Source: an uncultured Saprospiraceae bacterium (GTDB lineage: Bacteria > Bacteroidota > Bacteroidia > Chitinophagales > Saprospiraceae). From it: 64,000 nucleotides of DNA. Position numbers and translations under genes: made by a program. The stretch covers positions 1-64,000 of the forward strand of contig CALFWO010000062.1 in the NCBI GenBank assembly GCA_937928045.1, written 5' to 3'. The notes below the pieces were generated by a model. That model saw only the letters and a program-made list of their open reading frames with translations. It ran no database searches and was not told the origin of the DNA. This document shows positions 1 through 64,000 of this stretch, one piece after another; position 1 is the stretch's first letter; every line of letters starts with the position of its first letter.

Positions 1-854
1 CAATTGGCTAAATTTCCAAAAAAGCCATCAATCCAGTCCATCGGATAAGTCGCAAAAGTGAATATTCCCTGAAAGACTAAAAACAGAATAGTTAAGAAAA
101 TCAAAGTCCCCCAAAGCGGATGTAAAAAGATTTGATCTAATTTTTCTCCGCGATTTATTTGATGCAATCGCTCTGGTTGCTTGATTACACCTTCTAGAAT
201 ATTGTGAATTATCAAATGCCTTTTTTCCAGATCTTCTATGGCTTGACCTCTGACTTCTTCATTATCTTCAGCAATCCATCGTTCCAATTTTTGACCATAC
301 AAGTTTTCAATTCCTTGTTGATTCACCTTGTCGTAATGACTTCTTGCAAAAGCGGAAGGTATTGAAAATTCGTTCTTGTCGATACAATTTTTCAATAATT
401 CGATTCCATCTCCGGTTCGAGAATTTGCAATAAAAACTGGACAACCAAGTTTAGCCTTTAAGCCTTCAATGTGAATATGAATTTTATTTTTTGCTATCTC
501 ATCTTTGTAATTGACAAGTAGAGCCATGGGAACTTGTAAATCAGCAATTTGGGAAAACAATAGCAGATTCTCTTCCAAATTTAAACCCGAAGCTATGAAA
601 ATGATGGGCTGTTGGTCTTTGGCAGAACGAATGATTTCATTCGCAGAAATACGCTCATCGATAGTTACCGACCAAAGAGATTTCAAACCGGGTAAATCAA
701 TAATCTTCCGATTTTTATAGGCTCCTATTTTTTTCTCCACTGTAACGCCTTCGAAATTCGCAGTCTTTTGGTTCAACCCGGTAAGTTGATTGAAAAGCGT
801 AGATTTTCCAGTATTTGGGTTTCCAACTAATAGGATGTCTTGATTATGATTCAA
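1..854 (-). CDS. feoB: Ferrous iron transporter FeoB, N-terminal part (truncated by window edge)
   Basis: FeoB couples a cytosolic G-protein domain to an inner-membrane Fe(II) permease. Reading the minus strand from 854 gives a P-loop GNPNTGKST about 10 residues in, a G3 motif DLPG near residue 47 and a G4-like NYKD. The G domain and a helical spacer follow, then the start of the membrane part with the family phrase HPLWG and one hydrophobic segment before the sequence runs off the left edge. No ATG lies between the in-frame stop and the P-loop. The best start is a TTG at 852-854, overlapping the last codons of feoA, so the two are translationally coupled. Family assignment is secure; the permease half is outside the window. 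Confidence 0.93.
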   Translation of the reverse strand, partial: MNHNQDILLVGNPNTGKSTLFNQLTGLNQKTANFEGVTVEKKIGAYKNRKIIDLPGLKSLWSVTIDERISANEIIRSAKDQQPIIFIASGLNLEENLLLFSQIADLQVPMALLVNYKDEIAKNKIHIHIEGLKAKLGCPVFIANSRTGDGIELLKNCIDKNEFSIPSAFARSHYDKVNQQGIENLYGQKLERWIAEDNEEVRGQAIEDLEKRHLIIHNILEGVIKQPERLHQINRGEKLDQIFLHPLWGTLIFLTILFLVFQGIFTFATYPMDWIDGFFGNLAN

Positions 855-1077
855 TTTTCACAACTTTAATAAGCAAGCAATCTGGTTTTCTTAAAGCAAT
901 TTTTCGTCCGTTGTATGCAATCAAAGCTAGTCCCTGACCTGCAAACTTTTGTAAAATTCTGATCTTACCTCCAATATGGATTCCATGGACTAAAAGTGTT
1001 CTTTTCACTTCAGCATCCACTGGCATTTCTAAAACCATTGCCTGTTCTCCCGCTTTTAAATCAGATATCGAAAGCAT
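844..1077 (-). CDS. feoA: FeoA family ferrous iron transport accessory protein
   Basis: This is a small cytosolic SH3-like protein of 77 residues that assists FeoB. The start is set at ATG 1075-1077 (MLSISDLKAGEQ), because this gives the usual FeoA length of about 75 residues beginning with the family phrase LxDLKxGxxA. The open frame runs on to 1224, but that extension is a hydrophobic stretch unlike FeoA. A Bacteroidota -7 element TACTTTTG lies at 1107-1114, inside the extension, which also argues for the short form. The 3' end overlaps the TTG start of feoB by 11 bases. Function is by family only. Confidence 0.88.
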   Translation of the reverse strand: MLSISDLKAGEQAMVLEMPVDAEVKRTLLVHGIHIGGKIRILQKFAGQGLALIAYNGRKIALRKPDCLLIKVVKIES

Positions 1078-1284
1078 AATCTTATTTAGACTAAATACAA
1101 TTAAAACAAAAGTAAAAAAAAGGATGAGGTACTGGTATGAATTGAAGTTAAATTCCAAACCTTTTTTATTTCTCAAATAGAAAAATGAAAGCGTACTGAC
1201 TTGGATCATACAAACTATGATCAAAATGTCTCAGACTTTTCATTTTTTGATAGAGTCTCTCGATATTTAAGCAAATAGAAAATT

Positions 1285-3864
1285 ATGCCCCGGAAATTAC
1301 TTTTCGCTTATATCATAGCAATAGCAATGTTTGGCTGCCAAAACCAGACTTCAACTCCTGTTCAAACGGAGACCAAAGATCGACTTGCAGAAAAGCATGT
1401 GCCTTCCGATGAATTCTTTCTTCAAAGAACTTTTCCTGATGGAAGATTTAGTATTGATGCGTTTGAGAAAGGATTAAAGCAGGCCAAAATTTCTGCAAAC
1501 AGTAGGTCAGTTACTTCAGGGTTTAATGACTCGTGGACAGTTCAAGGTCCAGGTAACATTGGGGCAAGAACAAACACGATAGCTATAGATCCCAATGATG
1601 AGTCCATTATGTATGCTGGCTTTGCTGGCGGAGGTGTTTATAAAACAATTGACAACGGAGAAAATTGGACACCAATTTTCGATGATCAAACCTTTTTAAA
1701 TATAGGCGATATCACAATAGATCCAAACAATTCCAACATCGTATATGTGGGAACTGGAGATCCAAATATATCTGGTTACCCAAAAATAGGTGATGGTCTT
1801 TACAAAAGTTCTGATGGAGGATTAACTTGGGAAAATATTGGCTTATCGGAAACAAGAATCATTTCTAAGGTCATATTGCATCCGACCAATGATCAAACCA
1901 TTTTTGTTTCGACTATGGGAATTCCTTTTCTAAGAAATAATGATCGAGGATTATATCGAACAGAAAATGGCGGTCAAGATTGGGATCAAATTTTATTTAT
2001 TAGCGATTCTACTGGTATTTCTGACTTGGTGATGCACCCTTCAAATCCAGATATTTTATATGCTACGGGATGGGATAGAATTAGAAATAATGCGGAATCA
2101 TTGATTCGAGGAGTTGGAGCCAAAGTTTATCGCTCAATAGATGGTGGAGACAATTGGGAAATGCTAGAAGGCGGACTTCCAAATGATGTTCCTCATTCTA
2201 GAACAGGAATTACAATTTCCAAGTCAAATCCAAATGTCCTTTACGTTGAATATGTTGGCACAAATCTACAATTGGAAGATATCTATCGAACCAATGATGG
2301 TGGAGACAATTGGTTCCCAATTCCAACGGATCAATATGAAAACTTTTTGGACGCCGGAGCGCTAGGAGGTTTTGGATGGTATTTTGGAAAAATTAGAGTA
2401 AATCCGAATGATGAAAATGATCTCTTTCTATTGGGTGTAGATCTCTGGAGAACAAAGGATGCTGGATTAACATGGGATCTCGCTACTCCACCTTGGTGGG
2501 AATATACGGTACATGCTGACAAACATGATTTGCACTTTACGGATTCTGGAAAGTTAATATTGTCAACTGACGGGGGTGTTTATCGGGCAGATATCGATGG
2601 AGAAAATTGGGAGGATATAGAAAATATTCCTACAACTCAATTTTATCGGGTGGCCTACAATCCTCACAATCCGAATTGGTATTACGGAGGAGCTCAAGAC
2701 AATGGTTCTACAGGAGGTAATGCTGAAAACATAAATAGCTGGCAAAGAATTTATGGAGGCGATGGATTTCAGATGGCTTTTGATACAGAAAATGAATATC
2801 GATATTTCACAGAAACTCAAAATGGAAATATCAATGTTACCATTAGCGGAGGAGCTAATTATGAATCTGGAGATGATGGAATCGATTTTAACGATAGAAG
2901 AAACTGGGATATGCCATATTTGATTAGTCCACATGACAATAATGTGTTATTCGCAGGGACTTATCGAATGTATTTGGGGAATGGCCAAGTTCCGCAATGG
3001 TCAAGTTTTAGTGAAGATCTCAGTAATGCAGGTGCCATCCCAAGTCGATACCAAAATATTACGGCTTTAGACGAATCCAAAATAGAGCAATTTTTAGTTT
3101 ATGCTGGAACGGGAGATGGAAATGTCTGGCGCGCAAAGAATTTAACTGATTGGACAAAAATTAGTGATAATCTTCCCGTTCAATATGTTACGGATGTTGT
3201 TGCATCGCCTTCAGATGTCAACAGCGTTTTTGTTACTTATTCTGGCTATCGAGATAATGATTTCACCCCAAGGATTTTCAGATCCAACGATCAAGGAGAA
3301 AATTGGGAAGACATTTCTAGCGATCTTCCTGATTTGGCAATAAACGAGTTGTTGATTTTACCAGAACAGGCGGATTCGGTATTGTTTGTAGCAACGGATG
3401 GTGGTGTTTATGGAACCATCAATGCAGGTGAAACCTGGGAAAGATTAGGAAATAATATGCCTACGATTCAAGTATACGATTTGGTTTTAAATGAAGCAAA
3501 AAATGAATTGGTTGCAGGTACTTTTGCCCGGTCAATTATGAGTTATACTTTGGATTCATTGTTGACTGTTCCGGATAGTACAGTTAGTAGCACTACTCCA
3601 AATTTTGAATTTTCGAAAACTATAAAGGTTTATCCAACAATTGCAAATTCAATAGTAAATATAGAATTAGAAAATATAGAGCCTAATCGTAATTTAGAAA
3701 TGGTAATTTTGAATGATAGTGGCAAATTAATTCATTCGGATTCTTTTGACGGTCGTTCTAAGAAAATTGAATTGGATATTTCAGATTGGAATTCGGGCCA
3801 TTACTTTATAAAAGTAAAAATGCGTCATCAGATTTTAACAGAGCGTTTTTTAGTCGTTAAATAA
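1285..3864 (+). CDS. Secreted VPS10/sortilin-like Asp-box protein with T9SS type A sorting domain
   Basis: The 859-residue exported protein has a hydrophobic N-terminus ending in MFGCQN, a weak lipobox that could acylate Cys18. The body is a beta-propeller built from repeated Asp-box (BNR) motifs of the form S/T-x-D-x-G-x-x-W. At least eight are visible, for example SSDGGLTW, TIDNGENW, TENGGQDW, SIDGGDNW, TNDGGDNW and SNDQGENW. The last 80 residues are a type A T9SS sorting domain (KVYPT at its start, a GHYFIKV strand, FLVVK end). Such propellers are often glycan-binding or glycosidase-related, but no catalytic residues can be assigned here, so substrate is unknown. The stop codon abuts the stop of the convergent kinase gene with no spacer. 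Confidence 0.88.
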   Translation: MPRKLLFAYIIAIAMFGCQNQTSTPVQTETKDRLAEKHVPSDEFFLQRTFPDGRFSIDAFEKGLKQAKISANSRSVTSGFNDSWTVQGPGNIGARTNTIAIDPNDESIMYAGFAGGGVYKTIDNGENWTPIFDDQTFLNIGDITIDPNNSNIVYVGTGDPNISGYPKIGDGLYKSSDGGLTWENIGLSETRIISKVILHPTNDQTIFVSTMGIPFLRNNDRGLYRTENGGQDWDQILFISDSTGISDLVMHPSNPDILYATGWDRIRNNAESLIRGVGAKVYRSIDGGDNWEMLEGGLPNDVPHSRTGITISKSNPNVLYVEYVGTNLQLEDIYRTNDGGDNWFPIPTDQYENFLDAGALGGFGWYFGKIRVNPNDENDLFLLGVDLWRTKDAGLTWDLATPPWWEYTVHADKHDLHFTDSGKLILSTDGGVYRADIDGENWEDIENIPTTQFYRVAYNPHNPNWYYGGAQDNGSTGGNAENINSWQRIYGGDGFQMAFDTENEYRYFTETQNGNINVTISGGANYESGDDGIDFNDRRNWDMPYLISPHDNNVLFAGTYRMYLGNGQVPQWSSFSEDLSNAGAIPSRYQNITALDESKIEQFLVYAGTGDGNVWRAKNLTDWTKISDNLPVQYVTDVVASPSDVNSVFVTYSGYRDNDFTPRIFRSNDQGENWEDISSDLPDLAINELLILPEQADSVLFVATDGGVYGTINAGETWERLGNNMPTIQVYDLVLNEAKNELVAGTFARSIMSYTLDSLLTVPDSTVSSTTPNFEFSKTIKVYPTIANSIVNIELENIEPNRNLEMVILNDSGKLIHSDSFDGRSKKIELDISDWNSGHYFIKVKMRHQILTERFLVVK

Positions 3865-5949
3865 CTAAACCGCAACCATATCTGAAGGTTCTGAAAGATT
3901 TTTTTGATCAGCGGGATTTTGATCATTGCTTGTCGCAAATAAGTCCTTTCTTGGTTTTTTGGGGACAGTAAAATAGAAGCAAGATCCTTCCCCTGGTGTA
4001 GAAATCACCCAGATTCTTCCGCCATGATCCTCAACTATTTTTTTACAGGTTGCGAGTCCAATTCCTGAACCTGAATAATTCTTTCTATTATTCAATCTTT
4101 TGAACACTACAAAAATGTCTTTTTGATATTCCGGATCGATACCGATACCTGTATCTTTGACAAAGAAGCGATATTCTTCACCAAGGTCGTCCGAACCAAT
4201 AGTTATGGAATTGCCTTCCTGCTTTCCAAATTTAATTGAATTGGCGATTAAGTTCTGAAACAGTTGTGACATTTGTGAACCTCTAAAATGAACCTTTGGA
4301 AGGTTTTCAATTTCTAAATTACAATTCTTTTCGTTCAGTTGAATTTCCAAGTTATCTACAACTTTTTGAACATTGTCTTTCGCGCTAATTAAATTCTTTT
4401 CACTCCTATTTGAATTGAGCTTGGAATATTCTAAAAGACCGGAGAGTAATTCTTCCATCTGTCTGGTACCGTTGGTAATGAATTCCGCATATTCTGAAAC
4501 TTCTTGTTCTGCATTATTTCTTTTCAGTTTTCTCATTAACAACTTGGTGAATCCATTGATGTTTCGAAGTGGCTCTTTCAAGTCATGAGAAATGATGTAG
4601 GCAAATTTTTCCAAATCTTGATTGGAGGCTGCCAAGAATTCATTCTGTCTGAGGATTTCAGCGTTTTTAGCAGAAAGCAATTCGTTCTTTTCAATTGCTG
4701 ATTTATTTTTCATGTACATCAAACTCAATAAAAGCATAAGTACCATACCAGCCGCACAAACAATTGCGATCGTCGCATAACTTTGAGCATTGTTAATTTC
4801 TTGATCTTTTTTTAGAAGGGCAATTTGATTTTCACGTTCCATTTTATGAATTTCAAAGTCTTGCTTCAAATTAGCCATAGACTCCATCATCTCTTGAGAG
4901 TACAAGGAATCTTTCAACGCCATATATTTATCATTATACTCTTTGTACTTTACATAATCTTTTTGTTTAAAATAGATTTCAGCGTATTTCTGAATTATAT
5001 TTTTAACGTTAGAGTTCTGTCCAAGATCTTTAAAGATTTGATGGCCTTCATCAAGTGCTTCTAATGCCTCGTTAATTCGATTCTGTTTGAATTTAATATC
5101 AGAGGTTTGTTCTAAAGAGTAAGCGGTTAAAAGTTTATTTCCAATAATAAAACTTAAGTCGTATGCTTTTTGGAGATAGTACAAAGCCTCCTCGAATCTA
5201 TCAATTCTTCCTAAAATATGTCCTCTATTAATAGCGGCCCAAGCGAGCTCCTCATCATCATTTAGTTGCTTAGCTAATTCAATACTTTCACTACTATAGC
5301 TTAACGCTTGTTCAAAATCATTCATGGAAGCATATGATCCCCCAATAGCAGTAATCCCAAGAATCGTCATCTTCGGATTGTTTTGAAGTTTAGCTATTTC
5401 AATTCCCTTTTCATAGTTTTTTAATGCCAGTTTTGGCTGTCCTTGGCTTCCGAAGTTTGTGCCCAAATCATAGTAGACACTCATTAAGCCCGTAGAATCT
5501 CCCATATCGGAATAATACTTTAAGGCTTCCATTTGATGTTTATAACCTTCTGGAAATTTATCCTGAAAGACCAAATTCATACCTTGAATTTGGTTCACTT
5601 CAGCTTTGAGTTTTAATTCTGAATCTTTGATTTTTGGAAGCGCTTCTAATAGCGTTATGTAGGACCTTTGGATATCGCCATTTTTGTATAGAGCAATACC
5701 GTATCCGATTAGTAATTCATTGAAATCACTGGTAAGGTTTTGTTTTTCTGCAAACTCAGTCGCAATTTTAAAAATTTCAACAGCATTGTCGAATTCAAGC
5801 CCATCTTTCAGCATTGCTTGACCAAGCTCGTTTTGTTGTTTCAACCACAATTTAGGAGACTTTATACTATCGACAGAAGTCCCCGTTGCAATTCCTGCAA
5901 GGAGACAAAAACATAAAGTATAAAACGTTATTAAATAGGGTTTATTCAT
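3865..5949 (-). CDS. TPR-containing membrane sensor histidine kinase
   Basis: The 694-residue kinase has a signal peptide (about 1-24) and a periplasmic array of tetratricopeptide repeats (about 35-345). A coiled-coil linker, one membrane helix (about 392-413) and a second coiled coil follow. The HisKA H-box has phosphoacceptor His455 in the motif SHDLKEP. The HATPase_c domain shows an N-box (Asn570), a G1 box DTGIGID (599-605) and a G2 box GSGIGLA (627-633). It lacks a receiver domain, and no response-regulator gene lies nearby, so it is an orphan here. It lies 68 bp downstream of a GG-leader peptide gene on the same strand, separated by a hairpin. A link between peptide and kinase is inference only. 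Confidence 0.92.
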   Translation of the reverse strand: MNKPYLITFYTLCFCLLAGIATGTSVDSIKSPKLWLKQQNELGQAMLKDGLEFDNAVEIFKIATEFAEKQNLTSDFNELLIGYGIALYKNGDIQRSYITLLEALPKIKDSELKLKAEVNQIQGMNLVFQDKFPEGYKHQMEALKYYSDMGDSTGLMSVYYDLGTNFGSQGQPKLALKNYEKGIEIAKLQNNPKMTILGITAIGGSYASMNDFEQALSYSSESIELAKQLNDDEELAWAAINRGHILGRIDRFEEALYYLQKAYDLSFIIGNKLLTAYSLEQTSDIKFKQNRINEALEALDEGHQIFKDLGQNSNVKNIIQKYAEIYFKQKDYVKYKEYNDKYMALKDSLYSQEMMESMANLKQDFEIHKMERENQIALLKKDQEINNAQSYATIAIVCAAGMVLMLLLSLMYMKNKSAIEKNELLSAKNAEILRQNEFLAASNQDLEKFAYIISHDLKEPLRNINGFTKLLMRKLKRNNAEQEVSEYAEFITNGTRQMEELLSGLLEYSKLNSNRSEKNLISAKDNVQKVVDNLEIQLNEKNCNLEIENLPKVHFRGSQMSQLFQNLIANSIKFGKQEGNSITIGSDDLGEEYRFFVKDTGIGIDPEYQKDIFVVFKRLNNRKNYSGSGIGLATCKKIVEDHGGRIWVISTPGEGSCFYFTVPKKPRKDLFATSNDQNPADQKNLSEPSDMVAV

Positions 5950-5977
5950 TTTTAACAGTCAGTAAATTAAAGTTGAA

Positions 5978-6009
5978 AGAGCTACTTGCTTTTTAAAACA
6001 AGTAGCTCT
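5978..6009 (-). terminator. Perfect 11-bp hairpin between peptide gene and kinase gene
   Basis: AGAGCTACTTG (5978-5988) is the exact reverse complement of CAAGTAGCTCT (5999-6009), with a 10-base loop. On the minus strand it comes 8 bases after the peptide stop codon and is followed by TTCAACTTTAATTTA, a weak U-rich tail. It could be a leaky terminator or processing stem letting the peptide be made in excess over the kinase. Confidence 0.6.
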
Positions 6010-6017
6010 ATTCAAAT

Positions 6018-6152
6018 TTAGTAAGTGATCCACTTGTTTCTTGCGCAACAATAGTACTGTCCACCACCTTTAATAGCAGCGCACTTGTCGTTGGTCATTA
6101 CGTCGTTGGCATTCAAGTTTAATTGAGTTAATTTTGATTCTTTAACATTCAT
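6018..6152 (-). CDS. 44-residue GG-leader peptide, putative natural-product precursor (Bacteroidota type)
   Basis: Reading the minus strand from ATG 6150-6152 gives a 44-residue peptide. It has a polar leader (MNVKESKLTQLNLNANDVM), then NDKCAAIKGGG, then a short core QYYCCARNKWITY. The pattern L..L...D....L/C..IKGG followed by a short Cys/aromatic-rich tail is that of Bacteroidota GG-leader precursor peptides, which are cut after Gly-Gly by C39-peptidase exporters and sometimes modified. No C39 transporter, radical SAM or lanthionine enzyme lies in this window. The gene lies between an ABC permease (upstream) and a histidine kinase (downstream), all on one strand. Leader logic is seen; export and activity are inferred. 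Confidence 0.72.
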   Translation of the reverse strand: MNVKESKLTQLNLNANDVMTNDKCAAIKGGGQYYCCARNKWITY

Positions 6153-6580
6153 GGTCAATAATTTTAGATGAAAAAATAAATTTTATAGTACTTGATATTA
6201 TACTCGTCTTTTTGTCACTCAATGGGAGAATTAGAATACGAAGGGATATGAACAGAAATGCAAAAAGGAGACCAGTTTTGGAAGTTGTACAAATTGACTG
6301 GTAATTTATTTTGAAGACATTTGATGTACAACTAATATGTTAAAAAGATAATATCTAAGGTCTTTTAAACCCTAGCATTACCTATTCCAAATTTTATTAA
6401 AGTAATGTGCTCAGAACACATTAGAGATAAAAATATTTCAAAAATATTATAAAAGAGGTAGGAATACAGACTAAATCCTACAAATTTCATCGGCTAATTC
6501 ATGAGTTATTTTCTTGATTCAAACAAGATTTGATGGAATACAGATCTAATTAAATTTAAAACTGAAAGCAGTGCATAGTC
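6153..6580. other. Noncoding stretch between ABC permease and GG peptide
   Basis: I see no credible ORF here. Two dyads are present: AGTTGTACA (6283-6291) with TGTACAACT (6325-6333), and TAATGTG (6403-6409) with CACATTA (6417-6423). The second is a short stem-loop that could be a weak minus-strand terminator for the ABC permease. The region should also hold the promoter of the peptide gene, but no clear TAnnTTTG box is visible. Confidence 0.5.
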
Positions 6581-7840
6581 TTATTTACTGCGTATGGCAA
6601 CCACTGGATCCATTTCGGCAGCCTGCCATGCTGGCACTATTCCAGAGACTATTCCAATACCAATAGAAATGAGTACTCCCTTAATAATATTTCCTGAGCT
6701 TAAGAAGATCTCCCAAGCTGAATAGTTAGAAGCAATCTTAGTAACAATAAACGTGATTGACAAACCGATAATTCCACCCAGCAGGCAAAGAATACTAGCC
6801 TCAATCAAAAATTCTAACAATATGATATAGCGCTTAGCTCCTAAAGCCTTCTTTATTCCAATGATATTCGTTCGTTCTTTAACAGAGACGAACATAATAT
6901 TGGCTACTGAAAAAATTCCAACGAGAATTGCAAAAAGTCCAACAACAATCCCAACATATCCGATTTTCTCAAAAAGCGAATCAAGCAAATTCGTTATTAT
7001 GGAAACATTATTGACTGCGAAATTATTCTCTTCGGCAGGTTTGAGTTTTCTAATGGCCCTCATAACTCCCGTAACTTCATCCGTCAGCTGTTCTCGGCTT
7101 ACTCCTGGCGCCGCTCTTAATGACAACATGGAATTACCATTCCTTTTTAAACTATTGAGACTCATCATCTTCCGAGACAATTCAAATGGTAAAACAATGC
7201 CTTCATCAAAATTCATAATATTAATCAAAGATTCACCAGTCTCTGTTAGCACTCCAATAACCTCTAAGTTTCTGCCCATCATGTTAATCTTTTGACCAAC
7301 AACATTTGATGACCCGAATAACTCTGTGGCTACCGTATTTCCCAAAATACACTTATTGGAACCTGTTACACTTTCGGTTGGAGAAAAATATCTGCCATGA
7401 TCGAATTCAAATCCAAACATTTTACCGTAGTCCTCAGTCGCACCAATAACAAAGGCCCCTTCAACGGATTTGGATTTGAATTTTGCCGTTTTAACTCCGA
7501 CGAAAACATGAAAACTACTGATGTCAGCAGATTTTACTTTTGCTCGAATAGCCTTAAAATCATTGTAATCAGGATTTGGTCTTCTCCTCCACTTCCAATA
7601 ATTATCTCCAGGATCTTCTCCCCAGTCAAATTGGTTAACATACACAACATCATCTCCAAGCTTCTCAAAACTTCCAATTACATTTGATTGAAGAGAATCC
7701 ACTGCAGCTCCTACTCCGATAATACAGAAGATTCCAATGGAAATACCCATTAATGAAAGCGAACTACGCAATTTGTTTGTTCGCAATTGTGATAACGCTT
7801 GACGAATGGCCTCCCAGATTATTTTCAAAAGTATTAACAT
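6581..7840 (-). CDS. MacB/FtsX-type ABC transporter permease
   Basis: The 419-residue inner-membrane protein has the MacB topology: one membrane helix near the N-terminus (about 28-47), a large periplasmic core domain (about 50-285), and three helices in the FtsX domain (about 290-415). The C-terminus GIVPAWQAAEMDPVVAIRSK is typical of the family. No ATPase or membrane-fusion gene accompanies it, so the partner must be encoded elsewhere. MacB-like permeases act as mechanotransmission pumps for peptides, lipoproteins or toxins. Its position upstream of a GG-leader peptide gene is suggestive of peptide export or immunity, but this is inference. Confidence 0.9.
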   Translation of the reverse strand: MLILLKIIWEAIRQALSQLRTNKLRSSLSLMGISIGIFCIIGVGAAVDSLQSNVIGSFEKLGDDVVYVNQFDWGEDPGDNYWKWRRRPNPDYNDFKAIRAKVKSADISSFHVFVGVKTAKFKSKSVEGAFVIGATEDYGKMFGFEFDHGRYFSPTESVTGSNKCILGNTVATELFGSSNVVGQKINMMGRNLEVIGVLTETGESLINIMNFDEGIVLPFELSRKMMSLNSLKRNGNSMLSLRAAPGVSREQLTDEVTGVMRAIRKLKPAEENNFAVNNVSIITNLLDSLFEKIGYVGIVVGLFAILVGIFSVANIMFVSVKERTNIIGIKKALGAKRYIILLEFLIEASILCLLGGIIGLSITFIVTKIASNYSAWEIFLSSGNIIKGVLISIGIGIVSGIVPAWQAAEMDPVVAIRSK

Positions 7841-7966
7841 CGCTGCTAAACTAAGTAAATATTATAGCTGAGTCTTAATTTTTCGATAAACAACCCTTGT
7901 TCGTGGATTGTTCCGCTTACTGTTCGGTCAAACATCCCGACTGTTTCATTTTGTAGTTATTATTAT

Positions 7967-7974
7967 TAATTTTG
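7967..7974 (+). promoter_or_regulatory. Bacteroidota -7 box for queA
   Basis: TAATTTTG matches TAnnTTTG and lies 28 bases before the queA ATG. The four bases 19 bp upstream are TTTC, one change from the TTTG -33 element. Confidence 0.5.
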
Positions 7975-8002
7975 CGGGTCCTTTATAAACGTAAAATACT
8001 GT

Positions 8003-9067
8003 ATGAGAACGAAGTTATCCCAGTTCAAATTTGAGCTTCCTGAAGAATTGATTGCGCAATATCCAACTGATATCAGAGATGAATCCAGATTGATGGTGGT
8101 TCACAAAGATAGTGGTAAAATTGAGCACAAGGTTTTCAAAGATATTTTGGAGTATCTGGTTGAAGATGATACTATGATCTTTAATAATACTAAGGTCTTT
8201 CCTGCTCGTCTTTATGGTAGAAAAGAAAAAACAGGAGCTAGAATCGAAGTTTTCTTGCTTCGGGAGTTGAATCATGAGGCAAGACTTTGGGACGTGCTTG
8301 TTGATCCAGCTAGAAAGATTAGAGTTGGAAATAAGCTTTACTTCAGTGATTCTAACGACGAAGATATTTTGGTTGCCGAGGTTGTTGACAATACAACTTC
8401 AAGGGGCAGAACGATCAGATTCCTATATGACGGCACAGAAGATGAATTCCAAGGTGAATTGAGCAAATTGGGTAATACTCCGTTACCCAAATACATCAAT
8501 AGAGATGCTGAAAAAATCGATAGAGAGCGATATCAGACAGTTTATGCGAAAGAATTAGGAGCAGTTGCCGCTCCGACTGCAGGATTGCACTTTTCTGAAG
8601 AACTAATGAAAAGACTTGAGATCCAAGGTGTTGATTTCGCCGAGCTTACTTTACATGTCGGGCTTGGAACTTTTAGGAATATTGAAGTTGAAGACCTTTC
8701 AAAACATAAAATGGATGCTGAGTACTTTAGAGTACCAGAAAAAGCAGCTCAAGTTGTAAATAAGAGTAAAAAAGCGAATAAACGAATATGCAGCGTTGGG
8801 ACAACTTCAATGCGCGCAATTGAATCTGCTGTTTCAGCGGAGGGTTTATTGAAATCAGCTGAGGGTTGGACTAATAAATTTATTTATCCACCATTTGAAT
8901 TTAATGTGGCCAATTCGATGATAACAAATTTCCATTTACCAAAGTCAAGTTTGGTGATTATGGTAAGTGCGTTCGGAGGACACGAATTAATTATGGATGC
9001 CTACCAAACGGCGATCAAAGAGAAATACCGCTTCTTCTCATACGGAGATGCAATGATGATCATTTAA
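8003..9067 (+). CDS. queA: S-adenosylmethionine:tRNA ribosyltransferase-isomerase QueA
   Basis: QueA transfers the ribosyl part of SAM to 7-aminomethyl-7-deazaguanine at tRNA position 34, making epoxyqueuosine. The 354-residue protein is full length and shows family landmarks: [10 protein letters not shown] at the N-terminus, [16 protein letters not shown], the AAPTAGLHF motif, LHVGLGTFR, and the C-terminal [22 protein letters not shown] 8003 lies just before the conserved N-terminus, and a -7 box lies 28 bp upstream. It is monocistronic, divergent from the ABC permease. Other queuosine genes are not in the window. Assignment is firm. Confidence 0.97.
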
Positions 9068-9177
9068 GTTAAAATATTTAACAAGGATTATAATTCCCGC
9101 AAAGTGCTTACAATCATACAGTTACATTTATGTTTGTAAGCATTTTATATTTTTCTTGCATTTCTGGGATTCTGCTA

Positions 9178-9208
9178 TTGCATTGAAACCTTAGATTGAT
9201 TACATTTG
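9178..9208 (+). promoter_or_regulatory. Candidate promoter for the DUF2795 gene
   Basis: TTG at 9178-9180 is followed 20 bp later by TACATTTG (9201-9208), a good fit to the Bacteroidota primary-sigma consensus. A second -7-like box TAATTTTG lies closer to the gene at 9268-9275, so there may be two start sites. Confidence 0.5.
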
Positions 9209-9288
9209 CGCGTAAGCAGTGTTGAAACATTTTGTTTTTAATTGGTTACGAATAACACTTTATGTTTTAATTTTGCTAAAGGAAAATT

Positions 9289-9510
9289 ATGTATTGGACA
9301 TTAGAATTAGCGCATCATTTAGAAGATGCACCATGGCCAGCAACGAGAGATGAGCTTATTGATTATGCTGTTCGTTCTGGAACACCGCTAGAGGTAATAG
9401 AAAATCTTCAAGCCATGGAAGATGAGGGAGAGGCCTATGAAAGTATGGAGGATATCTGGCCAGATTACCCCAGGAAAGATGACTTTTTGTTTAATGAAGA
9501 TGAGTATTGA
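9289..9510 (+). CDS. DUF2795 domain-containing small acidic protein
   Basis: The 73-residue acidic cytosolic protein begins MYWTLELAHHLEDAPWPAT and continues with a DELIDYA..(S/T)GTPLEVIENLQ segment. This is the conserved Bacteroidota DUF2795 family, present in nearly all members of the phylum and usually this size. Its biochemical function is unknown. A purine-rich AAAGGAAAA at 9277-9285 precedes the ATG. The gene stands alone between queA and a terminator. Confidence 0.88.
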   Translation: MYWTLELAHHLEDAPWPATRDELIDYAVRSGTPLEVIENLQAMEDEGEAYESMEDIWPDYPRKDDFLFNEDEY

Positions 9511-9541
9511 TCTCAAATTCAATAAAAATAATTTCGAAAAA

Positions 9542-9580
9542 TGGCGCTTCTGGTTCAACCGGGAGCGCCACTTTCATTTT
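9542..9580 (+). terminator. Rho-independent terminator after the DUF2795 gene
   Basis: TGGCGCT (9542-9548) pairs with AGCGCCA (9564-9570). The stem continues inward as TCTGGTT/AACCGGG with G-U pairs, giving an almost closed hairpin followed by CTTTCATTTT. Confidence 0.8.
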
Positions 9581-9889
9581 ATTGAATAAACTATGACATA
9601 TGTTTTGTGACCCTAATTAGAGAGTCCTGTCACTATTTTAGCCGTATATAAGTTAAAATGTTTGCACGCTAAAGTATGTTCAGAAAAAGTATAAAGCCTT
9701 TTGGTTATTTGTAACCCACTGATAACAAAACACTTAAAATACGCAACCCTAAAAACACTCCTTCTTTTCAAAATTATTAAGCATTAACGGTAACTTTAAC
9801 GAAGGGAATAACGTATTTTTATAGATAGGAAATTGTGACACCGTTTTCCATTATTATAATTCTTCTGAACCAATTTTAATTTCTACAGG
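9581..9889. other. Intergenic stretch upstream of the 510-residue protein
   Basis: There is no ORF, repeat or clear promoter consensus that I can support. The sequence is strongly A/T-rich and probably holds the promoter and leader of the next gene. Confidence 0.4.
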
Positions 9890-11422
9890 ATGAAAAATTT
9901 GAATGAAATTTCAAAGATCGTAACTAAAAAGAAGGTTCGAAAAATTGAAATCTTTGATGATCATTCACTAAAACACAAGAATAGTAAATTCAACGAATTC
10001 TATGAAGCCATTATGGCCGGGAAATTCAAAAACGATAGAGATGCTGCTAATTTCCTTTATGGCTGTTCTCCTACGGATGACAAATATCGACAGCTAAAAT
10101 CAAGATTTAGAAAGAGATTATTGAATACTCTTTTCTTCTTAGATGTGAATCTACCATCAACTTCAAACTACGATCGTGCCTATTACAGTGTAAATAAGGA
10201 TTGGACTTTAGTCAAAATATTAATTTCCAATGATGCTCAGAATACAGCAGCTTCATTGGCCAGACAAATTTTGACTATTGCCTTAAAATTTAAGTTTGCC
10301 GATGTAATTGTAAACTGTGCCCGAATATTGAGAAGATATGCTGCATCCACAGGAGATGAAAAGAACTATGAAATCTATGATCAACACTCTAAGCAATTTC
10401 AAAATGTTTTGGACGCAGAAATTAGATCAGAAGAATTGTATCAGAGGGTAATCATGAACTATTACAAACCTCTCGCGCAAGAAAATGAATTAAAAGAAAG
10501 AATTGATACTTATTGCGATGCGCTAGTCGGGCTATCTGAAATCTACGACTCCCCTATCGTAGTATATAATATGTATTTGGTTTGGACCTACAGATATGAA
10601 ATGTTGAAGGATTACAATGCAATGCTTGAAGTATGTACCAAAGCAGAAAAATATATTCAAGACAATCCAACCTTTTACCAAGATGACAAATTAGCAACTT
10701 TCCAAATGAAGAAAATGTCCGCATATCTTCACATCAGAGATTGGAAGAATGGTAAGATCAACGCTGAGAAATGTCTTAAATCTTTTCCCGAAGGGTCGGA
10801 TACTTGGTACGTATTTATGGAATACTATTTACTACTAGCGATTCATACTGACAACTATATTAATGCTACTGCCATTCATTCCAAAGCTATTAATCAAAGT
10901 AAATTCAAAAAGCAGCATAATAGAATCCGAGAAAAGTGGAATATTTATGATACCTACTTAAACTATATCATAGAAAGTCAAGGAGCTGAGAATCCGATTT
11001 TAATGACTCAAAAAAAGAAGAATTTCCGGCTTTCTAGATTCCTAAATGATCCAATTCTATATCCTAAAGATCAAAGAATATTTACCGTGCACATGGTAGT
11101 TGCTCAAATATTATTCTTTATTGAAAAGAAGAGTTACAATGCTGTCAGTGAAAGAATTGATCGATTAAAGAGTTATGCCAATCGCCAGTTGAAAAAAGAT
11201 GAATATCATCGTTTAATTCAGTTTATCCGTTTATTACAACAATTGGCAAAAGCGGAATATAAAGTTAGTAACCTAAGTAATGTCGAAAAATATTACAATC
11301 GTTTGATAGAAACTCGCTTCTCGTACCGTGGAATAATTTCAGAATTAGAAGTAATTCCCTACGAAAAACTGTGGAATAATATTCTTGAGCGACTAAAGCC
11401 TTCGACAGTATCGGCGAGATAA
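9890..11422 (+). CDS. Helical-repeat (TPR-like) protein of unknown function
   Basis: The 510-residue protein is predicted soluble: no signal peptide and no membrane segment. A basic N-terminus (KKKVRKIEIFDDH) is followed by a segment of the type 'YGCSPTDDKYRQLKSRFRKRLLNTLFF', split here only to describe it, and then by long amphipathic helices resembling tetratricopeptide repeats. I do not recognise a named family. A second protein of similar size and N-terminal logic lies at 41410-42843, where 'PYNELRINNLLSNLQEVV' takes the corresponding place, so they may be distant paralogues. It precedes cmk by 114 bp on the same strand. Function is unknown. Confidence 0.8.
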   Translation: MKNLNEISKIVTKKKVRKIEIFDDHSLKHKNSKFNEFYEAIMAGKFKNDRDAANFLYGCSPTDDKYRQLKSRFRKRLLNTLFFLDVNLPSTSNYDRAYYSVNKDWTLVKILISNDAQNTAASLARQILTIALKFKFADVIVNCARILRRYAASTGDEKNYEIYDQHSKQFQNVLDAEIRSEELYQRVIMNYYKPLAQENELKERIDTYCDALVGLSEIYDSPIVVYNMYLVWTYRYEMLKDYNAMLEVCTKAEKYIQDNPTFYQDDKLATFQMKKMSAYLHIRDWKNGKINAEKCLKSFPEGSDTWYVFMEYYLLLAIHTDNYINATAIHSKAINQSKFKKQHNRIREKWNIYDTYLNYIIESQGAENPILMTQKKKNFRLSRFLNDPILYPKDQRIFTVHMVVAQILFFIEKKSYNAVSERIDRLKSYANRQLKKDEYHRLIQFIRLLQQLAKAEYKVSNLSNVEKYYNRLIETRFSYRGIISELEVIPYEKLWNNILERLKPSTVSAR

Positions 11423-11462
11423 AGTGCCAAAAATTCAATATTAGATGTTCGCAAATTTAGTA

Positions 11463-11480
11463 TTGTCCTATTTTGGGACA
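11463..11480. promoter_or_regulatory. Dyad TTGTCC-N7-GGACA (copy 1), possible operator
   Basis: TTGTCC TATTTTG GGACA lies upstream of cmk. The same arms and spacer length, with a similar A/T spacer ending in TTG, recur at 12390-12407. TGTCC and GGACA are perfect inverted arms, which would suit a dimeric regulator. Confidence 0.35.
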
Positions 11481-11536
11481 AACTAAAACTTTTAATTTCC
11501 TCTTGATCATTCGTATCTTGAGGTAAAAAATTAGCT

Positions 11537-12208
11537 TTGATAATAGCAATAGATGGATACTCCTCTTGTGGAAAATCAACCTTAGCGAAGGATTTGGCCC
11601 ATACCTTACAGTATACCTATTTGGATAGCGGTGCGATGTATCGCGCAGTCACCCTTTACTTTTTAGACAACAATATTTCATTTAATGATTCAGAAGCTAT
11701 TAATAAAGCATTGAATCTGATTGAAATACGTTTTGAAGAACACTCGAATAGAACACTATTGAATGATATTGACGTAGAAAGTGAGATTAGATCACCTCGG
11801 GTTTCGGACCAGGTAAGTCCAGTATCTACCATATCTGCGGTCAGAAAAAAAATGGTAGAGCAACAAAGGGCGATGGCAATACAGGGATCAATTGTTATGG
11901 ATGGAAGAGACATTGGAACTGTTGTATTTCCAAACGCAGAATTGAAAATTTTCTTAACCGCCAACATAAACATTCGCACAAATCGTCGCTTAGATGAAAT
12001 GCAACGCAAAGGATACGAAATCTCCAAAACAGAAATTATGAAGAATTTGGAGACTCGGGATAGAATAGACTCCTCCAGAGCCGATAGTCCTTTAAGTCAG
12101 GCAGAAGACGCCGTACTGTTAGACAATTCAAACTTGACTCGTAAAGAACAGATAACCATGGTATTAGCCTTGGCAAAATACCGTCAATCAAATTTAGAAA
12201 AGGCCTAA
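11537..12208 (+). CDS. cmk: Cytidylate kinase
   Basis: Cmk phosphorylates CMP and dCMP with ATP in pyrimidine nucleotide salvage and synthesis. The 223-residue protein has the P-loop GYSSCGKST (7-15), the YLDSGAMYRA nucleotide-binding phrase and a VMDGRDIGTVVFP motif, and is full length. An in-frame stop lies at 11519-11521 and the only start before the P-loop is TTG 11537, so a TTG start is required. It stands 114 bp after a helical-repeat gene and is followed by a strong terminator at 12217-12248. Confidence 0.95.
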   Translation: MIIAIDGYSSCGKSTLAKDLAHTLQYTYLDSGAMYRAVTLYFLDNNISFNDSEAINKALNLIEIRFEEHSNRTLLNDIDVESEIRSPRVSDQVSPVSTISAVRKKMVEQQRAMAIQGSIVMDGRDIGTVVFPNAELKIFLTANINIRTNRRLDEMQRKGYEISKTEIMKNLETRDRIDSSRADSPLSQAEDAVLLDNSNLTRKEQITMVLALAKYRQSNLEKA

Positions 12209-12216
12209 AATCATGA

Positions 12217-12256
12217 AAAGCCACCCTTCACATGGAAGGAGTGGCTTTCATTTCCC
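12217..12256 (+). terminator. Rho-independent terminator after cmk
   Basis: AAAGCCAC (12217-12224) pairs with GTGGCTTT (12241-12248). Inside, CCTTC pairs with GAAGG around a small loop, with one or two unpaired bases. CATTTCCCC follows. Confidence 0.75.
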
Positions 12257-12389
12257 CAAAGCTATTCTTAATCTAAATTGATTTAATTTTAAGTAGAACA
12301 ATTACTTGTCCACTTATTTAGCTTTCAATTTTGTGCCAAAATTTCAACAACCTATAATTCAAGGGCTTACGAAATTATCATTATAAAAT

Positions 12390-12407
12390 TTGTCCAATAT
12401 TGGGACA
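12390..12407. promoter_or_regulatory. Dyad TTGTCC-N7-GGACA (copy 2)
   Basis: TTGTCC AATATTG GGACA matches copy 1 at 11463-11480 in both arms and in spacer length. It lies in the noncoding interval upstream of the putative small RNA at about 12519. Confidence 0.35.
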
Positions 12408-12518
12408 CAATTTCTCATTTATAGACAAATTTGTTTGATTATCGCTTGAAATTTTCTTCATTTTAAATATTTTATTTAGCTGTCAATGCCGTTTGGCACG
12501 ATTTTCTGAAACTTAGAC

Positions 12519-12660
12519 CTTTACTCTTTTATGGAGTAAAGACCTTGCCCCAAAACCAAGTCACAGTCTTTTTAGCTGTGATACACAACTGCGGGGTCTT
12601 GAAACCTTTCAGATGAACACTAACTACTAAAATCAGATCCAAGTGATCTGATTTTTTTTT
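12519..12660 (+). ncRNA. Putative free-standing small RNA with strong intrinsic terminator
   Basis: No ORF covers this stretch. It contains a hairpin CTTTACTC/GAGTAAAG (12519-12526 with 12534-12541) and a hairpin TCACAG/CTGTGA (12561-12566 with 12576-12581). The second is enclosed by CCCC (12548-12551) pairing with GGGG (12593-12596). It ends in a perfect 11-bp stem AAAATCAGATC/GATCTGATTTT (12629-12639 with 12645-12655) running into a T tract. The upstream gene already has its own terminator and the next gene starts 237 bp later, so the transcript appears independent. I cannot match it to 6S, 4.5S, tmRNA, RNase P or a known riboswitch. The 5' end is a guess. Confidence 0.6.
12629..12660 (+). 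terminator. Strong rho-independent terminator of the putative small RNA
   Basis: An 11-bp perfect stem (12629-12639 and 12645-12655) with loop CAAGT is followed directly by an unbroken T run to 12660. Confidence 0.88.
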
Positions 12661-12764
12661 GCCATATGAAGAACTTTCAAGTGTCACGCCATTTACCCTG
12701 ACTCATAGAATTTAGTAGAAACAAGACAATATATTTAGTTTTAAATCGAAGAATAATCTACATC

Positions 12765-12847
12765 CAATTGTAGGATGTTCTGAAAAGAACATCAAGTGCA
12801 GCCCCGCACGTGCGACTCATCAATTTTGTTCAGTTTGATCAAAATTG
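12765..12847 (+). promoter_or_regulatory. Hairpin-rich leader upstream of the PorP/SprF gene
   Basis: Three stems lie in the 130 bp before ATG 12897: GATGTTCT-GAAA-AGAACATC (12774-12793, perfect, GNRA-type loop), GTGC-N6-GCAC (12796-12809, in an unusually G/C-rich patch ending in palindrome GCACGTGC), and CAATTTTG/CAAAATTG (12821-12828 with 12840-12847). The first stem competes with an alternative pairing in which CATCC (about 12761-12765) meets GGATG (12773-12777). This looks like an mRNA leader with regulatory folding, but no known riboswitch class is recognised. Confidence 0.45.
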
Positions 12848-12896
12848 AAAATAATATCCTTTACGATACTCCATTTCGTTCACTAAAATTTGTTGC

Positions 12897-14009
12897 ATGA
12901 ATTGTAGATTTACATTATTACTCAGCCTGCTAACTTTTTCATTTTTTCTTTCCGCCCAAGATCCTTCATTCTCTCAATTCTATGCCAATAGAATATATTT
13001 GAATCCCGCTTTTGCAGGCATTGAACAAGGACTCACCTTCGCAGGTGTCTCTCGAATTCAATGGACCAATGCTGACACAGGTTTCAAAACCTATGGCGTA
13101 AGTCTTGAACTTCAAGAACCTGGTATCAATAGCGGAATTGGTCTTAATATTTTCCAAGACCGCCAAGGATTAGCACAGCTCAATACCACCTCTATTGGAT
13201 TGACCTATGCTTATACTATTAAAATGGTCAACCATAATATTCATTTTGGCTTGCAAGCTAGATGGATTGAGAAAAAAGTAGATTGGTCTAAAATTACTTT
13301 CTCTGATCAACTTGATCCTGTTTACGGAGCAATCTACCCTACTACCGCTATTCCCATTTTAGATAGAATAACTTATTCCGATTTCGATGCAGGAGTAGTC
13401 TGGAGATTCAAATCCGATATTCGATTAGGTAAAAAAAGATTTAGAGATACCCGTCACGCACTAGGAATTGCAATTCATCATTTACCAAATTTAATCAGCG
13501 ATAATGCCGGGAACGAAAGTTTCCAACAATTGGACACCCGAGTCAACCCACGAATTACAATTCATGCAGGTTCCGTAATTCCTTTTGTTTGGTTTGCTGA
13601 TGGATCTAAAACCATTGCAGTTTCTCCTACAATCAAAGTTGATATTCAAGGTGAAAAAATAACCGAGTTCAGTAGCAATTTACAAGTAATTACTATGGGA
13701 GGATATTTGGTTTACGATGGAGTCTACATTGGAGCATTATACCAGAATAAAAAGATAATAACAGATTCCAGAAATACGAATGCATTTATACTTGCATTTG
13801 GAGCATACTTGAAACGTCCGGGGTCAAAGACTAAGAACACCTTCGTAGGTTTCAGCTACGATGCGAATACAACCGGAGTTGGTACTCAAGCTGGCGGAGT
13901 ATATGAACTAGCAGTCAGATGGAACTTCATAGATATCCCGGGAATTTTTGGAGACCGCAGCAACAAACGCAAATCAAACAAATCGCTAGACTGTTTCAAG
14001 TTCTTTTAA
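12897..14009 (+). CDS. PorP/SprF family type IX secretion outer-membrane protein
   Basis: The 370-residue protein has a signal peptide ending ..FFLSAQD and the PorP/SprF opening DPSFSQFYANRIYLNPAFAG. It continues with alternating beta strands expected of a 14-strand outer-membrane barrel. In gliding Bacteroidota, SprF-type proteins pair with a specific giant adhesin carrying a type B sorting domain (SprB is the model). The very next gene, 57 bp downstream, encodes exactly such a protein, so this is probably its dedicated partner. It is not the core PorP of the whole machine by any evidence here. The leader upstream is rich in hairpins. Confidence 0.93.
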   Translation: MNCRFTLLLSLLTFSFFLSAQDPSFSQFYANRIYLNPAFAGIEQGLTFAGVSRIQWTNADTGFKTYGVSLELQEPGINSGIGLNIFQDRQGLAQLNTTSIGLTYAYTIKMVNHNIHFGLQARWIEKKVDWSKITFSDQLDPVYGAIYPTTAIPILDRITYSDFDAGVVWRFKSDIRLGKKRFRDTRHALGIAIHHLPNLISDNAGNESFQQLDTRVNPRITIHAGSVIPFVWFADGSKTIAVSPTIKVDIQGEKITEFSSNLQVITMGGYLVYDGVYIGALYQNKKIITDSRNTNAFILAFGAYLKRPGSKTKNTFVGFSYDANTTGVGTQAGGVYELAVRWNFIDIPGIFGDRSNKRKSNKSLDCFKFF

Positions 14010-14066
14010 GCAAGACTACCTCCCATTGGTAAATTCTATTGCTCGCTCATTAAATGGTTATTAATT

Positions 14067-17000
14067 ATGATGAAATTCTACACATACTTTTTTATCACCA
14101 GCTTTTTTCTAATCAATTCTTCAAATTTAGATGCACAATGCAATATTTCAATATCCAATACCAATCCCTGTGCTGAGGAATTAATCAATTTTTCAGTGAC
14201 TAATCCTAATGGAACTTATGGATGGGATTTCGACGGAGATGGAAATATCGATGCCTACGGAGATAATGTTAATTATACTTTTCCGCAATCCGGTGTTGAT
14301 ATCATTTATATAATTAATCTATTTCAAGATAATACGCTTTGCGAATCAGAACAGATCGTAGTACTGGCTAGTCCTAATCCAATACTCGGAGTAGTTCCCG
14401 GAAATGCAATCATTGATGATAATCTCATTCGTGTTTGTAGCCCCACACCATCCGCTACTCTACAATTAATCAATTTAAGCACAACCATTTCGATCGACGC
14501 CAATTATACTATAAATTGGGGTGATGGAATCACCGAAAATTACACTCCTACAAACTTTGGCGCTACTGGATTTATCACGCATAATTATGCCGACTATGGT
14601 TATTACAACTTAACCTTTAGCACAATAGCAAACAATGGCTGTTTCAATGCCATAAATTATACTTTTTACAATGGATCAAATCCTTCTGTTGGTTTGGCAA
14701 ACCCAGGAAATACTGTTGGCCTTTGCGCTCCAGCAACGATCGAATTTCCGATTACCAATTATCAGAACAATCCAGTAGGCACAGTTTACAATGTTTTTAT
14801 CGGCGGTGAGCTGATAGAAAGTTATACCCAGCAAAATGTACCAGCTTCTTTTTCCTATACATTTTTAGAAACTTCCTGCGGACTTAGCACCTCAACAGGA
14901 AATTATACCAATGCCTACGATGTTCAAATAGAAGCAATTAATCCGTGTGGATCCTCCCAAGCTACGATAGAACCTATTGAAATAAGCACACCACCAGAAT
15001 TAGAGTTCTCCACAGACACTCCTGAGAATGGTTGTGAAGGAATCCCGATAACCATTTCAAACATTTCTACTAATATTAATGAAATTATTTCTGGAAATCC
15101 TTCCACTTGCGAATCTAGTTTGACGCCGAGTTGGACCATAACTCCTGGAACTTCTGGTACTGATTGGGACATCATTTCAGGAAACACATTTGGGTCTGAC
15201 GAGTTGGTTATTGTTTTCAATAACTCAGGTGAATACATTATCACAATGACGATCAATAGCCCAGCATGTGGTCCGGCGAATTATAGTCAATTATTTAACA
15301 TTATAAATTCCCCAGTGGCCGGATCAGAATTAACTTTAAATACAAATGCTGGAGGAGGAATCGATGACAGTTGTATCCCATCCATTGGAAGTTTTACGAA
15401 TTTATCTACTGGAGATAGTTTAGCATACAATTGGCAAATTTCACCTGCTAACGGCTGGAATTTTGAAAATGGATCTAGTGAAACTGATGAAAATATTGAG
15501 ATCAGTTTTAATGAATCAGGTGACTACCATGTTACTTTAACCACAAGTAACATCTGCGAATCTTCTCAATGGGATACCAGCATCATTATAGTAGAAACTC
15601 CTTTGGTTGACATTGGTCCGTTTGATTCATTCTGCGAAAACGGAACTTTAAATATTGATCAAAGTGATGTAAACTACAATCCACAAAATGGAACCATTAC
15701 TGCCTACAATTGGTCTTTTCCTGGCGCAAATCCTAATTCATCAACTGATCCATATCCCACAGGAATATTTTATGACAGCCCTGGAAATTATAGCATCAAT
15801 TTATCAGTTACAAACCAATGCGGAACGACATCTGTCAATAGTACCTTGGAAGTGCAAACCCCTGGTAATCTAATCGTTGATAATAATCACTTAATTTGTC
15901 AGGGTAGCACTCCTTTTCAACTTTTTGCAGACCCTGAAGGAGGAACTTGGTCTGGAAATGGTGTTGATATAAACGGCATTTTTTCCCCAACTCCCAATAC
16001 GGTTGGACAAAATACATTGGTGTATTCCATTGAAACTGGAGCTTGCACATTGATCGATAGCGTGCTGGTAACAGTTTTGGAACAGCCTAATGCAAATGCG
16101 GGCGAGGATCAATTCGCTTGCCTGGAAGACGAACCATTTTTATTAACTGGAGGGACACCAATTGGCGGGACTTGGAGTACCAATAATTCTGGTGTTATCA
16201 TTGGCGATAATGCCTTTGACCCAACAGCTTCCGGAGCCGGTATATATACGATCATCTACAGCTATATTGATGCAAATGGATGTGAAGATGAGGATGAAAA
16301 AACATTGATTGTGACCGAGCATCCGGATGTCGAAGCCGGCCCTGATTTGAGTATCTGCGAAAATCCCAATGATGTAATTTTAACCGGTTTTAATCCTATT
16401 GGCGGAGTTTGGTCCGGACCGGGGGTTTCTCCATCTGGAATATTCAATGTTCAACAAACAAATGGCCAAGGAACTTATGAGCTACAATACGAATACACTG
16501 ATCCAAATACCGGCTGCACCAATCTTGACAGCATGTTGATTACTGTTGTCGAAAATGATACTGCACAAGCCGGTGAAAACTTAGTTTTTTGCCTAAGCGA
16601 CGATCCATATATTTTGGAAGATGGAATACCAACTGGCGGAACTTGGTCGGGAATTGGAATTGACCCAAGTGGAAATTTTTTCGACCCCACTTTAGCAGGC
16701 GTTGGAACACATATCATTAATTATACTTTTGGATCTGGAATTTGTGAAACCACAGATGCCAGAGTCATTATTGTAAATCCGATACCAAATTTGACGCTAC
16801 CGGAGGATAGAATGATTTGCGTTAATCATGAAATCATTTCATTAGCAACTGTCCAACCCACTGGAGGAACTTGGATAGGACCGGGAATAGACTCACTATC
16901 TTTTAATCCAACAATAGCTGGCATCGGTCTTCATAATTTAATTTATCAATATGGCCACCCAACAAGCGGATGTACCGCCCAGGATACCTTGCAATTAAAT

Positions 17001-20000
17001 GTGGTAGACATTCCTACTATAATCGTAAGCGATTCCGCCTACTGCTATCAAGCCGGTACGGTTCCTTTGCCAATGACTACCCCATTTGGAGGAATATGGT
17101 CTGGGCCAGGTTTAGTGGGCACCAATACTTTTGATCCAATATTATTAGGCGGACCAGGAACATATGAATTCAACTATTCATTTACAGATCAAAATAGTTG
17201 TGTTGTTTCAGAATTAATAAACATATCCATTTTCGCACCACAAATAATTGATGCAGGACCAAATGATAGTATATGTTTATTCGACGGATTACTTTACTTA
17301 GATCAACAAACTCCGGCTGGTGGTGTTTGGTCCGGTGATGGAATTGTTGACAGCATCCTTGGAATATTTGATCCAGAAATTGCTGGCGGAGGAACTCACA
17401 ACATCAGTTACTCTTCTGGAATTGGGAATTGCTTAGTTACCGATCAGAAAACTATTTTTGTCATTGATCTCACTGGAATAGGAACAGGAGGAACTGCTGA
17501 ATTTTGCGAATTTGAATCATCTAGTTTTCTTCAGGCCACTGGACCGGTAGGTGGGATTTGGTCGGGACCAGGAATCATCAATAGTATAACTGGATTATTT
17601 GATCCGGCGCAAGCTGGGCCAGGAGAACATGCTATTATTTACGAATACACCGATCCAATTATTGGATGCTCGGCCACCGCCAATAAAGTGATAACGGTTT
17701 TTCCCCAAACACCCTCCACCTTTTCAGCAAGCGAAGTCAGCTGCGCCAACGAAACAGTGCAATTTATAAATCAAACAACTGATTTCGAAAATGTATATTG
17801 GGATTTAGGAGATGGCAATACCACTATCGCTCATGATCCTATACACATCTATGATAGCGCCGCTACCTATTTGGTTCAATTGATTACTGAAAATGAATTT
17901 GGATGTAAAGATTCTTCAAGTCAGAATATATTAATTGTAAATGTTCCAGAACCCGTCTTCAGTTTAGACACTTACGTCGGTTGCGGTCCTTTAGCAATTG
18001 AATTCTCTAACCAATCCACAGGCTACGAAACTACTTTCAATTGGGACTTTGGAAATGGTAATACGAGCTCAGCACTTTTCCCAGATTCTCAAATCTATTT
18101 GGCCGGAATACTTGATGATACCACTTACTATACCACACTAGAAGCTTCGAATCTTTGTGGAACTGTAAGTCTGCTAGATTCAATAACTGTCCGACCAATT
18201 CCCAAAGCGAATTTTGCATTTTATCCAGAAGAACCCTGTTCTCCTATGACCGTAACTTTTGGTAATGCCTCTTTCGGGTCAGTTGAAAATTTCTATTGGG
18301 ATCTAGGCAATGGAAATACTTCAACCGACACCCTTCCGGCAAATCAAATCTATACAACTGATACGACGACTTCTTTCTACGATGTTCTTTTGGTGGCAAG
18401 TAATGAATGTGGTGCCGATTCAAGCATTCAAACTGTAGAAGTAATTCCTGCCGATGTTCGTTCATTTTTTACAGTATCCGACGACCGAGGATGTCAACCG
18501 TTTACAGTCGAATTTAGCAACTTTGCCACCATTGGTGCTAATATTGATTGGATATTCGGAGATGGAAATTCCAGCATAGCATTAAATCCAGTCCATACAT
18601 TTAATGATCCAGGAACTTACACTGTTATACAATATGCCACTAGTGATTGTGGATATGACACTTCAGCAATCGTAATTGAAGTTTTACCTTCACCTTTAGT
18701 CAACTTTAACAATACAAACTATGTATGTTTAGGCGAAGCAATAACATTTAACAATACCTCTCAAAATACATCTGGTTCTGTTTGGGATTTTGGTGATGGT
18801 ACTGGATCTACTTTGACTTCTCCCGAACATATCTATTCGGCACCTGGAACATACGAAGTATCTTTGACTGGATTTTCTCAATTTAATCAATGTCCGTCGA
18901 CCATCACTGGTTCAGTAATCGTCCAAGGATTGCCAATTGCGCAATTCGAGCCAGCTGATCAATTTGGTTGTGCTCCTTTCAACGCATTGTTTAACAACAA
19001 CTCCATAAATTCTGAATTTTATACATGGGATTTCGGCGACGGAAATACTTCCGTTGATGAAACCGTAACTCATTTGTTTGAAGATATTGGTACATATTCC
19101 GTTCAACTCATTGCCACAGACACTTATGGTTGCTCTCATGATACTTCAATAATAAACATAATGGTTCATCCTACACCTTCCGCTGATTTTGATTTTGATC
19201 AAGAAGCACTCTGCAGCCTTCCAGCCAATATTATATTTGAAAATCTTTCAGAAGGAGCGGCTGGATTTATATGGGACTTTGGAGATGATAATAGTTCCTT
19301 TGGAAACAATCCGGCACACACTTACTTTGAAGAAGGTAATTACGACATTTCGCTGATTGCAAATAATCAATATAACTGCGCAGATACACTCATCGCGTCA
19401 ATACAAATCAGCGCTCCACCTGTCGCTGCATTTGAAGTCATTGATCATGAAGGCTGTAGTCCGCTAACCGTGAGCTTTCTTAACGCCAGTGACTATGGTG
19501 ATAAATTTGTTTGGAATTTTGGAGATGGGCAATCAAGTGAACTTGAAAACCCAACGGTCACATTTACTGATGTAGGAATTCATAATGCAGAACTCATCGT
19601 TAGTAATAATGATCTTTGCTTTGACACCTTACAGTTGGCTTCATTGGTAGAAGTTTTTCCGAGTGTGAACGCTAGCTTTGATACAGAGAATGAGCAAGAA
19701 GGGATACAAACCGGGGCATATAATTTTATCAATACCAGTACAGGAGCTTCGAATTATTATTGGGAATTTAGTGATGGTTCAATTTCGAATGAGATAAATC
19801 CTGAACATCGATTTGAAACCAATGGCGCCCAACAAATCTATCTATCTGCGAGCAATGAGTTTGGTTGTCAAGACGATACTTTAGTCAGTTTGACACCTGA
19901 TTGGATCAAAGGTTTATTCATTCCAAATGGTTTTTCTCCTGAGCAAGGAATTGGCGATGTCCGGTTATTCAAACCAGCGGGAATTGGCCTCAAGGAATAT

Positions 20001-20231
20001 AAAATCCAAGTATTCTCTCCGTATGGTCAAATCCTTTGGGAATCAAATAAATTGACTGATGAAGGTAAACCTGCCGAAGCCTGGGACGGAACTTACCAAG
20101 GAAAAATGTTGCCTCAAGATGTCTACGTTTGGAAGGCTTGGGGAATGTTTGGCGATGGAACGGTATGGCCCGGAGAAAAGCGTGATGACGGGAACTACAA
20201 AACGATTGGCTCTGTAATATTGCTCCGGTAA
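14067..20231 (+). CDS. Giant PKD-repeat surface protein with T9SS type B (CHU_C) sorting domain
   Basis: The protein has 2054 residues. A signal peptide (about 1-24) precedes an early PKD-like domain (WDFDGDGNIDAYGD) and Ig-like segments. Next come eight repeats built around P-x-G-G-x-W-x-x-x-x-G (for example PTGGTWSGIG, PFGGIWSGPG, PAGGVWSGDG), most followed by FDP..AG.GTH.I.Y. About nine PKD domains follow, marked by W-(D/N/I)-(F/L)-G-(D/N)-G (for example WDFGDGNTS, WDLGNGNTS, WIFGDGNSS). The end, from IPNGFSPEQG, is a CHU_C type B T9SS sorting domain. It is a cell-surface or released adhesin, probably exported with the adjacent PorP/SprF protein. ATG 14067 is the first of two adjacent ATGs. 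Confidence 0.93.
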   Translation: MMKFYTYFFITSFFLINSSNLDAQCNISISNTNPCAEELINFSVTNPNGTYGWDFDGDGNIDAYGDNVNYTFPQSGVDIIYIINLFQDNTLCESEQIVVLASPNPILGVVPGNAIIDDNLIRVCSPTPSATLQLINLSTTISIDANYTINWGDGITENYTPTNFGATGFITHNYADYGYYNLTFSTIANNGCFNAINYTFYNGSNPSVGLANPGNTVGLCAPATIEFPITNYQNNPVGTVYNVFIGGELIESYTQQNVPASFSYTFLETSCGLSTSTGNYTNAYDVQIEAINPCGSSQATIEPIEISTPPELEFSTDTPENGCEGIPITISNISTNINEIISGNPSTCESSLTPSWTITPGTSGTDWDIISGNTFGSDELVIVFNNSGEYIITMTINSPACGPANYSQLFNIINSPVAGSELTLNTNAGGGIDDSCIPSIGSFTNLSTGDSLAYNWQISPANGWNFENGSSETDENIEISFNESGDYHVTLTTSNICESSQWDTSIIIVETPLVDIGPFDSFCENGTLNIDQSDVNYNPQNGTITAYNWSFPGANPNSSTDPYPTGIFYDSPGNYSINLSVTNQCGTTSVNSTLEVQTPGNLIVDNNHLICQGSTPFQLFADPEGGTWSGNGVDINGIFSPTPNTVGQNTLVYSIETGACTLIDSVLVTVLEQPNANAGEDQFACLEDEPFLLTGGTPIGGTWSTNNSGVIIGDNAFDPTASGAGIYTIIYSYIDANGCEDEDEKTLIVTEHPDVEAGPDLSICENPNDVILTGFNPIGGVWSGPGVSPSGIFNVQQTNGQGTYELQYEYTDPNTGCTNLDSMLITVVENDTAQAGENLVFCLSDDPYILEDGIPTGGTWSGIGIDPSGNFFDPTLAGVGTHIINYTFGSGICETTDARVIIVNPIPNLTLPEDRMICVNHEIISLATVQPTGGTWIGPGIDSLSFNPTIAGIGLHNLIYQYGHPTSGCTAQDTLQLNVVDIPTIIVSDSAYCYQAGTVPLPMTTPFGGIWSGPGLVGTNTFDPILLGGPGTYEFNYSFTDQNSCVVSELINISIFAPQIIDAGPNDSICLFDGLLYLDQQTPAGGVWSGDGIVDSILGIFDPEIAGGGTHNISYSSGIGNCLVTDQKTIFVIDLTGIGTGGTAEFCEFESSSFLQATGPVGGIWSGPGIINSITGLFDPAQAGPGEHAIIYEYTDPIIGCSATANKVITVFPQTPSTFSASEVSCANETVQFINQTTDFENVYWDLGDGNTTIAHDPIHIYDSAATYLVQLITENEFGCKDSSSQNILIVNVPEPVFSLDTYVGCGPLAIEFSNQSTGYETTFNWDFGNGNTSSALFPDSQIYLAGILDDTTYYTTLEASNLCGTVSLLDSITVRPIPKANFAFYPEEPCSPMTVTFGNASFGSVENFYWDLGNGNTSTDTLPANQIYTTDTTTSFYDVLLVASNECGADSSIQTVEVIPADVRSFFTVSDDRGCQPFTVEFSNFATIGANIDWIFGDGNSSIALNPVHTFNDPGTYTVIQYATSDCGYDTSAIVIEVLPSPLVNFNNTNYVCLGEAITFNNTSQNTSGSVWDFGDGTGSTLTSPEHIYSAPGTYEVSLTGFSQFNQCPSTITGSVIVQGLPIAQFEPADQFGCAPFNALFNNNSINSEFYTWDFGDGNTSVDETVTHLFEDIGTYSVQLIATDTYGCSHDTSIINIMVHPTPSADFDFDQEALCSLPANIIFENLSEGAAGFIWDFGDDNSSFGNNPAHTYFEEGNYDISLIANNQYNCADTLIASIQISAPPVAAFEVIDHEGCSPLTVSFLNASDYGDKFVWNFGDGQSSELENPTVTFTDVGIHNAELIVSNNDLCFDTLQLASLVEVFPSVNASFDTENEQEGIQTGAYNFINTSTGASNYYWEFSDGSISNEINPEHRFETNGAQQIYLSASNEFGCQDDTLVSLTPDWIKGLFIPNGFSPEQGIGDVRLFKPAGIGLKEYKIQVFSPYGQILWESNKLTDEGKPAEAWDGTYQGKMLPQDVYVWKAWGMFGDGTVWPGEKRDDGNYKTIGSVILLR

Positions 20232-20242
20232 CTTTTATATTG

Positions 20243-20277
20243 ACCTATTATTTTTTATTAAATTGTGAATAATAGGT
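20243..20277 (+). terminator. Ten-bp inverted repeat after the giant surface protein gene
   Basis: ACCTATTATT (20243-20252) is the perfect reverse complement of AATAATAGGT (20268-20277), with a 15-base loop starting TTTT. It sits between the stop at 20231 and the next ATG at 20297, so it could be a weak terminator or a leader stem. Confidence 0.4.
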
Positions 20278-20296
20278 GATCATAAATATTTGACTT

Positions 20297-20902
20297 ATGC
20301 CAGATAATAATCCAGCAATAGAAGATTACATTGAAAAATTTCCGCAGTGGAAAAACGAACTCAAAAATTTGGTTAAAATCCTCAGAAAATCAAAGTTGGA
20401 AGAAACCATCAAATGGGGAATGCCAAACTTTTGTTTGAATGGTAAAATGGTATTTGGAATTGGTGCCTTTAAAAAACACTACGGCATTTGGTATTTTCAA
20501 GGTGCATTGTTGAAGGATACATCTAAAGTATTAAAGAATGCTCAACCTGGAAAAACTCAAGCGATGCGCCAATGGAAATTTAAGCATGGGGATGTACTTG
20601 ATGCCAAGTTAATACATGATTACAATACTGAGGCGATTGCAAATGAGAAAGCTGGCTTGCGGGTTGTTACCAAGAAAAGTAAACCAAAGCAAATAGCCAT
20701 GCCTTTTGAATTGGCAGATCATTTGAAAAGATACCCTTCTGATAAAAATAGATTTGAAGGCCTTACCAAAGGAAGACAAAACGAAATCAAAAATTATATT
20801 AACGAAGCCAAAAGGGAAAAAACGCGTTATGATCGTTTGGCTAAAAGCATGGATTTGTTGTTAGAAGGGAAAACACCGATGGATAAATATCGAAAATCTT
20901 AA
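20297..20902 (+). CDS. DUF1801 / YdeI family protein
   Basis: The 201-residue cytosolic protein has an N-terminal DUF1801 domain (about 15-115; phrases EETIKWGMPNFCLNGKMVF and HYGIWYFQGALL). A C-terminal YdeI/OmpD-associated region follows (about 130-195; MPFELADHLKRYPSDKNRFEGLTKGRQNE..YI..AKREKTR). Family members are related to frataxin-like folds and have been linked to surface charge or antimicrobial resistance in Firmicutes, but the molecular role is not established. It overlaps the convergent pxpC gene by 4 bases at the shared TTAA. Confidence 0.88.
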   Translation: MPDNNPAIEDYIEKFPQWKNELKNLVKILRKSKLEETIKWGMPNFCLNGKMVFGIGAFKKHYGIWYFQGALLKDTSKVLKNAQPGKTQAMRQWKFKHGDVLDAKLIHDYNTEAIANEKAGLRVVTKKSKPKQIAMPFELADHLKRYPSDKNRFEGLTKGRQNEIKNYINEAKREKTRYDRLAKSMDLLLEGKTPMDKYRKS

Positions 20903-21759
20903 GACCGAGCAGTGAGATGAAGTAAAAATTCTTGATTGGTTTTTAACTGAGCAAATTTATTAATACTCTTTTCAGGTAAGGTTAAAATTCTTGGATAACC
21001 TCCAGTCGTTTGAGCATCTCGCATAAGTACGATCAACTGTCCAGATGGTGTTAGTTGTATTGTTCCAGGAATCACAGGATTGGTTAAAATATTGAATTGA
21101 TTTTCCAAATATTTTGTACTTCCTTTTAGCGGATAGGCCATTCTATTTGCAGTCGGTAAGATTTGGAATGTTGTCTCAGTCAATCTAGCAATTTGCATTT
21201 CACTAAGCAATGAGAAATCAGGACCAGCTAAACATTCAATTACTTTATCGTTATTAAAAGGCTTTGACTTTAAATTAGCATTCAGCGTTCCTCGATTATT
21301 GCTCAGGTAATAGGCCTGTTTATCATTTTTCTCAAATCTCATTGAAGTACTTAGTCCAGCCACAGCACTGCATGCACAAAAAAAAGACTCTGCGATAAAA
21401 CCATTTTTAATTCCCAAATACAATAATTTTCCTTGGGTTATTTTTTGCAAGTTCAAAACATCACCAGCTTCGATTTCCAAAATCGATTTATTTATCGGAG
21501 CATCATTTAATTTTACTTCTACAGTAGCACCAGCCATGGCTACTTGGCAAGGCGCATTAAATTTCAAAACAGGCCCCATTTGAGTACACTCCAAAATCGG
21601 AGCATTCGCATTATTATTTAGCATTAAATTTACTCGTCTAGCAGAAGCACGGTCAAGGGCTCCGCCGTTTGGAATCGCGAGGTGTCGATATCCTTTTCTT
21701 CCCAAATCTTGCAAAGAAGTAAATAGTCCAGGTTTTATTATTTCCATTTCTCCTTCCAT
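20899..21759 (-). CDS. pxpC: 5-oxoprolinase subunit PxpC (KipA family)
   Basis: PxpC forms, with PxpA and PxpB, the prokaryotic ATP-dependent 5-oxoprolinase that opens 5-oxo-L-proline to glutamate. The 286-residue protein starts MEGEMEIIKPGLFTSLQDLGR, the KipA-family opening, and carries GGALDRASARRVN plus the terminal GGYPRILTLPE motif. It is the last gene of the leftward operon, one base after pxpB. Met5 (21747) is an equally good start. The domain is also called biotin-dependent carboxyltransferase-like (AHS2). Assignment is firm because all three subunits are adjacent. Confidence 0.93.
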   Translation of the reverse strand: MEGEMEIIKPGLFTSLQDLGRKGYRHLAIPNGGALDRASARRVNLMLNNNANAPILECTQMGPVLKFNAPCQVAMAGATVEVKLNDAPINKSILEIEAGDVLNLQKITQGKLLYLGIKNGFIAESFFCACSAVAGLSTSMRFEKNDKQAYYLSNNRGTLNANLKSKPFNNDKVIECLAGPDFSLLSEMQIARLTETTFQILPTANRMAYPLKGSTKYLENQFNILTNPVIPGTIQLTPSGQLIVLMRDAQTTGGYPRILTLPEKSINKFAQLKTNQEFLLHLTARS

Positions 21760-21760
21760 G

Positions 21761-22489
21761 CTATGTCTTTAATTTATAGGGAGAAAAATTATTGTTATAA
21801 ACGCTGGTTATGATTTCAGAAAACGTTCTGAGATCAATAGGTTTGAATTTGACTTGATCTCCCGGTTGAATAAAGCAAGGTGAAGGATTTTCTGCATCAA
21901 ACAGTTCTATTGGTGATCTTCCTATGAGATTCCATCCTCCTGGACTTACTTGGGGATATATTCCGGTTTGATTTCCAGCGATGCCAACTGCGCCTTTGGG
22001 AACTGATTGCCGAGGTGTTGATCTTCTTGGTAATTCCAGCCGTTTATCCATTCCACCGAGATATAAAAACCCTGGCAAGAACCCAAGGAAGTATACGCGA
22101 TAAATGACCTCTGAATGCCATTTAATCAGCTGAGCTAAATCTATGTTTTTTTGCTTGCAAAAAATGATGCTATCTTCGGCTACTTCTGGATGGTAGCAAA
22201 CTGGTATTTCCCAAAGATTAGAATCACGCTTAGCTAGGGAGTTAAAACTTTGATAGGTCACCTTCAATGTTTTCTCCAAATCATTAAAACTAATTTTCGC
22301 AGGATCATATCTTATGCAAAGACTCGCATAAGTCGTATTGGACTCGATGAACCAATCTTCAAATTTTTGATTGATCAAATGATCAAATTGCAATAAGTCT
22401 TCAGAAATTTCAGGATCTATTTTCTGCGGCCAATTGATCAAAGCATATTCATCGCCAAATTTTTCTATCCTAATTTTATAAATTCCCAT
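21761..22489 (-). CDS. pxpB: 5-oxoprolinase subunit PxpB (KipI family)
   Basis: The 242-residue protein is the second 5-oxoprolinase subunit (AHS1/KipI domain). Recognisable phrases include WEIPVCYHPE, the HSEVIYRVYFLGFLPGF segment, LPRRSTPRQSVPKGAVGIAG and GGWNLIGRSP near the C-terminus. In Bacillus the KipI homologue inhibits sporulation kinase KinA, but in this gene context the metabolic role applies. The start ATG 22487-22489 lies inside the last codons of pxpA (14-bp overlap), indicating translational coupling. Confidence 0.93.
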   Translation of the reverse strand: MGIYKIRIEKFGDEYALINWPQKIDPEISEDLLQFDHLINQKFEDWFIESNTTYASLCIRYDPAKISFNDLEKTLKVTYQSFNSLAKRDSNLWEIPVCYHPEVAEDSIIFCKQKNIDLAQLIKWHSEVIYRVYFLGFLPGFLYLGGMDKRLELPRRSTPRQSVPKGAVGIAGNQTGIYPQVSPGGWNLIGRSPIELFDAENPSPCFIQPGDQVKFKPIDLRTFSEIITSVYNNNFSPYKLKT

Positions 22490-23207
22490 CTATGAATTGT
22501 TCATTTATAAATTTTAAAATTTCAACCGAATTATTATGATCGCCATGTATACAAAAAGTCTTTGCTTTAATTTGCAATTCTTCCCCAGATATCGATAAGA
22601 TTGTTTGATTCTTAACCAGATTCTTAAACTGTTCAAAAACTTGCTCTTTGCTTTCTAGGACTGCACCGGCTTTTTTTCTAGAGACCAGCGATCCATCTGA
22701 ATTGTAGGTACGGTCTAGGAAGGCTTCGGTCCAAACTTTGCGGCCTTGAGATTTTACCGCAGTTTCCAATTTCGATTTTGCTGGGCAATAAATTATCCAA
22801 TGAGCGGGATAAATATTTAAAAGTTCAGCCACTTTATTTGCAAGGAATTGATCTTTTGCTAATTGATTGTAAAGCGCACCATGAAATTTCAAATGGTGAA
22901 TTTCCACTGCTTCACTTTCGGCAATCGCAACAAAATTATCAATTTGATCTTTTATACTGAATAACAGATTCTCTGTAGAAATTTCCATCACTATCCTTCC
23001 AAAATTTTCTCGATCTGGATAAGAAGGATGAATACCGATCAGTACATTATTTTGTTTTGCAAGTTGAATACATTCTGTGATGATACTATTATTTCCTGCA
23101 TGAGCACCACAAGCGATATTGGCAGATTGAATCAACGGCATGATCTGCTGCTCCACATTTTTTTCCTCACCTAAATCACAATTAATATTGTACGGAAATT
23201 TGCTCAT
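22476..23207 (-). CDS. pxpA: 5-oxoprolinase subunit PxpA (LamB/YcsF family)
   Basis: PxpA is the LamB/YcsF-family subunit of 5-oxoprolinase. I set the start at ATG 23205-23207 (MSKFPYNINCDLGEE), giving 243 residues and the family opening INCDLGE close to the N-terminus. The open frame reaches 23267, but that would overlap the preceding carrier gene. Motifs seen: SANIACGAHAGN, IGIHPSYPDRENFGR, HHLKFHGALYN, EAFLDRTYNSDGSLVSR and CIHGDH. It sits between the NRAMP-like carrier (8 bp upstream) and pxpB (overlap). Confidence 0.93.
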   Translation of the reverse strand: MSKFPYNINCDLGEEKNVEQQIMPLIQSANIACGAHAGNNSIITECIQLAKQNNVLIGIHPSYPDRENFGRIVMEISTENLLFSIKDQIDNFVAIAESEAVEIHHLKFHGALYNQLAKDQFLANKVAELLNIYPAHWIIYCPAKSKLETAVKSQGRKVWTEAFLDRTYNSDGSLVSRKKAGAVLESKEQVFEQFKNLVKNQTILSISGEELQIKAKTFCIHGDHNNSVEILKFINEQFIDGNL

Positions 23208-23215
23208 GCTAAAAT

Positions 23216-24430
23216 TTAGAATATTGCTCCGAAAACTTTGTACAAACCTTTGGCACCAAGAAAACAAGCGAATAGAAAAACTGAAAAACCGATCAAGTTT
23301 TGAAGTCGATTGTTTTTATGGACTCCTAAGATGTTTGACCTATTCATCACCCAAAGCAAAATCCCAGCAATAACTGGCAATAAAATCCCATTGGCAATTT
23401 GAGCGAAATGAATAATCTGAATTGGTTTAATATTTAGTAATGAGAATCCAACACCAAGCACAATAATTAAAAACCAAACTGCTCTAAATTTTGTGGACTT
23501 CAAATCATCTTCCCAATCAAAACATCCGGCGGCAACAAAAGATGCTGCAAGCGGAGCCGTGATCGCCGAGGTCAATCCTGCAGCGAACAAACCAATACCT
23601 AAAAAGTATTTTGAAAAACTGCCGAGCAAAGGTGATAATCCTTTTGCTAAATCTCCTGCATTGGAAATCTCTTGGCCTATCAAAGGAATCGCACAAAGTA
23701 CTACGCTGAGGCTCACGAGTCCTCCTAGCACTATCGAAAATCCAGTGTCAAACCGCATGGCTGAAAGGTCTTTAGCACCACTCCATTTTCTTTGGACCAA
23801 AGAAGCATGCAGAAATAAATTGTATGGTACCACAGTGGTACCAACTAACCCGAGCACCAGCAAAAGTGATCCTTCTGGACTTTGAAAAGTAAAAAGACCT
23901 TTAAAAATTTCTATTACATCCGGCTTGGTTAATATGGCTGTAATTATAAAAGTAATGCTCATGATAATTACCAGTGTAACCAAGCTTTTTTCAATCACTT
24001 TATAATCACCGATAAAAAGAATTATGCAAGCTAGAATGCCAAGCAAAATTACAATCACATTTGAATTCACGGAACCATCTGGAAAAAGCGCTTGGATTCC
24101 CAAAACTCCACCCGACAAATTTCCTGCTTCATAAGCTGCATTACCGACAACGATAGCCGAAAAAATTAAGCCTAAAACAATTTTCCTAATGACTGGATTT
24201 GGAAAAGAAGATTTAATTAATCCTGCCAGTCCTTTGCCAGAGATCAAACCAGCTCTTGCCGACATCTCTTGCAATGCAATGGTTGCAATGATGGAAATCA
24301 AAACGGCCCATAATAAAGCATAGCCAAAATTTACTCCAGCTAAAGTACAAGTGGTGACTGTCCCGGGACCAATAAACGCAGCCGCGACAAGTGCTCCTGG
24401 ACCAATATTTTTTAATTTCTCAAAAATCAT
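23216..24430 (-). CDS. NRAMP-fold carrier lacking canonical metal ligands (YcsG-like), in 5-oxoprolinase operon
   Basis: This is a 404-residue polytopic inner-membrane protein of the NRAMP family (LeuT fold, about 11 helices). In metal-transporting NRAMPs, helix 1 carries DPGN and helix 6 carries MPH. Here helix 1 reads G21-P-G-T24 and helix 6 reads V201-P-Y203-N, so the Asp, Asn, Met and His are all replaced. The frame and these codons were checked directly on the complement. In Bacillus subtilis the NRAMP-like ycsG also sits with ycsF/kipI/kipA. I infer an uptake carrier for 5-oxoproline or a related organic solute, not Mn/Fe. The start overlaps the DUF2891 stop by 4 bases (ATGA). Confidence 0.88.
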   Translation of the reverse strand: MIFEKLKNIGPGALVAAAFIGPGTVTTCTLAGVNFGYALLWAVLISIIATIALQEMSARAGLISGKGLAGLIKSSFPNPVIRKIVLGLIFSAIVVGNAAYEAGNLSGGVLGIQALFPDGSVNSNVIVILLGILACIILFIGDYKVIEKSLVTLVIIMSITFIITAILTKPDVIEIFKGLFTFQSPEGSLLLVLGLVGTTVVPYNLFLHASLVQRKWSGAKDLSAMRFDTGFSIVLGGLVSLSVVLCAIPLIGQEISNAGDLAKGLSPLLGSFSKYFLGIGLFAAGLTSAITAPLAASFVAAGCFDWEDDLKSTKFRAVWFLIIVLGVGFSLLNIKPIQIIHFAQIANGILLPVIAGILLWVMNRSNILGVHKNNRLQNLIGFSVFLFACFLGAKGLYKVFGAIF

Positions 24431-25548
24431 TCAGAACAAATTAAAGCGTATAAGGCAAAACTTGCGAGCCAATGTTCGCCGGCATAATCTCCATCGACAA
24501 CATTTCCAATTGAAAAATTAACGTGATTATTTGCGATGCTCTTGATAACGTTTTCATTTCCGAAGCCTTTTTTGGATAAACCATAAAGTACCCATGCTCG
24601 ACTAAAATTAACGCCATCCAAATGAACCAATTTGCCATCTGTTCGATCAGAAACTTGCCCAGGTTCTAAACTAAAGTTTTCATCATACAATTGCGGTAGA
24701 AAATCTCTTAGCCATCTTTCAAACTCTTTTTTCTCTAGGACCCTACTCATGATATCTGCTTCTTCCAAACATGGCGAAAGAAAATCATATCCACTGGGTT
24801 CCCAACTTATCGGACATTCCTTATCATTCAAGAACCAATCTTTTGCTCTTCTATTGATCAAGTTTAATAATTCTTTGTCGCCAGTTGTATTTGCGAAATC
24901 CCAAGCGAAGGAAATTCCGAAACCAGTATTGGTATGCTCTCCAACTCGAATAGGATAATACAACTTTGGTAAAAATTCTATGTATTTATTCCGAATTAAA
25001 TCTGTCAGCGGAGCTAAATTTTGGGACATTTTTTTGGCATCTTCATCTTCCCAAGTATGTAGAGATTCGGCCAGTTTTAACAACCAAGCCCAACCATAGG
25101 TTCTTTCGTAAGACTTGTTATGTTTTCCTTCAAAATATTTGATTTCATTTAAAATATTTTCTTTGGAGATATTCTCTAATAGTCTTTGGCGCACTTGACC
25201 AGCCTCTTTCATTTCTGGGAAACGCTTCAATAACTCCACTAACATCCAATGGCCATGAACTGAGGAGTGCCAATCAAAGCAACCATAAAAAGCGGGATGC
25301 AAAGCTTTTGGAGATTGCAGATTTTCTAGGCTTCCCAATACTTGTCCAAGTTTATTTGGAAATTCTTTTTGCATACATTTCAAAGGCAATTGGGCTAGAT
25401 GTTCCGCTTGCTCCAAAGTCAATTTTACCGGTTTAGAATTTGAAATAAGAGAACTGCTTTTGACTGGACTTGTTGCTGGACTTTTTTGTTCCTCTTTACA
25501 AGAAATAAAACAACAAAAAAGAAGGCACAATAGATAATGAACTTTCAT
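24427..25548 (-). CDS. DUF2891 lipoprotein, first gene of the 5-oxoprolinase operon
   Basis: The 373-residue protein has a lipoprotein signal (MKVHYLLCLLFCCFISCKEE, acylated at Cys17). The DUF2891 body begins with LPLKCMQKEFPNKLGQVL and has HPAFYGCFDWHSSVHGHW. The pattern of helices and aromatic/His-rich turns resembles alpha/alpha-barrel enzymes, but no activity is established for DUF2891. It heads the operon that continues with the NRAMP-like carrier and pxpABC, overlapping the carrier start by 4 bases, so a role in releasing or handling a pyroglutamate-containing substrate in the periplasm is a reasonable guess. Confidence 0.88.
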   Translation of the reverse strand: MKVHYLLCLLFCCFISCKEEQKSPATSPVKSSSLISNSKPVKLTLEQAEHLAQLPLKCMQKEFPNKLGQVLGSLENLQSPKALHPAFYGCFDWHSSVHGHWMLVELLKRFPEMKEAGQVRQRLLENISKENILNEIKYFEGKHNKSYERTYGWAWLLKLAESLHTWEDEDAKKMSQNLAPLTDLIRNKYIEFLPKLYYPIRVGEHTNTGFGISFAWDFANTTGDKELLNLINRRAKDWFLNDKECPISWEPSGYDFLSPCLEEADIMSRVLEKKEFERWLRDFLPQLYDENFSLEPGQVSDRTDGKLVHLDGVNFSRAWVLYGLSKKGFGNENVIKSIANNHVNFSIGNVVDGDYAGEHWLASFALYALICSE

Positions 25549-25752
25549 TCGTATTTGGATGTAAAATTTATTTGGAATCTGTTTGAAAGAATAAGATATG
25601 GGCTAAATATCCGAACTAATTTGAATTCTCATGATACAAATAAATTAAGGAATTCAGAAAAATATAATTGGTCTTGCAACCCTTTATTTAAAATAATCAT
25701 CTGATAAGTGAATGGCCCAGATAGGGTTAATACTCTAGAACTCCAATTAGTC

Positions 25753-25848
25753 AAATGAACAATTGATTTGTTTTGTGGATCTGCTCCGTGCCGATTTCCA
25801 AAAACCGAAAACTATTGATACTCCACATATCATTTCGATTGTTCATTT
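25753..25848. repeat. Inverted repeat pair enclosing a nested stem (possible structured RNA)
   Basis: AAATGAACAAT (25753-25763) and ATTGTTCATTT (25838-25848) are exact reverse complements, and pairing continues inward for three more base pairs including one wobble. TGTGGA and TCCACA form a second, nested pair in the enclosed segment. No transposase lies between the arms. Confidence 0.5.
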
Positions 25849-26096
25849 CTTTTCAGGCCCTCCGAAGGATATTATCCTACCTGAATAAGCTTTTTGGAAG
25901 CCATCCAAATATAATAGTCAGGATTCAAAATTAGAAAGAACTCTAGGAATTGGAAATCAGCTTTAATACAAGGCTGGTATTCTATTCGAATGCTATTACC
26001 AGCTTCGAAACTTGTGGGTCCCTCGCGGGGGAGGGGCCCTCTCTTTCAATTGTGACCATGAATATGCAGTTCAAGGGTTAATTTATATTTCGCAGT

Positions 26097-26125
26097 AGCA
26101 TCTGCAACGCTGCAGGTGCTTTTTT
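26097..26125 (+). terminator. Rho-independent terminator in the noncoding interval
   Basis: AGCATCTGC (26097-26105) pairs with GCAGGTGCT (26112-26120), with one G-U pair and loop AACGCT, and runs into TTTTTC. No plus-strand gene ends upstream within 700 bp, which implies a noncoding transcript. Confidence 0.65.
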
Positions 26126-26321
26126 CAGCTTATGGATTATTCAGACCCTTTGATTTATAGTGTATAATTCGCTAAAAACGAACCAGTTAAAGCAAATTTC
26201 TTATCAAAAGAAGCACAAAGGCATTTGATTCAAGTAAAAAGCGCTTCAATTTTTTTCAAATTTGCACTAAACCTATTGGTCGAAGCCTAAAAAACAGTTA
26301 ATTTCGCAGAAAATAACTGTC

Positions 26322-26486
26322 ATGGAAAGCAATTCTGAATCTAAGGTGAATCGTAAGACAATGTGGCTCCTTTTTTTGGTGTCGACTATAGCAACTGTTG
26401 GACTTTTGGTTTTTAATCCAACATGGTTTTGGGTTCCTTTACCTTTCATGTTGACTTACTTAGTATATGCGATGGACGTCGTATAA
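26322..26486 (+). CDS. 54-residue two-helix membrane protein
   Basis: ATG 26322 opens a 54-residue frame with a polar N-terminus (MESNSESKVNRKT) and two hydrophobic helices (about 14-32 and 36-51) separated by FNPTWFW, ending in MDVV. It stands 43 bp before the MscS gene on the same strand and probably shares its transcript. I do not recognise the family. The sequence looks real because it is hydrophobic throughout and positioned like an operon leader gene, but it could be a modulator of the channel or an unrelated small protein. Confidence 0.6.
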   Translation: MESNSESKVNRKTMWLLFLVSTIATVGLLVFNPTWFWVPLPFMLTYLVYAMDVV

Positions 26487-26529
26487 GTAGGAAAGCAATC
26501 ACTCCCAACGCTCTAAAGCAAATTCCCAT

Positions 26530-27348
26530 ATGAATTTTTGGGACTACCCTCTTCTTCGATTTAGCAACGTCGTTGTTACTCCAATGGATATTTTGGAGAT
26601 CATTATTATTCTTCTCATAGCTAGAGGTTTAGTTTGGTTACTATCAAAAGTTCTATTTAAACGGGTTTTTTCACGAAATAAGGTTGACAAAGGGAGACAA
26701 CTTGCCCTACTGCAGCTTGTCAGGTATGTCATTTATACTTTTACACTTCTAGTCTGTCTTCAATCCCTTGAGATTAGTTTGTCATTATTATTGGCTGGGT
26801 CAGCCGCACTTCTTGTTGGTCTTGGACTTGGTCTACAACAGACATTCAATGACCTGTTTTCAGGAATTATACTATTGGGAGAAGGAACAGTTGAAGTGGA
26901 TGATGTCCTCGAGGTGGATGGAATAGTCGGAAGAGTTGTTGGCATTGGTCTTCGGACTTCTAAAATGGTTACACGTGACGGTATTGATTTAATCTTGCCA
27001 AACTCCAAACTGGTTACAGACAAAGTAATTAATTGGAGTCATTTCCAATCTTCAGCAAGGTTCCAAGTCAATGTGGGAGTCGCCTACTCTAGTGATATCG
27101 AACTGGTATCAAAATTACTATTGGATGCCACAAAGAATCACCCAGGAGTGATGGATAGTCCACCAGCTTCTATTATGTTTAAAGATTTTGGATCTTCCTC
27201 ATTAGATTTTATTTTACACTTTTATAGTAAGGATTTCTGGGATATCGAATACATAAAAAGTGATTTGAGAAAGAAAATATTCAAGTCATTCAAAGAAAAC
27301 AGCGTTGAAATTCCATTTCCTCAACGAGAAGTTTGGATGAAGAGTTAA
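26530..27348 (+). CDS. MscS family mechanosensitive ion channel
   Basis: The 272-residue inner-membrane protein is a small-type MscS. It has helices at about 20-42 and 58-80, then the Gly/Ala-rich pore helix (about 86-116; LLAGSAALLVGLGLGLQ). The beta domain follows (LGEGTVEVDDVLEVDGIVGRVVGIGLRTSKMVTRDGIDLILPNSKLV) and the alpha/beta C-terminal cage domain ends IPFPQREVWMK. Such channels release solutes on hypo-osmotic shock. It follows the 54-residue membrane protein by 43 bp. No accessory extracytoplasmic domain is fused. Confidence 0.94.
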   Translation: MNFWDYPLLRFSNVVVTPMDILEIIIILLIARGLVWLLSKVLFKRVFSRNKVDKGRQLALLQLVRYVIYTFTLLVCLQSLEISLSLLLAGSAALLVGLGLGLQQTFNDLFSGIILLGEGTVEVDDVLEVDGIVGRVVGIGLRTSKMVTRDGIDLILPNSKLVTDKVINWSHFQSSARFQVNVGVAYSSDIELVSKLLLDATKNHPGVMDSPPASIMFKDFGSSSLDFILHFYSKDFWDIEYIKSDLRKKIFKSFKENSVEIPFPQREVWMKS

Positions 27349-27407
27349 ATGACTTTTAAATCAAAAGGACAATAGAACATATTTTCAACTCCATCGTCAT
27401 ATTCAGT

Positions 27408-28334
27408 ATGAATTACCTTCTGATATTTCTTACCATTTCAATAATTTCCTGTAAAAAAGTAGTTTCAACCAAAGTCACAGATGAACTCAAAAAATCTAAT
27501 TGTGAAATCAAAGATTATAGAGATCAGAAAATAACTGGAAGAGACAAGGTCATCGGTTTAACTTTCTTGTGTAATGATCAAAAAGATTCTTCAACCTACT
27601 TATTCCAAAGTAATAATCCTTTTCGCAAATTAGGCCTAAAAGAAATTAACGTTGATGATCAAAAAGGAACCGCTAATTTCGACTTAGAAAGTGAATCGTT
27701 CAAAAGTTTAAACAGCAAACTAGGAAATCAGTTATCCCAAGAATTTTCTCAAATTAAACTTACAAAGGCTTCTTCAATTTTATCAGCTGATCACGATACT
27801 GAATTTGCAACAGTATTAACTTACCTGAATGTTTTGGGTTATGTAAAACCCAATGTTGAATCCTCCATCTACTCCCCTTCTCAACTCATTGTTCTAGATA
27901 ATAAAGGTAATGAAATCTACAATCAGCTTTCCACCAACTATTTACTAACAAATCCAGGAATTGAAAAGGAAAGTAATTTGCTATTCTTTAACAGAAAAAA
28001 CTCCACTTCAAAAGAACCAATAGAAGGATTTGAGATAGTAGATTTGACATCGAAACAGACGATTTATGAATATTCACTGCTTCCCAATTTTAAAATGTCA
28101 GGAAATATTCTAAAGTCCGCTAACTACATCGTATTTGAAGGGAAAAAGTGGCCAAACTTGTATTTTTATGCTTACAACATAAAAACTAGAAAACTGTCCA
28201 TGGATATAATTTTACAAAACCAAGGTTTTATTCCTTTACGAATTGAAGGAGAAAAACTCATTTTATTAAAAACATCCAAAGACGGAAAAGAGTTAAAGTC
28301 AATGTTGTTTTCCACGTTCAAAGAAATAGATTAA
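27408..28334 (+). CDS. Putative lipoprotein of unknown function
   Basis: The 308-residue protein has a lipoprotein signal MNYLLIFLTISIISCKK (Cys15 as the acylated residue). The body is rich in beta strands with no membrane segments and shows repeated short turns such as NKGNEIYNQ and SKDGKELKS, resembling a propeller or all-beta fold. I do not recognise a family and see no catalytic motif. It lies between mscS (59 bp) and an S41 peptidase gene (17 bp), so it may be co-transcribed with the peptidase. Confidence 0.75.
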   Translation: MNYLLIFLTISIISCKKVVSTKVTDELKKSNCEIKDYRDQKITGRDKVIGLTFLCNDQKDSSTYLFQSNNPFRKLGLKEINVDDQKGTANFDLESESFKSLNSKLGNQLSQEFSQIKLTKASSILSADHDTEFATVLTYLNVLGYVKPNVESSIYSPSQLIVLDNKGNEIYNQLSTNYLLTNPGIEKESNLLFFNRKNSTSKEPIEGFEIVDLTSKQTIYEYSLLPNFKMSGNILKSANYIVFEGKKWPNLYFYAYNIKTRKLSMDIILQNQGFIPLRIEGEKLILLKTSKDGKELKSMLFSTFKEID

Positions 28335-28351
28335 TTCTTAAAATTCGTTAT

Positions 28352-29887
28352 ATGCCAAATGGTCTAAATTTTATTATGTTCAGAAATAGTCTTAAAGCAA
28401 TTTATTGCTTCTTTTTGTTCATTTCCATATCAGCAATTGCTATTGCACAATCGGAAGAGACTTACAATCTTCTTGAAGTTAAAGAAGATCTAAGCGTCGC
28501 CAAGGAGGTATTTTATAATTTCCACCCCAGACCTTTTCAATGGTACCCGAAAGATAGTTTTGACTTAATGTGGCAAGTTGCTGAAGCATCTTTAAAACCC
28601 TCGATGACTTCTGCCGAAGTACAGGACTTATTATATCCAATTTTCAGAAAACTAGGATGTGGACATTCCAGAGTTTATCAATCGCAAAAAGAAACGAAGC
28701 GCTTAAAAAAAGCTTATAAAAAAGGAGCGGTAAGAAAAAAACTTCCCTTTAGTATTAAATCGATTGATGAAAAGACTTATGTGAATAAATATTTTTTGGA
28801 GGATAGTTTAATTCGAAAAGGAGATCAACTTTTAAGTATTAATAATATTCCGATTGAAAACATTAAAAATAACCTCAGTAGATTTGTTGCTTCTGATGGG
28901 TTGAATGAGACACATTTTGATAAAAGTATAGAGAAAAACTTCATTGGCTATTACCACAGGGATATGGGCTATAGCGACAAGTATGAAATAAACATTATAG
29001 ATAGCTTAGGAATCGAACGGAAAATCAGCCTCGATCCTTATTTAGTTTCTAAGGAACTTAGTAAGCAAAGGAAAAAAGACAAGAAGAAAAAAGTTGATGT
29101 TTCAACAAAGATGAAACAACCTGCCAAGTACACTACGTTGCTAAAAAAAGGCAACTATAGATTTCTGAGATCAAAGAAAGATACCTCTGTGGTAGTACTC
29201 AGAATTCCTGCATTTAGTGGAAAAGATGGAAAAAAAATATACAAGAAGGCTTATAAAATCATTGAGGAAGACAAAAGCATTAAAAACTTAGTGATTGATT
29301 TAAGAGGCAACGGAGGTGGCGATGCATCAGAATCTTGGTTTCTAACAAGAACCTTGTCCACTGAGACTTTTCAAACAGACATTTCTCGTAGAAAAGAGTT
29401 GCCAAAAACAACAGCCGAATATATGAGTGCAAATAAAATAACACTTTTTTTAGTTCGTACCAAAATGAGCTTTGTTGGTAAAAAAGAAAAAACTGAAGAT
29501 TTTTACAAAAGAAACATTTTTTTCCCTCCTCATCCTAAGCACAGATATGAAGGAGAATTGTATGTTCTTATAGATGGATATTCATTTTCAGCATCGTCAG
29601 TTGTGGCCTCATATTTAAAAGACAATAATCGAGCAGTTTTCATTGGTGAAGAAACTGGCGGAGGTATGCATGGAACGAATGCAATGCATTCTCCCAGTGT
29701 ATATCTACCCAATACAGAAATTAGAATTCGATTTGGCTCGTGGGCTTTAGATCAAATTGTAAAGGATGGAATTCCTGGCCGAGGAGTATTTCCTGATTAT
29801 GAAACAAAAAATAACTTGGAAGACTTCTTGGAGAACCGTGATGTTGAAATGGAAAAAGTCTACGAATTGATCAGCAAAAAATCTTAA
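28352..29887 (+). CDS. S41 family (C-terminal processing-like) peptidase, secreted
   Basis: The 511-residue exported serine protease has a signal peptide ending SAIAIAQ. The start could be ATG 28352 or ATG 28376 (MFRNSLKAIY), and the second gives a more standard signal peptide. A helical N-domain is followed by a PDZ-like segment (DSLIRKGDQLLSINNIPIENI) and the S41 catalytic core with LVIDLRGNGGGDASE. The presumed nucleophile is Ser413 in DGYSFSASS, and IGEETGGG follows. A long Lys-rich insertion (about 225-260) separates PDZ and core. Substrate is unknown. It is 17 bp after a lipoprotein gene. Confidence 0.88.
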   Translation: MPNGLNFIMFRNSLKAIYCFFLFISISAIAIAQSEETYNLLEVKEDLSVAKEVFYNFHPRPFQWYPKDSFDLMWQVAEASLKPSMTSAEVQDLLYPIFRKLGCGHSRVYQSQKETKRLKKAYKKGAVRKKLPFSIKSIDEKTYVNKYFLEDSLIRKGDQLLSINNIPIENIKNNLSRFVASDGLNETHFDKSIEKNFIGYYHRDMGYSDKYEINIIDSLGIERKISLDPYLVSKELSKQRKKDKKKKVDVSTKMKQPAKYTTLLKKGNYRFLRSKKDTSVVVLRIPAFSGKDGKKIYKKAYKIIEEDKSIKNLVIDLRGNGGGDASESWFLTRTLSTETFQTDISRRKELPKTTAEYMSANKITLFLVRTKMSFVGKKEKTEDFYKRNIFFPPHPKHRYEGELYVLIDGYSFSASSVVASYLKDNNRAVFIGEETGGGMHGTNAMHSPSVYLPNTEIRIRFGSWALDQIVKDGIPGRGVFPDYETKNNLEDFLENRDVEMEKVYELISKKS

Positions 29888-29891
29888 AATT

Positions 29892-30683
29892 CTATTCAAT
29901 AAGTTTCTGCCAACCCTCACAATAGTAGGTGGTTCTTCCAGCAACTTTAGTGACTTTTACCAATCCATAATTTTTCTTTGGTTTGTTTCCTTCAACTCTC
30001 CAATCCCAAAACCAATTGGATGGATAGGACTTGTAATGTGCATAACGCTCAATGGCCTCGGATAACATACTTTGCATTTCTTTGTGTATCGATGCTAACT
30101 TTTTTTTATCTAACGCACCTGATTTAGATGCAGGATGAATTCTGGTATTGTACAAAATAGCGTCAGCATATAGATTCCCCACCCCTGCTAAAATTTTCTG
30201 ATTCAATAAAAGCCCTTTGATACTTACCTTTTTTCCTACCGCCTTATGAACAAAATTTTCAAGGGAAATATCCAAAGCATCTGGTCCCAATTTAGATTCA
30301 GCAATGTATTCTTCAAGGTCATCTAAATAAAGTATCCTTGCAAATTTCCTAGGGCAATCAAAGCCCAAATATGATCCGTCCATAAATTCAAAGCGAAACC
30401 TTTCATGCCTTGGAATTTCTGATTTAAGCTTATAGGATTTTAAATCTCCTGTCATTCCAAAATGAAGCAATACATGGTGTCCATTATCAAGTTCAGCAAA
30501 TAGATATTTCCCACGTCGTATGGAACCTATGAATGTACCACCCTTAATCTTTTGACTAAATCTTCTTCCGGTCATATTTCTGAAGATCTTATCATCCGAA
30601 ACCTTCACTTTAGCGATTTTTTTGTTTAGTCCATGCTTTTCAAAATATAACTTGAAGGTATTCACCTCTGGCAACTCCGGCAT
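29892..30683 (-). CDS. Fpg/Nei family DNA glycosylase with degenerate zinc finger
   Basis: This base-excision repair enzyme of 263 residues has the invariant N-terminus (M)PELPEV, where Pro2 is the catalytic nucleophile and Glu3 its partner. It also has a RRGKYL lysine and HFGMTG, and the helix-two-turn-helix NQKILAGVGNLYADAILY. The Fpg C-terminal finger normally has four Cys (CxxC...CxxC). Here the region reads NYGLVKVTKVAGRTTYYCEGW, shown only to mark that Cys255 alone remains, so zinc cannot be bound classically. It may be a zincless-finger enzyme. Fpg versus Nei specificity cannot be decided from the sequence. It is convergent with the S41 gene. Confidence 0.9.
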   Translation of the reverse strand: MPELPEVNTFKLYFEKHGLNKKIAKVKVSDDKIFRNMTGRRFSQKIKGGTFIGSIRRGKYLFAELDNGHHVLLHFGMTGDLKSYKLKSEIPRHERFRFEFMDGSYLGFDCPRKFARILYLDDLEEYIAESKLGPDALDISLENFVHKAVGKKVSIKGLLLNQKILAGVGNLYADAILYNTRIHPASKSGALDKKKLASIHKEMQSMLSEAIERYAHYKSYPSNWFWDWRVEGNKPKKNYGLVKVTKVAGRTTYYCEGWQKLIE

Positions 30684-30822
30684 AAGCTTTTATTTGTTAT
30701 CGGCAAATTAACGGAAAAATCTAAAGCAATAAGCTGAATTAAAGGAAATTGAAAGTGTCAACCGCTATTTTTGTATCTTTTCAAATATATCACAGTTATA
30801 CTTCCAAATCATCAGAACGACA

Positions 30823-31398
30823 ATGGGCCAAAGCGCATTTCTAAAAAAAACAAGTAGAAATGAAGATTCAGAAATGATTCGGCAGGCGAAGGAACGTCCA
30901 GAGATGTTCAAACCATTGTATCTCAAGTATTATGAACAAATTTTTCGCTTCATATTGGCTAGGACTAATGACAAGCAGGCCTCTGCGGATATTTGTTCGG
31001 AGGTATTTTATTCAGCCATGAAAAAGATTCAAAATTATGAAGATAGAGGTTTTCCATTTTCCTCTTGGCTTTATCGTATGGCGATAAATGAAAGTTATGA
31101 TTATTTTAAAAATGCCGCCAAAAAGAGATACGTATTAATCGAAGGACCAGTTGAAAATCAACTTTTTGAAGAAATAGAATTTACAACGCCGGACAACAAT
31201 CAACATATCTTAAAAACAGCATTGAGAACATTAAAAGAGAAAGAGTTAAGTATTATAGAACTAAGATTTTTTGAAAAAAAATCATTTAAGGAAATAGGAT
31301 ACTTTTTCAATATCACAGAAAACAACGCCAAGGTGAGAACTTATAGGGTCTTAGATAAATTAAAAACTACAATTAGTAGCCTTAGAAATGAAAAATAA
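30823..31398 (+). CDS. ECF-type RNA polymerase sigma factor
   Basis: The 191-residue protein has sigma region 2 (about 30-95; YLKYYEQIFRFILART..ASADICSEVF and PFSSWLYRMAINESYDYF). Sigma region 4 follows (about 135-188; LKEKELSIIELRFFEKKSFKEIGYFFNITENNAKVR). It belongs to the extracytoplasmic function class. The 3' end overlaps the next gene by 11 bases. That gene encodes a single-helix membrane protein with a TonB domain and probably acts as its anti-sigma partner. A TATTTTTG -7-like box lies about 50 bp upstream. The two downstream secretion genes are plausible targets. Confidence 0.92.
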   Translation: MGQSAFLKKTSRNEDSEMIRQAKERPEMFKPLYLKYYEQIFRFILARTNDKQASADICSEVFYSAMKKIQNYEDRGFPFSSWLYRMAINESYDYFKNAAKKRYVLIEGPVENQLFEEIEFTTPDNNQHILKTALRTLKEKELSIIELRFFEKKSFKEIGYFFNITENNAKVRTYRVLDKLKTTISSLRNEK

Positions 31399-32146
31399 GA
31401 TTGAAATAATTAATACTAAGCCGAAAGTTACCAAATCTGAGTTGGAAGCGTTCATGGATTTTGATGCCCTGTTAGATCAAGGCAAAGTCAACGCAACAAG
31501 CAACGAAGCTCCTCGAAAAACACTGCCTTTATTTTCGCTCTTCTTCCTTGGTCTATTGGTTCTATGCTTAGCAGGGTACCTCTATTTACGACCATCAAAT
31601 CAAGAAATTATTGATATTCCAATTAAGGAAAAAGAAATTTCTTCAATTCCAAATGATGTAATCTCAATAGAAGCCATTGCGGAAGAAGTCTCAAGTCAAT
31701 CAGAAAATAACCCTCAAAAAGATCAATCAAATAATCAAAAAACGCCATTAACTAAAAAAGACCAAAAGACCAACAGTAGTCAAAAGAGTAACGCCATAAT
31801 CAAAGAAAAAACTGAGATTACTCCTTTACCAGAAAGTGGATATGAATTTATAGAAGCTAAACCTACTTCAGGAATGAAAGATCTTTATTTATATTTCGCT
31901 AAAGAATTAAAGTATCCAAAACATTTGGAATCCGAAAAAATTGAAGGAGAAGTTCTGGTTAATTTCACCATTGATAAATTAGGAAAAATAAGAAATCTCA
32001 AAATTGAAAAATCGCTTGGTTCCTCTTTTGACCAAGAAGCAATTCGAGTCATCGAAAAAATGCCAGAATGGATACCTGCAACAATCAATGGTACCAAGAT
32101 TGATAGTAAGCTTTCCATTCCGCTCTATTTCAATATCGAAAACTAA
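31388..32146 (+). CDS. Single-pass membrane protein with periplasmic TonB C-terminal domain (anti-sigma-like)
   Basis: The 252-residue protein has a cytoplasmic N-terminus of about 45 residues, one helix (about 46-67), and a low-complexity Lys/Gln/Ser periplasmic linker (about 70-145). The TonB C-terminal domain (about 165-250) includes YPKHLESEKIEGEVLVNFTIDKLGKI and AIRVIEKMPEWIPA. Overlap with the sigma gene suggests the cytoplasmic tail restrains the sigma factor while the TonB domain contacts an outer-membrane barrel. That arrangement would transmit the state of the outer membrane to transcription. The TonB domain is clear; the anti-sigma role is inferred from position and topology. Confidence 0.85.
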   Translation: MKNKIEIINTKPKVTKSELEAFMDFDALLDQGKVNATSNEAPRKTLPLFSLFFLGLLVLCLAGYLYLRPSNQEIIDIPIKEKEISSIPNDVISIEAIAEEVSSQSENNPQKDQSNNQKTPLTKKDQKTNSSQKSNAIIKEKTEITPLPESGYEFIEAKPTSGMKDLYLYFAKELKYPKHLESEKIEGEVLVNFTIDKLGKIRNLKIEKSLGSSFDQEAIRVIEKMPEWIPATINGTKIDSKLSIPLYFNIEN

Positions 32147-32181
32147 TACCTCGATATAACTATCACAATAAATATTCAGCT

Positions 32182-34701
32182 ATGACTTATAATACAAACT
32201 ACATTATAATTTGCATCCTCCTGCTGTTTGGAAAGGGAATGCAAGCACAAATTTTCGACAGCATTCAAATTGTAGACTCCCTAAATATTACTAATGCTTC
32301 ATTTGAATTAGCCGAACTAAATAACGATGGACAAATTGATGTATTCATCAGAGGAATTGATTCCACAGGAAGTCAATTATCCTATGTACTGTCAAGACCA
32401 ATGAGCGACGATTCTATAACTGCCGCCACTTTTCAAAAATTCAATTCTAATCTTGATAGTCTACAAACTGGAAAATTTGTTTTTGCGGATGTAGACAATG
32501 ACAACTTTCTTGACATTGTATTATCTGGATCACGCAATGGAATTCCTAATACACAACTCTACTACGGAACAGATAGTTTTGAATTCGAAGATCCGATCAA
32601 TATTTCGAATCTAAATGCTAATATGATAGAAATCGCTGATTTAAATTCTGATGGCTATAAGGAGATATTGCTCTCAGGAATCAACTTAGGGGGAGTTCCA
32701 GAATTTCAATTGTTTAACAACTTGCTAGATCAATTAGTTCCGGTGGATACATTAGATTTGATTGGTTTAGTCAATGGCAGTATTTCCGCTTTTGATTTCA
32801 ACAATGATGCTAAAAAGGATATTCTTTATCACGGGGTTGATGCCACTAATATTCCTCAAACTTTTCTGTATATCAATTCAGATAATTTTGAATTCCACCA
32901 GATTCCATCTGGCATTTTGGGAACAACAAATGGCAATTTAGAAATCAGTGAAATTAATGGCGATACACTTGCAGATATATTAATTCACGGAGAAAATGAG
33001 ATGGGAGAACGATTTACAAAAATTTTCCAAAACGAAGGAGATGGTTTTTCAGAACTCCCATCAATGTTGCCTGGAATTTCTAATGGACAACTATTATTTG
33101 CTGACATTAATGCTGATGGATCAAGTGATGTCGTTTGTAAAGGAATTAATGATGCTGGAGAAATCATAAATCAAGTATACTTTAATGATAACCTTTCTGG
33201 GTTTAATATTGCCTTTGACACCAGTAGTCTTCAAAACATTCATCAACAATTTGGGCATTTGGATTGTGATGGAAATCTTGATGCTGTTCAAAGCTCAGAT
33301 AGCTTAGGATTCACAAGCGTCAAGTTTTTATTAAATAATACGATAAATGATAATTCAGGTCCAATTCGCCCTTCAGAACATGCTGCAATTGTATTGCCTA
33401 ACAAAGTAATAATTGTATGGGATGACATGTTTGACGCAGTTTCCCGACCTGGAAGTTTAACATCAGATTTATTCGTTCGGCGAATTGCTCAAGACACTTT
33501 TGTATCTTCTCCTAATTTTCTATTGGAGGGAAATGAAAGAATGTTAGTGAAACATGGAAATCAAGGCTACTCGAGATCGACAGAAATCAATGACTTAACT
33601 AATCAAGGTCTTTATCAATATGGAATTCAAGCCTTAGACAATTCTTATATGGCAAAAAATGTATTTTGTTCCGAAGGCCCAGGTTCATTAAATCTAATTG
33701 CAACCGGCATTTTTCGAGTATGCGATGAATCTCAAGCACTTGTCGACACCATCAAGGCTTGCGAAGGCAACATGATAACCTTGCCATCCAATGGTATAAT
33801 GGCTTATTATTCAACATTATCTGGAATTCTCGGAATTGGAGAAGATGTTCAATACACCGTTGCCGAAAATGATATTATTTACTTTGGCACTATGGGATCA
33901 TTAGACTGTGCTGACCAAGGAATTATTTACATCGATGCTCTGGAAGATCAAGAACCTTTAAATGAACTGGAGGATATTGAAATATGTGCTGATGAGTTTA
34001 TTGAAATTGAATTTACGGGGTCCTATGATTCGCTTTTCTGGACAATAGCCTCTACTGGTGAACAATTTGATATCCCTAGCATAGAAATTAGTACGCCCCA
34101 AGATGAGCAAGTATTTTTAGAAGTATTCTCGGGAGGATGTCAGTTGTTTGATACCATGAATATCGATGTTCAATTAATTTCAGTAAATACTGATCCAAAT
34201 ACCTACATGATTCAACTTGGTGAATCCATTGAACTAAACGCCAGCGGTGCTGATTTTTATCTTTGGAAACCTGAAAATTTAATTGACCTCAATGGAATAC
34301 CAAATCCTGTAGTTACACCAAATGTTACAACTACTTTTATTGTAGAAGGAATTAATGACTTCGGATGTAGGGACACTGCTTCCATATTAGTTATTGTAAA
34401 TTCGCAGAATTGGGCTCCGACCTTGTTTACTCCAAATGGCGATGGTAAAAATGATTTCTTTAGAATTTATGGAACCTATTTTCCAAAGGATCTTGATTTC
34501 TTCATTTATAATCGAACTGGACAGTTAGTTTTTCAAACTGATAATTCAGCTGCAATTGCTGGAAATGGTTGGAATGGAACCAAGGATGGAAAAGAGCAGC
34601 CAACGGGAGTATACTTTTGGAAAATTAATGGTACTTCAAATAATGGTGAACCACTATTGATTAATGGTAAAAAAACAGGAGCAGTACATCTAGTGAGGTA
34701 A
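32182..34701 (+). CDS. FG-GAP/VCBS repeat surface protein with T9SS type B sorting domain
   Basis: The 839-residue exported protein has a signal peptide ending KGMQAQ. Five or more FG-GAP/VCBS-type calcium-binding repeats follow, with D-x-D/N-x-D-G loops such as LNNDGQIDVF, VDNDNFLDIV, LNSDGYKEIL, FNNDAKKDIL and INADGSSDVV, making an integrin-alpha-like propeller. Fibronectin/Ig-like segments come next, and a CHU_C type B sorting domain begins at LFTPNGDGKNDFF and ends with GAVHLVR. It is 35 bp after the TonB-domain gene and 4 bp before the PorP-OmpA gene, so it is probably the cargo of that barrel. Confidence 0.92.
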   Translation: MTYNTNYIIICILLLFGKGMQAQIFDSIQIVDSLNITNASFELAELNNDGQIDVFIRGIDSTGSQLSYVLSRPMSDDSITAATFQKFNSNLDSLQTGKFVFADVDNDNFLDIVLSGSRNGIPNTQLYYGTDSFEFEDPINISNLNANMIEIADLNSDGYKEILLSGINLGGVPEFQLFNNLLDQLVPVDTLDLIGLVNGSISAFDFNNDAKKDILYHGVDATNIPQTFLYINSDNFEFHQIPSGILGTTNGNLEISEINGDTLADILIHGENEMGERFTKIFQNEGDGFSELPSMLPGISNGQLLFADINADGSSDVVCKGINDAGEIINQVYFNDNLSGFNIAFDTSSLQNIHQQFGHLDCDGNLDAVQSSDSLGFTSVKFLLNNTINDNSGPIRPSEHAAIVLPNKVIIVWDDMFDAVSRPGSLTSDLFVRRIAQDTFVSSPNFLLEGNERMLVKHGNQGYSRSTEINDLTNQGLYQYGIQALDNSYMAKNVFCSEGPGSLNLIATGIFRVCDESQALVDTIKACEGNMITLPSNGIMAYYSTLSGILGIGEDVQYTVAENDIIYFGTMGSLDCADQGIIYIDALEDQEPLNELEDIEICADEFIEIEFTGSYDSLFWTIASTGEQFDIPSIEISTPQDEQVFLEVFSGGCQLFDTMNIDVQLISVNTDPNTYMIQLGESIELNASGADFYLWKPENLIDLNGIPNPVVTPNVTTTFIVEGINDFGCRDTASILVIVNSQNWAPTLFTPNGDGKNDFFRIYGTYFPKDLDFFIYNRTGQLVFQTDNSAAIAGNGWNGTKDGKEQPTGVYFWKINGTSNNGEPLLINGKKTGAVHLVR

Positions 34702-34705
34702 GCTA

Positions 34706-36658
34706 TTGTTTAAAATACAACTACGAACATTGTTGAACAACATAAAAATATTGTATTTGAAGTATTTGATACTTTTATTAGCACTTAGCTTTTCGGTCTC
34801 TGTTCAAGCGCAATATTTTCAATTTTCACAATACAATCTAACACCTGCAAGAACCAATATTGCAAATGTGGCAATGGATAATTTCCAAAGGGTAAATTTT
34901 ATTTATCGAAATCAAAGTACTGCAGGTGATTTTAACATCAACAGTTCTTCTGTATCTTATCAGCGTCCTTTTCGCAAAAAAGGTTCAGGAAAAAGATGGG
35001 GAGGATTTGGCTTAGATATACTGGATGACCGCTCTGCAATAAATGGTTTGCTCAATAAGCAAAGAATTAATTGTAGCTGGGCGTTAAATGTCAACACAGC
35101 CGAAAATCAATCATTGACGCTAGGTGTTTCCGCTCGAATTAAAACGCAGCGAATTAGTATTGATAAATTAACCACCGGTTCACAATATGTTGCTGGACGA
35201 GGGTTTGTACCAGTATTTCCGAAAAATGAAAATATAAATCTTGACAGGAAAACAAGCTTCGGATTAAATGCGAGTATACTTTATCAAAATGTTGATGAAA
35301 ATGAAAACAGAAAAAATCATTTCGGTCTTTCATTTTTCGACCTCAATGAACCTAGAGAATCCGTTTTCAAAAACGACAAATTAAGATTGTCTCCGACGGC
35401 TATTTTGGAATTCGGAATGCGCATTTTAAAATCAGATTTATTTCATGCTTACCCTAACGTACTGGTCACTTATTCAGCAAGCAATTTTTTCTTAAATACT
35501 GGGGTCACTTGGAATTTAGATTTAACAGACGCTCAAAAACTGAATGCCTTTAATTCAATTTCGGTTCTAACAAACTACGTAATCGGAAGTTACGCCATTG
35601 CGGGAATTCAATTGCACAAAGATCAATATACTTTTGGGTTTAGTTATGATATTGGGTTAGGAAAAACAATTGCAGCCAATTCCAGTGCAGTAGAAGTGAC
35701 CTTTGTCTGGAAGGATCTCATTGAAGTAAAACCGCGGAAGCCTAGAAAGGTTAAGCCAACGAAAATTAAAGACCCAAAAGTAAAGAAAGAGAAAGAGAAA
35801 AAGGTAAAGAACAAAAAAGAGAAACCAACCAAAGTCAAAAAGACTAAAGTGAAGAAAGCGAAAGCACCAAAAGTCAAAAAAGAAAAAGAGCAAAAAGAGA
35901 AAAAAGAGAAATCGCTAAAGGTTAAATCAACTAAAATTAAAAAGGAGAAAATACCAAAAATTAAAGAGCCAAAGGTTAAAAAAGAAAAAGAACCAAAAAT
36001 AAAACCAGCTAAAGAACCAAAACCAAAGAAGATCAAAAAGACTAAAATTAAGAAAGAGAAAATATCAAAAGTCAAAACTAAAAAGGAATGGAAAGAGTCA
36101 ATTGAAAAAGATTCAATTGTAAATAAAGAAGAAATTAAAATCGAGATCACTGAAGAAGAACCAATTGAAAAAGAATTTGAAATATTAGTTCCTATAGAAA
36201 AATCTCTGGTTGACACAATTGCTGTACAAGATGAGTCAACAATTGAAAACTTGAACAACCAAGTAATCATCAAGAAAGATTCATTGATCACTTCTGCTGA
36301 AGCCGGAAAAATAATTTACAACGCCGTTGAAATTGAAAAAGTAAATATTTCATTCGAATTTGAATTGAACAAATCAGATTTATTAACACCAGTCAAGGAA
36401 TACCTTGAAGATCTAACAACAATTTTAATTCAAGAAAATTTTTTAAACATAGAAATTATTGGCCACACTGATCGATCTGGATCTGAAGTCTATAATCTAG
36501 AACTCTCGGAACGAAGAGCTGAAGCCATTCAAAATTATCTAATCAAATTAGGAATTCCAGCAAATCGGATTTCATCACAAGGAAAAGGAGAAATGGAGCC
36601 TATCAAAGGAGCAAGTCCCGAACAAAATCGAAGAGTAGAAATATATATTTTTCGATAA
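34706..36658 (+). CDS. PorP/SprF barrel fused through a Lys-rich tether to a C-terminal OmpA domain
   Basis: The protein has 650 residues. No in-frame ATG precedes the mature barrel, so TTG 34706 is taken as start; TTG codons further in are alternatives. A signal peptide ends SVSVQAQ, then a PorP/SprF domain begins YFQFSQYNLTPARTNIA (about 37-340). A highly basic tether of about 125 residues (about 342-465) follows, made of KxKKxK and KEKxPK units. An acidic segment comes next, and the final OmpA/MotB domain (about 540-650) has IEIIGHTDRSGS..NLELSERRAEAI..YL and ENRRVEIYIF-like features. The OmpA part should bind peptidoglycan. This fusion anchors a T9SS partner barrel to the cell wall. Confidence 0.9.
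   Translation: MFKIQLRTLLNNIKILYLKYLILLLALSFSVSVQAQYFQFSQYNLTPARTNIANVAMDNFQRVNFIYRNQSTAGDFNINSSSVSYQRPFRKKGSGKRWGGFGLDILDDRSAINGLLNKQRINCSWALNVNTAENQSLTLGVSARIKTQRISIDKLTTGSQYVAGRGFVPVFPKNENINLDRKTSFGLNASILYQNVDENENRKNHFGLSFFDLNEPRESVFKNDKLRLSPTAILEFGMRILKSDLFHAYPNVLVTYSASNFFLNTGVTWNLDLTDAQKLNAFNSISVLTNYVIGSYAIAGIQLHKDQYTFGFSYDIGLGKTIAANSSAVEVTFVWKDLIEVKPRKPRKVKPTKIKDPKVKKEKEKKVKNKKEKPTKVKKTKVKKAKAPKVKKEKEQKEKKEKSLKVKSTKIKKEKIPKIKEPKVKKEKEPKIKPAKEPKPKKIKKTKIKKEKISKVKTKKEWKESIEKDSIVNKEEIKIEITEEEPIEKEFEILVPIEKSLVDTIAVQDESTIENLNNQVIIKKDSLITSAEAGKIIYNAVEIEKVNISFEFELNKSDLLTPVKEYLEDLTTILIQENFLNIEIIGHTDRSGSEVYNLELSERRAEAIQNYLIKLGIPANRISSQGKGEMEPIKGASPEQNRRVEIYIFR
35726..36098 (+). repeat. Low-complexity A/G-rich tract encoding the lysine tether
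   Basis: The stretch is built from imperfect repeats such as AAAGTAAAGAAAGAGAAAG and CCAAAAGTCAAAAAAGA. It encodes alternating Lys with Val, Ile, Pro, Thr and Glu. Long antisense open frames over it are a by-product of this composition, not genes. Confidence 0.75.
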
Positions 36659-36711
36659 TATATAGATGAATCTATGTAATTGCTAAGAATTTAGTGAGTA
36701 GATGGAATATT

Positions 36712-37320
36712 TTAGTTTTCAATCGTTCTAAATGTCAAATTGACTCTAGGACGATTGATTTTTTTGGTTGGTGGCAATCGATGCATCCAATGCTCCTGAG
36801 TGGTGCCTTTCATAATCAAGAGACTTCCATGCTCTAAAAATACATCAACCCTTTCTTTTGACTTCTTGTGTTTAAACGAAAATTTTCGTTCTGCTCCTAA
36901 ACTTACCGAAGCGATGGCTCCATTTTTTTTCAAATCCTTCTCTCCATCACTGTGATAAGCCATTCCTTCAGATCCATCGTGGTACAAATTCAATAAACAA
37001 GAATTATAAGTTTCTCCCGATTTGTTTTCAATAATATTTTTCAATTGCAAAAGAGCTGGCGTCCAAGGTAAAGCCTGTTTGGTATTATTAGAGTAGGTAT
37101 ATTCAAAAGGTTTATCTCCATACCAAGCCACCTTTCTTTTTGTAATAATTACTTTTCCAAAAATGTGGGCCTCATCATTTTTCCAAACAATATTATTCAA
37201 TAGTTCATCGTAAAATTGATCGGCTTCTACTCTATTGAATACCTTACCAAAGTAATTTACAATACCATCTTTATGCAGAATATTTTTTTGTAAACTTGCT
37301 GTGCTATTAAATAAATCCAT
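36712..37320 (-). CDS. AlkB-like 2-oxoglutarate/Fe(II) dioxygenase
   Basis: The 202-residue protein is of the AlkB/ALKBH2-3 class, which oxidatively removes alkyl groups from DNA or RNA bases. Iron ligands are visible as His123-x-Asp125 (in AYHSDGEKDL) and His180 (WMHRLP). The 2-oxoglutarate-binding Arg lies in PRVNLTFR (192 and 198). Substrate-side motifs include WYGDKPFEYTYSN and CLLNLYHDGSEGMAYH. It starts 2 bp after the EI24-like membrane-protein gene, so the two are co-transcribed, possibly from the promoter at 38124-38154. Assignment is firm; the exact substrate is not. Confidence 0.92.
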   Translation of the reverse strand: MDLFNSTASLQKNILHKDGIVNYFGKVFNRVEADQFYDELLNNIVWKNDEAHIFGKVIITKRKVAWYGDKPFEYTYSNNTKQALPWTPALLQLKNIIENKSGETYNSCLLNLYHDGSEGMAYHSDGEKDLKKNGAIASVSLGAERKFSFKHKKSKERVDVFLEHGSLLIMKGTTQEHWMHRLPPTKKINRPRVNLTFRTIEN

Positions 37321-37322
37321 GC

Positions 37323-38120
37323 TTAACTTGGTGTCAATTCCATATTGTTTTGATGTCCATACATCGTAGCAGCAATCCCCCCGAAGACAGGAACTATAAG
37401 TGCCCCGATTAGTGGAATGAAAAGTAAAATTGTAGCGATTAACCCTAAACCCAAAGCTGCAAACTTATGCTTCCAAATAATATTTCTAGACTGCTTGATT
37501 TTGAGGCCAAATTGTTCATTGAAATTATCAAAAAATGCATATCCAATAATGTATGCATAAACAAAAAACATCACAAAAGAAGTCAAAAATTTCAAACCGA
37601 TGATACCTAAAATTACTTTGGTCAATGTCAACAAAACTATACCAGCAATGAAACTTAGTAACATGACCACCAACATTCTTATTTCGGCTTTCCAAAAGTC
37701 TTTAAATTTCAAAATACGGCTTTGATTTCTAAGAATATTTAAGGTCTTGACAGAAAAAGAGAAAATTATCACTTCTAAAATAACCATCAACATAAACTTA
37801 GTACTCGAAGAAAACATTTCACTCAAAGCAGGTCGTTCAATTGATTCTAAGTCTATCATTTCTGATTGCTGAAGACTTTCCGAAGCAACCGGGACGCCTG
37901 CATTTCTTTCAAAAAAAGCGGAAATAAACTCTTGCACATCTCCATACAGTAAATAGGTAAATAGAAACGAGACAGCAATAGCAAACATCAGAAGTGCTTT
38001 TTGCTCCTTAATGGCATTCCACAGTTTGTTATCAATCACAAACTGTGGTGTAGCTCTCATCACATCAAAGATGGCTTGGATTTGATAGAATGCTGTATTC
38101 TTTGGGATAGCATTGGACAT
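37323..38120 (-). CDS. EI24/CysZ-like polytopic membrane protein
   Basis: The 265-residue protein (from MSNAIPKNTAFYQIQ) has about five hydrophobic helices. Its C-terminus, GLGLIATILLFIPLIGALIVPV-type, has the EI24 pattern and is followed by GGIAATMYGHQ. CysZ in this superfamily is a sulfate channel, but identity here is only at the fold-pattern level. The frame extends to 38153, but a full Bacteroidota promoter (38124-38154) ends three bases before ATG 38118-38120, so the shorter form is chosen and may be translated from a nearly leaderless message. It is co-directional with the AlkB gene. Confidence 0.72.
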   Translation of the reverse strand: MSNAIPKNTAFYQIQAIFDVMRATPQFVIDNKLWNAIKEQKALLMFAIAVSFLFTYLLYGDVQEFISAFFERNAGVPVASESLQQSEMIDLESIERPALSEMFSSSTKFMLMVILEVIIFSFSVKTLNILRNQSRILKFKDFWKAEIRMLVVMLLSFIAGIVLLTLTKVILGIIGLKFLTSFVMFFVYAYIIGYAFFDNFNEQFGLKIKQSRNIIWKHKFAALGLGLIATILLFIPLIGALIVPVFGGIAATMYGHQNNMELTPS

Positions 38121-38123
38121 TTT

Positions 38124-38154
38124 CAAATATAAAACTATTGCCGGATTTTCCAAA
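38124..38154 (-). promoter_or_regulatory. Consensus Bacteroidota promoter for the EI24-like/AlkB operon
   Basis: On the minus strand TTTG (38151-38154) is followed by exactly 19 bp and then TATATTTG (38124-38131), a full match to TTTG-N19-TAnnTTTG. Only AAA separates the -7 box from ATG 38118-38120. An upstream terminator (38218-38249) isolates this unit from the preceding gene. Confidence 0.75.
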
Positions 38155-38212
38155 GCTAGTATCCTCGATCACTTTTGCCAGGAGAAGTATGAATATCCTA
38201 GCATAATAAGCA

Positions 38213-38249
38213 AAAATAGATCCCTCAAACTATTCAATCTGAGGGATCT
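38213..38249 (-). terminator. Rho-independent terminator after the 988-residue T9SS protein gene
   Basis: AGATCCCTCA (38218-38227) and TGAGGGATCT (38240-38249) form a perfect 10-bp stem with a 12-base loop. On the minus strand it is followed by ATTTTTG. Confidence 0.85.
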
Positions 38250-38286
38250 AAGTCTAAATACAGACCATCATTAATTGGCTGTTAGC

Positions 38287-41253
38287 CTATTGAATAATTA
38301 GTTTTTTAACAATATGCTGTCCTTCATTAGTAATACTTTTAAAGAAATATACTCCAGGTTCAACATCTAACGAAATCATTTTTTCACTGCGACCTTTCAT
38401 ATTTCCTTGCATCAGAATTTTGCCCTGGAGACTCAACAACTCAAAATTTTCCAGATTTAAAGTTGTTTCTACTTGAACCGAAGTTCTTCTACTTGAAGGA
38501 TTAGGATAAAGTTGAACCATATGAGAAAGGTTTGGATCATTGGTCCCTAAGCTTCGATCTATGATTATTACTTCGGAGGTTTTCGGACGAGTAGAAATTA
38601 CCTCTCCTTGATAATTAATCATTTCGACATTTGCTATTTCGAATTCGACCTCTAGATCTGCTCCTCGGTTTCTCAAGATGTCATCTTCCATGATAATTAT
38701 AAAATCAGCTACTTGACCAAAACCAGATGCATTCATTGAATTAGTTCTTGATATCGCGACATCCAATCGCCCAACGGTAGAAAACTCTTTTTGTACCATA
38801 ATATATTGATCTATGCCATCACTCATCCAAGAATCAATTGGTGCCAATCGAGCTGAACCATCAACTACGACTTCTGGATCAAAATGTATCGAAAAAGCTA
38901 ATCCATAAATATCATTCGCCATCGTGTCCATAGTGCCAATTATCAATGGAAGACTTATTGAAATACCAGTTCCAGGAATAGTATCTGTATCCAAGAAAAT
39001 TGGAATTCCATCTGAAGCTTGATTAACTATACCAGATCGAGAATAAGTCTCTCCCCAGTTTTGAATTATAGCCATGGTATCTGCATAAGTCACAACTCCA
39101 TCTCCATCACAATCTGCATGTTTTTGATTGCCACTATACCCTTGAATACTATCAGGCCAATCATCGGCTAAATGCCCATAAAAGTCAATATCCATTTCGG
39201 TACGCGAAGGCCCATTTTCATCTAGTGTAAGCGCCAATGGCAACAAATCAAAATGATCAACGATCAAATTGGTATCGACATCTCCAGGCCATACACAATC
39301 ATTGTAAACCGCCACGTTATATTCTTCAATAAAAATTTCATTGTTGGGTCCAGAAAACGCAGCCTCGTAAGTAGTGTTTGTGTCTGGACTAACTCGAATA
39401 TCATAACAATCGTCACAATCGATATTATTAAAATCTGGATTCACCCATGAAATAAATGTCCAACCAAAAGGATTCACAATATTGATTTCCACGGAGTCTC
39501 CTTTACAGATTTGAGCATCGTTAATAATTGATTGGGAAGCATCACAGATAAAAATATTAGCATATTCTTCTTGACAAGTCCCACTTTCATTGGTTACGGT
39601 AACGCTATAAATTCCTATGTCTAAATTTAAAAGTTCAGGCTCCGAAGATATAACACCATTGCTCCACGAGTAAGTATTATTGGCAAATGGATTGTTGACA
39701 TCAAGTACAATAGAACCAAGTGATCCTACTGAAGCGCAGTTGGTAACAATATCGTTAACCATAGTTCCATCTTCAACTATGGCAACATTAGTAATCAAAC
39801 ATCCAAGTGGATCAGTTACCGTTAAGGAATAAGTTCCTGCGGTCAAGCCATCTAGATGCGGAGTTGTTACAAAATTAGACCAATTATAAGTATAATTTGG
39901 ATTAGAAATTGTCGCTGATAAAATTCCATCACCAGCTCCTACGCACGAAGTTGGATAACTATCAATTTGCAAATCATCTAAATCTGATTCTTGGATGGTA
40001 AAATTAACTACGGCAATACATGCATTTACATCTGTAATTGTTACCGTATAAGTTCCTGCGTAAAGTTCACAAAAGCTGCTTACCGGTGGTGCTGTCGGAA
40101 TAGACCAAGTATATAGATAAGGAGGAATTCCGCCTACAGGAATTATTTCTACACAAGTGCTTGAGTTATTACAAACAAATAAATCGCCATTAATTTCCAC
40201 TTGAATTGGTGAGCCTATTGAAAAATCCTCAGTGGTCGTACAAATATTATTCGTAACAGCTACACTAAAGTTTCCTGAACTAGTAATTTGAATGGAATCT
40301 TCATTTCCAATTATAACTCCGTTTTCATCATACCAAGTAATAAAGTAAGGTCCATTTGTATCTAGTACGTTTACTGACGCCGTATTCAAATCTGGTTGAC
40401 AAGGATTCTGAGGAGCATTTAATTCGAAATTGATATTTTCATCAATATAAAATGAGTCGATTGATCCGCAAATATTGTCAAAAATTTCAATGTAATATTT
40501 TCCAGGCCCCAAGTCCTGAACTTCCGCTTGAAAAGAAAAGGAAGTGCCATCTTCATACATCCAATTGTAAGCAAATGGTGGAGACATATTGATAAAATTA
40601 ATCGAAGCAGTTCCATTTGATGCTTCACAATTCGAATCTGTGGTATTTACAGTAAAAGAACTTACAATGGACAAGCCTTGATCAATCTCTAATGAATCTA
40701 TATGAATACATCCATATTCATCTTCGAATTCAGCTAAGTACAATCCACTTCCCACATTGAAGGAATCTCCTATAGAAATCATTCCATTCGGCTCAATCAA
40801 TGATATCGTATAACTGGCTTGTGGGAAGGTCCAGCCCCCAGAAGGATTTACAGTCAATATATGACCGTTGGAATAAATACAACTGCTGGTATCCACTATT
40901 TCAAAGCCAGCAGAGAAGGTTCCACCCCACTCCGCTTTTAACCAAGTAGTTTCACAGAGACTTGGATATCCGATGATAGTCAAAGTATCAATGTTTTCAG
41001 GAATTTGATAGACTTCAAAGGTTGGACCAGCCGCAATATTTTGCAACTGAATCAAGCTACCAAAAGCAAATACTTTAATGGAATCTTCATTATTCTGGAG
41101 AAAATTCAATGTGAGAATAATTTCCTCAGATGAACAATTTATGGGATCAACTTGGAAGTCTATTTCATAATTCCCGGAACATTGTCCATATCCTGAGAAT
41201 GAGGAAAAAACAAAAGATAATAAGAAAAGAAATGGTACAATTTTGAAACGCAT
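38287..41253 (-). CDS. Secreted SprB-repeat-like protein with dockerin-like pair and T9SS type A sorting domain
   Basis: The 988-residue exported protein has a signal peptide ending SGYGQ. The N-terminal two thirds contain several SprB-type repeats with the signature (L)xxGxYxxxVTDxxGC, for example LTAGTYSLTVTDPLGC and LYAGTYTVTITDVNAC. A pair of EF-hand-like dockerin loops follows (GDVDTNLIVDHFDLLPLA and DCDGDGVVTYADTMAI), then a cohesin-like beta segment. A type A T9SS sorting domain closes the protein (LYPNPSSRRTSV ... GVYFFKSITNEGQHIVKKLIIQ split only for description). A TATTTTTG -7 box lies at 41289-41296. Ligand is unknown. Confidence 0.9.
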   Translation of the reverse strand: MRFKIVPFLFLLSFVFSSFSGYGQCSGNYEIDFQVDPINCSSEEIILTLNFLQNNEDSIKVFAFGSLIQLQNIAAGPTFEVYQIPENIDTLTIIGYPSLCETTWLKAEWGGTFSAGFEIVDTSSCIYSNGHILTVNPSGGWTFPQASYTISLIEPNGMISIGDSFNVGSGLYLAEFEDEYGCIHIDSLEIDQGLSIVSSFTVNTTDSNCEASNGTASINFINMSPPFAYNWMYEDGTSFSFQAEVQDLGPGKYYIEIFDNICGSIDSFYIDENINFELNAPQNPCQPDLNTASVNVLDTNGPYFITWYDENGVIIGNEDSIQITSSGNFSVAVTNNICTTTEDFSIGSPIQVEINGDLFVCNNSSTCVEIIPVGGIPPYLYTWSIPTAPPVSSFCELYAGTYTVTITDVNACIAVVNFTIQESDLDDLQIDSYPTSCVGAGDGILSATISNPNYTYNWSNFVTTPHLDGLTAGTYSLTVTDPLGCLITNVAIVEDGTMVNDIVTNCASVGSLGSIVLDVNNPFANNTYSWSNGVISSEPELLNLDIGIYSVTVTNESGTCQEEYANIFICDASQSIINDAQICKGDSVEINIVNPFGWTFISWVNPDFNNIDCDDCYDIRVSPDTNTTYEAAFSGPNNEIFIEEYNVAVYNDCVWPGDVDTNLIVDHFDLLPLALTLDENGPSRTEMDIDFYGHLADDWPDSIQGYSGNQKHADCDGDGVVTYADTMAIIQNWGETYSRSGIVNQASDGIPIFLDTDTIPGTGISISLPLIIGTMDTMANDIYGLAFSIHFDPEVVVDGSARLAPIDSWMSDGIDQYIMVQKEFSTVGRLDVAISRTNSMNASGFGQVADFIIIMEDDILRNRGADLEVEFEIANVEMINYQGEVISTRPKTSEVIIIDRSLGTNDPNLSHMVQLYPNPSSRRTSVQVETTLNLENFELLSLQGKILMQGNMKGRSEKMISLDVEPGVYFFKSITNEGQHIVKKLIIQ

Positions 41254-41288
41254 GGGTCAATTATTTAGGATTAAACTGATAAGCAATT

Positions 41289-41296
41289 CAAAAATA
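41289..41296 (-). promoter_or_regulatory. Bacteroidota -7 box for the 988-residue T9SS protein gene
   Basis: On the minus strand TATTTTTG is preceded, 19 bp upstream, by TTTT, one change from TTTG. It lies 35 bp before the ATG at 41253. Confidence 0.5.
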
Positions 41297-41409
41297 CGCG
41301 CTCAATTCTCCTTAAAAAAGTACAATTTTCGCCAATTATATTTTTCAAGAAGCATTTATTATCGAAAATAGTCATTAAATTATGATAAATTGACTCAATT
41401 TTATACTTC

Positions 41410-42843
41410 ATGAAAAGTCAGACAATAACGCTTATTGGATATTTATTACCCCAAGAAAGGCTAAAACTTCGCTTATGGCTAGACAATGACCTCCATTGTC
41501 CCAGTTTGAAGGTAAGAAAGTTGGGGCACTATATATTGGAAAAGATTAGCGAATTGCAGGTAGGTTTGATAGAAAAAAAAACATTGTTTCACTTTGTTTC
41601 TGGGGATATCCCTTATAACGAATTACGCATAAACAATCTGTTGTCTAATTTGCAAGAGGTCGTTCTACAATTTATAACCTTTGTTAGAAGGTCTAATGAC
41701 CAATTTGCTAACCTCCTCGATCAAAGTTTGGAACTTGTCGATCGGAAAGCAATGCATTTTGTGAAAAGATCTTTACGCAAAATAGATCAAGGAATCCTAG
41801 CAAATAGTCAACACAGTTATGAAGCCTTATTTAAAAAGGAGCAAAAGCTTCAATTAGAAGATATTCTACACCTTTCAGAGAAGCCACACGATTACTCTCC
41901 CGCTTTGCAACATCAAATGGATACTTTAGATGAATATTACTTAGTTAAAAAATTAAGATTGGCTTGTGAAATGCAAAATAGATCAAGATTGATCAAAGAG
42001 CAATATACTATTCGACACCTTAACCATCTGTTACCATTAGTACAAATAACGGCAACATCAAATCCTTGCATTTCACTTTATTTTCTGTGTTTAAAAATGT
42101 TAACCAATCGTCGCGATCAAGAATTTGAAAATCTTTTTAAAGAATTAAAAATCTCTTCAGCATTTTTTCCAGAACAAGAATTGCGGGTATTATATGGCTA
42201 TTTACTCAACTTCGGCATAGATAAAATTAATTCTGGTCAATCAATTTATTATCAAAAAATATTTTCCATTTATGAAGCTATGATCACCTCCAGACTGATA
42301 TTTTCGAATGAATACATTTCAGAATGGACTTTCAAAAATATTGTAACCACTGGTATTCGAATTAAAAAATATAAATGGACCAAAGATTTTATTGAACGTT
42401 ACAAAGCCAATTTACCGCAAAAAGATTACGACAATGCGGTGGCCTACAACTTAGCCAGCTTATACTTTGCCGAAAATGATTATTCAGCATCTTTGCAAAC
42501 CTTGCTTGGTGTAGAATTTACCGATGCCACCTATTTCATCGGCGCAAAAATAATTCAACTTAAGTCCTATTATATACTTAAGGAATCTGAGGCATTCTTT
42601 TCACTTATCGATTCCTTCAAAAAATACGTTTCAAGGAATAAAAAGCTCTCAGCAAACAAAATTTTATCAAATCAGAATTTTCTAAGCATGGCTCGAAAAC
42701 TTTACAAACTTAGAAGCACTAAAAAACTTATTACCAAAAAAAGTTGGGATCAAAAGTCTAAAGACTTTGGTAGAAAATTGGAAAAACTTTCTCCAATAGC
42801 TAACAAAGATTGGTTAAAAACTTGTTATGATGAATTAAACTAA
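41410..42843 (+). CDS. Helical-repeat protein of unknown function
   Basis: The 477-residue protein is predicted soluble with no signal peptide and is almost all alpha-helical. It opens with MKSQTITLIGYLLPQERLKLR, then a segment around residues 75-95 with PYNELRINNLLSNLQ. TPR-like helices carry SLYFAENDYSASLQTLLG near the end, and the C-terminus is basic. I do not recognise a family. Size, helix content and N-terminal plan resemble the protein at 9890-11422. It is divergent from the 988-residue T9SS protein gene. Function is unknown. Confidence 0.8.
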   Translation: MKSQTITLIGYLLPQERLKLRLWLDNDLHCPSLKVRKLGHYILEKISELQVGLIEKKTLFHFVSGDIPYNELRINNLLSNLQEVVLQFITFVRRSNDQFANLLDQSLELVDRKAMHFVKRSLRKIDQGILANSQHSYEALFKKEQKLQLEDILHLSEKPHDYSPALQHQMDTLDEYYLVKKLRLACEMQNRSRLIKEQYTIRHLNHLLPLVQITATSNPCISLYFLCLKMLTNRRDQEFENLFKELKISSAFFPEQELRVLYGYLLNFGIDKINSGQSIYYQKIFSIYEAMITSRLIFSNEYISEWTFKNIVTTGIRIKKYKWTKDFIERYKANLPQKDYDNAVAYNLASLYFAENDYSASLQTLLGVEFTDATYFIGAKIIQLKSYYILKESEAFFSLIDSFKKYVSRNKKLSANKILSNQNFLSMARKLYKLRSTKKLITKKSWDQKSKDFGRKLEKLSPIANKDWLKTCYDELN

Positions 42844-42869
42844 GCATTGATCACCTTCAATGTTTTCTC

Positions 42870-43856
42870 CTAATCCCCTATTTTCAATATGATCTTTCCT
42901 TTGTTCTTATTGTCCTCCATGAATTGATGAGCCTTTCCTACATCATTCCAGTCAAAAACTCGATCAACCACTGGTTTCAAATCCCCTGTTTCAAATTTAT
43001 CAAAGGTAAGCTCCAGCATCCCTTTTGTTAACTTCGATTTATAGGTATGGCTTCTAGATCTCAGAGTGGTGCCAATGATGCGGGCACGACGACGAAGTAT
43101 GTTTACCAAATTCACTTCACTGACCTGAATCCCTCCCATTGTAGCCAACATGACTAATCTCCCATCTAACGCAATAGCATTCAGATTCTGTTGAAAATAG
43201 GCTGCCATTAAAAAATCAAGAATAACATTTACTCCTTTACCATTCGTTTTGTCATTGATAACTTTTGCAAAATCTTCGTTTCGATAATCAATACAATGAT
43301 CAGCACCTAAGGATTTACATAGTTCGTGCTTTGCTTTCGAAGCTGTTACAAATACTTGTGCTGCACCTAAGGATTTGGCCAATTGGATAGCAGCGGTTCC
43401 CACTCCACTAGCTCCTGCATGAATGAGTACTTGTTCTCCAATTTGCAAATTGGAAAGATCTACCAATGCCTGATAAGCTGTTAAAAATACTTCGGGAATA
43501 GCAGCGGCTTCCTCAAAAGAAAAACCAGTTGGTATTGGCATTGCTAGGTCTTCATGAATATTTATGAATTGCGCATAACCTCCTCCAGATAACAATCCCA
43601 TTACGCGATCTCCGATTTCCCATTTGGTAACAGATTCCCCAACGGATACAACCTCCCCTGCCATTTCCAATCCAAGTATTTCACTTGCTCCAGATGGAGG
43701 TGGATATTTGCCTTTTCGTTGAAGGGTATCAGCTCGATTCAATGCGGAGCATTTTATTCGAACTAATATTTCTTGAGTTGAAATTTCAGGTTGATCTACA
43801 TTTCCAACATACAATTCACTTGGCCCTCCAAAATCATGTAAAAGTATTGCTTTCAT
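42870..43856 (-). CDS. NAD(P)H-quinone oxidoreductase, PIG3/QOR type (MDR superfamily)
   Basis: The 328-residue protein (from MKAILLHDFGGPSEL) is a zinc-independent medium-chain dehydrogenase/reductase. The GroES-like domain shows IKCSALNRADTLQRKGKYPPP and GLEMAGEV. The Rossmann domain has the nucleotide motif HAGASGVGTAAIQLAKSLGA. The phrases match the PIG3-type quinone oxidoreductases, which reduce quinones with NADPH. The open frame reaches 43892, but Met13 (43854-43856) matches the family N-terminus. It is convergent with the 477-residue helical protein and stands alone. Physiological substrate is not evident. Confidence 0.9.
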   Translation of the reverse strand: MKAILLHDFGGPSELYVGNVDQPEISTQEILVRIKCSALNRADTLQRKGKYPPPSGASEILGLEMAGEVVSVGESVTKWEIGDRVMGLLSGGGYAQFINIHEDLAMPIPTGFSFEEAAAIPEVFLTAYQALVDLSNLQIGEQVLIHAGASGVGTAAIQLAKSLGAAQVFVTASKAKHELCKSLGADHCIDYRNEDFAKVINDKTNGKGVNVILDFLMAAYFQQNLNAIALDGRLVMLATMGGIQVSEVNLVNILRRRARIIGTTLRSRSHTYKSKLTKGMLELTFDKFETGDLKPVVDRVFDWNDVGKAHQFMEDNKNKGKIILKIGD

Positions 43857-43945
43857 TGAATATAATTTTGTATTATTGTTGCTATAACCCAAGTGAATTT
43901 AAAAAGGTCTCAATTTTAGAATTGTTTTAACTTCATAACTCCGCC

Positions 43946-44284
43946 ATGCATACGCCCAAAATAATCCGACACAAAAATACATTGTGTCAAAACAAAAAAA
44001 GTAAAGATACCCAGCAAATATTATCATTGTTGAATTTTGTGGAATACAAACAAACTTTTTTTCCGATCAATAATGACAAAGGTAATTTTCTAATCCCTGC
44101 AAATACAATTGAAACGATCATACAAAACGTAAATGGATCAACGGTCCATTGCCAAAACAATCAGATATTTCACTCTTCTCATTCTATAGATTTCTGGAAA
44201 AAGTCATTGGATCGTTTTGATCGATTTGTCGAAGATAATCGATGGTTGAGTACAAAGATCATCACGCTTTACAAATCTTCTTGA
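43946..44284 (+). CDS. Small protein with possible LytTR-like DNA-binding domain
   Basis: The 112-residue protein lies in an otherwise empty gap. From residue 38 on, FFPINNDKGNFLIPANTIETIIQ..NGSTVHCQNNQIFHSSHSI followed by LDRFDRFVEDNRW..TKIITLYK follows the strand order of LytTR domains. These have IP..dI..i, then a G/N-turn, then s.sl..l...L, then F.R.HrS..VN. Similarity is faint, and the key Arg/Ser residues are altered. If real, it is a free-standing LytTR regulator like those common in Bacteroidota. Otherwise it is a hypothetical protein. The N-terminal 30 residues are basic and may not be translated. Confidence 0.55.
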   Translation: MHTPKIIRHKNTLCQNKKSKDTQQILSLLNFVEYKQTFFPINNDKGNFLIPANTIETIIQNVNGSTVHCQNNQIFHSSHSIDFWKKSLDRFDRFVEDNRWLSTKIITLYKSS

Positions 44285-44375
44285 CGCTATATTTCTTGGA
44301 CATTTCTTAAAATTGTTGCTGAAAAAAAATTAAATTGGCAGTCCCTTCGGCATTTTCTTACTAAATCATTTTAAA

Positions 44376-44789
44376 ATGAATCCAATTCTTAGAAATACAT
44401 TGGCTTTGTTCGCTGGATTAATGATTGGAGGATTTATAAATGGCGGTATTATTTCTATTAGCGGAAATATGATCCCATTACCTCCTGGTGTTGACCCGTC
44501 TGACCCTGAAAGCATAAAAGCGAACATTCATCTATATGAATTCAAACATTTTATTTTTCCTTTTCTAGCTCATGCCTTAGGAGCATTGGTCGGAGGTTTT
44601 GTAGCAGCCAAACTAGCCTTTAGCAGCAAATTACAATTGGCATTGGCTGTGGGAGGTTTTTTCCTAATAGGCGGAATAGTCATGGTAATAACTGTGGGAG
44701 GACCATTGGCATTTATATTAACCGATTTGATATTGGCCTATATTCCTATGGCTTGGTTAGGAGCAAAGTTAGCCGGAACAAAGAACTAG
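44376..44789 (+). CDS. Four-helix membrane protein of unknown function
   Basis: The 137-residue protein has four hydrophobic helices (about 5-28, 53-77, 82-106, 110-132). Gly-rich packing faces are seen, such as LFAGLMIGGFINGGII, ALGALVGGFVAAKLAF and GGFFLIGGIVMVI. A short loop, MIPLPPGVDPSDPESIKAN, follows the first helix. I do not recognise a named family, although similar small proteins occur widely in Bacteroidota. It stands alone on the plus strand, with a minus-strand terminator just beyond its stop. Confidence 0.8.
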   Translation: MNPILRNTLALFAGLMIGGFINGGIISISGNMIPLPPGVDPSDPESIKANIHLYEFKHFIFPFLAHALGALVGGFVAAKLAFSSKLQLALAVGGFFLIGGIVMVITVGGPLAFILTDLILAYIPMAWLGAKLAGTKN

Positions 44790-44804
44790 TCCCATAGATC
44801 TGCG

Positions 44805-44837
44805 AAATAAAAAAGGCGAAGTATTTCTACTTCACCT
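44805..44837 (-). terminator. Rho-independent terminator of the ferredoxin operon (minus strand)
   Basis: AGGTGAAGTA and TACTTCGCCT (44814-44823 with 44828-44837, one mismatch, loop GAAA on the minus strand) are followed on the minus strand by TTTTTTATTT. It lies about 155 bp beyond the ferredoxin stop codon. Confidence 0.75.
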
Positions 44838-44993
44838 AGTTGTGACTTTGTTATTGGGGTTCACAAAAAGCCTGGAACCAAGACCAAGATATTGACATAA
44901 ATAGTCTGGATTCTAATTTAAAGGTAATGAATTGTTATTAACTTAATTGTTTAACAAGAATAATTAACAAAATTATTTTGAAGGAACTAATAT

Positions 44994-45323
44994 TTAATTG
45001 CCTACAGGAGCCAATTTGATTACTAGACCATCCATTTCATCTTTTAAATGAAGCTGACAACCAAGTCTGGAATTATCTTCCACAAAAAATGCTTGGTCCA
45101 ACATGTCCTCTTCATCCTCTGTGGCTTCAGCAAGTTCGTGTTCACTTTGAACATAACAATGACATGTGGAACATAGGGCCATTCCTCCGCAGGTTCCTTC
45201 AACAGGTAATTCATAAGCCTTGCAAAGTTCCATGATATTCATATTCATATCAGTAGGAGCTTCCAATTCATGGGCTTTATCTTCACGATCTATGACCGTG
45301 ACTTTAATCATGCCTTCACTCAT
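44994..45323 (-). CDS. Adrenodoxin-type [2Fe-2S] ferredoxin
   Basis: The 109-residue ferredoxin has the cluster ligands Cys45, Cys51, Cys54 and Cys89 in the pattern C-x5-C-x2-C-x34-C (TCGGMALCSTCHCY and RLGCQL). The pattern is that of the ISC/adrenodoxin class, not the plant photosynthetic class. An acidic helix (EATEDEEDMLDQ) resembles the partner-docking helix. It overlaps the reductase gene by 4 bases, so the two form an electron-transfer pair that could serve Fe-S assembly, P450 or desaturase enzymes. Confidence 0.92.
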   Translation of the reverse strand: MSEGMIKVTVIDREDKAHELEAPTDMNMNIMELCKAYELPVEGTCGGMALCSTCHCYVQSEHELAEATEDEEDMLDQAFFVEDNSRLGCQLHLKDEMDGLVIKLAPVGN

Positions 45324-46339
45324 GCATTTTCTTTTTCAAATCCAGTTACACCCGTTACAGTGGTATATTTGAAAGACAACTTTTTATCTGGATAAATATG
45401 TTTAAAAGCGGATTGCACCATCATCGTGCCTTCATGAAAACCACAAAGAATCAGCTTTAATTTTCCTTCGTAAGTATTGATATCTCCTATTGCGTATATC
45501 CCTGGAATGTTGGTACTATAATCTTTGGTATCTACCTCGATCGCATTCTTAGTGATATTCAAACCCCATTCAGCAATTGGTCCCAACTTTGGAGAAAGTC
45601 CAAACAACGGCACAAAATGATCGGTATTGATATTTACAACGCCTTCCGTTTTATGCTTGATTTCTATGCTTTCAAGTTTGTCATTTCCTTTAAGACCTGT
45701 TACCTGAGCTTCGGTCACCAAGTTGATTTTACCAGCTTTTGCCAGTTCCATTACTTTTTCTACAGAATCCAAAGCACCTCTAAATTGTGTTCTTCTATGG
45801 ACCAAAGTCAACTCACTGGTCATTTCCGCCAAAAAGATCGTCCAATCCAGGGCAGAATCACCTCCACCCGCAATGACCACTTTTTTTCCTCTATAGAATT
45901 CAGGATCCTTAATGATATATTCTATCCCCTTATCTTCAAACTCAGCTATATTTGAAATAGGCGGTTTTCTTGGTTCAAAACAACCCAAACCTCCCGCGAT
46001 TGCGATCACTGGCGCCTTTATTTTAGTTCCACGACTCGTAGTCAAAACAAAGTCTCCATCTGCATCTTTTTCTATCGTTTCTGCTCTTTCGCCCAATGTA
46101 AACTGCGGATCAAAAGGCTTGATTTGCTCCATCAGATTGTCAATCAATTCACCAGCTAAAACAGAAGGATACCCAGGAATATCATAAATTGGCTTCTTAG
46201 GATATATTTCCGTCAATTGACCACCAGGTTGCGGCAAAGAATCTACTAAATGGCACTTCAACTTTAAAAGTCCGGCTTCAAACACGGTAAAAAGTCCTAC
46301 CGGACCAGCTCCGATGATAAGGATATCTGTTTTATTCAT
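45320..46339 (-). CDS. Thioredoxin-reductase-like ferredoxin-NADP+ reductase
   Basis: The 339-residue flavoprotein begins MNKTDILIIGAGPVGLF, with the FAD dinucleotide motif. It has GGQLTEIYPKKPIYDIPGYP, the second nucleotide motif AGGGDSALDW, and the terminal FAD motif GIYAIGDINTYEGKLKLI. There is no CxxC, which separates this FNR-2 group (YumC-like) from thioredoxin reductase. The start is ATG 46337-46339, not 46357. A TATTTTTG -7 box (46355-46362) overlaps the longer frame. It is followed directly by its probable electron acceptor, the [2Fe-2S] ferredoxin. Confidence 0.93.
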   Translation of the reverse strand: MNKTDILIIGAGPVGLFTVFEAGLLKLKCHLVDSLPQPGGQLTEIYPKKPIYDIPGYPSVLAGELIDNLMEQIKPFDPQFTLGERAETIEKDADGDFVLTTSRGTKIKAPVIAIAGGLGCFEPRKPPISNIAEFEDKGIEYIIKDPEFYRGKKVVIAGGGDSALDWTIFLAEMTSELTLVHRRTQFRGALDSVEKVMELAKAGKINLVTEAQVTGLKGNDKLESIEIKHKTEGVVNINTDHFVPLFGLSPKLGPIAEWGLNITKNAIEVDTKDYSTNIPGIYAIGDINTYEGKLKLILCGFHEGTMMVQSAFKHIYPDKKLSFKYTTVTGVTGFEKENA

Positions 46340-46354
46340 TGTCATAATTGGGCG

Positions 46355-46362
46355 CAAAAATA
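46355..46362 (-). promoter_or_regulatory. Bacteroidota -7 box for the reductase-ferredoxin operon
   Basis: TATTTTTG on the minus strand lies 15 bp before ATG 46339. No convincing TTTG is seen 19 bp further upstream. Confidence 0.45.
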
Positions 46363-46431
46363 CCGCTATTTCAATTGTAAAACAGCGTTCTTTTCAGAAA
46401 GTTTTGATAAGGAGAAAACATTGATTGTGAC

Positions 46432-47214
46432 CTAAGCGCCAATAAACTTGGCAGGTCTTCTCTCTACGAAAGCTGTAGCTCCTTCTTTGAAATCAGCTGT
46501 AGCTGCAAATTCTCCAAAAGCTTTCCATTCCAATTCAAAGCCATCAGCATTTTTATCAAAATAGCTATTCATTAAGCTTATAGACTTGGCTACCGCTATT
46601 GGTCCCTTGGTACTTATTTTTTCGATAATTTCCTTTGCTTTTTCAACTTCTTGGCCGACTTCTACCACGTGGTTTACCAAACCTAATTGCTTCGCTTCAT
46701 CCGCCTTGATCATATCTCCTGTAAGAATCAACTCAATCGCCTTTCCTTTTCCAATTAGCTGAATCAATCTTTGAGTTCCACCATAACCGGGAACGATTCC
46801 TAAATTCACCTCAGGTTGTCCAAATTTTGATTTGTCAGTAGCAATCCTCATGTGACAAGACATGGCCAATTCACAACCGCCTCCTAGCGTAAATCCGTTT
46901 ATCGCTGCAATCACCGGTACAGACATTCTTTCGATATTAAAAAAGATGTTTTGGCCAAATTTTGAAGTTTCAGAAGCTTGAGCAGCATTCAATCCAAGAA
47001 GTTCCTTGATATCTGCGCCAGCCACGAATGCTTTTTCACCAGAACCGGTAAGAATAATTCCTTTTATGGTTCCATAGCTTTTATAGTCTTCTTCGAAAAA
47101 AGCATGCAGTTCATCCATTGTTTGTTTGTTCAAAGCATTTAGAGCTTTTTCTCGGTTCAAGGTTAGGATGAGGATGCCATTTTGGTTATCGACGAGTAGA
47201 TTCTGGTAAGACAT
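46432..47214 (-). CDS. Enoyl-CoA hydratase/isomerase (crotonase family)
   Basis: The 260-residue protein (from MSYQNLLVDNQNGI) has the crotonase fold. Oxyanion-hole segment KAFVAGADIKEL and the catalytic-Glu motifs GGGCELAMSC and FGQPEVNLGIVPGYGGTQRL are intact, so it should hydrate 2-enoyl-CoA in fatty acid or amino acid breakdown. A TATCTTTG -7 box lies at 47251-47258 on this strand. That rules against the upstream ATG at 47253 and supports the start chosen. It is downstream of the flippase gene but has its own promoter element. Confidence 0.92.
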   Translation of the reverse strand: MSYQNLLVDNQNGILILTLNREKALNALNKQTMDELHAFFEEDYKSYGTIKGIILTGSGEKAFVAGADIKELLGLNAAQASETSKFGQNIFFNIERMSVPVIAAINGFTLGGGCELAMSCHMRIATDKSKFGQPEVNLGIVPGYGGTQRLIQLIGKGKAIELILTGDMIKADEAKQLGLVNHVVEVGQEVEKAKEIIEKISTKGPIAVAKSISLMNSYFDKNADGFELEWKAFGEFAATADFKEGATAFVERRPAKFIGA

Positions 47215-47250
47215 ATTGAGAAAGATTATCCGGTTAGTAATATTTGGCTG

Positions 47251-47258
47251 CAAAGATA
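47251..47258 (-). promoter_or_regulatory. Bacteroidota -7 box for the enoyl-CoA hydratase gene
   Basis: TATCTTTG on the minus strand matches TAnnTTTG and lies 36 bp before the chosen ATG. The -33 position reads TGGG, a poor match. Confidence 0.4.
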
Positions 47259-47260
47259 AC

Positions 47261-48736
47261 TTATCCTTTAATTTTTTCCCACCGCTGTTTTAGCAAGAGA
47301 TTAATATCTGGAGAAATGTTCAAATAGAGAACAGATGGTATATAAAATAGCGAGATGGCTGTTGATCGAATAAGAATATCTATCCAAGCCGTTTCAGTAA
47401 TCGGGATCCAATAACCAACTATAAAACTCACTAAAGCAATGAGCAATAAAATTATGGTTTGCCTAGTAAATGGTTGAATATTAAATTTTAAATAAATGAA
47501 TAGTAATTTCAAAATATTATAAAGAACCAAGGAAGAAAAAGTAGCCATCGCAGCTCCTGTAATTCCATACTTTGGAATCAAATAAAGATTTAGAAAAACA
47601 TTCATTACACCTAACACAATAATAGCCCACATCCCAAAACGATAGTACTTTGAATAGTTGATGATCTGATTGTTTACACTCGTCATTAAATCAATTAGCT
47701 TGGCTAAACAAATAAACAATACCACAGAAAAACCTCCGACCAATTCTTCAGGTTTAGACATCATTGAAAACAAATCTTCCACAGAACAAATGATTGCTAC
47801 AAAAAAGAATAATCCAACTAGTGTTAAATTTGTAGAAGCTTTGCTATAGATTTTTCCAACATTGTCCCAATCTCCATTTTTAATAGCACTGGCAATTATT
47901 GGGCTCGATATCTGCATTACAGCCGTTCCTGGTATCATGATGGCAGTTCCAATAAATGCAGCAATCGCATACACTCCATTACTTGTAAAATCAATTAAAG
48001 TAGGAATCATGAATTCGTCTATTCTGGTTGCTAATAGACTGCCATAATTTGCCAACAAGCCATAAGTAGCAAATGATCTAATTCGACCTAAACGCTCCGA
48101 AGTCAAAAACGCAAAATCCAATTTCCAATTCAAGGCCCCTAAATAGTACAGGTAGAAAAATGTAGCCAATACTGCCAAAGCCCAGTGCGCAACTAATCCC
48201 TTGGCCATCCCTTCATAACCGATTACATTGTAAGCCAACAATATGAAAAGAAATGGCAAAGTTATCTTTACCATATTCTGAATCATTGAAGGCACAACAA
48301 TCTTGTGGTAGTTCGTACTGTAACTTGTCAGGATCTGAAAAACGCTGAAAAATATGGCTAAAGGCAACAGATAAGGCAAGAATTTCTGAAATAAAGGTGA
48401 TTTTTCTTCATAAAATTCAAAAATTTGCTCCTTGAAAAGAAAAGCCAAGAGAAGGAATATTGCAGCTCCAATAAGATTGGATAGCAGCAAAAATCCTAAA
48501 AAGCCTTTCTTATTGTCTCTATTGTCACCAAATTCTTCAAAAAATCTTATCGTTACTGCGGAGAAACCCAGATTTATCATTGGAGCCAACAAAAGCCCAG
48601 TTCCTAATAAGAATCGAGCAATTCCATAAGCCTCTTTATCTGTAGGATACAAAAACATCACACTGAGGGCACCAACCCCCACTCCAATGTAGTTGACCAA
48701 ACTTTGATTTATACTTTGCTTTTGAATTGTCCCCAT
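47261..48736 (-). CDS. Polysaccharide flippase (Wzx/MATE-MVF superfamily)
   Basis: The 491-residue inner-membrane protein has about 12-14 helices. The opening KQSINQSLVNYIGVGVGALSVMFLYP is typical of O-antigen/oligosaccharide flippases that move lipid-linked glycans to the periplasm. The repeated phrases AMATFSSLVLYNILKLLFIY and PSMIQNMVKITLPF also fit. It is divergent from pseB (212 bp apart), and I infer that it exports the pseudaminic-acid-containing glycan made by the rightward cluster. Specificity cannot be read from the sequence. Confidence 0.88.
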   Translation of the reverse strand: MGTIQKQSINQSLVNYIGVGVGALSVMFLYPTDKEAYGIARFLLGTGLLLAPMINLGFSAVTIRFFEEFGDNRDNKKGFLGFLLLSNLIGAAIFLLLAFLFKEQIFEFYEEKSPLFQKFLPYLLPLAIFFSVFQILTSYSTNYHKIVVPSMIQNMVKITLPFLFILLAYNVIGYEGMAKGLVAHWALAVLATFFYLYYLGALNWKLDFAFLTSERLGRIRSFATYGLLANYGSLLATRIDEFMIPTLIDFTSNGVYAIAAFIGTAIMIPGTAVMQISSPIIASAIKNGDWDNVGKIYSKASTNLTLVGLFFFVAIICSVEDLFSMMSKPEELVGGFSVVLFICLAKLIDLMTSVNNQIINYSKYYRFGMWAIIVLGVMNVFLNLYLIPKYGITGAAMATFSSLVLYNILKLLFIYLKFNIQPFTRQTIILLLIALVSFIVGYWIPITETAWIDILIRSTAISLFYIPSVLYLNISPDINLLLKQRWEKIKG

Positions 48737-48948
48737 ACAGATTTACAAAGATCGACGTTTTCTCATTGAAGTTTACTTTTCAACACATTTTAAAGGTAAG
48801 AAAGGCAAAAAAACGTATTATAATTTTATTTAATAGCTTTGATTCAGAAATTGCCTTAATCTTTTAGAAAAGTGTACGTTTCTAGAACTAAATTGTGTCT
48901 TTTTGCGTAGAAAAGTTACAATAGAACAACAGTTAAACCATAATACAT

Positions 48949-49980
48949 ATGTTAGATCTTAATGGCCAGTCCATTTTAATCACAGGAGGAACAGGCTCAT
49001 TCGGGAAAAAATTCGTCGAAACTATATTCTCAAGGTATCCTAAGGTCAAAAGACTAGTTATTTACAGTCGAGATGAATTGAAGCAATTTGAAATGTCTCA
49101 GACCTTTTCAAATAGCAAATATCCAGCAATTAGATATTTTATCGGAGATGTAAGAGATGGTGCTCGATTCAAACGTGCTTGCGAAGGAATTGATGTGATC
49201 ATTCATGCTGCAGCATTGAAACAAGTACCGGCAGCAGAATACAATCCAATGGAGTGTATCAAAACAAATGTACTGGGCGCTCAGAATATTATCGAAGCGG
49301 CCATGGATACTAACGTCAAAAAAATAGTAGCGCTTTCCACCGATAAGGCCGCCGCACCAATTAACCTTTATGGAGCGACAAAACTTTGTTCTGATAAACT
49401 TTTCGTAGCAGCCAATCGAGTTGTGGGATCAAGAGATTTAACCCTTTCTGTAGTTCGCTATGGAAACGTCATTGGCTCTCGAGGATCTGTAATACCATTT
49501 TTTCTGAAGAAAAGGACTGAAGGATTTCTCCCAATAACTCATGCAGACATGACTAGATTTAATATTTCTTTGGCGGATGGTGTAGAAATGGTGATGTATG
49601 CATTAGAACATGCTATCGGTGGTGAAATTTTCGTCCCAAAGATTCCATCCTATAGAATTACGGATGTAGCCACTGCAGTAGCGCCTGACTGTGAGCAAAA
49701 AATTGTCGGCATACGGCCAGGTGAAAAATTACACGAAGAAATGATCACAACCTCGGATTCAATGAACACTGTTGAGCTCGATAATTACTACGTTATATGC
49801 CCAGGAAGTTTTAAATATTCTCCAGAGGATTTAGCGAAAAAATTTAATGGCAAATTAGTGCCGCAAGGTTTCAGCTACAATAGTGGAGAAAACAAGGAAT
49901 GGCTGACCGTAGAGCAACTTCGAGATCAAATTGTTGAACATGTAGATCCTAATTTTTCAATAAATCCAACGCATGCGTAA
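48949..49980 (+). CDS. pseB: UDP-N-acetylglucosamine 4,6-dehydratase (inverting), PseB
   Basis: PseB performs the first step of pseudaminic acid synthesis: UDP-GlcNAc to UDP-2-acetamido-2,6-dideoxy-beta-L-arabino-hex-4-ulose. The 343-residue SDR protein has the NAD motif TGGTGSFG (12-19), HAAALKQVPAAEYNP, the active-site region LSTDKAAAPINLYGATK, and VRYGNVIGSRGSVIP. These phrases are diagnostic for the inverting dehydratase family (PseB/FlaA1), not for retaining dehydratases. The coding end overlaps pseC by 8 bases. It opens the rightward cluster. Confidence 0.95.
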   Translation: MLDLNGQSILITGGTGSFGKKFVETIFSRYPKVKRLVIYSRDELKQFEMSQTFSNSKYPAIRYFIGDVRDGARFKRACEGIDVIIHAAALKQVPAAEYNPMECIKTNVLGAQNIIEAAMDTNVKKIVALSTDKAAAPINLYGATKLCSDKLFVAANRVVGSRDLTLSVVRYGNVIGSRGSVIPFFLKKRTEGFLPITHADMTRFNISLADGVEMVMYALEHAIGGEIFVPKIPSYRITDVATAVAPDCEQKIVGIRPGEKLHEEMITTSDSMNTVELDNYYVICPGSFKYSPEDLAKKFNGKLVPQGFSYNSGENKEWLTVEQLRDQIVEHVDPNFSINPTHA

Positions 49981-51127
49981 GATCCCTTATGGTCGTCAAG
50001 ATATAAATGAGGAAGATATAAATGCGGTAATCACAGCACTCAAGGACGAGTTGATTACTCAAGGACCTCAAATCGAAATATTCGAAAATAAGTTTGCAGA
50101 ATATATTGGATGCAAATATGCAGTTGCTGTGGCCAATGGGACAGCCGCTCTGCATCTATGTGCAATGGCCTTAGATGTCAACGAAGATTCTCGAGTCATC
50201 ACAGCCCCGATAACTTTTACTGCATCAGCAAATTGTATTAGATATTGTGGCGGATCAGTGGACTTTGTTGATATAGATGAAGACAAAGTGGTCCTGGATG
50301 TCGAAGCAGTTAGAAAAAAAATTGAAAGCCATCCACCTGGAACTTTTCAAGGTATCGTTCCAATAGACTTCGCTGGTTATCCAGTGGACTTGGAAGCCTT
50401 TAGAAAGTTAGCCGATGAACACGGCCTTTGGCTGTTAGAGGATGCCTGTCACGCCCCTGGAGGATTTTTTATCGACAGTAAAGGAGTTCAACAGAATTGT
50501 GGGAATGGCAACTATGCAGATTTAGCTATTTTTTCATTTCATCCAGTAAAACACATAGCTTGCGGAGAAGGAGGAATGATCACAACCAACAGCAAAGAAC
50601 TTTACGATAAATTGTTAATATTAAGAACTCATGGTATTACTCGTCGTCCAGATCTTTTAGAAAAGAATGACGGTGGTTGGTATTATGAAATGCATTCATT
50701 GGGATATAATTACCGATTGACTGATTTTCAAGCAGCCCTTGGGGTGAGTCAATTGAAAAGGGCAACTAAGAATATTGAAATTAGAAGGGCAATTGCAAAA
50801 CGGTATGACATTGCTTTCAAAGATTTCGCTCCGGTTGAAACAATTACTCCCCCTGCAGACAATGGGCATGCCTATCATTTATATGTTATAAAAACCGAAA
50901 GAAGGAAAGAGCTATACGATCATTTAAGAGCAAATGGCATCTATGCTCAGATTCATTACATCCCTGTACACACTCAACCCTACTACCGAAACTTATCTAC
51001 AGAAAAAGTAAACTGTCCAAAGGCAGAATCATATTACGATCAATGCCTTAGTTTACCGATGTTTCCAACTTTAACTTTGGAGGAACAGGAATTTGTAATA
51101 GTCATCGTAAAAAAATTCTTTGAATGA
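49973..51127 (+). CDS. pseC: UDP-4-amino-4,6-dideoxy-N-acetyl-beta-L-altrosamine transaminase, PseC
   Basis: PseC is the PLP-dependent sugar aminotransferase that adds the C-4 amino group from glutamate to the PseB product. The 384-residue DegT/DnrJ/EryC1 protein has AVANGTAALHL and the LEDACHAPGG motif. The PLP lysine is Lys193 in FHPVKHIACGEGG, and NYRLTDFQAALG follows near the C-terminus. The amino group it creates is the one normally acetylated by PseH, which is missing in this cluster. The start overlaps pseB by 8 bases and the stop overlaps pseF by 4 (ATGA). Confidence 0.95.
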   Translation: MRKIPYGRQDINEEDINAVITALKDELITQGPQIEIFENKFAEYIGCKYAVAVANGTAALHLCAMALDVNEDSRVITAPITFTASANCIRYCGGSVDFVDIDEDKVVLDVEAVRKKIESHPPGTFQGIVPIDFAGYPVDLEAFRKLADEHGLWLLEDACHAPGGFFIDSKGVQQNCGNGNYADLAIFSFHPVKHIACGEGGMITTNSKELYDKLLILRTHGITRRPDLLEKNDGGWYYEMHSLGYNYRLTDFQAALGVSQLKRATKNIEIRRAIAKRYDIAFKDFAPVETITPPADNGHAYHLYVIKTERRKELYDHLRANGIYAQIHYIPVHTQPYYRNLSTEKVNCPKAESYYDQCLSLPMFPTLTLEEQEFVIVIVKKFFE

Positions 51128-51828
51128 AAAATCTCGCAGTCATACCTGCCAGAGGTGGCTCAAAGAGAATTCCTAAAAAAAATATAAAAGACTTTTTAGG
51201 CAAACCGATAATTGCTTACTCCATTCAAGCTGCTTTGGATTCCGGACTTTTTGAAGAAATCATGGTATCCACTGATTCAGAAGAGATTAAAGTCGTGGCG
51301 GAAAAGTATGGGGCCAAGGTTCCTTTTTTGAGATCCGCAAAGAATGCCGATGATCATGCGACTATTTCAGATGTGATGAGCGAGGTTCTGGATTATTATG
51401 ATGATAAAAACTTGACTTTTGACAACATTTGTTGTATACTCTCAACAGCTCCTTTCACCACTTGTGAAAAAATTAAAGAAGCTTACAATAAATTATATTC
51501 TGGAGATTTTATTTCTATCGTTCCCATTCAAAAATTTAGCTTTCCCATATTGAGAAGTTTGCGGATCAATTCCAATGATCAGTTGGAAATGAATTGGCCT
51601 GAGTACTCGAAAACAAGATCACAAGATTTAGAAGAGGCTTTCCATGATGCAGGTCAGTTTTACTGGGCAAAACTTGAAGCCTATCGAACAGAGATGAAGT
51701 TTAATTCTTCTAAAACAGGATATATAGAATTCAAAGCAAATGAATCTCAAGATATAGACACAGAAGAAGACTGGAAAATCGCAGAATTAAAATTCAAAAT
51801 TTTGAAAGAGCCGAAGCCTATTCTATAG
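51124..51828 (+). CDS. pseF: Pseudaminic acid cytidylyltransferase, PseF
   Basis: PseF activates pseudaminic acid with CTP to give CMP-pseudaminic acid, the donor for glycosyltransferases. The 234-residue protein starts MKNLAVIPARGGSKRIPKKN, the CMP-sugar synthetase signature. It continues with MVSTDSEEIKVVAEKYGA and CCILSTAPFTTCE. Family members for legionaminic or sialic acid look alike, but the adjacent pseB, pseC, pseG and pseI set the assignment. The gene order, activation enzyme third in the cluster, puts it before the acylation module. Confidence 0.93.
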   Translation: MKNLAVIPARGGSKRIPKKNIKDFLGKPIIAYSIQAALDSGLFEEIMVSTDSEEIKVVAEKYGAKVPFLRSAKNADDHATISDVMSEVLDYYDDKNLTFDNICCILSTAPFTTCEKIKEAYNKLYSGDFISIVPIQKFSFPILRSLRINSNDQLEMNWPEYSKTRSQDLEEAFHDAGQFYWAKLEAYRTEMKFNSSKTGYIEFKANESQDIDTEEDWKIAELKFKILKEPKPIL

Positions 51829-51914
51829 ATGTTGCTTTTAGGGCTATTCTACGTCATAACTAGACCAAGTATAAAATGAATTTTAAAAAATTAAATTATA
51901 CTCCAATTTAAAAA

Positions 51915-52550
51915 ATGAAAAAAGACAATTCTATCTTATTAAAACAAGAGTTGCCTATTGCATTCAAGGGTTCTAGAGACTACATCTATGCTTCAGATGT
52001 GTTTTCTGGTTTAATAGATGTTTTGAAAAATCATGGCTTTAATGAAATAATTAATATTGACTTTTCTGTACATAATCTATCAAACGTCGGAATTGAGTTA
52101 ATCATTTATAAAAATCAACTTCCAAGTTCTATTCAAGATTACTTTGCGCAATTAAGATTTGAATCAAACGGCAAAACATATTTTGGAATAGTTAAATCAA
52201 TTGACAAGAAAATAACGGATCGAACGAATTATGATGAACAAGATATTTTTGAAAATACGGAAATAAATAAAAATGACAATTCTATAACCTTGAGCAATAA
52301 ATATACAAGTTATTCGAATCTAGAGGCTTTTACGGCTATGAATAAAATTTTGCTTTATTCGGTTAGACCGGATATCAAAGGACAATGGCTATCCGTAAGA
52401 TTGCAATTAGAAAATTATAAAGATCTTTATTCCAAAAGGGAAAATTACAAAGTAGTTCTTAAGAAGATATTTTCTAACAAATATGCCAAAAGTTCGTTAT
52501 TTAATAATGATCAAAAAATAGGAAATTTATTTTTCTCTTTAAGAAAGTGA
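51915..52550 (+). CDS. Unknown 211-residue protein of the ACP/KAS III acylation module
   Basis: The 211-residue, lysine-rich soluble protein has no signal or membrane segment. It begins with QELPIAFKGSRDYIYASDVFSGLIDVL and has a mixed strand/helix pattern with a middle segment SYSNLEAFTAMNKILLYSV. I do not recognise the family. It is not an SDR ketoreductase (no GxxxGxG) and not an obvious FabZ/FabA dehydratase. It ends inside the start of the KAS III gene (4-bp overlap), so it is translationally coupled to it and probably works on the ACP-bound intermediate or scaffolds the complex. It is more A/T-rich than pseB/pseC. Confidence 0.8.
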   Translation: MKKDNSILLKQELPIAFKGSRDYIYASDVFSGLIDVLKNHGFNEIINIDFSVHNLSNVGIELIIYKNQLPSSIQDYFAQLRFESNGKTYFGIVKSIDKKITDRTNYDEQDIFENTEINKNDNSITLSNKYTSYSNLEAFTAMNKILLYSVRPDIKGQWLSVRLQLENYKDLYSKRENYKVVLKKIFSNKYAKSSLFNNDQKIGNLFFSLRK

Positions 52551-53482
52551 CCACAATGGTAGGAATAAAAAATATTGGAGTTTATATACCTGAAGAAAGA
52601 ATTTCTAATCTAGAGAAGTTAGAAAAATTCGACACAACAGAAGACTTCATTAGCAACAAGATTGGAATTGAAAAGGTTTCATTAAAATTGCCTGATGAAG
52701 ATGTTTCTGAAATGTGTGTAAAAGCTTTTGAACATCTTAATTCAAAGCAAACTATTGAAAAACAGAATATTAAGGCGTGTATTTTAATTACACAAAACCC
52801 AGAGAGTAACATTCCCCACTCTTCTGCTTTACTGCATGATAAATTAGACTTACCGCAAGATTGTGCTTGTTTCGATATTTCACTTGGCTGTTCAGGATAT
52901 GTTTATGGTTTGTCAGTATTAAAGTCATTCATGCAATCAAATGATATTTCTGAAGCATTGCTTTTCACTTGTGATCCATATTCTAAAATTATGGATTACG
53001 AAGATAAAAACACCTCTTTGCTTTTTGGAGATGCAGCAACTGCCACCCATCTCGTAACAGAAAACCCAAACTTTGATATTGAGAAATTTACATTTGGAAC
53101 ATTTGGCAAGGAGAGTCACAACCTAACTGCTGGGATCAATGGAAGTAAACTGGCCATGAATGGCCGAGGAATTTTCAATTTCGTTATTAGAAATATACCC
53201 AAAAATATTAAAAAACTTTGCGAGTTAAATGGAATTAACGAAAATGATATAGACGCTTTCGTTTTTCATCAAGGCAGTAAATTTTTAATAGACACCTTGG
53301 TTAAAAGAATGAAGGTTGATCCTAATAAAATGAAATTTTCAGCCAAAGACTATGGCAATACAGTTTCAAGTTCAATTCCAATACTTTTGGAGGAACTAGA
53401 AATTGAAAAACACAAGACTATCGCAATCAGTGGATTTGGTGTTGGACTTTCTTGGTCTAGCACAATATTAAAAGTAAATTAA
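52547..53482 (+). CDS. KAS III-like (FabH family) enzyme with intact Cys-His-Asn triad
   Basis: The 311-residue thiolase-fold protein has active-site Cys115 in DISLGCSGYVYGL, His241 in FVFHQGSKF and Asn271 in YGNTVSSSIP. This is the complete KAS III set, so it can form an acyl-enzyme and either condense with malonyl-ACP or move an acyl group. The C-terminal GFGVGLSWSSTIL is typical of FabH. It is followed 4 bp later by an ACP gene and is coupled to the unknown 211-residue gene. Fatty-acid FabH is normally in a phosphate acyltransferase/fabH operon, so this copy is specialised. Confidence 0.9.
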   Translation: MTTMVGIKNIGVYIPEERISNLEKLEKFDTTEDFISNKIGIEKVSLKLPDEDVSEMCVKAFEHLNSKQTIEKQNIKACILITQNPESNIPHSSALLHDKLDLPQDCACFDISLGCSGYVYGLSVLKSFMQSNDISEALLFTCDPYSKIMDYEDKNTSLLFGDAATATHLVTENPNFDIEKFTFGTFGKESHNLTAGINGSKLAMNGRGIFNFVIRNIPKNIKKLCELNGINENDIDAFVFHQGSKFLIDTLVKRMKVDPNKMKFSAKDYGNTVSSSIPILLEELEIEKHKTIAISGFGVGLSWSSTILKVN

Positions 53483-53486
53483 TAAA

Positions 53487-53717
53487 ATGGAATTAACAGA
53501 AAAAAGCTTAAAGGATGTTCTTAAGCAATCCTACAATGGAGATCTAGATGAAATCAAAATGGATAGCGTTTTAAATCAAATTGTAGATTCTCTCGACATG
53601 TTGGACTTTTACCTTAACCTAGAGGAAACTTATGAGATCCAAGTACCGGATGAAGATATTGAAAGACTCAAAACTTTCAATGAAATCAAAGCTTATGTCG
53701 AGGAAAAGTTGAACTAG
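53487..53717 (+). CDS. Acyl carrier protein dedicated to the pse cluster
   Basis: The 76-residue acidic protein has the four-helix ACP pattern and the phosphopantetheine site Ser35 in VDSLDMLDF. Housekeeping ACPs read (G/A)DSLD(S/T)VE, so DSLDML indicates a specialised carrier. It lies 4 bp after the KAS III gene, and its stop codon is immediately followed by the ATG of the LpxD-like acyltransferase. The three products are therefore made together. An acyl-ACP is the usual donor for LpxD-type enzymes. Confidence 0.92.
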   Translation: MELTEKSLKDVLKQSYNGDLDEIKMDSVLNQIVDSLDMLDFYLNLEETYEIQVPDEDIERLKTFNEIKAYVEEKLN

Positions 53718-54584
53718 ATGAAACATCGCATTAAACCTATTTCCGCAAAGACTTTAAATAAAAAAAGTATTGGTAACGCAGAATTTACTGTTGAGTATAT
53801 TACTTCGTTAGGGTATAGTGATGAATCTACAATTACATTTTATAAGGGCGAAGACTTAGAGGTCATCTCAGGAATTTCAGCAGGAATATTAATTGTAAAA
53901 GAGAGTCTACAGGAAAAGATTGTAAACTTTATGGCCACCACTATATTGTTCACAGTTGACCCAATGCTGTTTTTTGCAGAATTGTTAACCGACAATTTCG
54001 AAAACTCTTTTACAGACAAAAATACATCGTCATTTGACAATTGTTATATTTCTGAAAACGCTTATATCGAAGATCAAGTTCGTATTGACGCAGGAAGTAA
54101 AGTTTATCCAAATGCTACTATTTTAAATTCTACTTCTATCGGAAAGAATTGCGTAATCCAATCCGGAGCAGTTCTAGGTGGAATTGGAATGTCCTATGTG
54201 AAAGATGAATTTGAAATATTCCAAAAAATAATTCAATTGGGATTACTAGAAATAGCTAACAATGTCGACATCGGTTGTAACACAACTTTACTAAGAGGTA
54301 TTTTCGAAAAAACATCAATTGGAGAGGGAACCAAAATTGGTAACAATGTGAATATTGGTCACAATGTTATTGTGGGTAAAAATTGCTACATCTCTTCCGG
54401 TGTTGTTATTGGAGGAGCATGTATAATTGGAGATAATTGTTGGATTTCTCCTGGAGTTTCTATTGTCGACCATATCAATATTGGATCAAACTCAAAGATT
54501 GGTACCGGAGCCGTTGTATTAAAAGATGTTCTTAGCAACAGTTTTTATCTAGGTAATCCTGCAAGAAAAATCAAAGATATTTAG
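53718..54584 (+). CDS. LpxD-like left-handed beta-helix N-acyltransferase (putative PseH replacement)
   Basis: The 288-residue protein has a divergent N-domain (about 1-100) and a hexapeptide left-handed beta-helix (about 105-280). The helix core carries LEIANNVDIGCNTTLLRGIFEKTSIGEGTKIGNNVNIGHNVIVGKN, split here by its function: His215 in NIGHNVIVG aligns with the catalytic His of LpxD (QIAHNVVIG in Escherichia coli). LpxD moves acyl from ACP to a sugar amino group. In this cluster the acceptor is likely the 4-amino sugar made by PseC. Lipid A assembly is unlikely, since the gene abuts a dedicated ACP and lies between pseF and pseG. Confidence 0.88.
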   Translation: MKHRIKPISAKTLNKKSIGNAEFTVEYITSLGYSDESTITFYKGEDLEVISGISAGILIVKESLQEKIVNFMATTILFTVDPMLFFAELLTDNFENSFTDKNTSSFDNCYISENAYIEDQVRIDAGSKVYPNATILNSTSIGKNCVIQSGAVLGGIGMSYVKDEFEIFQKIIQLGLLEIANNVDIGCNTTLLRGIFEKTSIGEGTKIGNNVNIGHNVIVGKNCYISSGVVIGGACIIGDNCWISPGVSIVDHINIGSNSKIGTGAVVLKDVLSNSFYLGNPARKIKDI

Positions 54585-54695
54585 TTTTGAATCTTGCCTT
54601 CATTCAATTTGAAAAATGAAAATAATAGTAGTACAATTTTATTATTCTCCTTTCCTAATTTTCTAACATCATCATTTATGTATAGAACGTAATTA

Positions 54696-55766
54696 ATGAC
54701 CAGTAAAAAAAAACATGTTCATCAATGCTTTATTCTTGCTGATGCCAATTCTAGGATTGGTACAGGTCATATTATGCGCACATTTATACTTGCCAAAAAA
54801 CTTGTCAAACTTAATTTTGACGTTGTATATCTTCTTAGTGAAACTTCCGACACAATAAAAGACTGGATTCAAGAAAGAGGCATTAAACATTTTACACTTT
54901 CTCCAAATGTGAGGAATAGCGCTGTTGATTTGATTGATTTTCTAACTCCTCTAAAAATAGGAAGGCAACTTCTTCTTTTTGATTCTGACGAACCTGCATT
55001 TTACAAAATCGATTACCAGAAAAAATTACGCGAAAATGGAATAGGTCTTACCATGATTACTTTGAGAAATCACTTATTTGATTTAGACATTTTGCACAAT
55101 CAAAATCCACTAGCATTTGAAAACAATTATAAGATAAATGGTGATGCAAAACAATTGCTAGGATTAAAGTACTTGATAGTTAAAAATCAGTATCAAGAAT
55201 TATATGAGGCAAGCAAAACTAAAAAAATCAAATCAATAAAAACATTGTTATTGACCTTTGGAGGAGCGGATAGCAAAAGATTGACAACTAGGGTAATTGA
55301 AGTTCTGAATCAGCTTCCGGATTCATACTGTTTTAATGTCAACGTGATTGTTGGAGCGCTAAATAAAGACTTAGAACAAATAAAGCAAATAACAAAAGTA
55401 ACCCAGCATAGCTATACAATCTATCATAATACTCCTGAAATGCCTCGGCTAATGTTTGAATCTGACTTAAGTATAAGCTCAGGAGGATTGACAGTTTGGG
55501 AATTAGCAATTTGCAAAACAATTAACTTTTTAATTCCAACTTCTGATCGGGAAATAATGAGTTCTGAATACCTAAAGAAAGAAGAGCTTATTTATCAAAA
55601 AGGAAACTGTGAAGAAATCAGAGATCGGGAAATCGCCGAAACGCTTATAAAAATTGTTGATAATCCTAAAGTTGCAGCTGAAATGTGTGAAAGATTTCAT
55701 CATTTGGTAAATCCGTTTGGTGCCGATTTGTTGGTTAAGGAGATTTCTGATTGGTTTAAAAAATAG
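54696..55766 (+). CDS. pseG: UDP-sugar hydrolase PseG
   Basis: PseG removes UDP from the diamino-dideoxy sugar nucleotide, giving the free hexose used by PseI. The 356-residue GT-B-like protein has the N-terminal PseG signature ADANSRIGTGHIMRTFILAKKL with catalytic His25, plus LLLTFGGADSKRLT and SISSGGLTVWELA in the second Rossmann half. No PseH (GNAT) domain is fused at either end, unlike some PseG-PseH fusions, so the acetylation step is not hidden here. It is 111 bp after the LpxD-like gene and 59 bp before the chosen start of pseI. Confidence 0.9.
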   Translation: MTSKKKHVHQCFILADANSRIGTGHIMRTFILAKKLVKLNFDVVYLLSETSDTIKDWIQERGIKHFTLSPNVRNSAVDLIDFLTPLKIGRQLLLFDSDEPAFYKIDYQKKLRENGIGLTMITLRNHLFDLDILHNQNPLAFENNYKINGDAKQLLGLKYLIVKNQYQELYEASKTKKIKSIKTLLLTFGGADSKRLTTRVIEVLNQLPDSYCFNVNVIVGALNKDLEQIKQITKVTQHSYTIYHNTPEMPRLMFESDLSISSGGLTVWELAICKTINFLIPTSDREIMSSEYLKKEELIYQKGNCEEIRDREIAETLIKIVDNPKVAAEMCERFHHLVNPFGADLLVKEISDWFKK

Positions 55767-55825
55767 GCGTAAGAATTATCATTTTGATACATTCAAATAT
55801 TATAACTTTGAGCAACAGTATAAAT

Positions 55826-56884
55826 ATGAATAGTAAAAAGGAGATAGAAATAGGACCTAGAAAAATTGGTGAAGGGCACCCCTGCTATATAATAGCAGAA
55901 CTATCTGCTAATCATAATCAGGACTTTGACTTAGCAGTCAAAACAGTAGAAGCCGCAGCAGCTGCAAATGTTGATGCTTTAAAATTACAAACCTACCGCG
56001 CAGATACCATTACATTAGACTCTGATCTTCCTCATTTTAAAACAAGAGCAGATAGCAATTGGGCAGGTCAGAAATTCTTTGATCTTTACAAAAAAGCGTA
56101 TACTCCTTGGGAATGGCAACCTAAGTTGAAAAAAATAGCTGAAGACTTGGGGCTGCAATGTTTCTCTTCTCCTTTCGATGCGACATCAGTTGATTTCCTG
56201 GAAGCCATGGATGTTGAAGCTTACAAAATCGCCTCATTCGAAATTACTGACATTCCTTTGATTGAACTCGTAGCCTCAAAAGGAAAACCGGTAATAATTT
56301 CTACAGGAATCGCTGCTGAGGCCGATATTGAATTGGCTTTAGCTGCCTGCAAAAAAATGGGAAATGATCAAATTGCATTGCTGAAATGTACTTCGGCTTA
56401 CCCCACTCCATTAGAAGACGTTAATCTTCGAGCAATTCCACTTCTTGCTGAAAAATACAATACTGTTGTTGGACTATCGGATCATACCTTAGGATTAACT
56501 GTTCCGACAGCATCGGTCGTTTTAGGAGCATCTATCATCGAAAAACATATTATCCTTGACAAAAAACTTGGTGGAGTCGACAGCTCTTTTTCTTTAGACG
56601 CACAAGAATTCAAAGAACTGGTTGAGGGTGTCAGAAATACAGAAAAAGCGTTAGGGATTGCAACATTGGAACCAAATGCCAAAATGATTTCCGCGCGTAG
56701 ATCAACTCGGTCTTTATTTGCGATTACTGAGATAAAAGCTGGAGACACCATTACATCTGAAAACGTAAAATCACTCAGGCCAGGTGTTGGGTTAGCTCCA
56801 AAATATTACGAAGAATTGTTGGGTAAAAAAGCCAAAGTAAATATTGCTAAAGGAACTCCAATGGATTGGGAGCTAATCGCCTAA
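55826..56884 (+). CDS. pseI: Pseudaminic acid synthase PseI
   Basis: PseI condenses the free diamino sugar with phosphoenolpyruvate to make pseudaminic acid. The 352-residue protein (from MNSKKEIEIGPRKI) has the NeuB-type TIM barrel with ELSANHNQDFDLAVKTVEAAAAANVDALKLQTY. It also has SSPFDATSVDFLEAM, CTSAYPTPLEDVNLRAI, GLSDHTLGLTVP and the IIEKHI motif. A C-terminal SAF/antifreeze-like domain follows (about 295-352). ATG 55826 is favoured over 55784, because the family motif begins soon after and the longer N-terminus is unlike the family. Confidence 0.94.
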   Translation: MNSKKEIEIGPRKIGEGHPCYIIAELSANHNQDFDLAVKTVEAAAAANVDALKLQTYRADTITLDSDLPHFKTRADSNWAGQKFFDLYKKAYTPWEWQPKLKKIAEDLGLQCFSSPFDATSVDFLEAMDVEAYKIASFEITDIPLIELVASKGKPVIISTGIAAEADIELALAACKKMGNDQIALLKCTSAYPTPLEDVNLRAIPLLAEKYNTVVGLSDHTLGLTVPTASVVLGASIIEKHIILDKKLGGVDSSFSLDAQEFKELVEGVRNTEKALGIATLEPNAKMISARRSTRSLFAITEIKAGDTITSENVKSLRPGVGLAPKYYEELLGKKAKVNIAKGTPMDWELIA

Positions 56885-56896
56885 TATAATATCTGA

Positions 56897-58378
56897 ATGA
56901 AAATACTGCTTTATTCCAATCAAGGTCTAGCCCCTAGACATTTAGGAATCGAATTGGAGACAATTGAAAACCTAAAAGCAGATGGTCATGAACTACATAT
57001 CCTGAAATGCGATAATCAACTTGAAGGTTGCTTTTTCAATCCTTGTCATAATTTATTAGGTTGTGCAATTTGTGAAACAAGAACACATCGTTTTCATCAA
57101 AAAATAGGAGTTGATCAATCTAGGGTTTATAAACTTGAAAAAATAAGTGAAGCCCAGAAATTCGACATTCCTTTTTTCGAGAATATTGACGAACTAATGA
57201 ACTTCGAATTTGACGGTGTGAATATTGGTCGCGGTGTGGCTTCATCCATAATTTCTTTACGTAGAAATTTTGAAATTTCAAGTCACACGGAAAAAGACTT
57301 CATTGCTTTTCAAACGAGAATGGCAATCAATGTTTACTTAAATTTTAAGAAGTATGTGGAATTATTAAATCCAGAAGAAATATATCTATTCAACGGGCGA
57401 TTTGCTGAATGTCATCCGATTCTTGGATTGGCAAAAAAATATAATCTTAGATTTAAGTCTATGGAAGTTTCTAGTTCCAAAAAAAGATATGAAATCTACG
57501 ACAATCATTTACCTCACAGCATTGAAAAACGAATCGGCAGATTAGAAAAAATTTGGAATTCAGCAGTGGCAGAAGAACGTATAAAAGTAGCTAAATCATG
57601 GTTTGAAAAAAGAAGAGCTGGAACCAATAAAATAGGAATAGTATTTACTGGAGATCAAAACGAAAATGAATTACCAAAAGGGTTCGATAGCAATTTAATG
57701 AACATAGCTATTTTTAATTCTTCAGAAGATGAAATGAAGGTAATTGAAGAGTGGCAACATGATATTTTTGAAAACCAAAATCAGGTAATTGAAGAGTTAG
57801 TCAAACATTTTGCCAACCATCCCAAAATTCATTTTTATTTGCGTGTCCATCCTAACCTTGGCAAAGTGGACAACGCCCAAAGTAGAGGAATAAAAGTGAT
57901 GAATTATCCAAATCTCACTATTATTCCTTCTTCGGACTCAGTCGATACTTACGCGCTTATGCAAGCTTGTGATAAAACTATTTCCTTTGGTTCTACAACA
58001 GGAATAGAGGCTACTTATTGGGGAAAACCCTCCATCCTATTTGGCAAAAGTTTTTATCAAACCTTAGATTGTGTTTACCATCCAGCGAACTTCCCAGAAC
58101 TTTTTGAGATTACAGCTAAGCAAAATTTAAAAGCCAAACCTAAAGCCAACACCTACAAACACGCCTTTTATGTTCAAAACTATGGAATACCGTTTAAGCA
58201 ATTCGAGTATGAGGATAAAAACAATAGCTACTTTCAAGGCGAACACATAAAACGGACTTACCCTAAAACTATATTTACATTTTTTAGATATCTAATAAAC
58301 TTTAAAAAATGGTTCCGATATACTAAGATTGTAAAAAAGAAAAATCTTTGGAATTCAGATATTCGAAAACTTCGTTAA
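56897..58378 (+). CDS. Putative GT-B glycosyltransferase (KpsS/capsule-synthesis type), candidate Pse transferase
   Basis: The 493-residue protein has a GT-B-like N-half (MKILLYSNQGLAPRHLGIELE) and a Cys cluster FFNPCHNLLGCAICETRTH near residues 45-65. The C-half has phrases of capsule-synthesis/Kdo-transferase proteins: FYLRVHPNLG, a DSVDTYALMQACDKTISFGSTTGIEA stretch, and GKPSILFG. That region would bind a CMP-sugar or related donor. It is 12 bp after pseI, the last rightward gene, so it may transfer CMP-Pse. This is inference; the family is only recognised at the level of the C-terminal motif. Confidence 0.75.
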   Translation: MKILLYSNQGLAPRHLGIELETIENLKADGHELHILKCDNQLEGCFFNPCHNLLGCAICETRTHRFHQKIGVDQSRVYKLEKISEAQKFDIPFFENIDELMNFEFDGVNIGRGVASSIISLRRNFEISSHTEKDFIAFQTRMAINVYLNFKKYVELLNPEEIYLFNGRFAECHPILGLAKKYNLRFKSMEVSSSKKRYEIYDNHLPHSIEKRIGRLEKIWNSAVAEERIKVAKSWFEKRRAGTNKIGIVFTGDQNENELPKGFDSNLMNIAIFNSSEDEMKVIEEWQHDIFENQNQVIEELVKHFANHPKIHFYLRVHPNLGKVDNAQSRGIKVMNYPNLTIIPSSDSVDTYALMQACDKTISFGSTTGIEATYWGKPSILFGKSFYQTLDCVYHPANFPELFEITAKQNLKAKPKANTYKHAFYVQNYGIPFKQFEYEDKNNSYFQGEHIKRTYPKTIFTFFRYLINFKKWFRYTKIVKKKNLWNSDIRKLR

Positions 58379-59757
58379 GTAATCTCGTTCAACAATTTTG
58401 CGAATTTTCCAGTGAGATTAATAGATGAATATTCAGCTATGCTTTTCGTCATTGGCTGTTTCAATGACCCATCTTTATATTTGCGATAAAGTTCTTCAAG
58501 CGTTGCTCTCATTTTAGTTTTATCATTATAATTAATAGTATAACCCCGTTCAGTTTTGTCAACAATATTGGCTACATCACTGGAAGGTGGACCCAGCGTC
58601 AATATCGGACGTTGCGCGGCAAGGTATTCAAAAAACTTTCCTGGAATTCTACCCATCACATTATCCTGTTGATTCAACAACAACAAAAGCACACTGCTAG
58701 AACAGGTCTTAAGTAATGCCTCTTGCCTAGGAACAAATCCTTTTATTTTGAAGACTTTTTCGATACCAATGTTCTTGATTTCCTCTACAACAGAATGGTC
58801 AACCTGGCCAAACATTTGCAATTCTAAATCATTCGCTAAATCCGGATGAACGTTCATCATGTCACGAACTGTTTCGAATAAGACTTTTGGACAACGGTCT
58901 GGACCCAGAATGCCTAGATGACTAATAATAAATTTTTTCTCAACTTCAACTTTCAAATTTTTGAAGTCATCAGGATCAAATCCCCAAGGAATTACCGAGA
59001 CATTTTTTGCACCGATTTCCTCCAAATCTTTTTTCCAACTATCACTAACAATCGTCATTCGATCAGCGTGCTTGAATGCTTCTTGCTCCAGTCTTTGATG
59101 CTTCTTTAGCCCCCAAGAAGTCAAACTTAAGTTATTAAAATAATCTACTTGAGTCCAAGGATCTTGAAAATCGGCAAGCCAAGGAATTCCTGTTTTTTTC
59201 TTAAGCAAAGTTGCAATCCTAGTATTACTATGCGGAGGACCATCAGTAAGAATTGCATCAACCCGATTGTTATTTATATATTCCGTTAAGTATTTTACGG
59301 AAGGCTTTATCCAAAAAGCTCGAGCATCTGGAATGAAAAAATTTGATCGAATCCAAATCGAGAAGCGATCTAGTAGCGAAGATTTTCCTTCATTGACATA
59401 TAGAACATTATTGACATTTTCATCTTTTGCCTTTCCTGTCAATTTTTTATACCAACTATGTGGCTCCCAAATTTTTCCTTTATGAACTTCTACACCTTCT
59501 GGAATATCCTTAATATTAGAAGGATCATAATTGGGATAATGGGCATCCAGCGCTGTATATATTATCGGTTCCCAACCAAAATCTCTTAAGTATTTGGCTA
59601 TTTTCAAACACCGCAATACACCTATACCTCCAGAAGGCGGCCAGTAATAGGTAATTATTAGAACTCTTTTTCTTGCAGTACTTGAACTATCCAATGATGA
59701 TCTAATTAGTATTATATTATCTCTTTTTCTTCTTTTTGGTAGAAGTTGTTTTAGCAA
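58375..59757 (-). CDS. Glycosyltransferase family 4-like protein (GT-B)
   Basis: The 460-residue glycosyltransferase has the N-domain signature VLIITYYWPPSGGIGVLRCLKIAKYL and DAILTDGPPHSNTRIA. The C-domain reads VIPWGFDPDDF, LGILGPDRCPKVL and MGRIPGKFFEYLAAQRPILTLG. In the last phrase GKFFEYLAA carries the donor-binding Glu/Gly region of GT4. The frame starts at ATG 59757, but that overlaps the preceding YfhO gene by 41 bases. TTG 59694 (giving MDSSSTARKRVLI) begins after the YfhO stop and is an attractive alternative. It should add a sugar to the cell-surface glycan. It overlaps the convergent gene by 4 bases. Confidence 0.85.
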   Translation of the reverse strand: MLKQLLPKRRKRDNIILIRSSLDSSSTARKRVLIITYYWPPSGGIGVLRCLKIAKYLRDFGWEPIIYTALDAHYPNYDPSNIKDIPEGVEVHKGKIWEPHSWYKKLTGKAKDENVNNVLYVNEGKSSLLDRFSIWIRSNFFIPDARAFWIKPSVKYLTEYINNNRVDAILTDGPPHSNTRIATLLKKKTGIPWLADFQDPWTQVDYFNNLSLTSWGLKKHQRLEQEAFKHADRMTIVSDSWKKDLEEIGAKNVSVIPWGFDPDDFKNLKVEVEKKFIISHLGILGPDRCPKVLFETVRDMMNVHPDLANDLELQMFGQVDHSVVEEIKNIGIEKVFKIKGFVPRQEALLKTCSSSVLLLLLNQQDNVMGRIPGKFFEYLAAQRPILTLGPPSSDVANIVDKTERGYTINYNDKTKMRATLEELYRKYKDGSLKQPMTKSIAEYSSINLTGKFAKLLNEIT

Positions 59758-62221
59758 CAGGTTTCGCCGTTGCTATTTTAGAAGCGACATATTTTTCACT
59801 ACTCCATCGTCTACTATTTTCAAAGAACTCCTTTCCAATTAATCCAAGAAAAAGTAGCAATATTAACAGCGATGTTATTAACGAAATGAGTTCTCCTTTT
59901 CTAAAAGTTTCGGGTTCAAATTTAAAGTCAATTTCATGTTGACCTAAAGGAATTTTCAAAGCACGTAATGCGTAATTTGCTCTGATATGATCAACTTTTT
60001 CTCCATCAATGTATGCATTCCAACCTTTATCTGGACCATACCAAATTTCAGAAAAAACAGCCAACTCATCTGAACTGGTATTACTTTGATAAACTAAGTG
60101 ATTTGGTTTGTAACTTATTAAATTGATTGAACCATTTCCTGTAGTATTCAAACCAGCTAAATACCCTTCAAATTCATTGTGAATAATAGCTTGCTGTTTG
60201 GGATCGAAATTATTCAAGCCATCTATTTCCTCCAAAGGGGTATTTACTTTTTTAACGGAATTGACAAACCAAGCATTTCCTGCTGGATCTGGGAAAGTTT
60301 GAACCTGCTGTTGTTGATTTATTACATATTTCGTATTCAACATTCTCAATACCGACTGATTTCCTTTGCTTAAATGTCGATCAATTAAATCCGCATAGCG
60401 CTGAAGTTTTGCTGCGTGATACCCACCAATCATCTTATGAAAAAATGCACCAAAGGCATCGTTCCATGGATCCCTACTCATATCCAAAACTCGATAACTT
60501 AGGTCGTTGTCCTTTAGTATTTGTAAATCCGCTGGTCGTGGTTTAATATTAGCTTCAGCTTTTGATTTGGGAACAAAATTTGATTCGTTCATGTATTTTT
60601 TATCAATTTGCCACAAGTCTCCTATTGATAAAATACCAATTGCTATCATCAAAACATTTGCTTTAATCTTTTCTTTTATAAATGCCCAAATCAATCCTGC
60701 GCTTAAAGCAATTAACACAAAAGATCTCAGGGAATCTGATCTTAAGAGAGCTTTTCTATCTAAAAAAATAGCCTCTAGACTATACCCCGCTTGTTCAAGT
60801 CTAGCATCTCCTATATGTGACACATTGAAAACTGACGGGCCCACTAAAGCAAAAAATAATGTTAATCCACCTGTAATTCCAAAAGCAATCTTTAGTCCTA
60901 AAATTGCCCTACTTTTATCAATATTACCTTTTATAATATCAGACAACACAACCATACCTAAGATTGGAACTACAAATCCTAGGACTGAAACAATACTGTT
61001 TGGAGTTCGAAATTTATTGTACAAAGGAAAGTAATCAAACAGTAGTTGGTTCAATATGGCAAAATTCTTTCCCATCGACATTAACATTAGGATCACTGCC
61101 GAAATACCTAGCCACCACTTCATGGGTCCTTTTATGAGGATCAAACCAAGTATGAATAAAAAACAGAAAATTGCACCAAAATAAAATGGGCCACCGGTAG
61201 AGTTTAAACTTCCCCAATACATCGGAGCTCTAAAATCATTTCCGAGGTTAGCTCCCTTTTTTCTTAAATCTTTATAAAGTGCAGAGTCTTTTCCCAACGA
61301 TTCTCCAGCAGATCCACCAACAACTCTCGGTATGATTCCAGCGAATAAATCCAAAAATCCGTTACTCCATTGCATTGCATAATCCCATTGCAATCCTTTC
61401 GTTTCAGAAGAACTTTTAGGAGTGTCCGATTGACTCACAAGAATTGGATCTCCCCTCATCGTATCTTTACTATACTCATATGTCGACCAAAGTTTTGAAG
61501 CGGAGGAAGCGACTCCAATGGCTGTCGCTATAACAAGAAATAATACAGCTTTACCAAATTGAGCCAATTGACCTTTCTTCATTGCATTTATGAATTCAAT
61601 TATTCCATAAATTGCGAGAACGATAAAAAAGAAATAGGTCATTTGAATGTGATTTCCATACAAATTGAGACCAAGACCAGCGGCAAATACAATGGCTCCT
61701 TTGACATAATTGTTTCTAAAGCACATGAACATACCCATTGCAATCAAACCAAAAAATGCAAACACCCGAAGTTTGGACATATGACCAGCGCTAAGCAAAA
61801 GCATATTTCCGGTAGAAAAAGAAAAAGCCAGTGCACCAATTATTCCGAGCCAAGGATTAACTCCAAGAAAGATCAACATCGCATAGAAGGAAACACACAT
61901 TCCAAAGAAATATCCAATGGGCCTAGAGATGCCCAATTGATTTACCTTTTCCAAATGTTTTAATTGATTACTTGGTTGTCCGGCTTCGATCTGATAAGCG
62001 GGCATTCCGCCGAAAATGGAGTTGGTCCACCAACTTCGCTCACCCGTCGTTTTCCTCAAATTGTTGATCTCCTCTCCATAAGCGTGAGATGAAACAATGT
62101 CATGAGCTTCCAACACTTTGCCTTGTGTTTGAGGAATAAAGTACATAACTGGAACTAGAAGAAAAATAATTCCGGCTACAACATGGGGCATAATCTTAGA
62201 AACCAAAGTGCTATTAGACAT
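59717..62221 (-). CDS. YfhO family polytopic membrane protein (GT-C-like)
   Basis: The 834-residue protein (from MSNSTLVSKIMPHVV) has about 12-13 membrane helices. A large first extracytoplasmic loop contains EAHDIVSSHAYGEEINNLR and WWTNSIFGGMPAYQ, as in YfhO proteins. A C-terminal soluble domain ends in a Lys-rich tail. YfhO proteins decorate lipoteichoic acid in Bacillus and are thought to be GT-C glycosyltransferases. Here it precedes a GT4 gene in a glycan locus. ATG 62221 is chosen because a TATTTTTG -7 box (62249-62256) occupies the longer frame's start. Confidence 0.88.
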   Translation of the reverse strand: MSNSTLVSKIMPHVVAGIIFLLVPVMYFIPQTQGKVLEAHDIVSSHAYGEEINNLRKTTGERSWWTNSIFGGMPAYQIEAGQPSNQLKHLEKVNQLGISRPIGYFFGMCVSFYAMLIFLGVNPWLGIIGALAFSFSTGNMLLLSAGHMSKLRVFAFFGLIAMGMFMCFRNNYVKGAIVFAAGLGLNLYGNHIQMTYFFFIVLAIYGIIEFINAMKKGQLAQFGKAVLFLVIATAIGVASSASKLWSTYEYSKDTMRGDPILVSQSDTPKSSSETKGLQWDYAMQWSNGFLDLFAGIIPRVVGGSAGESLGKDSALYKDLRKKGANLGNDFRAPMYWGSLNSTGGPFYFGAIFCFLFILGLILIKGPMKWWLGISAVILMLMSMGKNFAILNQLLFDYFPLYNKFRTPNSIVSVLGFVVPILGMVVLSDIIKGNIDKSRAILGLKIAFGITGGLTLFFALVGPSVFNVSHIGDARLEQAGYSLEAIFLDRKALLRSDSLRSFVLIALSAGLIWAFIKEKIKANVLMIAIGILSIGDLWQIDKKYMNESNFVPKSKAEANIKPRPADLQILKDNDLSYRVLDMSRDPWNDAFGAFFHKMIGGYHAAKLQRYADLIDRHLSKGNQSVLRMLNTKYVINQQQQVQTFPDPAGNAWFVNSVKKVNTPLEEIDGLNNFDPKQQAIIHNEFEGYLAGLNTTGNGSINLISYKPNHLVYQSNTSSDELAVFSEIWYGPDKGWNAYIDGEKVDHIRANYALRALKIPLGQHEIDFKFEPETFRKGELISLITSLLILLLFLGLIGKEFFENSRRWSSEKYVASKIATAKPVAKTTSTKKKKKR

Positions 62222-62248
62222 AGTGTACTGTTTAATGAAGTCTTTCCA

Positions 62249-62256
62249 CAAAAATA
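62249..62256 (-). promoter_or_regulatory. Bacteroidota -7 box for the YfhO-GT4 operon
   Basis: TATTTTTG on the minus strand, 27 bp before ATG 62221. No TTTG is seen at the expected -33 spacing. Confidence 0.4.
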
Positions 62257-62394
62257 ATCTTTTCAGGCCGCAATTAGCCTTTAATTCAGATTGTATTCTG
62301 TCTTTTTTCTAAAGATATTATAGCCTTTTCATACAAAATAGATTGGCTGCGATTTTTTATTTCGTTTCAACATTTATTTAGTGGCTCAACATTG

Positions 62395-62423
62395 TTGATT
62401 CAGTAATTCTCTATTTAAATTTG
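62395..62423 (+). promoter_or_regulatory. Bacteroidota promoter for the GDPD-Dabb gene pair
   Basis: TTG (62395-62397) is followed 18 bp later by TAAATTTG (62416-62423). The ATG of the GDPD gene comes 28 bp after the -7 box. Confidence 0.55.
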
Positions 62424-62451
62424 GGCGCAGAGATAACAAACAATTGGAATT

Positions 62452-63384
62452 ATGAATATTACGCAGTTGATAGGTTCACTGTTGCTTAGTGCTACACTAT
62501 ACTCTTGTTCGCTAATTCCAGAAACTCAACCAAACGCAAAAATGAACACTAAAATTGACTTTCAAGGCCATCGGGGTGCACGAGGATTACTTCCAGAGAA
62601 TACTATTCCTGCTTTTTTATTGGCTCTATCATTCCCGGAGATACAAACTTTGGAATTAGATGTTGCCGTTTCTGCGGATAAAAAAGTCATTGTTACTCAT
62701 GAACCCTATTTTTCTCATCATATCAGTAGTCATCCTGATGGCAGGCCAGTAACTGAGGCGGAGGAAAAGGGGCTGAATATCTATAAAATGACTGTTGAAG
62801 AACTTGGGACTTTTGATGTAGGAAAAAGAGGTAACACCAGATTTCCCGATCAGCAACCTTTGGCTGTTGCCAAACCCACTTTATCAGCTATGGTCAAAGC
62901 CATTAAGGAGTTTTGCAAGAAAAACGATCGACATTTTCCTTATTTGGATTTAGAAATAAAAAGTAGGCCAGATTACTACGACATCTATTTTCCGCAGCCA
63001 GAAAAATTCGTACAATTGGTTATCAATGAACTTTCTGAGCTGGAAATATTGAATAAAACGAATCTGCAGAGTTTTGATGTTAATATTCTTGAATCCATTC
63101 ATCTGCAAGCGCCAGAGGTATCTACTTCACTCCTTGTGGAACATCCAAAAAGTTTAGAAGAACATCTTTCCACCATTTCATTTAAACCAAACAATTTTTC
63201 TCCATATTTTGAATTTGTAACGGAAGATCTAATCAGGAAATGCAGAGCTCTGAACATCAAAGTAGTTCCTTGGACAGTAAATGAATTAAAAGATTTACAG
63301 AGAATGGTTGATCTCGAGGTTGATGGAATAATTACCGATTATCCTAACCGAATTCAATTGATTAATTTTACTAAAAACAACTAA
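62452..63384 (+). CDS. Glycerophosphodiester phosphodiesterase, lipoprotein
   Basis: The 310-residue protein has a lipoprotein signal (LLLSATLYSCS, Cys19). The GDPD TIM barrel has the general-acid His40-Arg41 motif QGHRGARGLLPENT, metal ligands Glu68 and Asp70 in LELDVAV, His83 in VTHEP, and a late VDGIITDYPNR. It hydrolyses glycerophosphodiesters to glycerol-3-phosphate and an alcohol, here at the periplasmic face or surface. A second ATG at residue 31 would give a cytosolic form, but the lipobox argues for export. It is 4 bp before the Dabb gene. Confidence 0.93.
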   Translation: MNITQLIGSLLLSATLYSCSLIPETQPNAKMNTKIDFQGHRGARGLLPENTIPAFLLALSFPEIQTLELDVAVSADKKVIVTHEPYFSHHISSHPDGRPVTEAEEKGLNIYKMTVEELGTFDVGKRGNTRFPDQQPLAVAKPTLSAMVKAIKEFCKKNDRHFPYLDLEIKSRPDYYDIYFPQPEKFVQLVINELSELEILNKTNLQSFDVNILESIHLQAPEVSTSLLVEHPKSLEEHLSTISFKPNNFSPYFEFVTEDLIRKCRALNIKVVPWTVNELKDLQRMVDLEVDGIITDYPNRIQLINFTKNN

Positions 63385-63388
63385 TCCA

Positions 63389-63811
63389 ATGAAATTATAT
63401 AGTCTTATTTTCACTGCATTATGCTTCATATTCATTCAATCCTGTAATACTCCTGAAGTAAAACCCAATTTACCGGTAGCGGAAAATTTTGTAGCGCAAA
63501 AACCTGGATTCATTCATACCGTTTTCTTTTGGATGAAAGAGGACATTTCAGTCGCCGACCATGAAAAATTCAAAAAAGAACTTGCGAAACTGGAAAAATG
63601 TTCTTCAATTCAATCAGTTTACTGGGGACCGCCTGCTATTTCTGAAAGAGATGTTGTAGATAGCAGTTTCGATTATGCTTGGGTGGTTCATTTTAAAAAT
63701 TCAGCGGATCAAGATGCCTATCAAGTAGATCCCATTCACTTGGCTTTTGTAGAATCTTGTAAAAATTTGTGGGAAAAAGTTCAGGTGTTTGACAATTTCG
63801 TTTCTAACTAA
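63389..63811 (+). CDS. Dabb (stress-responsive A/B barrel) domain lipoprotein
   Basis: The 140-residue protein has a lipoprotein signal (FIFIQSCNT, Cys19) followed by a dimeric alpha/beta-barrel (Dabb) domain from about residue 40. FIHTVFFWMKEDISVADHEKF, YWGPPAISERDV and YAWVVHFKNSADQDAYQVDPIH are the typical strands and the conserved His-rich end. Ligand and reaction are unknown. It is co-transcribed with the GDPD gene (4 bp apart), from the promoter at 62395-62423. Confidence 0.9.
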   Translation: MKLYSLIFTALCFIFIQSCNTPEVKPNLPVAENFVAQKPGFIHTVFFWMKEDISVADHEKFKKELAKLEKCSSIQSVYWGPPAISERDVVDSSFDYAWVVHFKNSADQDAYQVDPIHLAFVESCKNLWEKVQVFDNFVSN

Positions 63812-63974
63812 CAAGTGATTCTTAACATAAAACCTAAGTAAATCCAAGATTAGTGTAGGATTCACCTTAACATTTAAGGGAATTAGGACTACTTTTTTAC
63901 CAAATCCTTAACTCAGTTCCATGCTACTTTTCTAAGTCTCTGTAGTCTTTTAAGTAACCAAACAGTTATTTGTT

Positions 63975-64000
63975 ATGAAAAAGACAATCTTTTTATTTGC
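63975..64000 (+). CDS. Start of a secreted protein, cut by the window edge
   Basis: ATG 63975 opens MKKTIFLF at the right edge, a typical signal-peptide start. A TTATTTGTT stretch just before it resembles a degenerate -7 box. Only the first eight codons are in the window, so nothing more can be said. Confidence 0.4.

Follow-up and report, generated by a model that had tools for sequence, protein, structure and literature searches.

An NRAMP-fold protein without canonical metal ligands is a predicted 5-oxoproline carrier in a DUF2891-pxpABC operon of an uncultured Saprospiraceae bacterium

Results

On the minus strand of the window (the whole 64,000-nucleotide stretch of DNA analysed here), Pfam, NCBIfam and reading-frame analysis defined an operon in the order DUF2891 - NRAMP - pxpA - pxpB - pxpC (Table 1). 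The NRAMP-like product of this operon is likely to be an uptake carrier for 5-oxoproline (pyroglutamate) or a close lactam. A 5-oxoproline carrier built on the NRAMP fold had been proposed in the first-pass annotation and is still the best-supported reading, but it is now carried by linkage to HyuAB, by the DUF2891 protein of C. jejuni and by a group-wide motif, and not by the evidence first offered.

Table 1. Features of the DUF2891-NRAMP-pxpABC operon, listed in transcriptional order
Feature	Position	Strand	Evidence
DUF2891 protein, 373 aa, first gene of the operon	24427..25548	-	Pfam PF11199, 447 bits
NRAMP-like carrier, 404 aa, GPGT/VPYN group	23216..24430	-	Pfam PF01566, 286 bits, E 5e-85
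GPGT, codons 21-24, helix 1 (canonical DPGN)	24359..24370	-	Translation, alignment
VPY, codons 201-203, helix 6 (canonical MPH)	23822..23830	-	Translation, alignment
pxpA, 5-oxoprolinase subunit A (LamB/YcsF)	22476..23207	-	Pfam PF03746, 257 bits; NCBIfam PxpA above cut-off
pxpB, 5-oxoprolinase subunit B	21761..22489	-	TIGR00370, 162.6 bits (cut-off 145.55)
pxpC, 5-oxoprolinase subunit C	20899..21759	-	Pfam CT_A_B, 190 bits, and position

The position of the carrier gene had been given correctly; its strand is here corrected to minus, the plus strand across the same interval being riddled with stops. The stop of the DUF2891 gene overlaps the NRAMP start by 4 bp, which bears out the coupling of the two genes that had been claimed. 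The location directly before pxpABC was likewise upheld: PxpA and PxpB pass their NCBIfam cut-offs, whereas PxpC, with an NCBIfam score of 159 against a cut-off of 500, is called from its CT_A_B domain and position only. The most likely start of pxpA is the ATG at 23207, 8 bp past the NRAMP stop; the alternative TTG at 23267 sits within the NRAMP gene. An Rfam search of the window gave no match. Elsewhere in the window, positions 14067-20231 encode a protein of 2054 aa that contains at least nine PKD domains and is likely to be a large adhesin of the cell surface, and two further proteins (32182-34701 and 38287-41253) carry type IX secretion sorting domains (CHU_C and Por_Secre_tail).

Translation gave Gly21-Pro-Gly-Thr24 and Val201-Pro-Tyr203, as originally annotated, and alignment placed GPGT at the site of DPGN and VPY at that of MPH, such that the canonical D, N, M and H ligands are all absent from the carrier. 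An AlphaFold2 model (pLDDT 92.8; 58 sequences in the alignment) has NRAMPs as its nearest solved structures, with DraNramp (6d91) at Z 49.4 and an rmsd of 2.3 over 384, in keeping with the assignment to PF01566. After a gap, other LeuT-fold carriers follow, including the amino-acid transporters AdiC (Z 31.0) and ApcT.

With canonical NRAMP/MntH proteins the carrier shares the fold, the Pfam family, the helix-6b His (H208) and the helix-9 Arg/Lys (R316), and it also keeps a helix-3 acid (E101). It differs from them in having neither DPGN nor MPH, in having Asn (N104) for the canonical helix-3 Glu and in having F315 for the first helix-9 Arg. With the metal ligands absent, identification as a canonical MntH was rejected. 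The NRMT magnesium transporters were also considered: EleNRMT shares the fold (Z 45.6; 25-26% identity with the window protein), but the NRMT signature DxxG-TxxA/T (PMC8806188) reads GxxT-TxxV in the window carrier, and this candidate was rejected for want of the signature.

The closest description in the literature is that of an Slc11 "orphan outgroup" within PF01566, for which two papers (Cellier 2022, 2023; PMC10606218; PMC9606685) give V-Y in helix 6, Y-N in helix 3 and a Thr. These substituents correspond to V201, Y203, Y100, N104 and T198 of the window carrier, which has no D or N ligands and is placed in the outgroup on this basis. The GPGT/VPY motif is therefore not new. Neither a function nor a gene context is assigned to the outgroup in the accessible parts of those papers (PMC9606685, PMC10606218). 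What appears to be new is the function suggested here, the link to PxpABC and DUF2891 and the independent link to HyuAB, none of which was found in the literature searched.

The substitutions are a property of the group as a whole. Among 164 relatives, reaching down to ~41% identity, G21, P22, G23, Y100, G103, N104, T198, T199, V201, Y203, N204 and H208 are invariant, although these counts are not wholly independent because the helix-1 motif and His208 themselves served to define the group. Thr24 is found in 163/164, Pro202 in 158/164 and Glu101 in 160/164, and residue 316 is Arg or Lys. Neutral residues take the place of all four ligand side chains and of the helix-3 Glu (Asn104 here) in 164/164, whereas the ligands D, N, M and H are all present in 31/31 canonical NRAMPs. 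Part of the set was retrieved with the patterns AFIGPGT[VLI]T and GTTVVPYN, in a scan that was nearly all Flavobacteriia; the same residues were observed wherever the site was covered in loci gathered without patterns (the protein search of 150 family genomes and the pxpA-side survey described below). Since positions 21, 23, 104, 198, 201, 203, 204 and 208 are each retained in 164/164, the substitutions do not reflect chance or local decay, and a decayed metal transporter was rejected.

Linkage was surveyed in 150 genomes from the GTDB family to which the window belongs. A window-type gene was present in 47 of them, and 32 of these 47 genes lie within 5 kb of pxpA, compared with 0/97 other NRAMPs (0/32 of a sister group and 0/65 of the rest). 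Similarly, 18/47 lie within 5 kb of DUF2891, and none of the 32 sister-group or 65 other NRAMP loci does so. The remaining 15/47 have no pxpA within 5 kb, several of them lying at contig ends, and the neighbors of window-type genes away from pxpA share no common partner in these genomes. At the level of gene content, pxpA was present in 45/47 genomes with a window-type gene versus 24/103 others (Fisher p 3e-18, relatedness ignored); the sister group, serving as an internal control, showed no such association (p 0.16).

A survey starting from pxpA in 296 Bacteroidota genomes yielded 57 loci. Here, 32 loci carried a window-type gene (one truncated by a contig end), 9 carried an NRAMP of a second type with the motif GPGF, and 16 had no NRAMP within 3 kb, two of these having an MFS permease nearby instead. 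None of the 57 carried a canonical NRAMP. Across 80 named loci, pxpA was close downstream or within ~4-5 kb in 77, and DUF2891 was upstream in 53.

The sister group retains GPGT/VPYN with Gly or Ala in place of His208, and glycosyltransferase and biopterin-dependent hydroxylase genes are among its neighbors. Given these neighbors and the lack of linkage to pxpA or DUF2891, its substrate is probably a different one. A further NRAMP-related group, common in the same GTDB family, has GPGS and ASSFS in place of the metal motifs. The only other NRAMP of the window's own genome (C61:25699-26916) is also non-canonical, with GTGS and VSSAL, and falls in a separate 100/100 group.

The DUF2891 protein of the window has a lipoprotein-like N terminus (FISC), and its AlphaFold2 model (pLDDT 84.9) matches Cj0554 of C. 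jejuni (8ieu; TMt 0.89, 40% identity). The cj0552-4 operon combines DUF2891 with DUF969/DUF979, and preliminary data show that its deletion abolished growth on 5-oxoproline (PMC12795558). In both settings DUF2891 adjoins a transporter, and for cj0552-4 there is mutant evidence of 5-oxoproline use, but the DUF969/DUF979 families are unrelated to the NRAMP carrier. DUF979 was found in 0/150 family genomes, and DUF2891 genes away from a window-type carrier in those genomes had mixed neighbors and did not lie by DUF969/979. One DUF2891 gene away from pxpABC (locus positions 1-2469) is divergent and adjoins a Hydantoinase_A (oxoprolinase-type) gene. DUF2891 is probably an accessory here, as a periplasmic lipoprotein, and its link to lactam use would then extend to a second genomic context unrelated to the first.

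An independent linkage was observed in haloarchaea. On 5/5 plasmids examined (from Haloarcula marismortui, H. litorea, Halorussus limi, Haloferax alexandrinus and Halocatena marina), a carrier 45-50% identical to the window protein occupies the arrangement CopG - carrier - HyuA - HyuB, with gene ends nearly abutting. GPGT is present in the three haloarchaeal carriers aligned, in which helix 6 reads VGY. Pfam identified Hydantoinase_A on two of the plasmids and Hydantoinase_B on one. The HyuA/HyuB enzyme type has no sequence similarity to PxpABC (PMC13274462), and carriers of one and the same group thus accompany two unrelated types of ATP-dependent lactam-opening enzyme.

The association of an NRAMP with pxpABC had also been noted for Bacillus. 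An NRAMP-type carrier does stand beside pxpABC there, but it is not the same carrier. In Bacillus badius, synteny and Pfam gave the order pxpA - NRAMP - D-glutamate cyclase, beside pxpB and an IclR regulator, a gene set that we take to correspond to ycsF-ycsG-ycsI-kipI-kipA-kipR of B. subtilis. The B. badius carrier (GPGF/GGY) shares 24% identity with the window protein and 58% with the Bacteroidota GPGF type. The PDB integrative model 9a52, titled YCSG-FABL, showed 21% identity to the window model in structural alignment; a phmmer search of the PDB sequence set with a GPGF protein did not return 9a52 among its matches. On these grounds of synteny and the 9a52 alignment, rather than from their own sequences, YcsG/MntG (B. 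subtilis), PxpT (C. glutamicum), PxpG (C. difficile) and MumT (A. baumannii) are considered to be of GPGF type.

The window and GPGF groups share membership of the NRAMP superfamily, Gly for the helix-1 Asp, Asn104, Tyr203 and an adjoining pxpABC. The GPGF group differs in its motifs (GPGF and GGY rather than GPGT and VPY), in lacking the helix-3 acid and His208, in its gene orders and in that no DUF2891 or HyuAB partner was seen. In the tree, the window group and its sister form a 99/98 clade, and the GPGF group forms a long-branched clade of its own (100/100); a topology uniting the window and GPGF groups was not rejected (p-AU 0.296). The window carrier lies outside the GPGF clade and has neither GPGF nor GGY, and at 24% identity its identification as a YcsG ortholog was rejected. 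Given the separate clades and this low identity, pxpABC has partners from two different NRAMP-related groups. The Bacteroidota GPGF loci near pxpA mostly have the permuted order pxpB-pxpC-pxpA-NRAMP, with one carrier ~2.5 kb off.

Discussion

Loss of the ligands was central to the original argument for an organic substrate. The loss itself is confirmed, but it is no proof of a non-metal substrate by itself because Mn import has been reported for MntG/YcsG and MumT (PMC10448178, PMC5050338), two proteins of a group that is likewise without the ligands. The main alternative is accordingly that the window carrier imports Mn, or another divalent metal, through an unconventional site and supplies operon enzymes or nitrogen metabolism, as proposed for those two proteins. 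Overexpression of MntG raises cell Mn, and MntR binds the mntG promoter (PMC10448178); a mumT deletion lowers Mn and is complemented (PMC5050338). In the window's own genome, no DPGN/MPH NRAMP was found that might supply Mn, and E101, H208 and R/K316 are kept. Against this, the genome encodes ZnuA-type and ZIP proteins, the four ligand positions and the helix-3 site are neutral throughout the group, and a metal accounts less easily than a shared organic substrate for a carrier that accompanies lactam-opening enzymes of two unrelated families. We consider Mn import unlikely for the window carrier.

For the GPGF-type proteins themselves the evidence is divided. C. glutamicum depends on PxpT to grow on 5-oxoproline, a requirement supported by complementation, and 5-oxoproline use is lost when ycsG is deleted (PMC13274462); the PxpT result weighs against a metal role. 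YcsG was nevertheless renamed MntG as an Mn importer, with a polar effect suggested as possible for the earlier 5-oxoproline result (PMC10448178). In a 2026 preprint, MntG belongs to "G-motif 3", and the remaining Nramp-related groups, except that of the Mg transporters, are described as entirely uncharacterized (PMC12873925). All of the published 5-oxoproline and Mn evidence, on YcsG, PxpT and MumT, thus concerns the GPGF-type group and not the window group.

It is improbable, though consistent with several observations, that the substrate is a related organic solute: hydantoin or another five-membered lactam, D-5-oxoproline, glutamine or a pyroglutamyl peptide. In the PDB, haloarchaeal HyuA is closest to N-methylhydantoinase (457 bits, versus 400 bits for 5-oxoprolinase), so that the haloarchaeal substrate may be another lactam or a hydantoin, and a racemase-like gene follows HyuB on 3/5 plasmids. 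Moreover, because the sister group keeps GPGT/VPYN without pxp linkage, the motif does not point to any one substrate. In Bacteroidota, however, the partner is PxpABC, whose known substrate is 5-oxoproline (PMC13274462). Export of 5-oxoproline as detoxification, with PxpABC as a parallel route, is very improbable: the compound does arise spontaneously in every cell and can have toxic effects (PMC13274462, PMC6507225), but the DUF2891 partner looks periplasmic and both PxpT and C. jejuni cj0552-4 have import roles.

For the favored reading, uptake of 5-oxoproline or a close lactam, the conserved residues suggest a possible mechanism. The carrier would operate as a LeuT-fold rocking bundle, in which two unwound segments without charge (G21-P-G23-T24 and V201-P202-Y203), together with Y100, N104, T198/T199, N204 and perhaps Q344/N347, would form a neutral lactam pocket. 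Backbone amides of the Gly-rich helix-1 break could bind the carboxylate, as in amino-acid carriers of the APC family, with Tyr203 and Tyr100 contacting the ring and Asn104, Thr198/199 and Asn204 the amide. Transport may be coupled to protons through E101, H208 and R/K316, which are retained and correspond to the canonical Asp, His and Arg. Imported 5-oxoproline would then be hydrolysed to glutamate by PxpABC with ATP.

More broadly, there is perhaps an even chance that the Slc11 orphan outgroup consists of lactam (5-oxoproline-type) carriers serving PxpABC in Bacteroidota and HyuAB in haloarchaea, with the distant YcsG/PxpT group filling the same slot. If so, the NRAMP metal importers have organic-solute carriers as close relatives, and a function would be assigned to the outgroup with which NRAMP evolution has been rooted. 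Such proteins are currently named divalent metal transporters (NCBIfam NF037982 and the plasmid annotation), and many of these annotations would be wrong if they are 5-oxoproline carriers. The dispute over YcsG, 5-oxoproline or Mn, would also become testable with an independent group that lacks the metal ligands.

Records of A. baumannii in the plasmid collection carry a GPGF-type protein (47%), which is presumably MumT. The mum operon was published in terms of Mn and urea metabolism and might merit a second look as an operon of the pxp type.

Follow-up and report, generated by a model that had tools for sequence, protein, structure and literature searches.

In ordinary pseudaminic acid (Pse) gene clusters, the step between PseC and PseG is carried out by PseH (TIGR03585), an acetyl-CoA-dependent GNAT that is encoded alone or fused to PseG. 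The stretch of DNA analyzed here, 64,000 nucleotides from an uncultured Saprospiraceae bacterium (contig CALFWO010000062.1; hereafter the window), encodes instead an LpxD-like hexapeptide enzyme accompanied by a dedicated acyl carrier protein (ACP) and KAS III. LpxD N-acylates a UDP-sugar with acyl-ACP as donor. The question raised by this locus is what acylates the PseC product, and with which group; a first-pass annotation had proposed that the acyl-ACP module stands in the place of PseH.

Organization of the operon and its four module genes

The genes lie in the following order within positions 48949–56884.

48949–49980, forward strand: PseB, UDP-GlcNAc 4,6-dehydratase (inverting); TIGR03589, 515 bits, cut-off 408
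49973–51127, forward strand: PseC, 4-aminotransferase giving the free 4-amino group; TIGR03588, 462 bits, cut-off 423.5
51124–51828, forward strand: PseF, pseudaminic acid cytidylyltransferase; TIGR03584, 286 bits, cut-off 206
51915–52550, forward strand: module gene 1, predicted double hotdog, 211 aa; predicted fold, no Pfam or NCBIfam family at 1e-3
52547–53482, forward strand: module gene 2, KAS III-like ketosynthase; PF08545 and PF08541, the two Pfam domains of KAS III, above gathering scores, alignment to solved FabH-type enzymes
53487–53717, forward strand: module gene 3, acyl carrier protein, Ser35; PF00550, 24.5 bits, cut-off 20.8
53718–54584, forward strand: module gene 4, LpxD-like hexapeptide N-acyltransferase, His215; TIGR01853, 185.3 bits, cut-off 242.5
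54696–55766, forward strand: module-type PseG; TIGR03590, 151.6 bits, cut-off 153.55, together with tree, signature and alignment to 3hbm
55784–56884, forward strand: PseI, pseudaminic acid synthase; TIGR03586, 460 bits, cut-off 340, match from residue 34

As annotated, all five Pse enzymes are encoded: PseB, PseC, PseF and PseI (4/4) pass their NCBIfam equivalog cut-offs, and PseG falls marginally below its own. The true start of PseI is probably downstream of the TTG. The reported arrangement of four coupled genes between pseF and pseG agrees in coordinates and spacing (−4, +4 and 0 bp), with gaps of 86 bp from PseF to the module and 111 bp from the module to PseG. The G+C content is 27–33% in the module and its PseG against 39–40% in PseB, PseC and PseI; since the G+C content drops likewise at PseG in ordinary AT-rich clusters (−6.8 points at L008 and −6.5 at L132, with a mean of −1.6 and a standard deviation of 2.9 for 21 others), it was dropped as a sign of cassette transfer.

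The first module protein is predicted to be a double hotdog, with a fold like that of dehydratases and acyl-ACP thioesterases and a putative catalytic role. Sequence searches gave weak matches only (E 0.13 at best in the PDB, 0.0065 in PHROGs). Its AF2 model (pLDDT 73.5) was matched by Foldseek with an E-value of 7e-6 and a probability of 1.00, but with TM-scores by query length of 0.34–0.51, and by VIA with Z up to 9.7 and an rmsd of 5.7 over 187 residues, Z values of 7–8 being usual where there is no clear match. The motifs F-x-G-x-R-x-Y and D-x-F are invariant across five loci (the window, L018, L019, L059 and L083, the last four described below). Hotdog dehydratases have a catalytic dyad of the His in HxxxGxxxxP and an Asp; judged by eye from the five-locus alignment, this dyad is not recognizable upstream of the first helix. 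The first-pass annotation listed an "unknown 211-residue protein" and missed the predicted double-hotdog fold.

The KAS III-like protein scores below the FabH cut-offs (198 against 292.1 bits for TIGR00747, 224.5 against 249 for PRK09352). Its annotated triad of Cys115, His241 and Asn271 is borne out, with numbering from the GTG start (relatives begin at its residue 4), and is invariant in the KAS III alignment. Ser35 of the ACP was likewise correctly placed, within VDSLD, and DSLD is invariant in all three rows of the ACP alignment; the protein is under the NCBIfam ACP cut-offs (42.9 against 66 bits for the best-scoring model).

The fourth protein resembles LpxD in its hexapeptide repeats and in the position of the catalytic His. 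His215, assigned to that position at first reading, aligns with position 239 of LpxD chain 3eh0, which we take to be the catalytic His, and is invariant in 8 of 8 aligned rows, two of them LpxD-like proteins outside modules; the best solved relatives of the protein are LpxD enzymes. It differs from LpxD in that it is below the equivalog cut-off, is shorter, lies in a pse operon and has no Pfam match to the LpxD N-terminal uridine-binding domain. An AF2 model, in which LpxD chains head the weak matches with none at E 0.001, was too poor (mean pLDDT 57.6) and was set aside as evidence.

Recurrence of the block and the PseG that accompanies it

As the four genes recur together in four other loci, their association is not due to chance. 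Two of these are pse loci, in Aquimarina sp. MMG016 (L018) and in a Bacteroidales MAG (L019). The other two are without pse genes: the block in G243 (L059, found via the double-hotdog gene) is near RmlA and a sugar aminotransferase, and that on a Pontibrevibacter plasmid (L083, found via the KAS III) adjoins a cupin annotated FdtA/QdtA and an aminotransferase. The placement of the block, with pse genes or next to other sugar aminotransferases, points to amino-sugar synthesis as the common context. In a Chlorobiota MAG (L020), whose contig starts inside the LpxD-like gene, this gene adjoins PseI. The count of module loci leaves out G021, where a weak fragment has three stops. KAS III matches in plasmids amount to 333 records, of which three among the 20 listed were examined: that of Pontibrevibacter has the module, the match in P. 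veronii is beside annotated polyhydroxybutyrate genes, and in an Azospirillum plasmid, which comes without annotation, the KAS III and ACP are the sole matches to the reference set.

TIGR03590 matches are present in 58 of 395 genomes; 38 reach the cut-off and 20 have none above it. The PseG tree comprises 43 rows from 41 loci: 37 fetched stretches, the two clusters of this genome, and the Aquimarina and Bacteroidales loci. The fetched stretches represent all 32 non-own PseG matches with an open frame below 450 aa and five chosen fused ones, the remaining fused matches being left aside, and two of them gave two rows each. Rows were excluded below 150 bits for PseG, 480 for PseC, 470 for PseB, 250 for PseF and 340 for PseI, with lengths limited to 250–500 aa (PseI, PseC) or 180–420 aa (PseB, PseF). 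The three known module PseGs (window, Aquimarina, Bacteroidales) form one clade, with support of 100/99 and long branches. In the trees of PseB (29 rows) and PseC (34 rows), the window and Aquimarina proteins are separated by supported branches; the PseI tree (37 rows) gave no resolution. The Bacteroidales locus figures in the PseG tree only, because the contig ends within its PseI and contains no match to PseB, PseC or PseF.

Aligned to Campylobacter jejuni PseG (3hbm), in which His17, Tyr78 and Asn255 are presumably active-site residues, the window PseG retains His17 (H25) and has Asp98 for Tyr78, Arg285 for Asn255 and Glu286 for Gln256. Asp occupies the Tyr78 position in 3 of 3 module PseGs and 0 of 40 others, and Arg the Asn255 position in 3 of 3 and 1 of 40, giving the module PseGs the tags D-S/T-D for D-x-Y and R-E for N-Q. 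Since they share a clade, unlike PseB and PseC, and all three bear the active-site changes, PseG seems from its sequence to belong to the cassette and to be re-tuned for a different N4-acyl group.

We consider it probable that positions 51915–55766 form an acylation cassette within the pse operon, in which the LpxD-like protein acylates the PseC product and the altered PseG follows. What is observed, and underlies this reading, is the gene content, the conservation of the block, its re-use next to other sugar aminotransferases, and the co-inheritance and active-site changes of PseG.

The acyl group and comparable systems

In place of the usual acetyl, the sugar most likely receives a custom acyl group from the module. 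The KAS III would initiate a short chain carried by the dedicated ACP, a housekeeping FabG would reduce it, and the double-hotdog protein would process or guard the acyl-ACP. The LpxD-like enzyme, as the chemistry of its family and the logic of the operon suggest, would then acylate the PseC product, UDP-4-amino-4,6-dideoxy-L-AltNAc, at its 4-amino group, most likely with (R)-3-hydroxybutyryl. The altered PseG, given its changed active site, may hydrolyse this bulkier UDP-sugar, and PseI and PseF would complete CMP-Pse with a non-acetyl N7 group.

LpxD enzymes take (R)-3-hydroxyacyl-ACP, which speaks for 3-hydroxybutyryl, our best guess, and against other groups. That N4 is acylated by a different group (crotonyl, butyryl, or a longer or branched chain), with the double hotdog setting which, is nevertheless a serious possibility to which we give appreciable, if not majority, weight: the predicted fold is common to dehydratases and thioesterases, the block has no ketoreductase, and ChlB3 is described, in the consulted part of one report, as a KAS III-like protein with acyltransferase function (PMC9573744). 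On the other side, the sections consulted of two papers describe other bacteria that have 7-N-(R)-3-hydroxybutanoyl Pse (PMC9676051, PMC3628348). The same sections link Psb5/Psb4 of Shigella boydii type 7 and PsaGH of A. baumannii to Pse5Ac7(R-3-hydroxybutanoyl) (PMC3628348, PMC9676051). These systems resemble the window in having a non-acetyl N7 and in that the acyltransferase and the next-step hydrolase change together; unlike the window, two genes are exchanged, and those sections name no dedicated KAS III or ACP (PMC3628348, PMC9676051).

ACP- and KAS-dependent N-acylation of an amino sugar has already been proposed for Flavobacterium psychrophilum, where the consulted part of the source assigns the R-group genes wfpC–wfpG to Qui2NAc4NR with R = 3,5-dihydroxyhexanoyl (PMC6519341), and 7-N-hydroxybutanoyl Pse is known elsewhere, as cited above. 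Like the window, this O-antigen cluster encodes a dedicated ACP together with ketosynthases, and its N-acyltransferase is predicted to act on a UDP-4-amino sugar; it differs in its bacillosamine-precursor sugar, its PglD-like acyltransferase and its ketoreductase, and the part consulted describes no double-hotdog protein (PMC6519341). A ketoreductase, including a dedicated one beside ACP and KAS as in wfp, was not found among the ten window proteins scanned (Pfam, NCBIfam). A wider proposal, that the block is a transferable cassette which attaches an acyl group from ACP to nucleotide-activated amino sugars of several pathways, with its own re-tuned PseG in pse loci, a novel hotdog that shapes the acyl-ACP and an N7 group not yet seen, we put forward tentatively and regard as rather doubtful.

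Acetylation and the place of PseH

No Pfam GNAT family was matched in the ten proteins scanned, in keeping with the annotated lack of a GNAT-type PseH in the window, and a profile of pse-linked GNATs found nothing in its 79 open frames (best 4.1 bits) or in the 35 of the Aquimarina locus. Such absence is weak evidence since it is common: for 16 of the 43 PseG rows, the fetched stretch contains no acyl enzyme of the kinds searched for. The "gnat" label in the PseG tree is given where that stretch contains, at any position, a GNAT scoring above 75 bits with a profile iterated on the same loci. Lone GNATs match the PseH model TIGR03585 with up to 54.9 bits in this genome and 56.1 in Aquimarina (cut-off 93.1); pse-linked GNATs get only 24–38 bits, so the model cannot tell them apart.

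A second pse cluster, on contig C15 of the same genome, has its PseG fused to a GNAT, and the Bacteroidales locus carries, besides the module, a GNAT next to PseG. The latter has no match to NCBIfam PseH at 1e-3; with a held-out profile, which is not decisive either way, it is the top held-out row at 67 bits, generic GNATs reaching at most 51 and the other held-out pse-locus GNATs 9–39, no better than generic. A strict anticorrelation of module and PseH is rejected because of this locus. Replacement of PseH fits the window and Aquimarina loci and fails as a rule, given the Bacteroidales GNAT and the C15 fusion; similarly, the placing of the acyl-ACP module at the PseH step is favored by operon context, sugar-aminotransferase neighbors and the changed PseG, and is not general. 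As for a PseH homologue elsewhere in the genome, also raised at first reading, a GNAT does exist in the C15 fusion and could possibly act in trans.

The C15 fusion, the Bacteroidales GNAT and the further GNATs with weak PseH matches in this genome and Aquimarina would fit acetylation of Pse in trans (by the fusion or another GNAT) or in cis (perhaps at the Bacteroidales locus), with the module decorating another position or sugar of the same glycan. We think this improbable: the module is tied to PseG by neighborhood and shared clade, the PseG active site is changed, the profile found no GNAT at the Aquimarina locus, and we know of no free amine other than N4 to be expected in the Pse pathway. 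It is very improbable that a stray lipid A or fatty acid block unrelated to Pse has entered the operon by accident, since, despite the fatty-acid or lipid A relatives of the KAS III, ACP and LpxD-like parts, the genes are tightly coupled within the pse operon and recur in two other pse loci and next to other sugar aminotransferases, and the genome has other LpxD-like genes, two of which have open frames as long as LpxD (365 and 381 aa).

With the module acylating N4, the cell may make two nonulosonic acids, because the second cluster with its PseG-GNAT fusion would yield the ordinary 7-N-acetyl form; that cluster offers an internal control in the same genome. N-acyl groups of nonulosonic acids help to set how a bacterium is recognized by antibodies, phages and lectins. 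On its sequence alone, the cluster is predicted to make a non-acetyl Pse from a dedicated acyl-ACP, and the PseG tags, which so far mark module clusters, provide a testable rule for reading N7 groups off genomes. At four loci (L121 and L134 by domain scan, L129 and L133 by eye) a formyltransferase in the place of PseH indicates a further acyl type next to PseG; these loci differ from module loci in the formyl transferase family and in keeping the canonical PseG residues: Tyr and Asn-Gln are retained in 4 of 4 formyltransferase-linked and 8 of 8 GNAT-fused PseGs.

The acyl-ACP block within the pse operon

The complete pse operon of the window (48949-56884) encodes PseB, PseC, PseF and PseI that exceed their NCBIfam cut-offs and a PseG that is marginal (151.6 bits; cut-off 153.55). 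Four genes lie between PseF and PseG, and their spacing of -4, +4 and 0 bp agrees with the tight coupling described in the first-pass annotation. They encode a 211-aa protein, a KAS III protein in which both domains of the family and the triad C115/H241/N271 are present, an ACP carrying Ser35, and an LpxD-like hexapeptide protein that scores 185 bits with the LpxD model TIGR01853, under its cut-off of 242.5, and, when aligned with the LpxD chain 3eh0, places its His215 opposite position 239. No GNAT was detected in ten window proteins scanned with Pfam and NCBIfam, nor in a window-wide search of 79 open frames with a profile of pse-linked GNATs; the scans thus confirm the initial observation of a pse gene set with this module between PseF and PseG and without a GNAT.

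The 211-aa protein matches no Pfam or NCBIfam family at 1e-3. Its AlphaFold2 model, built from three sequences (mean pLDDT 73.5), resembles double-hotdog enzymes along its whole length, including polyketide synthase dehydratase domains and acyl-ACP and acyl-CoA thioesterases. Foldseek produced 57 matches at 0.001 (best E 7e-6; TM by query length 0.34-0.51), and VIA comparison with the MlnB dehydratase gave a Z of 9.7 and an rmsd of 5.7 over 187 residues, with identities to the structural matches of about 3-14%. For a model of this kind, the guidance of the tool itself would take a Z of about 9 as good, though not overwhelming, support for the predicted fold. Residues F17, G19, R21, Y23, D28, F30, I124, K144, D153, W158, G203, F207 and S208 are unchanged in five loci, and no classical dehydratase His motif is visible by eye in their alignment. 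The predicted double-hotdog protein may dehydrate, guard or merely bind acyl-ACP.

Distribution of the block

The module is rare. In overlapping genome sets, the double-hotdog profile matched 2 of 395 genomes of the phylum (the window's own and G243) and one of 395 of the class (its own), and a single-sequence search of the family matched 2 of 199 (its own and a fragment with stops). None of 72,556 plasmid records was matched by the window protein, and the homologue from Pontibrevibacter (below) matched itself only.

A peptide-pattern scan with the LpxD-like protein over genome_contigs (84,980 species), a kind of scan that misses distant relatives, yielded seven loci. The Aquimarina sp. MMG016 locus (L018) reads PseB, PseC, PseF, PseG, double hotdog, KAS III, ACP, LpxD-like, PseI; the module proteins are 53, 72, 72 and 71% identical to those of the window, and PseG 31%. 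In a Bacteroidales MAG (L019) the four module genes are followed by a GNAT, PseG, an ATP-grasp protein and a cut PseI, while a Chlorobiota contig (L020) starts within the LpxD-like gene, with PseI next. The remaining four loci are distant (26-33%), and comparison with the reference set showed no KAS III, ACP or double-hotdog counterpart in any of them. In a Candidatus Odyssella MAG (L021:1-8679), a distant LpxD-like protein (28%) is encoded close to an aminotransferase resembling PseC and a protein resembling the NeuB family, as judged by matches to window proteins, on a contig with no KAS III, ACP or double-hotdog match.

Two further loci were reached by other routes. In genome G243 (L059, via the double-hotdog profile) LpxD-like, double-hotdog, KAS III and ACP genes are consecutive on the minus strand. 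Next come genes for a PAPS-reductase-like protein (by eye), a sugar epimerase-like protein and a sugar aminotransferase; RmlA (TIGR01207, over cut-off) lies on the opposite side, and the 19.5 kb examined contain no PseF, PseG or PseI match. The PAPS-reductase-like gene (7418-8122) and a sulfotransferase-like gene (2316-3236, also by eye) both lie near this module. The other locus, L083, reached via KAS III, is on a conjugative plasmid of the alphaproteobacterium Pontibrevibacter nitratireducens and encodes ACP, LpxD-like, double-hotdog and KAS III proteins, a cupin annotated FdtA/QdtA and an aminotransferase. Since PseC is the best NCBIfam model for both aminotransferases at scores below its cut-off (203 and 198 bits; 423.5), and the cupin has no NCBIfam match at 1e-10, it is from RmlA and the annotated cupin that we infer dTDP-3-amino sugar loci. 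The entire block thus occurs in an amino-sugar setting in five loci (window, L018, L019, L059 and L083), L020 showing its LpxD-like end. The module is a genuine cassette whose mechanism can be recognised, placed in a pathway of known kind.

A changed PseG accompanies the module

A PseG tree with 43 rows unites the three proteins linked to the module in a single clade (support 100/99; 100% of 200 bootstrap trees). Supported branches separate the window from Aquimarina in the PseB (29 rows) and PseC (34 rows) trees, and the Aquimarina PseC pairs with that of genome G299 (99/93), whose cluster has a PseG-GNAT fusion. The PseI proteins of the window, L018 and L020 form one group in 26% of bootstrap trees (37 rows), and the module-linked PseFs are not grouped in a poorly resolved tree of 18 rows. 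Because the three module PseG branches are long (1.1-1.3 changes per column), the motif evidence outweighs the tree.

This evidence concerns positions of the C. jejuni PseG (3hbm), in which His17, Tyr78 and Asn255 are tested active-site residues. The window PseG has Asp98 at Tyr78 and, in the 43-row alignment, Arg285-Glu286 at Asn255-Gln256; all three module PseGs share D-S/T-D and R-E. Among the 40 others, the Tyr78 position is Tyr in 36 and Asp in none, the Asn255 position Asn in 34 and Arg in one, and the Gln256 position Gln in 37 and Glu in three. The catalytic His is kept in 43/43. Canonical residues are found in 4/4 formyl-linked and 8/8 GNAT-fused PseGs and in 11/12 rows labelled "gnat"; the non-module proteins that depart from them do so at the Asn position alone in L125 and L144, and at several positions in L142, L145, L146_8655 and L147. 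These sequence patterns indicate that PseG travels with the module, and the two PseG tags offer a testable handle on the cassette.

The acyl step and the place of PseH

Among the 43 PseG rows, 8 have a fused GNAT, 12 a GNAT elsewhere in the stretch that was fetched, 4 a formyltransferase, 3 the module and 16, some of them on short contigs, none of these. It is therefore common for a visible acetyltransferase in the PseH place to vary or be absent; KAS III/ACP/LpxD is a rare solution and the one accompanied by a changed PseG. The formyltransferase-family genes, for which 7-N-formyl Pse is predicted, are:

Formyltransferase-family genes in the PseH place
L129:7403-8278, by eye
L134:9223-10098, scanned
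L133:7020-7907, by eye
L121:7637-8290, scanned

Carbamoyltransferase-like genes lie between PseG and PseI at L132:6246-7928 (111 bits with the NodU model, whose cut-off is 1000), L135:1692-3371 and L136:8987-10666 (both by eye); the fetched stretches, that of L135 being a 4.1-kb contig, contain no GNAT match.

Searching the window's own genome with PseB revealed another strong copy on contig C15 (73% identical), within a second complete pse cluster (L008, 10152-15587):

Second pse cluster, contig C15
10152-11195, minus strand, PseI
11201-12667, minus strand, PseG-GNAT fusion
up to 15587, minus strand, PseF, PseC and PseB, in that order after the fusion

The fusion retains Tyr at Tyr78 and Asn-Gln at Asn255-Gln256. 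Among NCBIfam models, its C-terminal GNAT part matches PseH best, though with no more than 24.9 bits against a cut-off of 93.1. The PseH model has 13 matches in this genome, none above cut-off (top 54.9 bits, contig C5), and 13 in Aquimarina (best 56.1). As it also matches 14/14 control genomes, and pse-linked GNATs score merely 24-38 bits, these scores can neither show nor exclude a lone PseH. The refuting case named at the outset, a PseH homologue elsewhere in the genome, thus holds in part, but the clear one belongs to its own separate pse operon. The fusion could acetylate in trans. Two different pseudaminic acids may be products of this genome.

Replacement of PseH by the module had been proposed. 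This fits the window, where no GNAT was detected, but in L019 the module and a GNAT stand beside PseG. Held out of the 14-member pse-linked profile, the L019 GNAT scores 67 bits, generic GNATs of the window's and Aquimarina genomes at most 51, and other held-out GNATs from pse loci merely 9-39; L019 may therefore have both activities. The module itself probably acylates N4 of the pathway sugar, and 3-hydroxybutyryl, suggested earlier, is a tentative candidate for the acyl group.

Passages of PMC9676051 and PMC3628348 relate that psaGH replacing psaDE in A. baumannii accompanies Pse5Ac7(R-3-hydroxybutanoyl), and that S. boydii type 7 Psb5 is predicted to acylate the same intermediate. For the F. 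psychrophilum O-antigen, a section of PMC6519341 proposes that an ACP, two ketosynthases, a ketoreductase and a PglD-like acyltransferase build 3,5-dihydroxyhexanoyl and transfer it to UDP-Qui2NAc4N, and an extract of PMC4875605 describes enterobacterial flagellin islands with ACP, FabG and LuxE. Among the open-access papers searched, none joined pseudaminic with FabH and acyl carrier protein; the sole match for pseudaminic acid, acyl carrier protein and 3-hydroxybutyr concerns, in the part retrieved, alpha/beta hydrolases, and among the matches listed no title or abstract start is on this block.

At L140:10896-14269 (genome G554) an ACP-like frame (12982-13215) lies directly 5' of PseI and follows genes for an FkbH-like HAD protein and a glyoxalase-like protein (names by eye). 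The locus also has a GNAT and perhaps encodes a Pse modification of the glyceryl-ACP type. Directly 3' of PseI, PF05159 (Capsule_synth) proteins occur in the window (56897-58378) and in Aquimarina (L018:11889-13214); with no mutual similarity at 1e-4, they are perhaps candidate transferases using the CMP-sugar.
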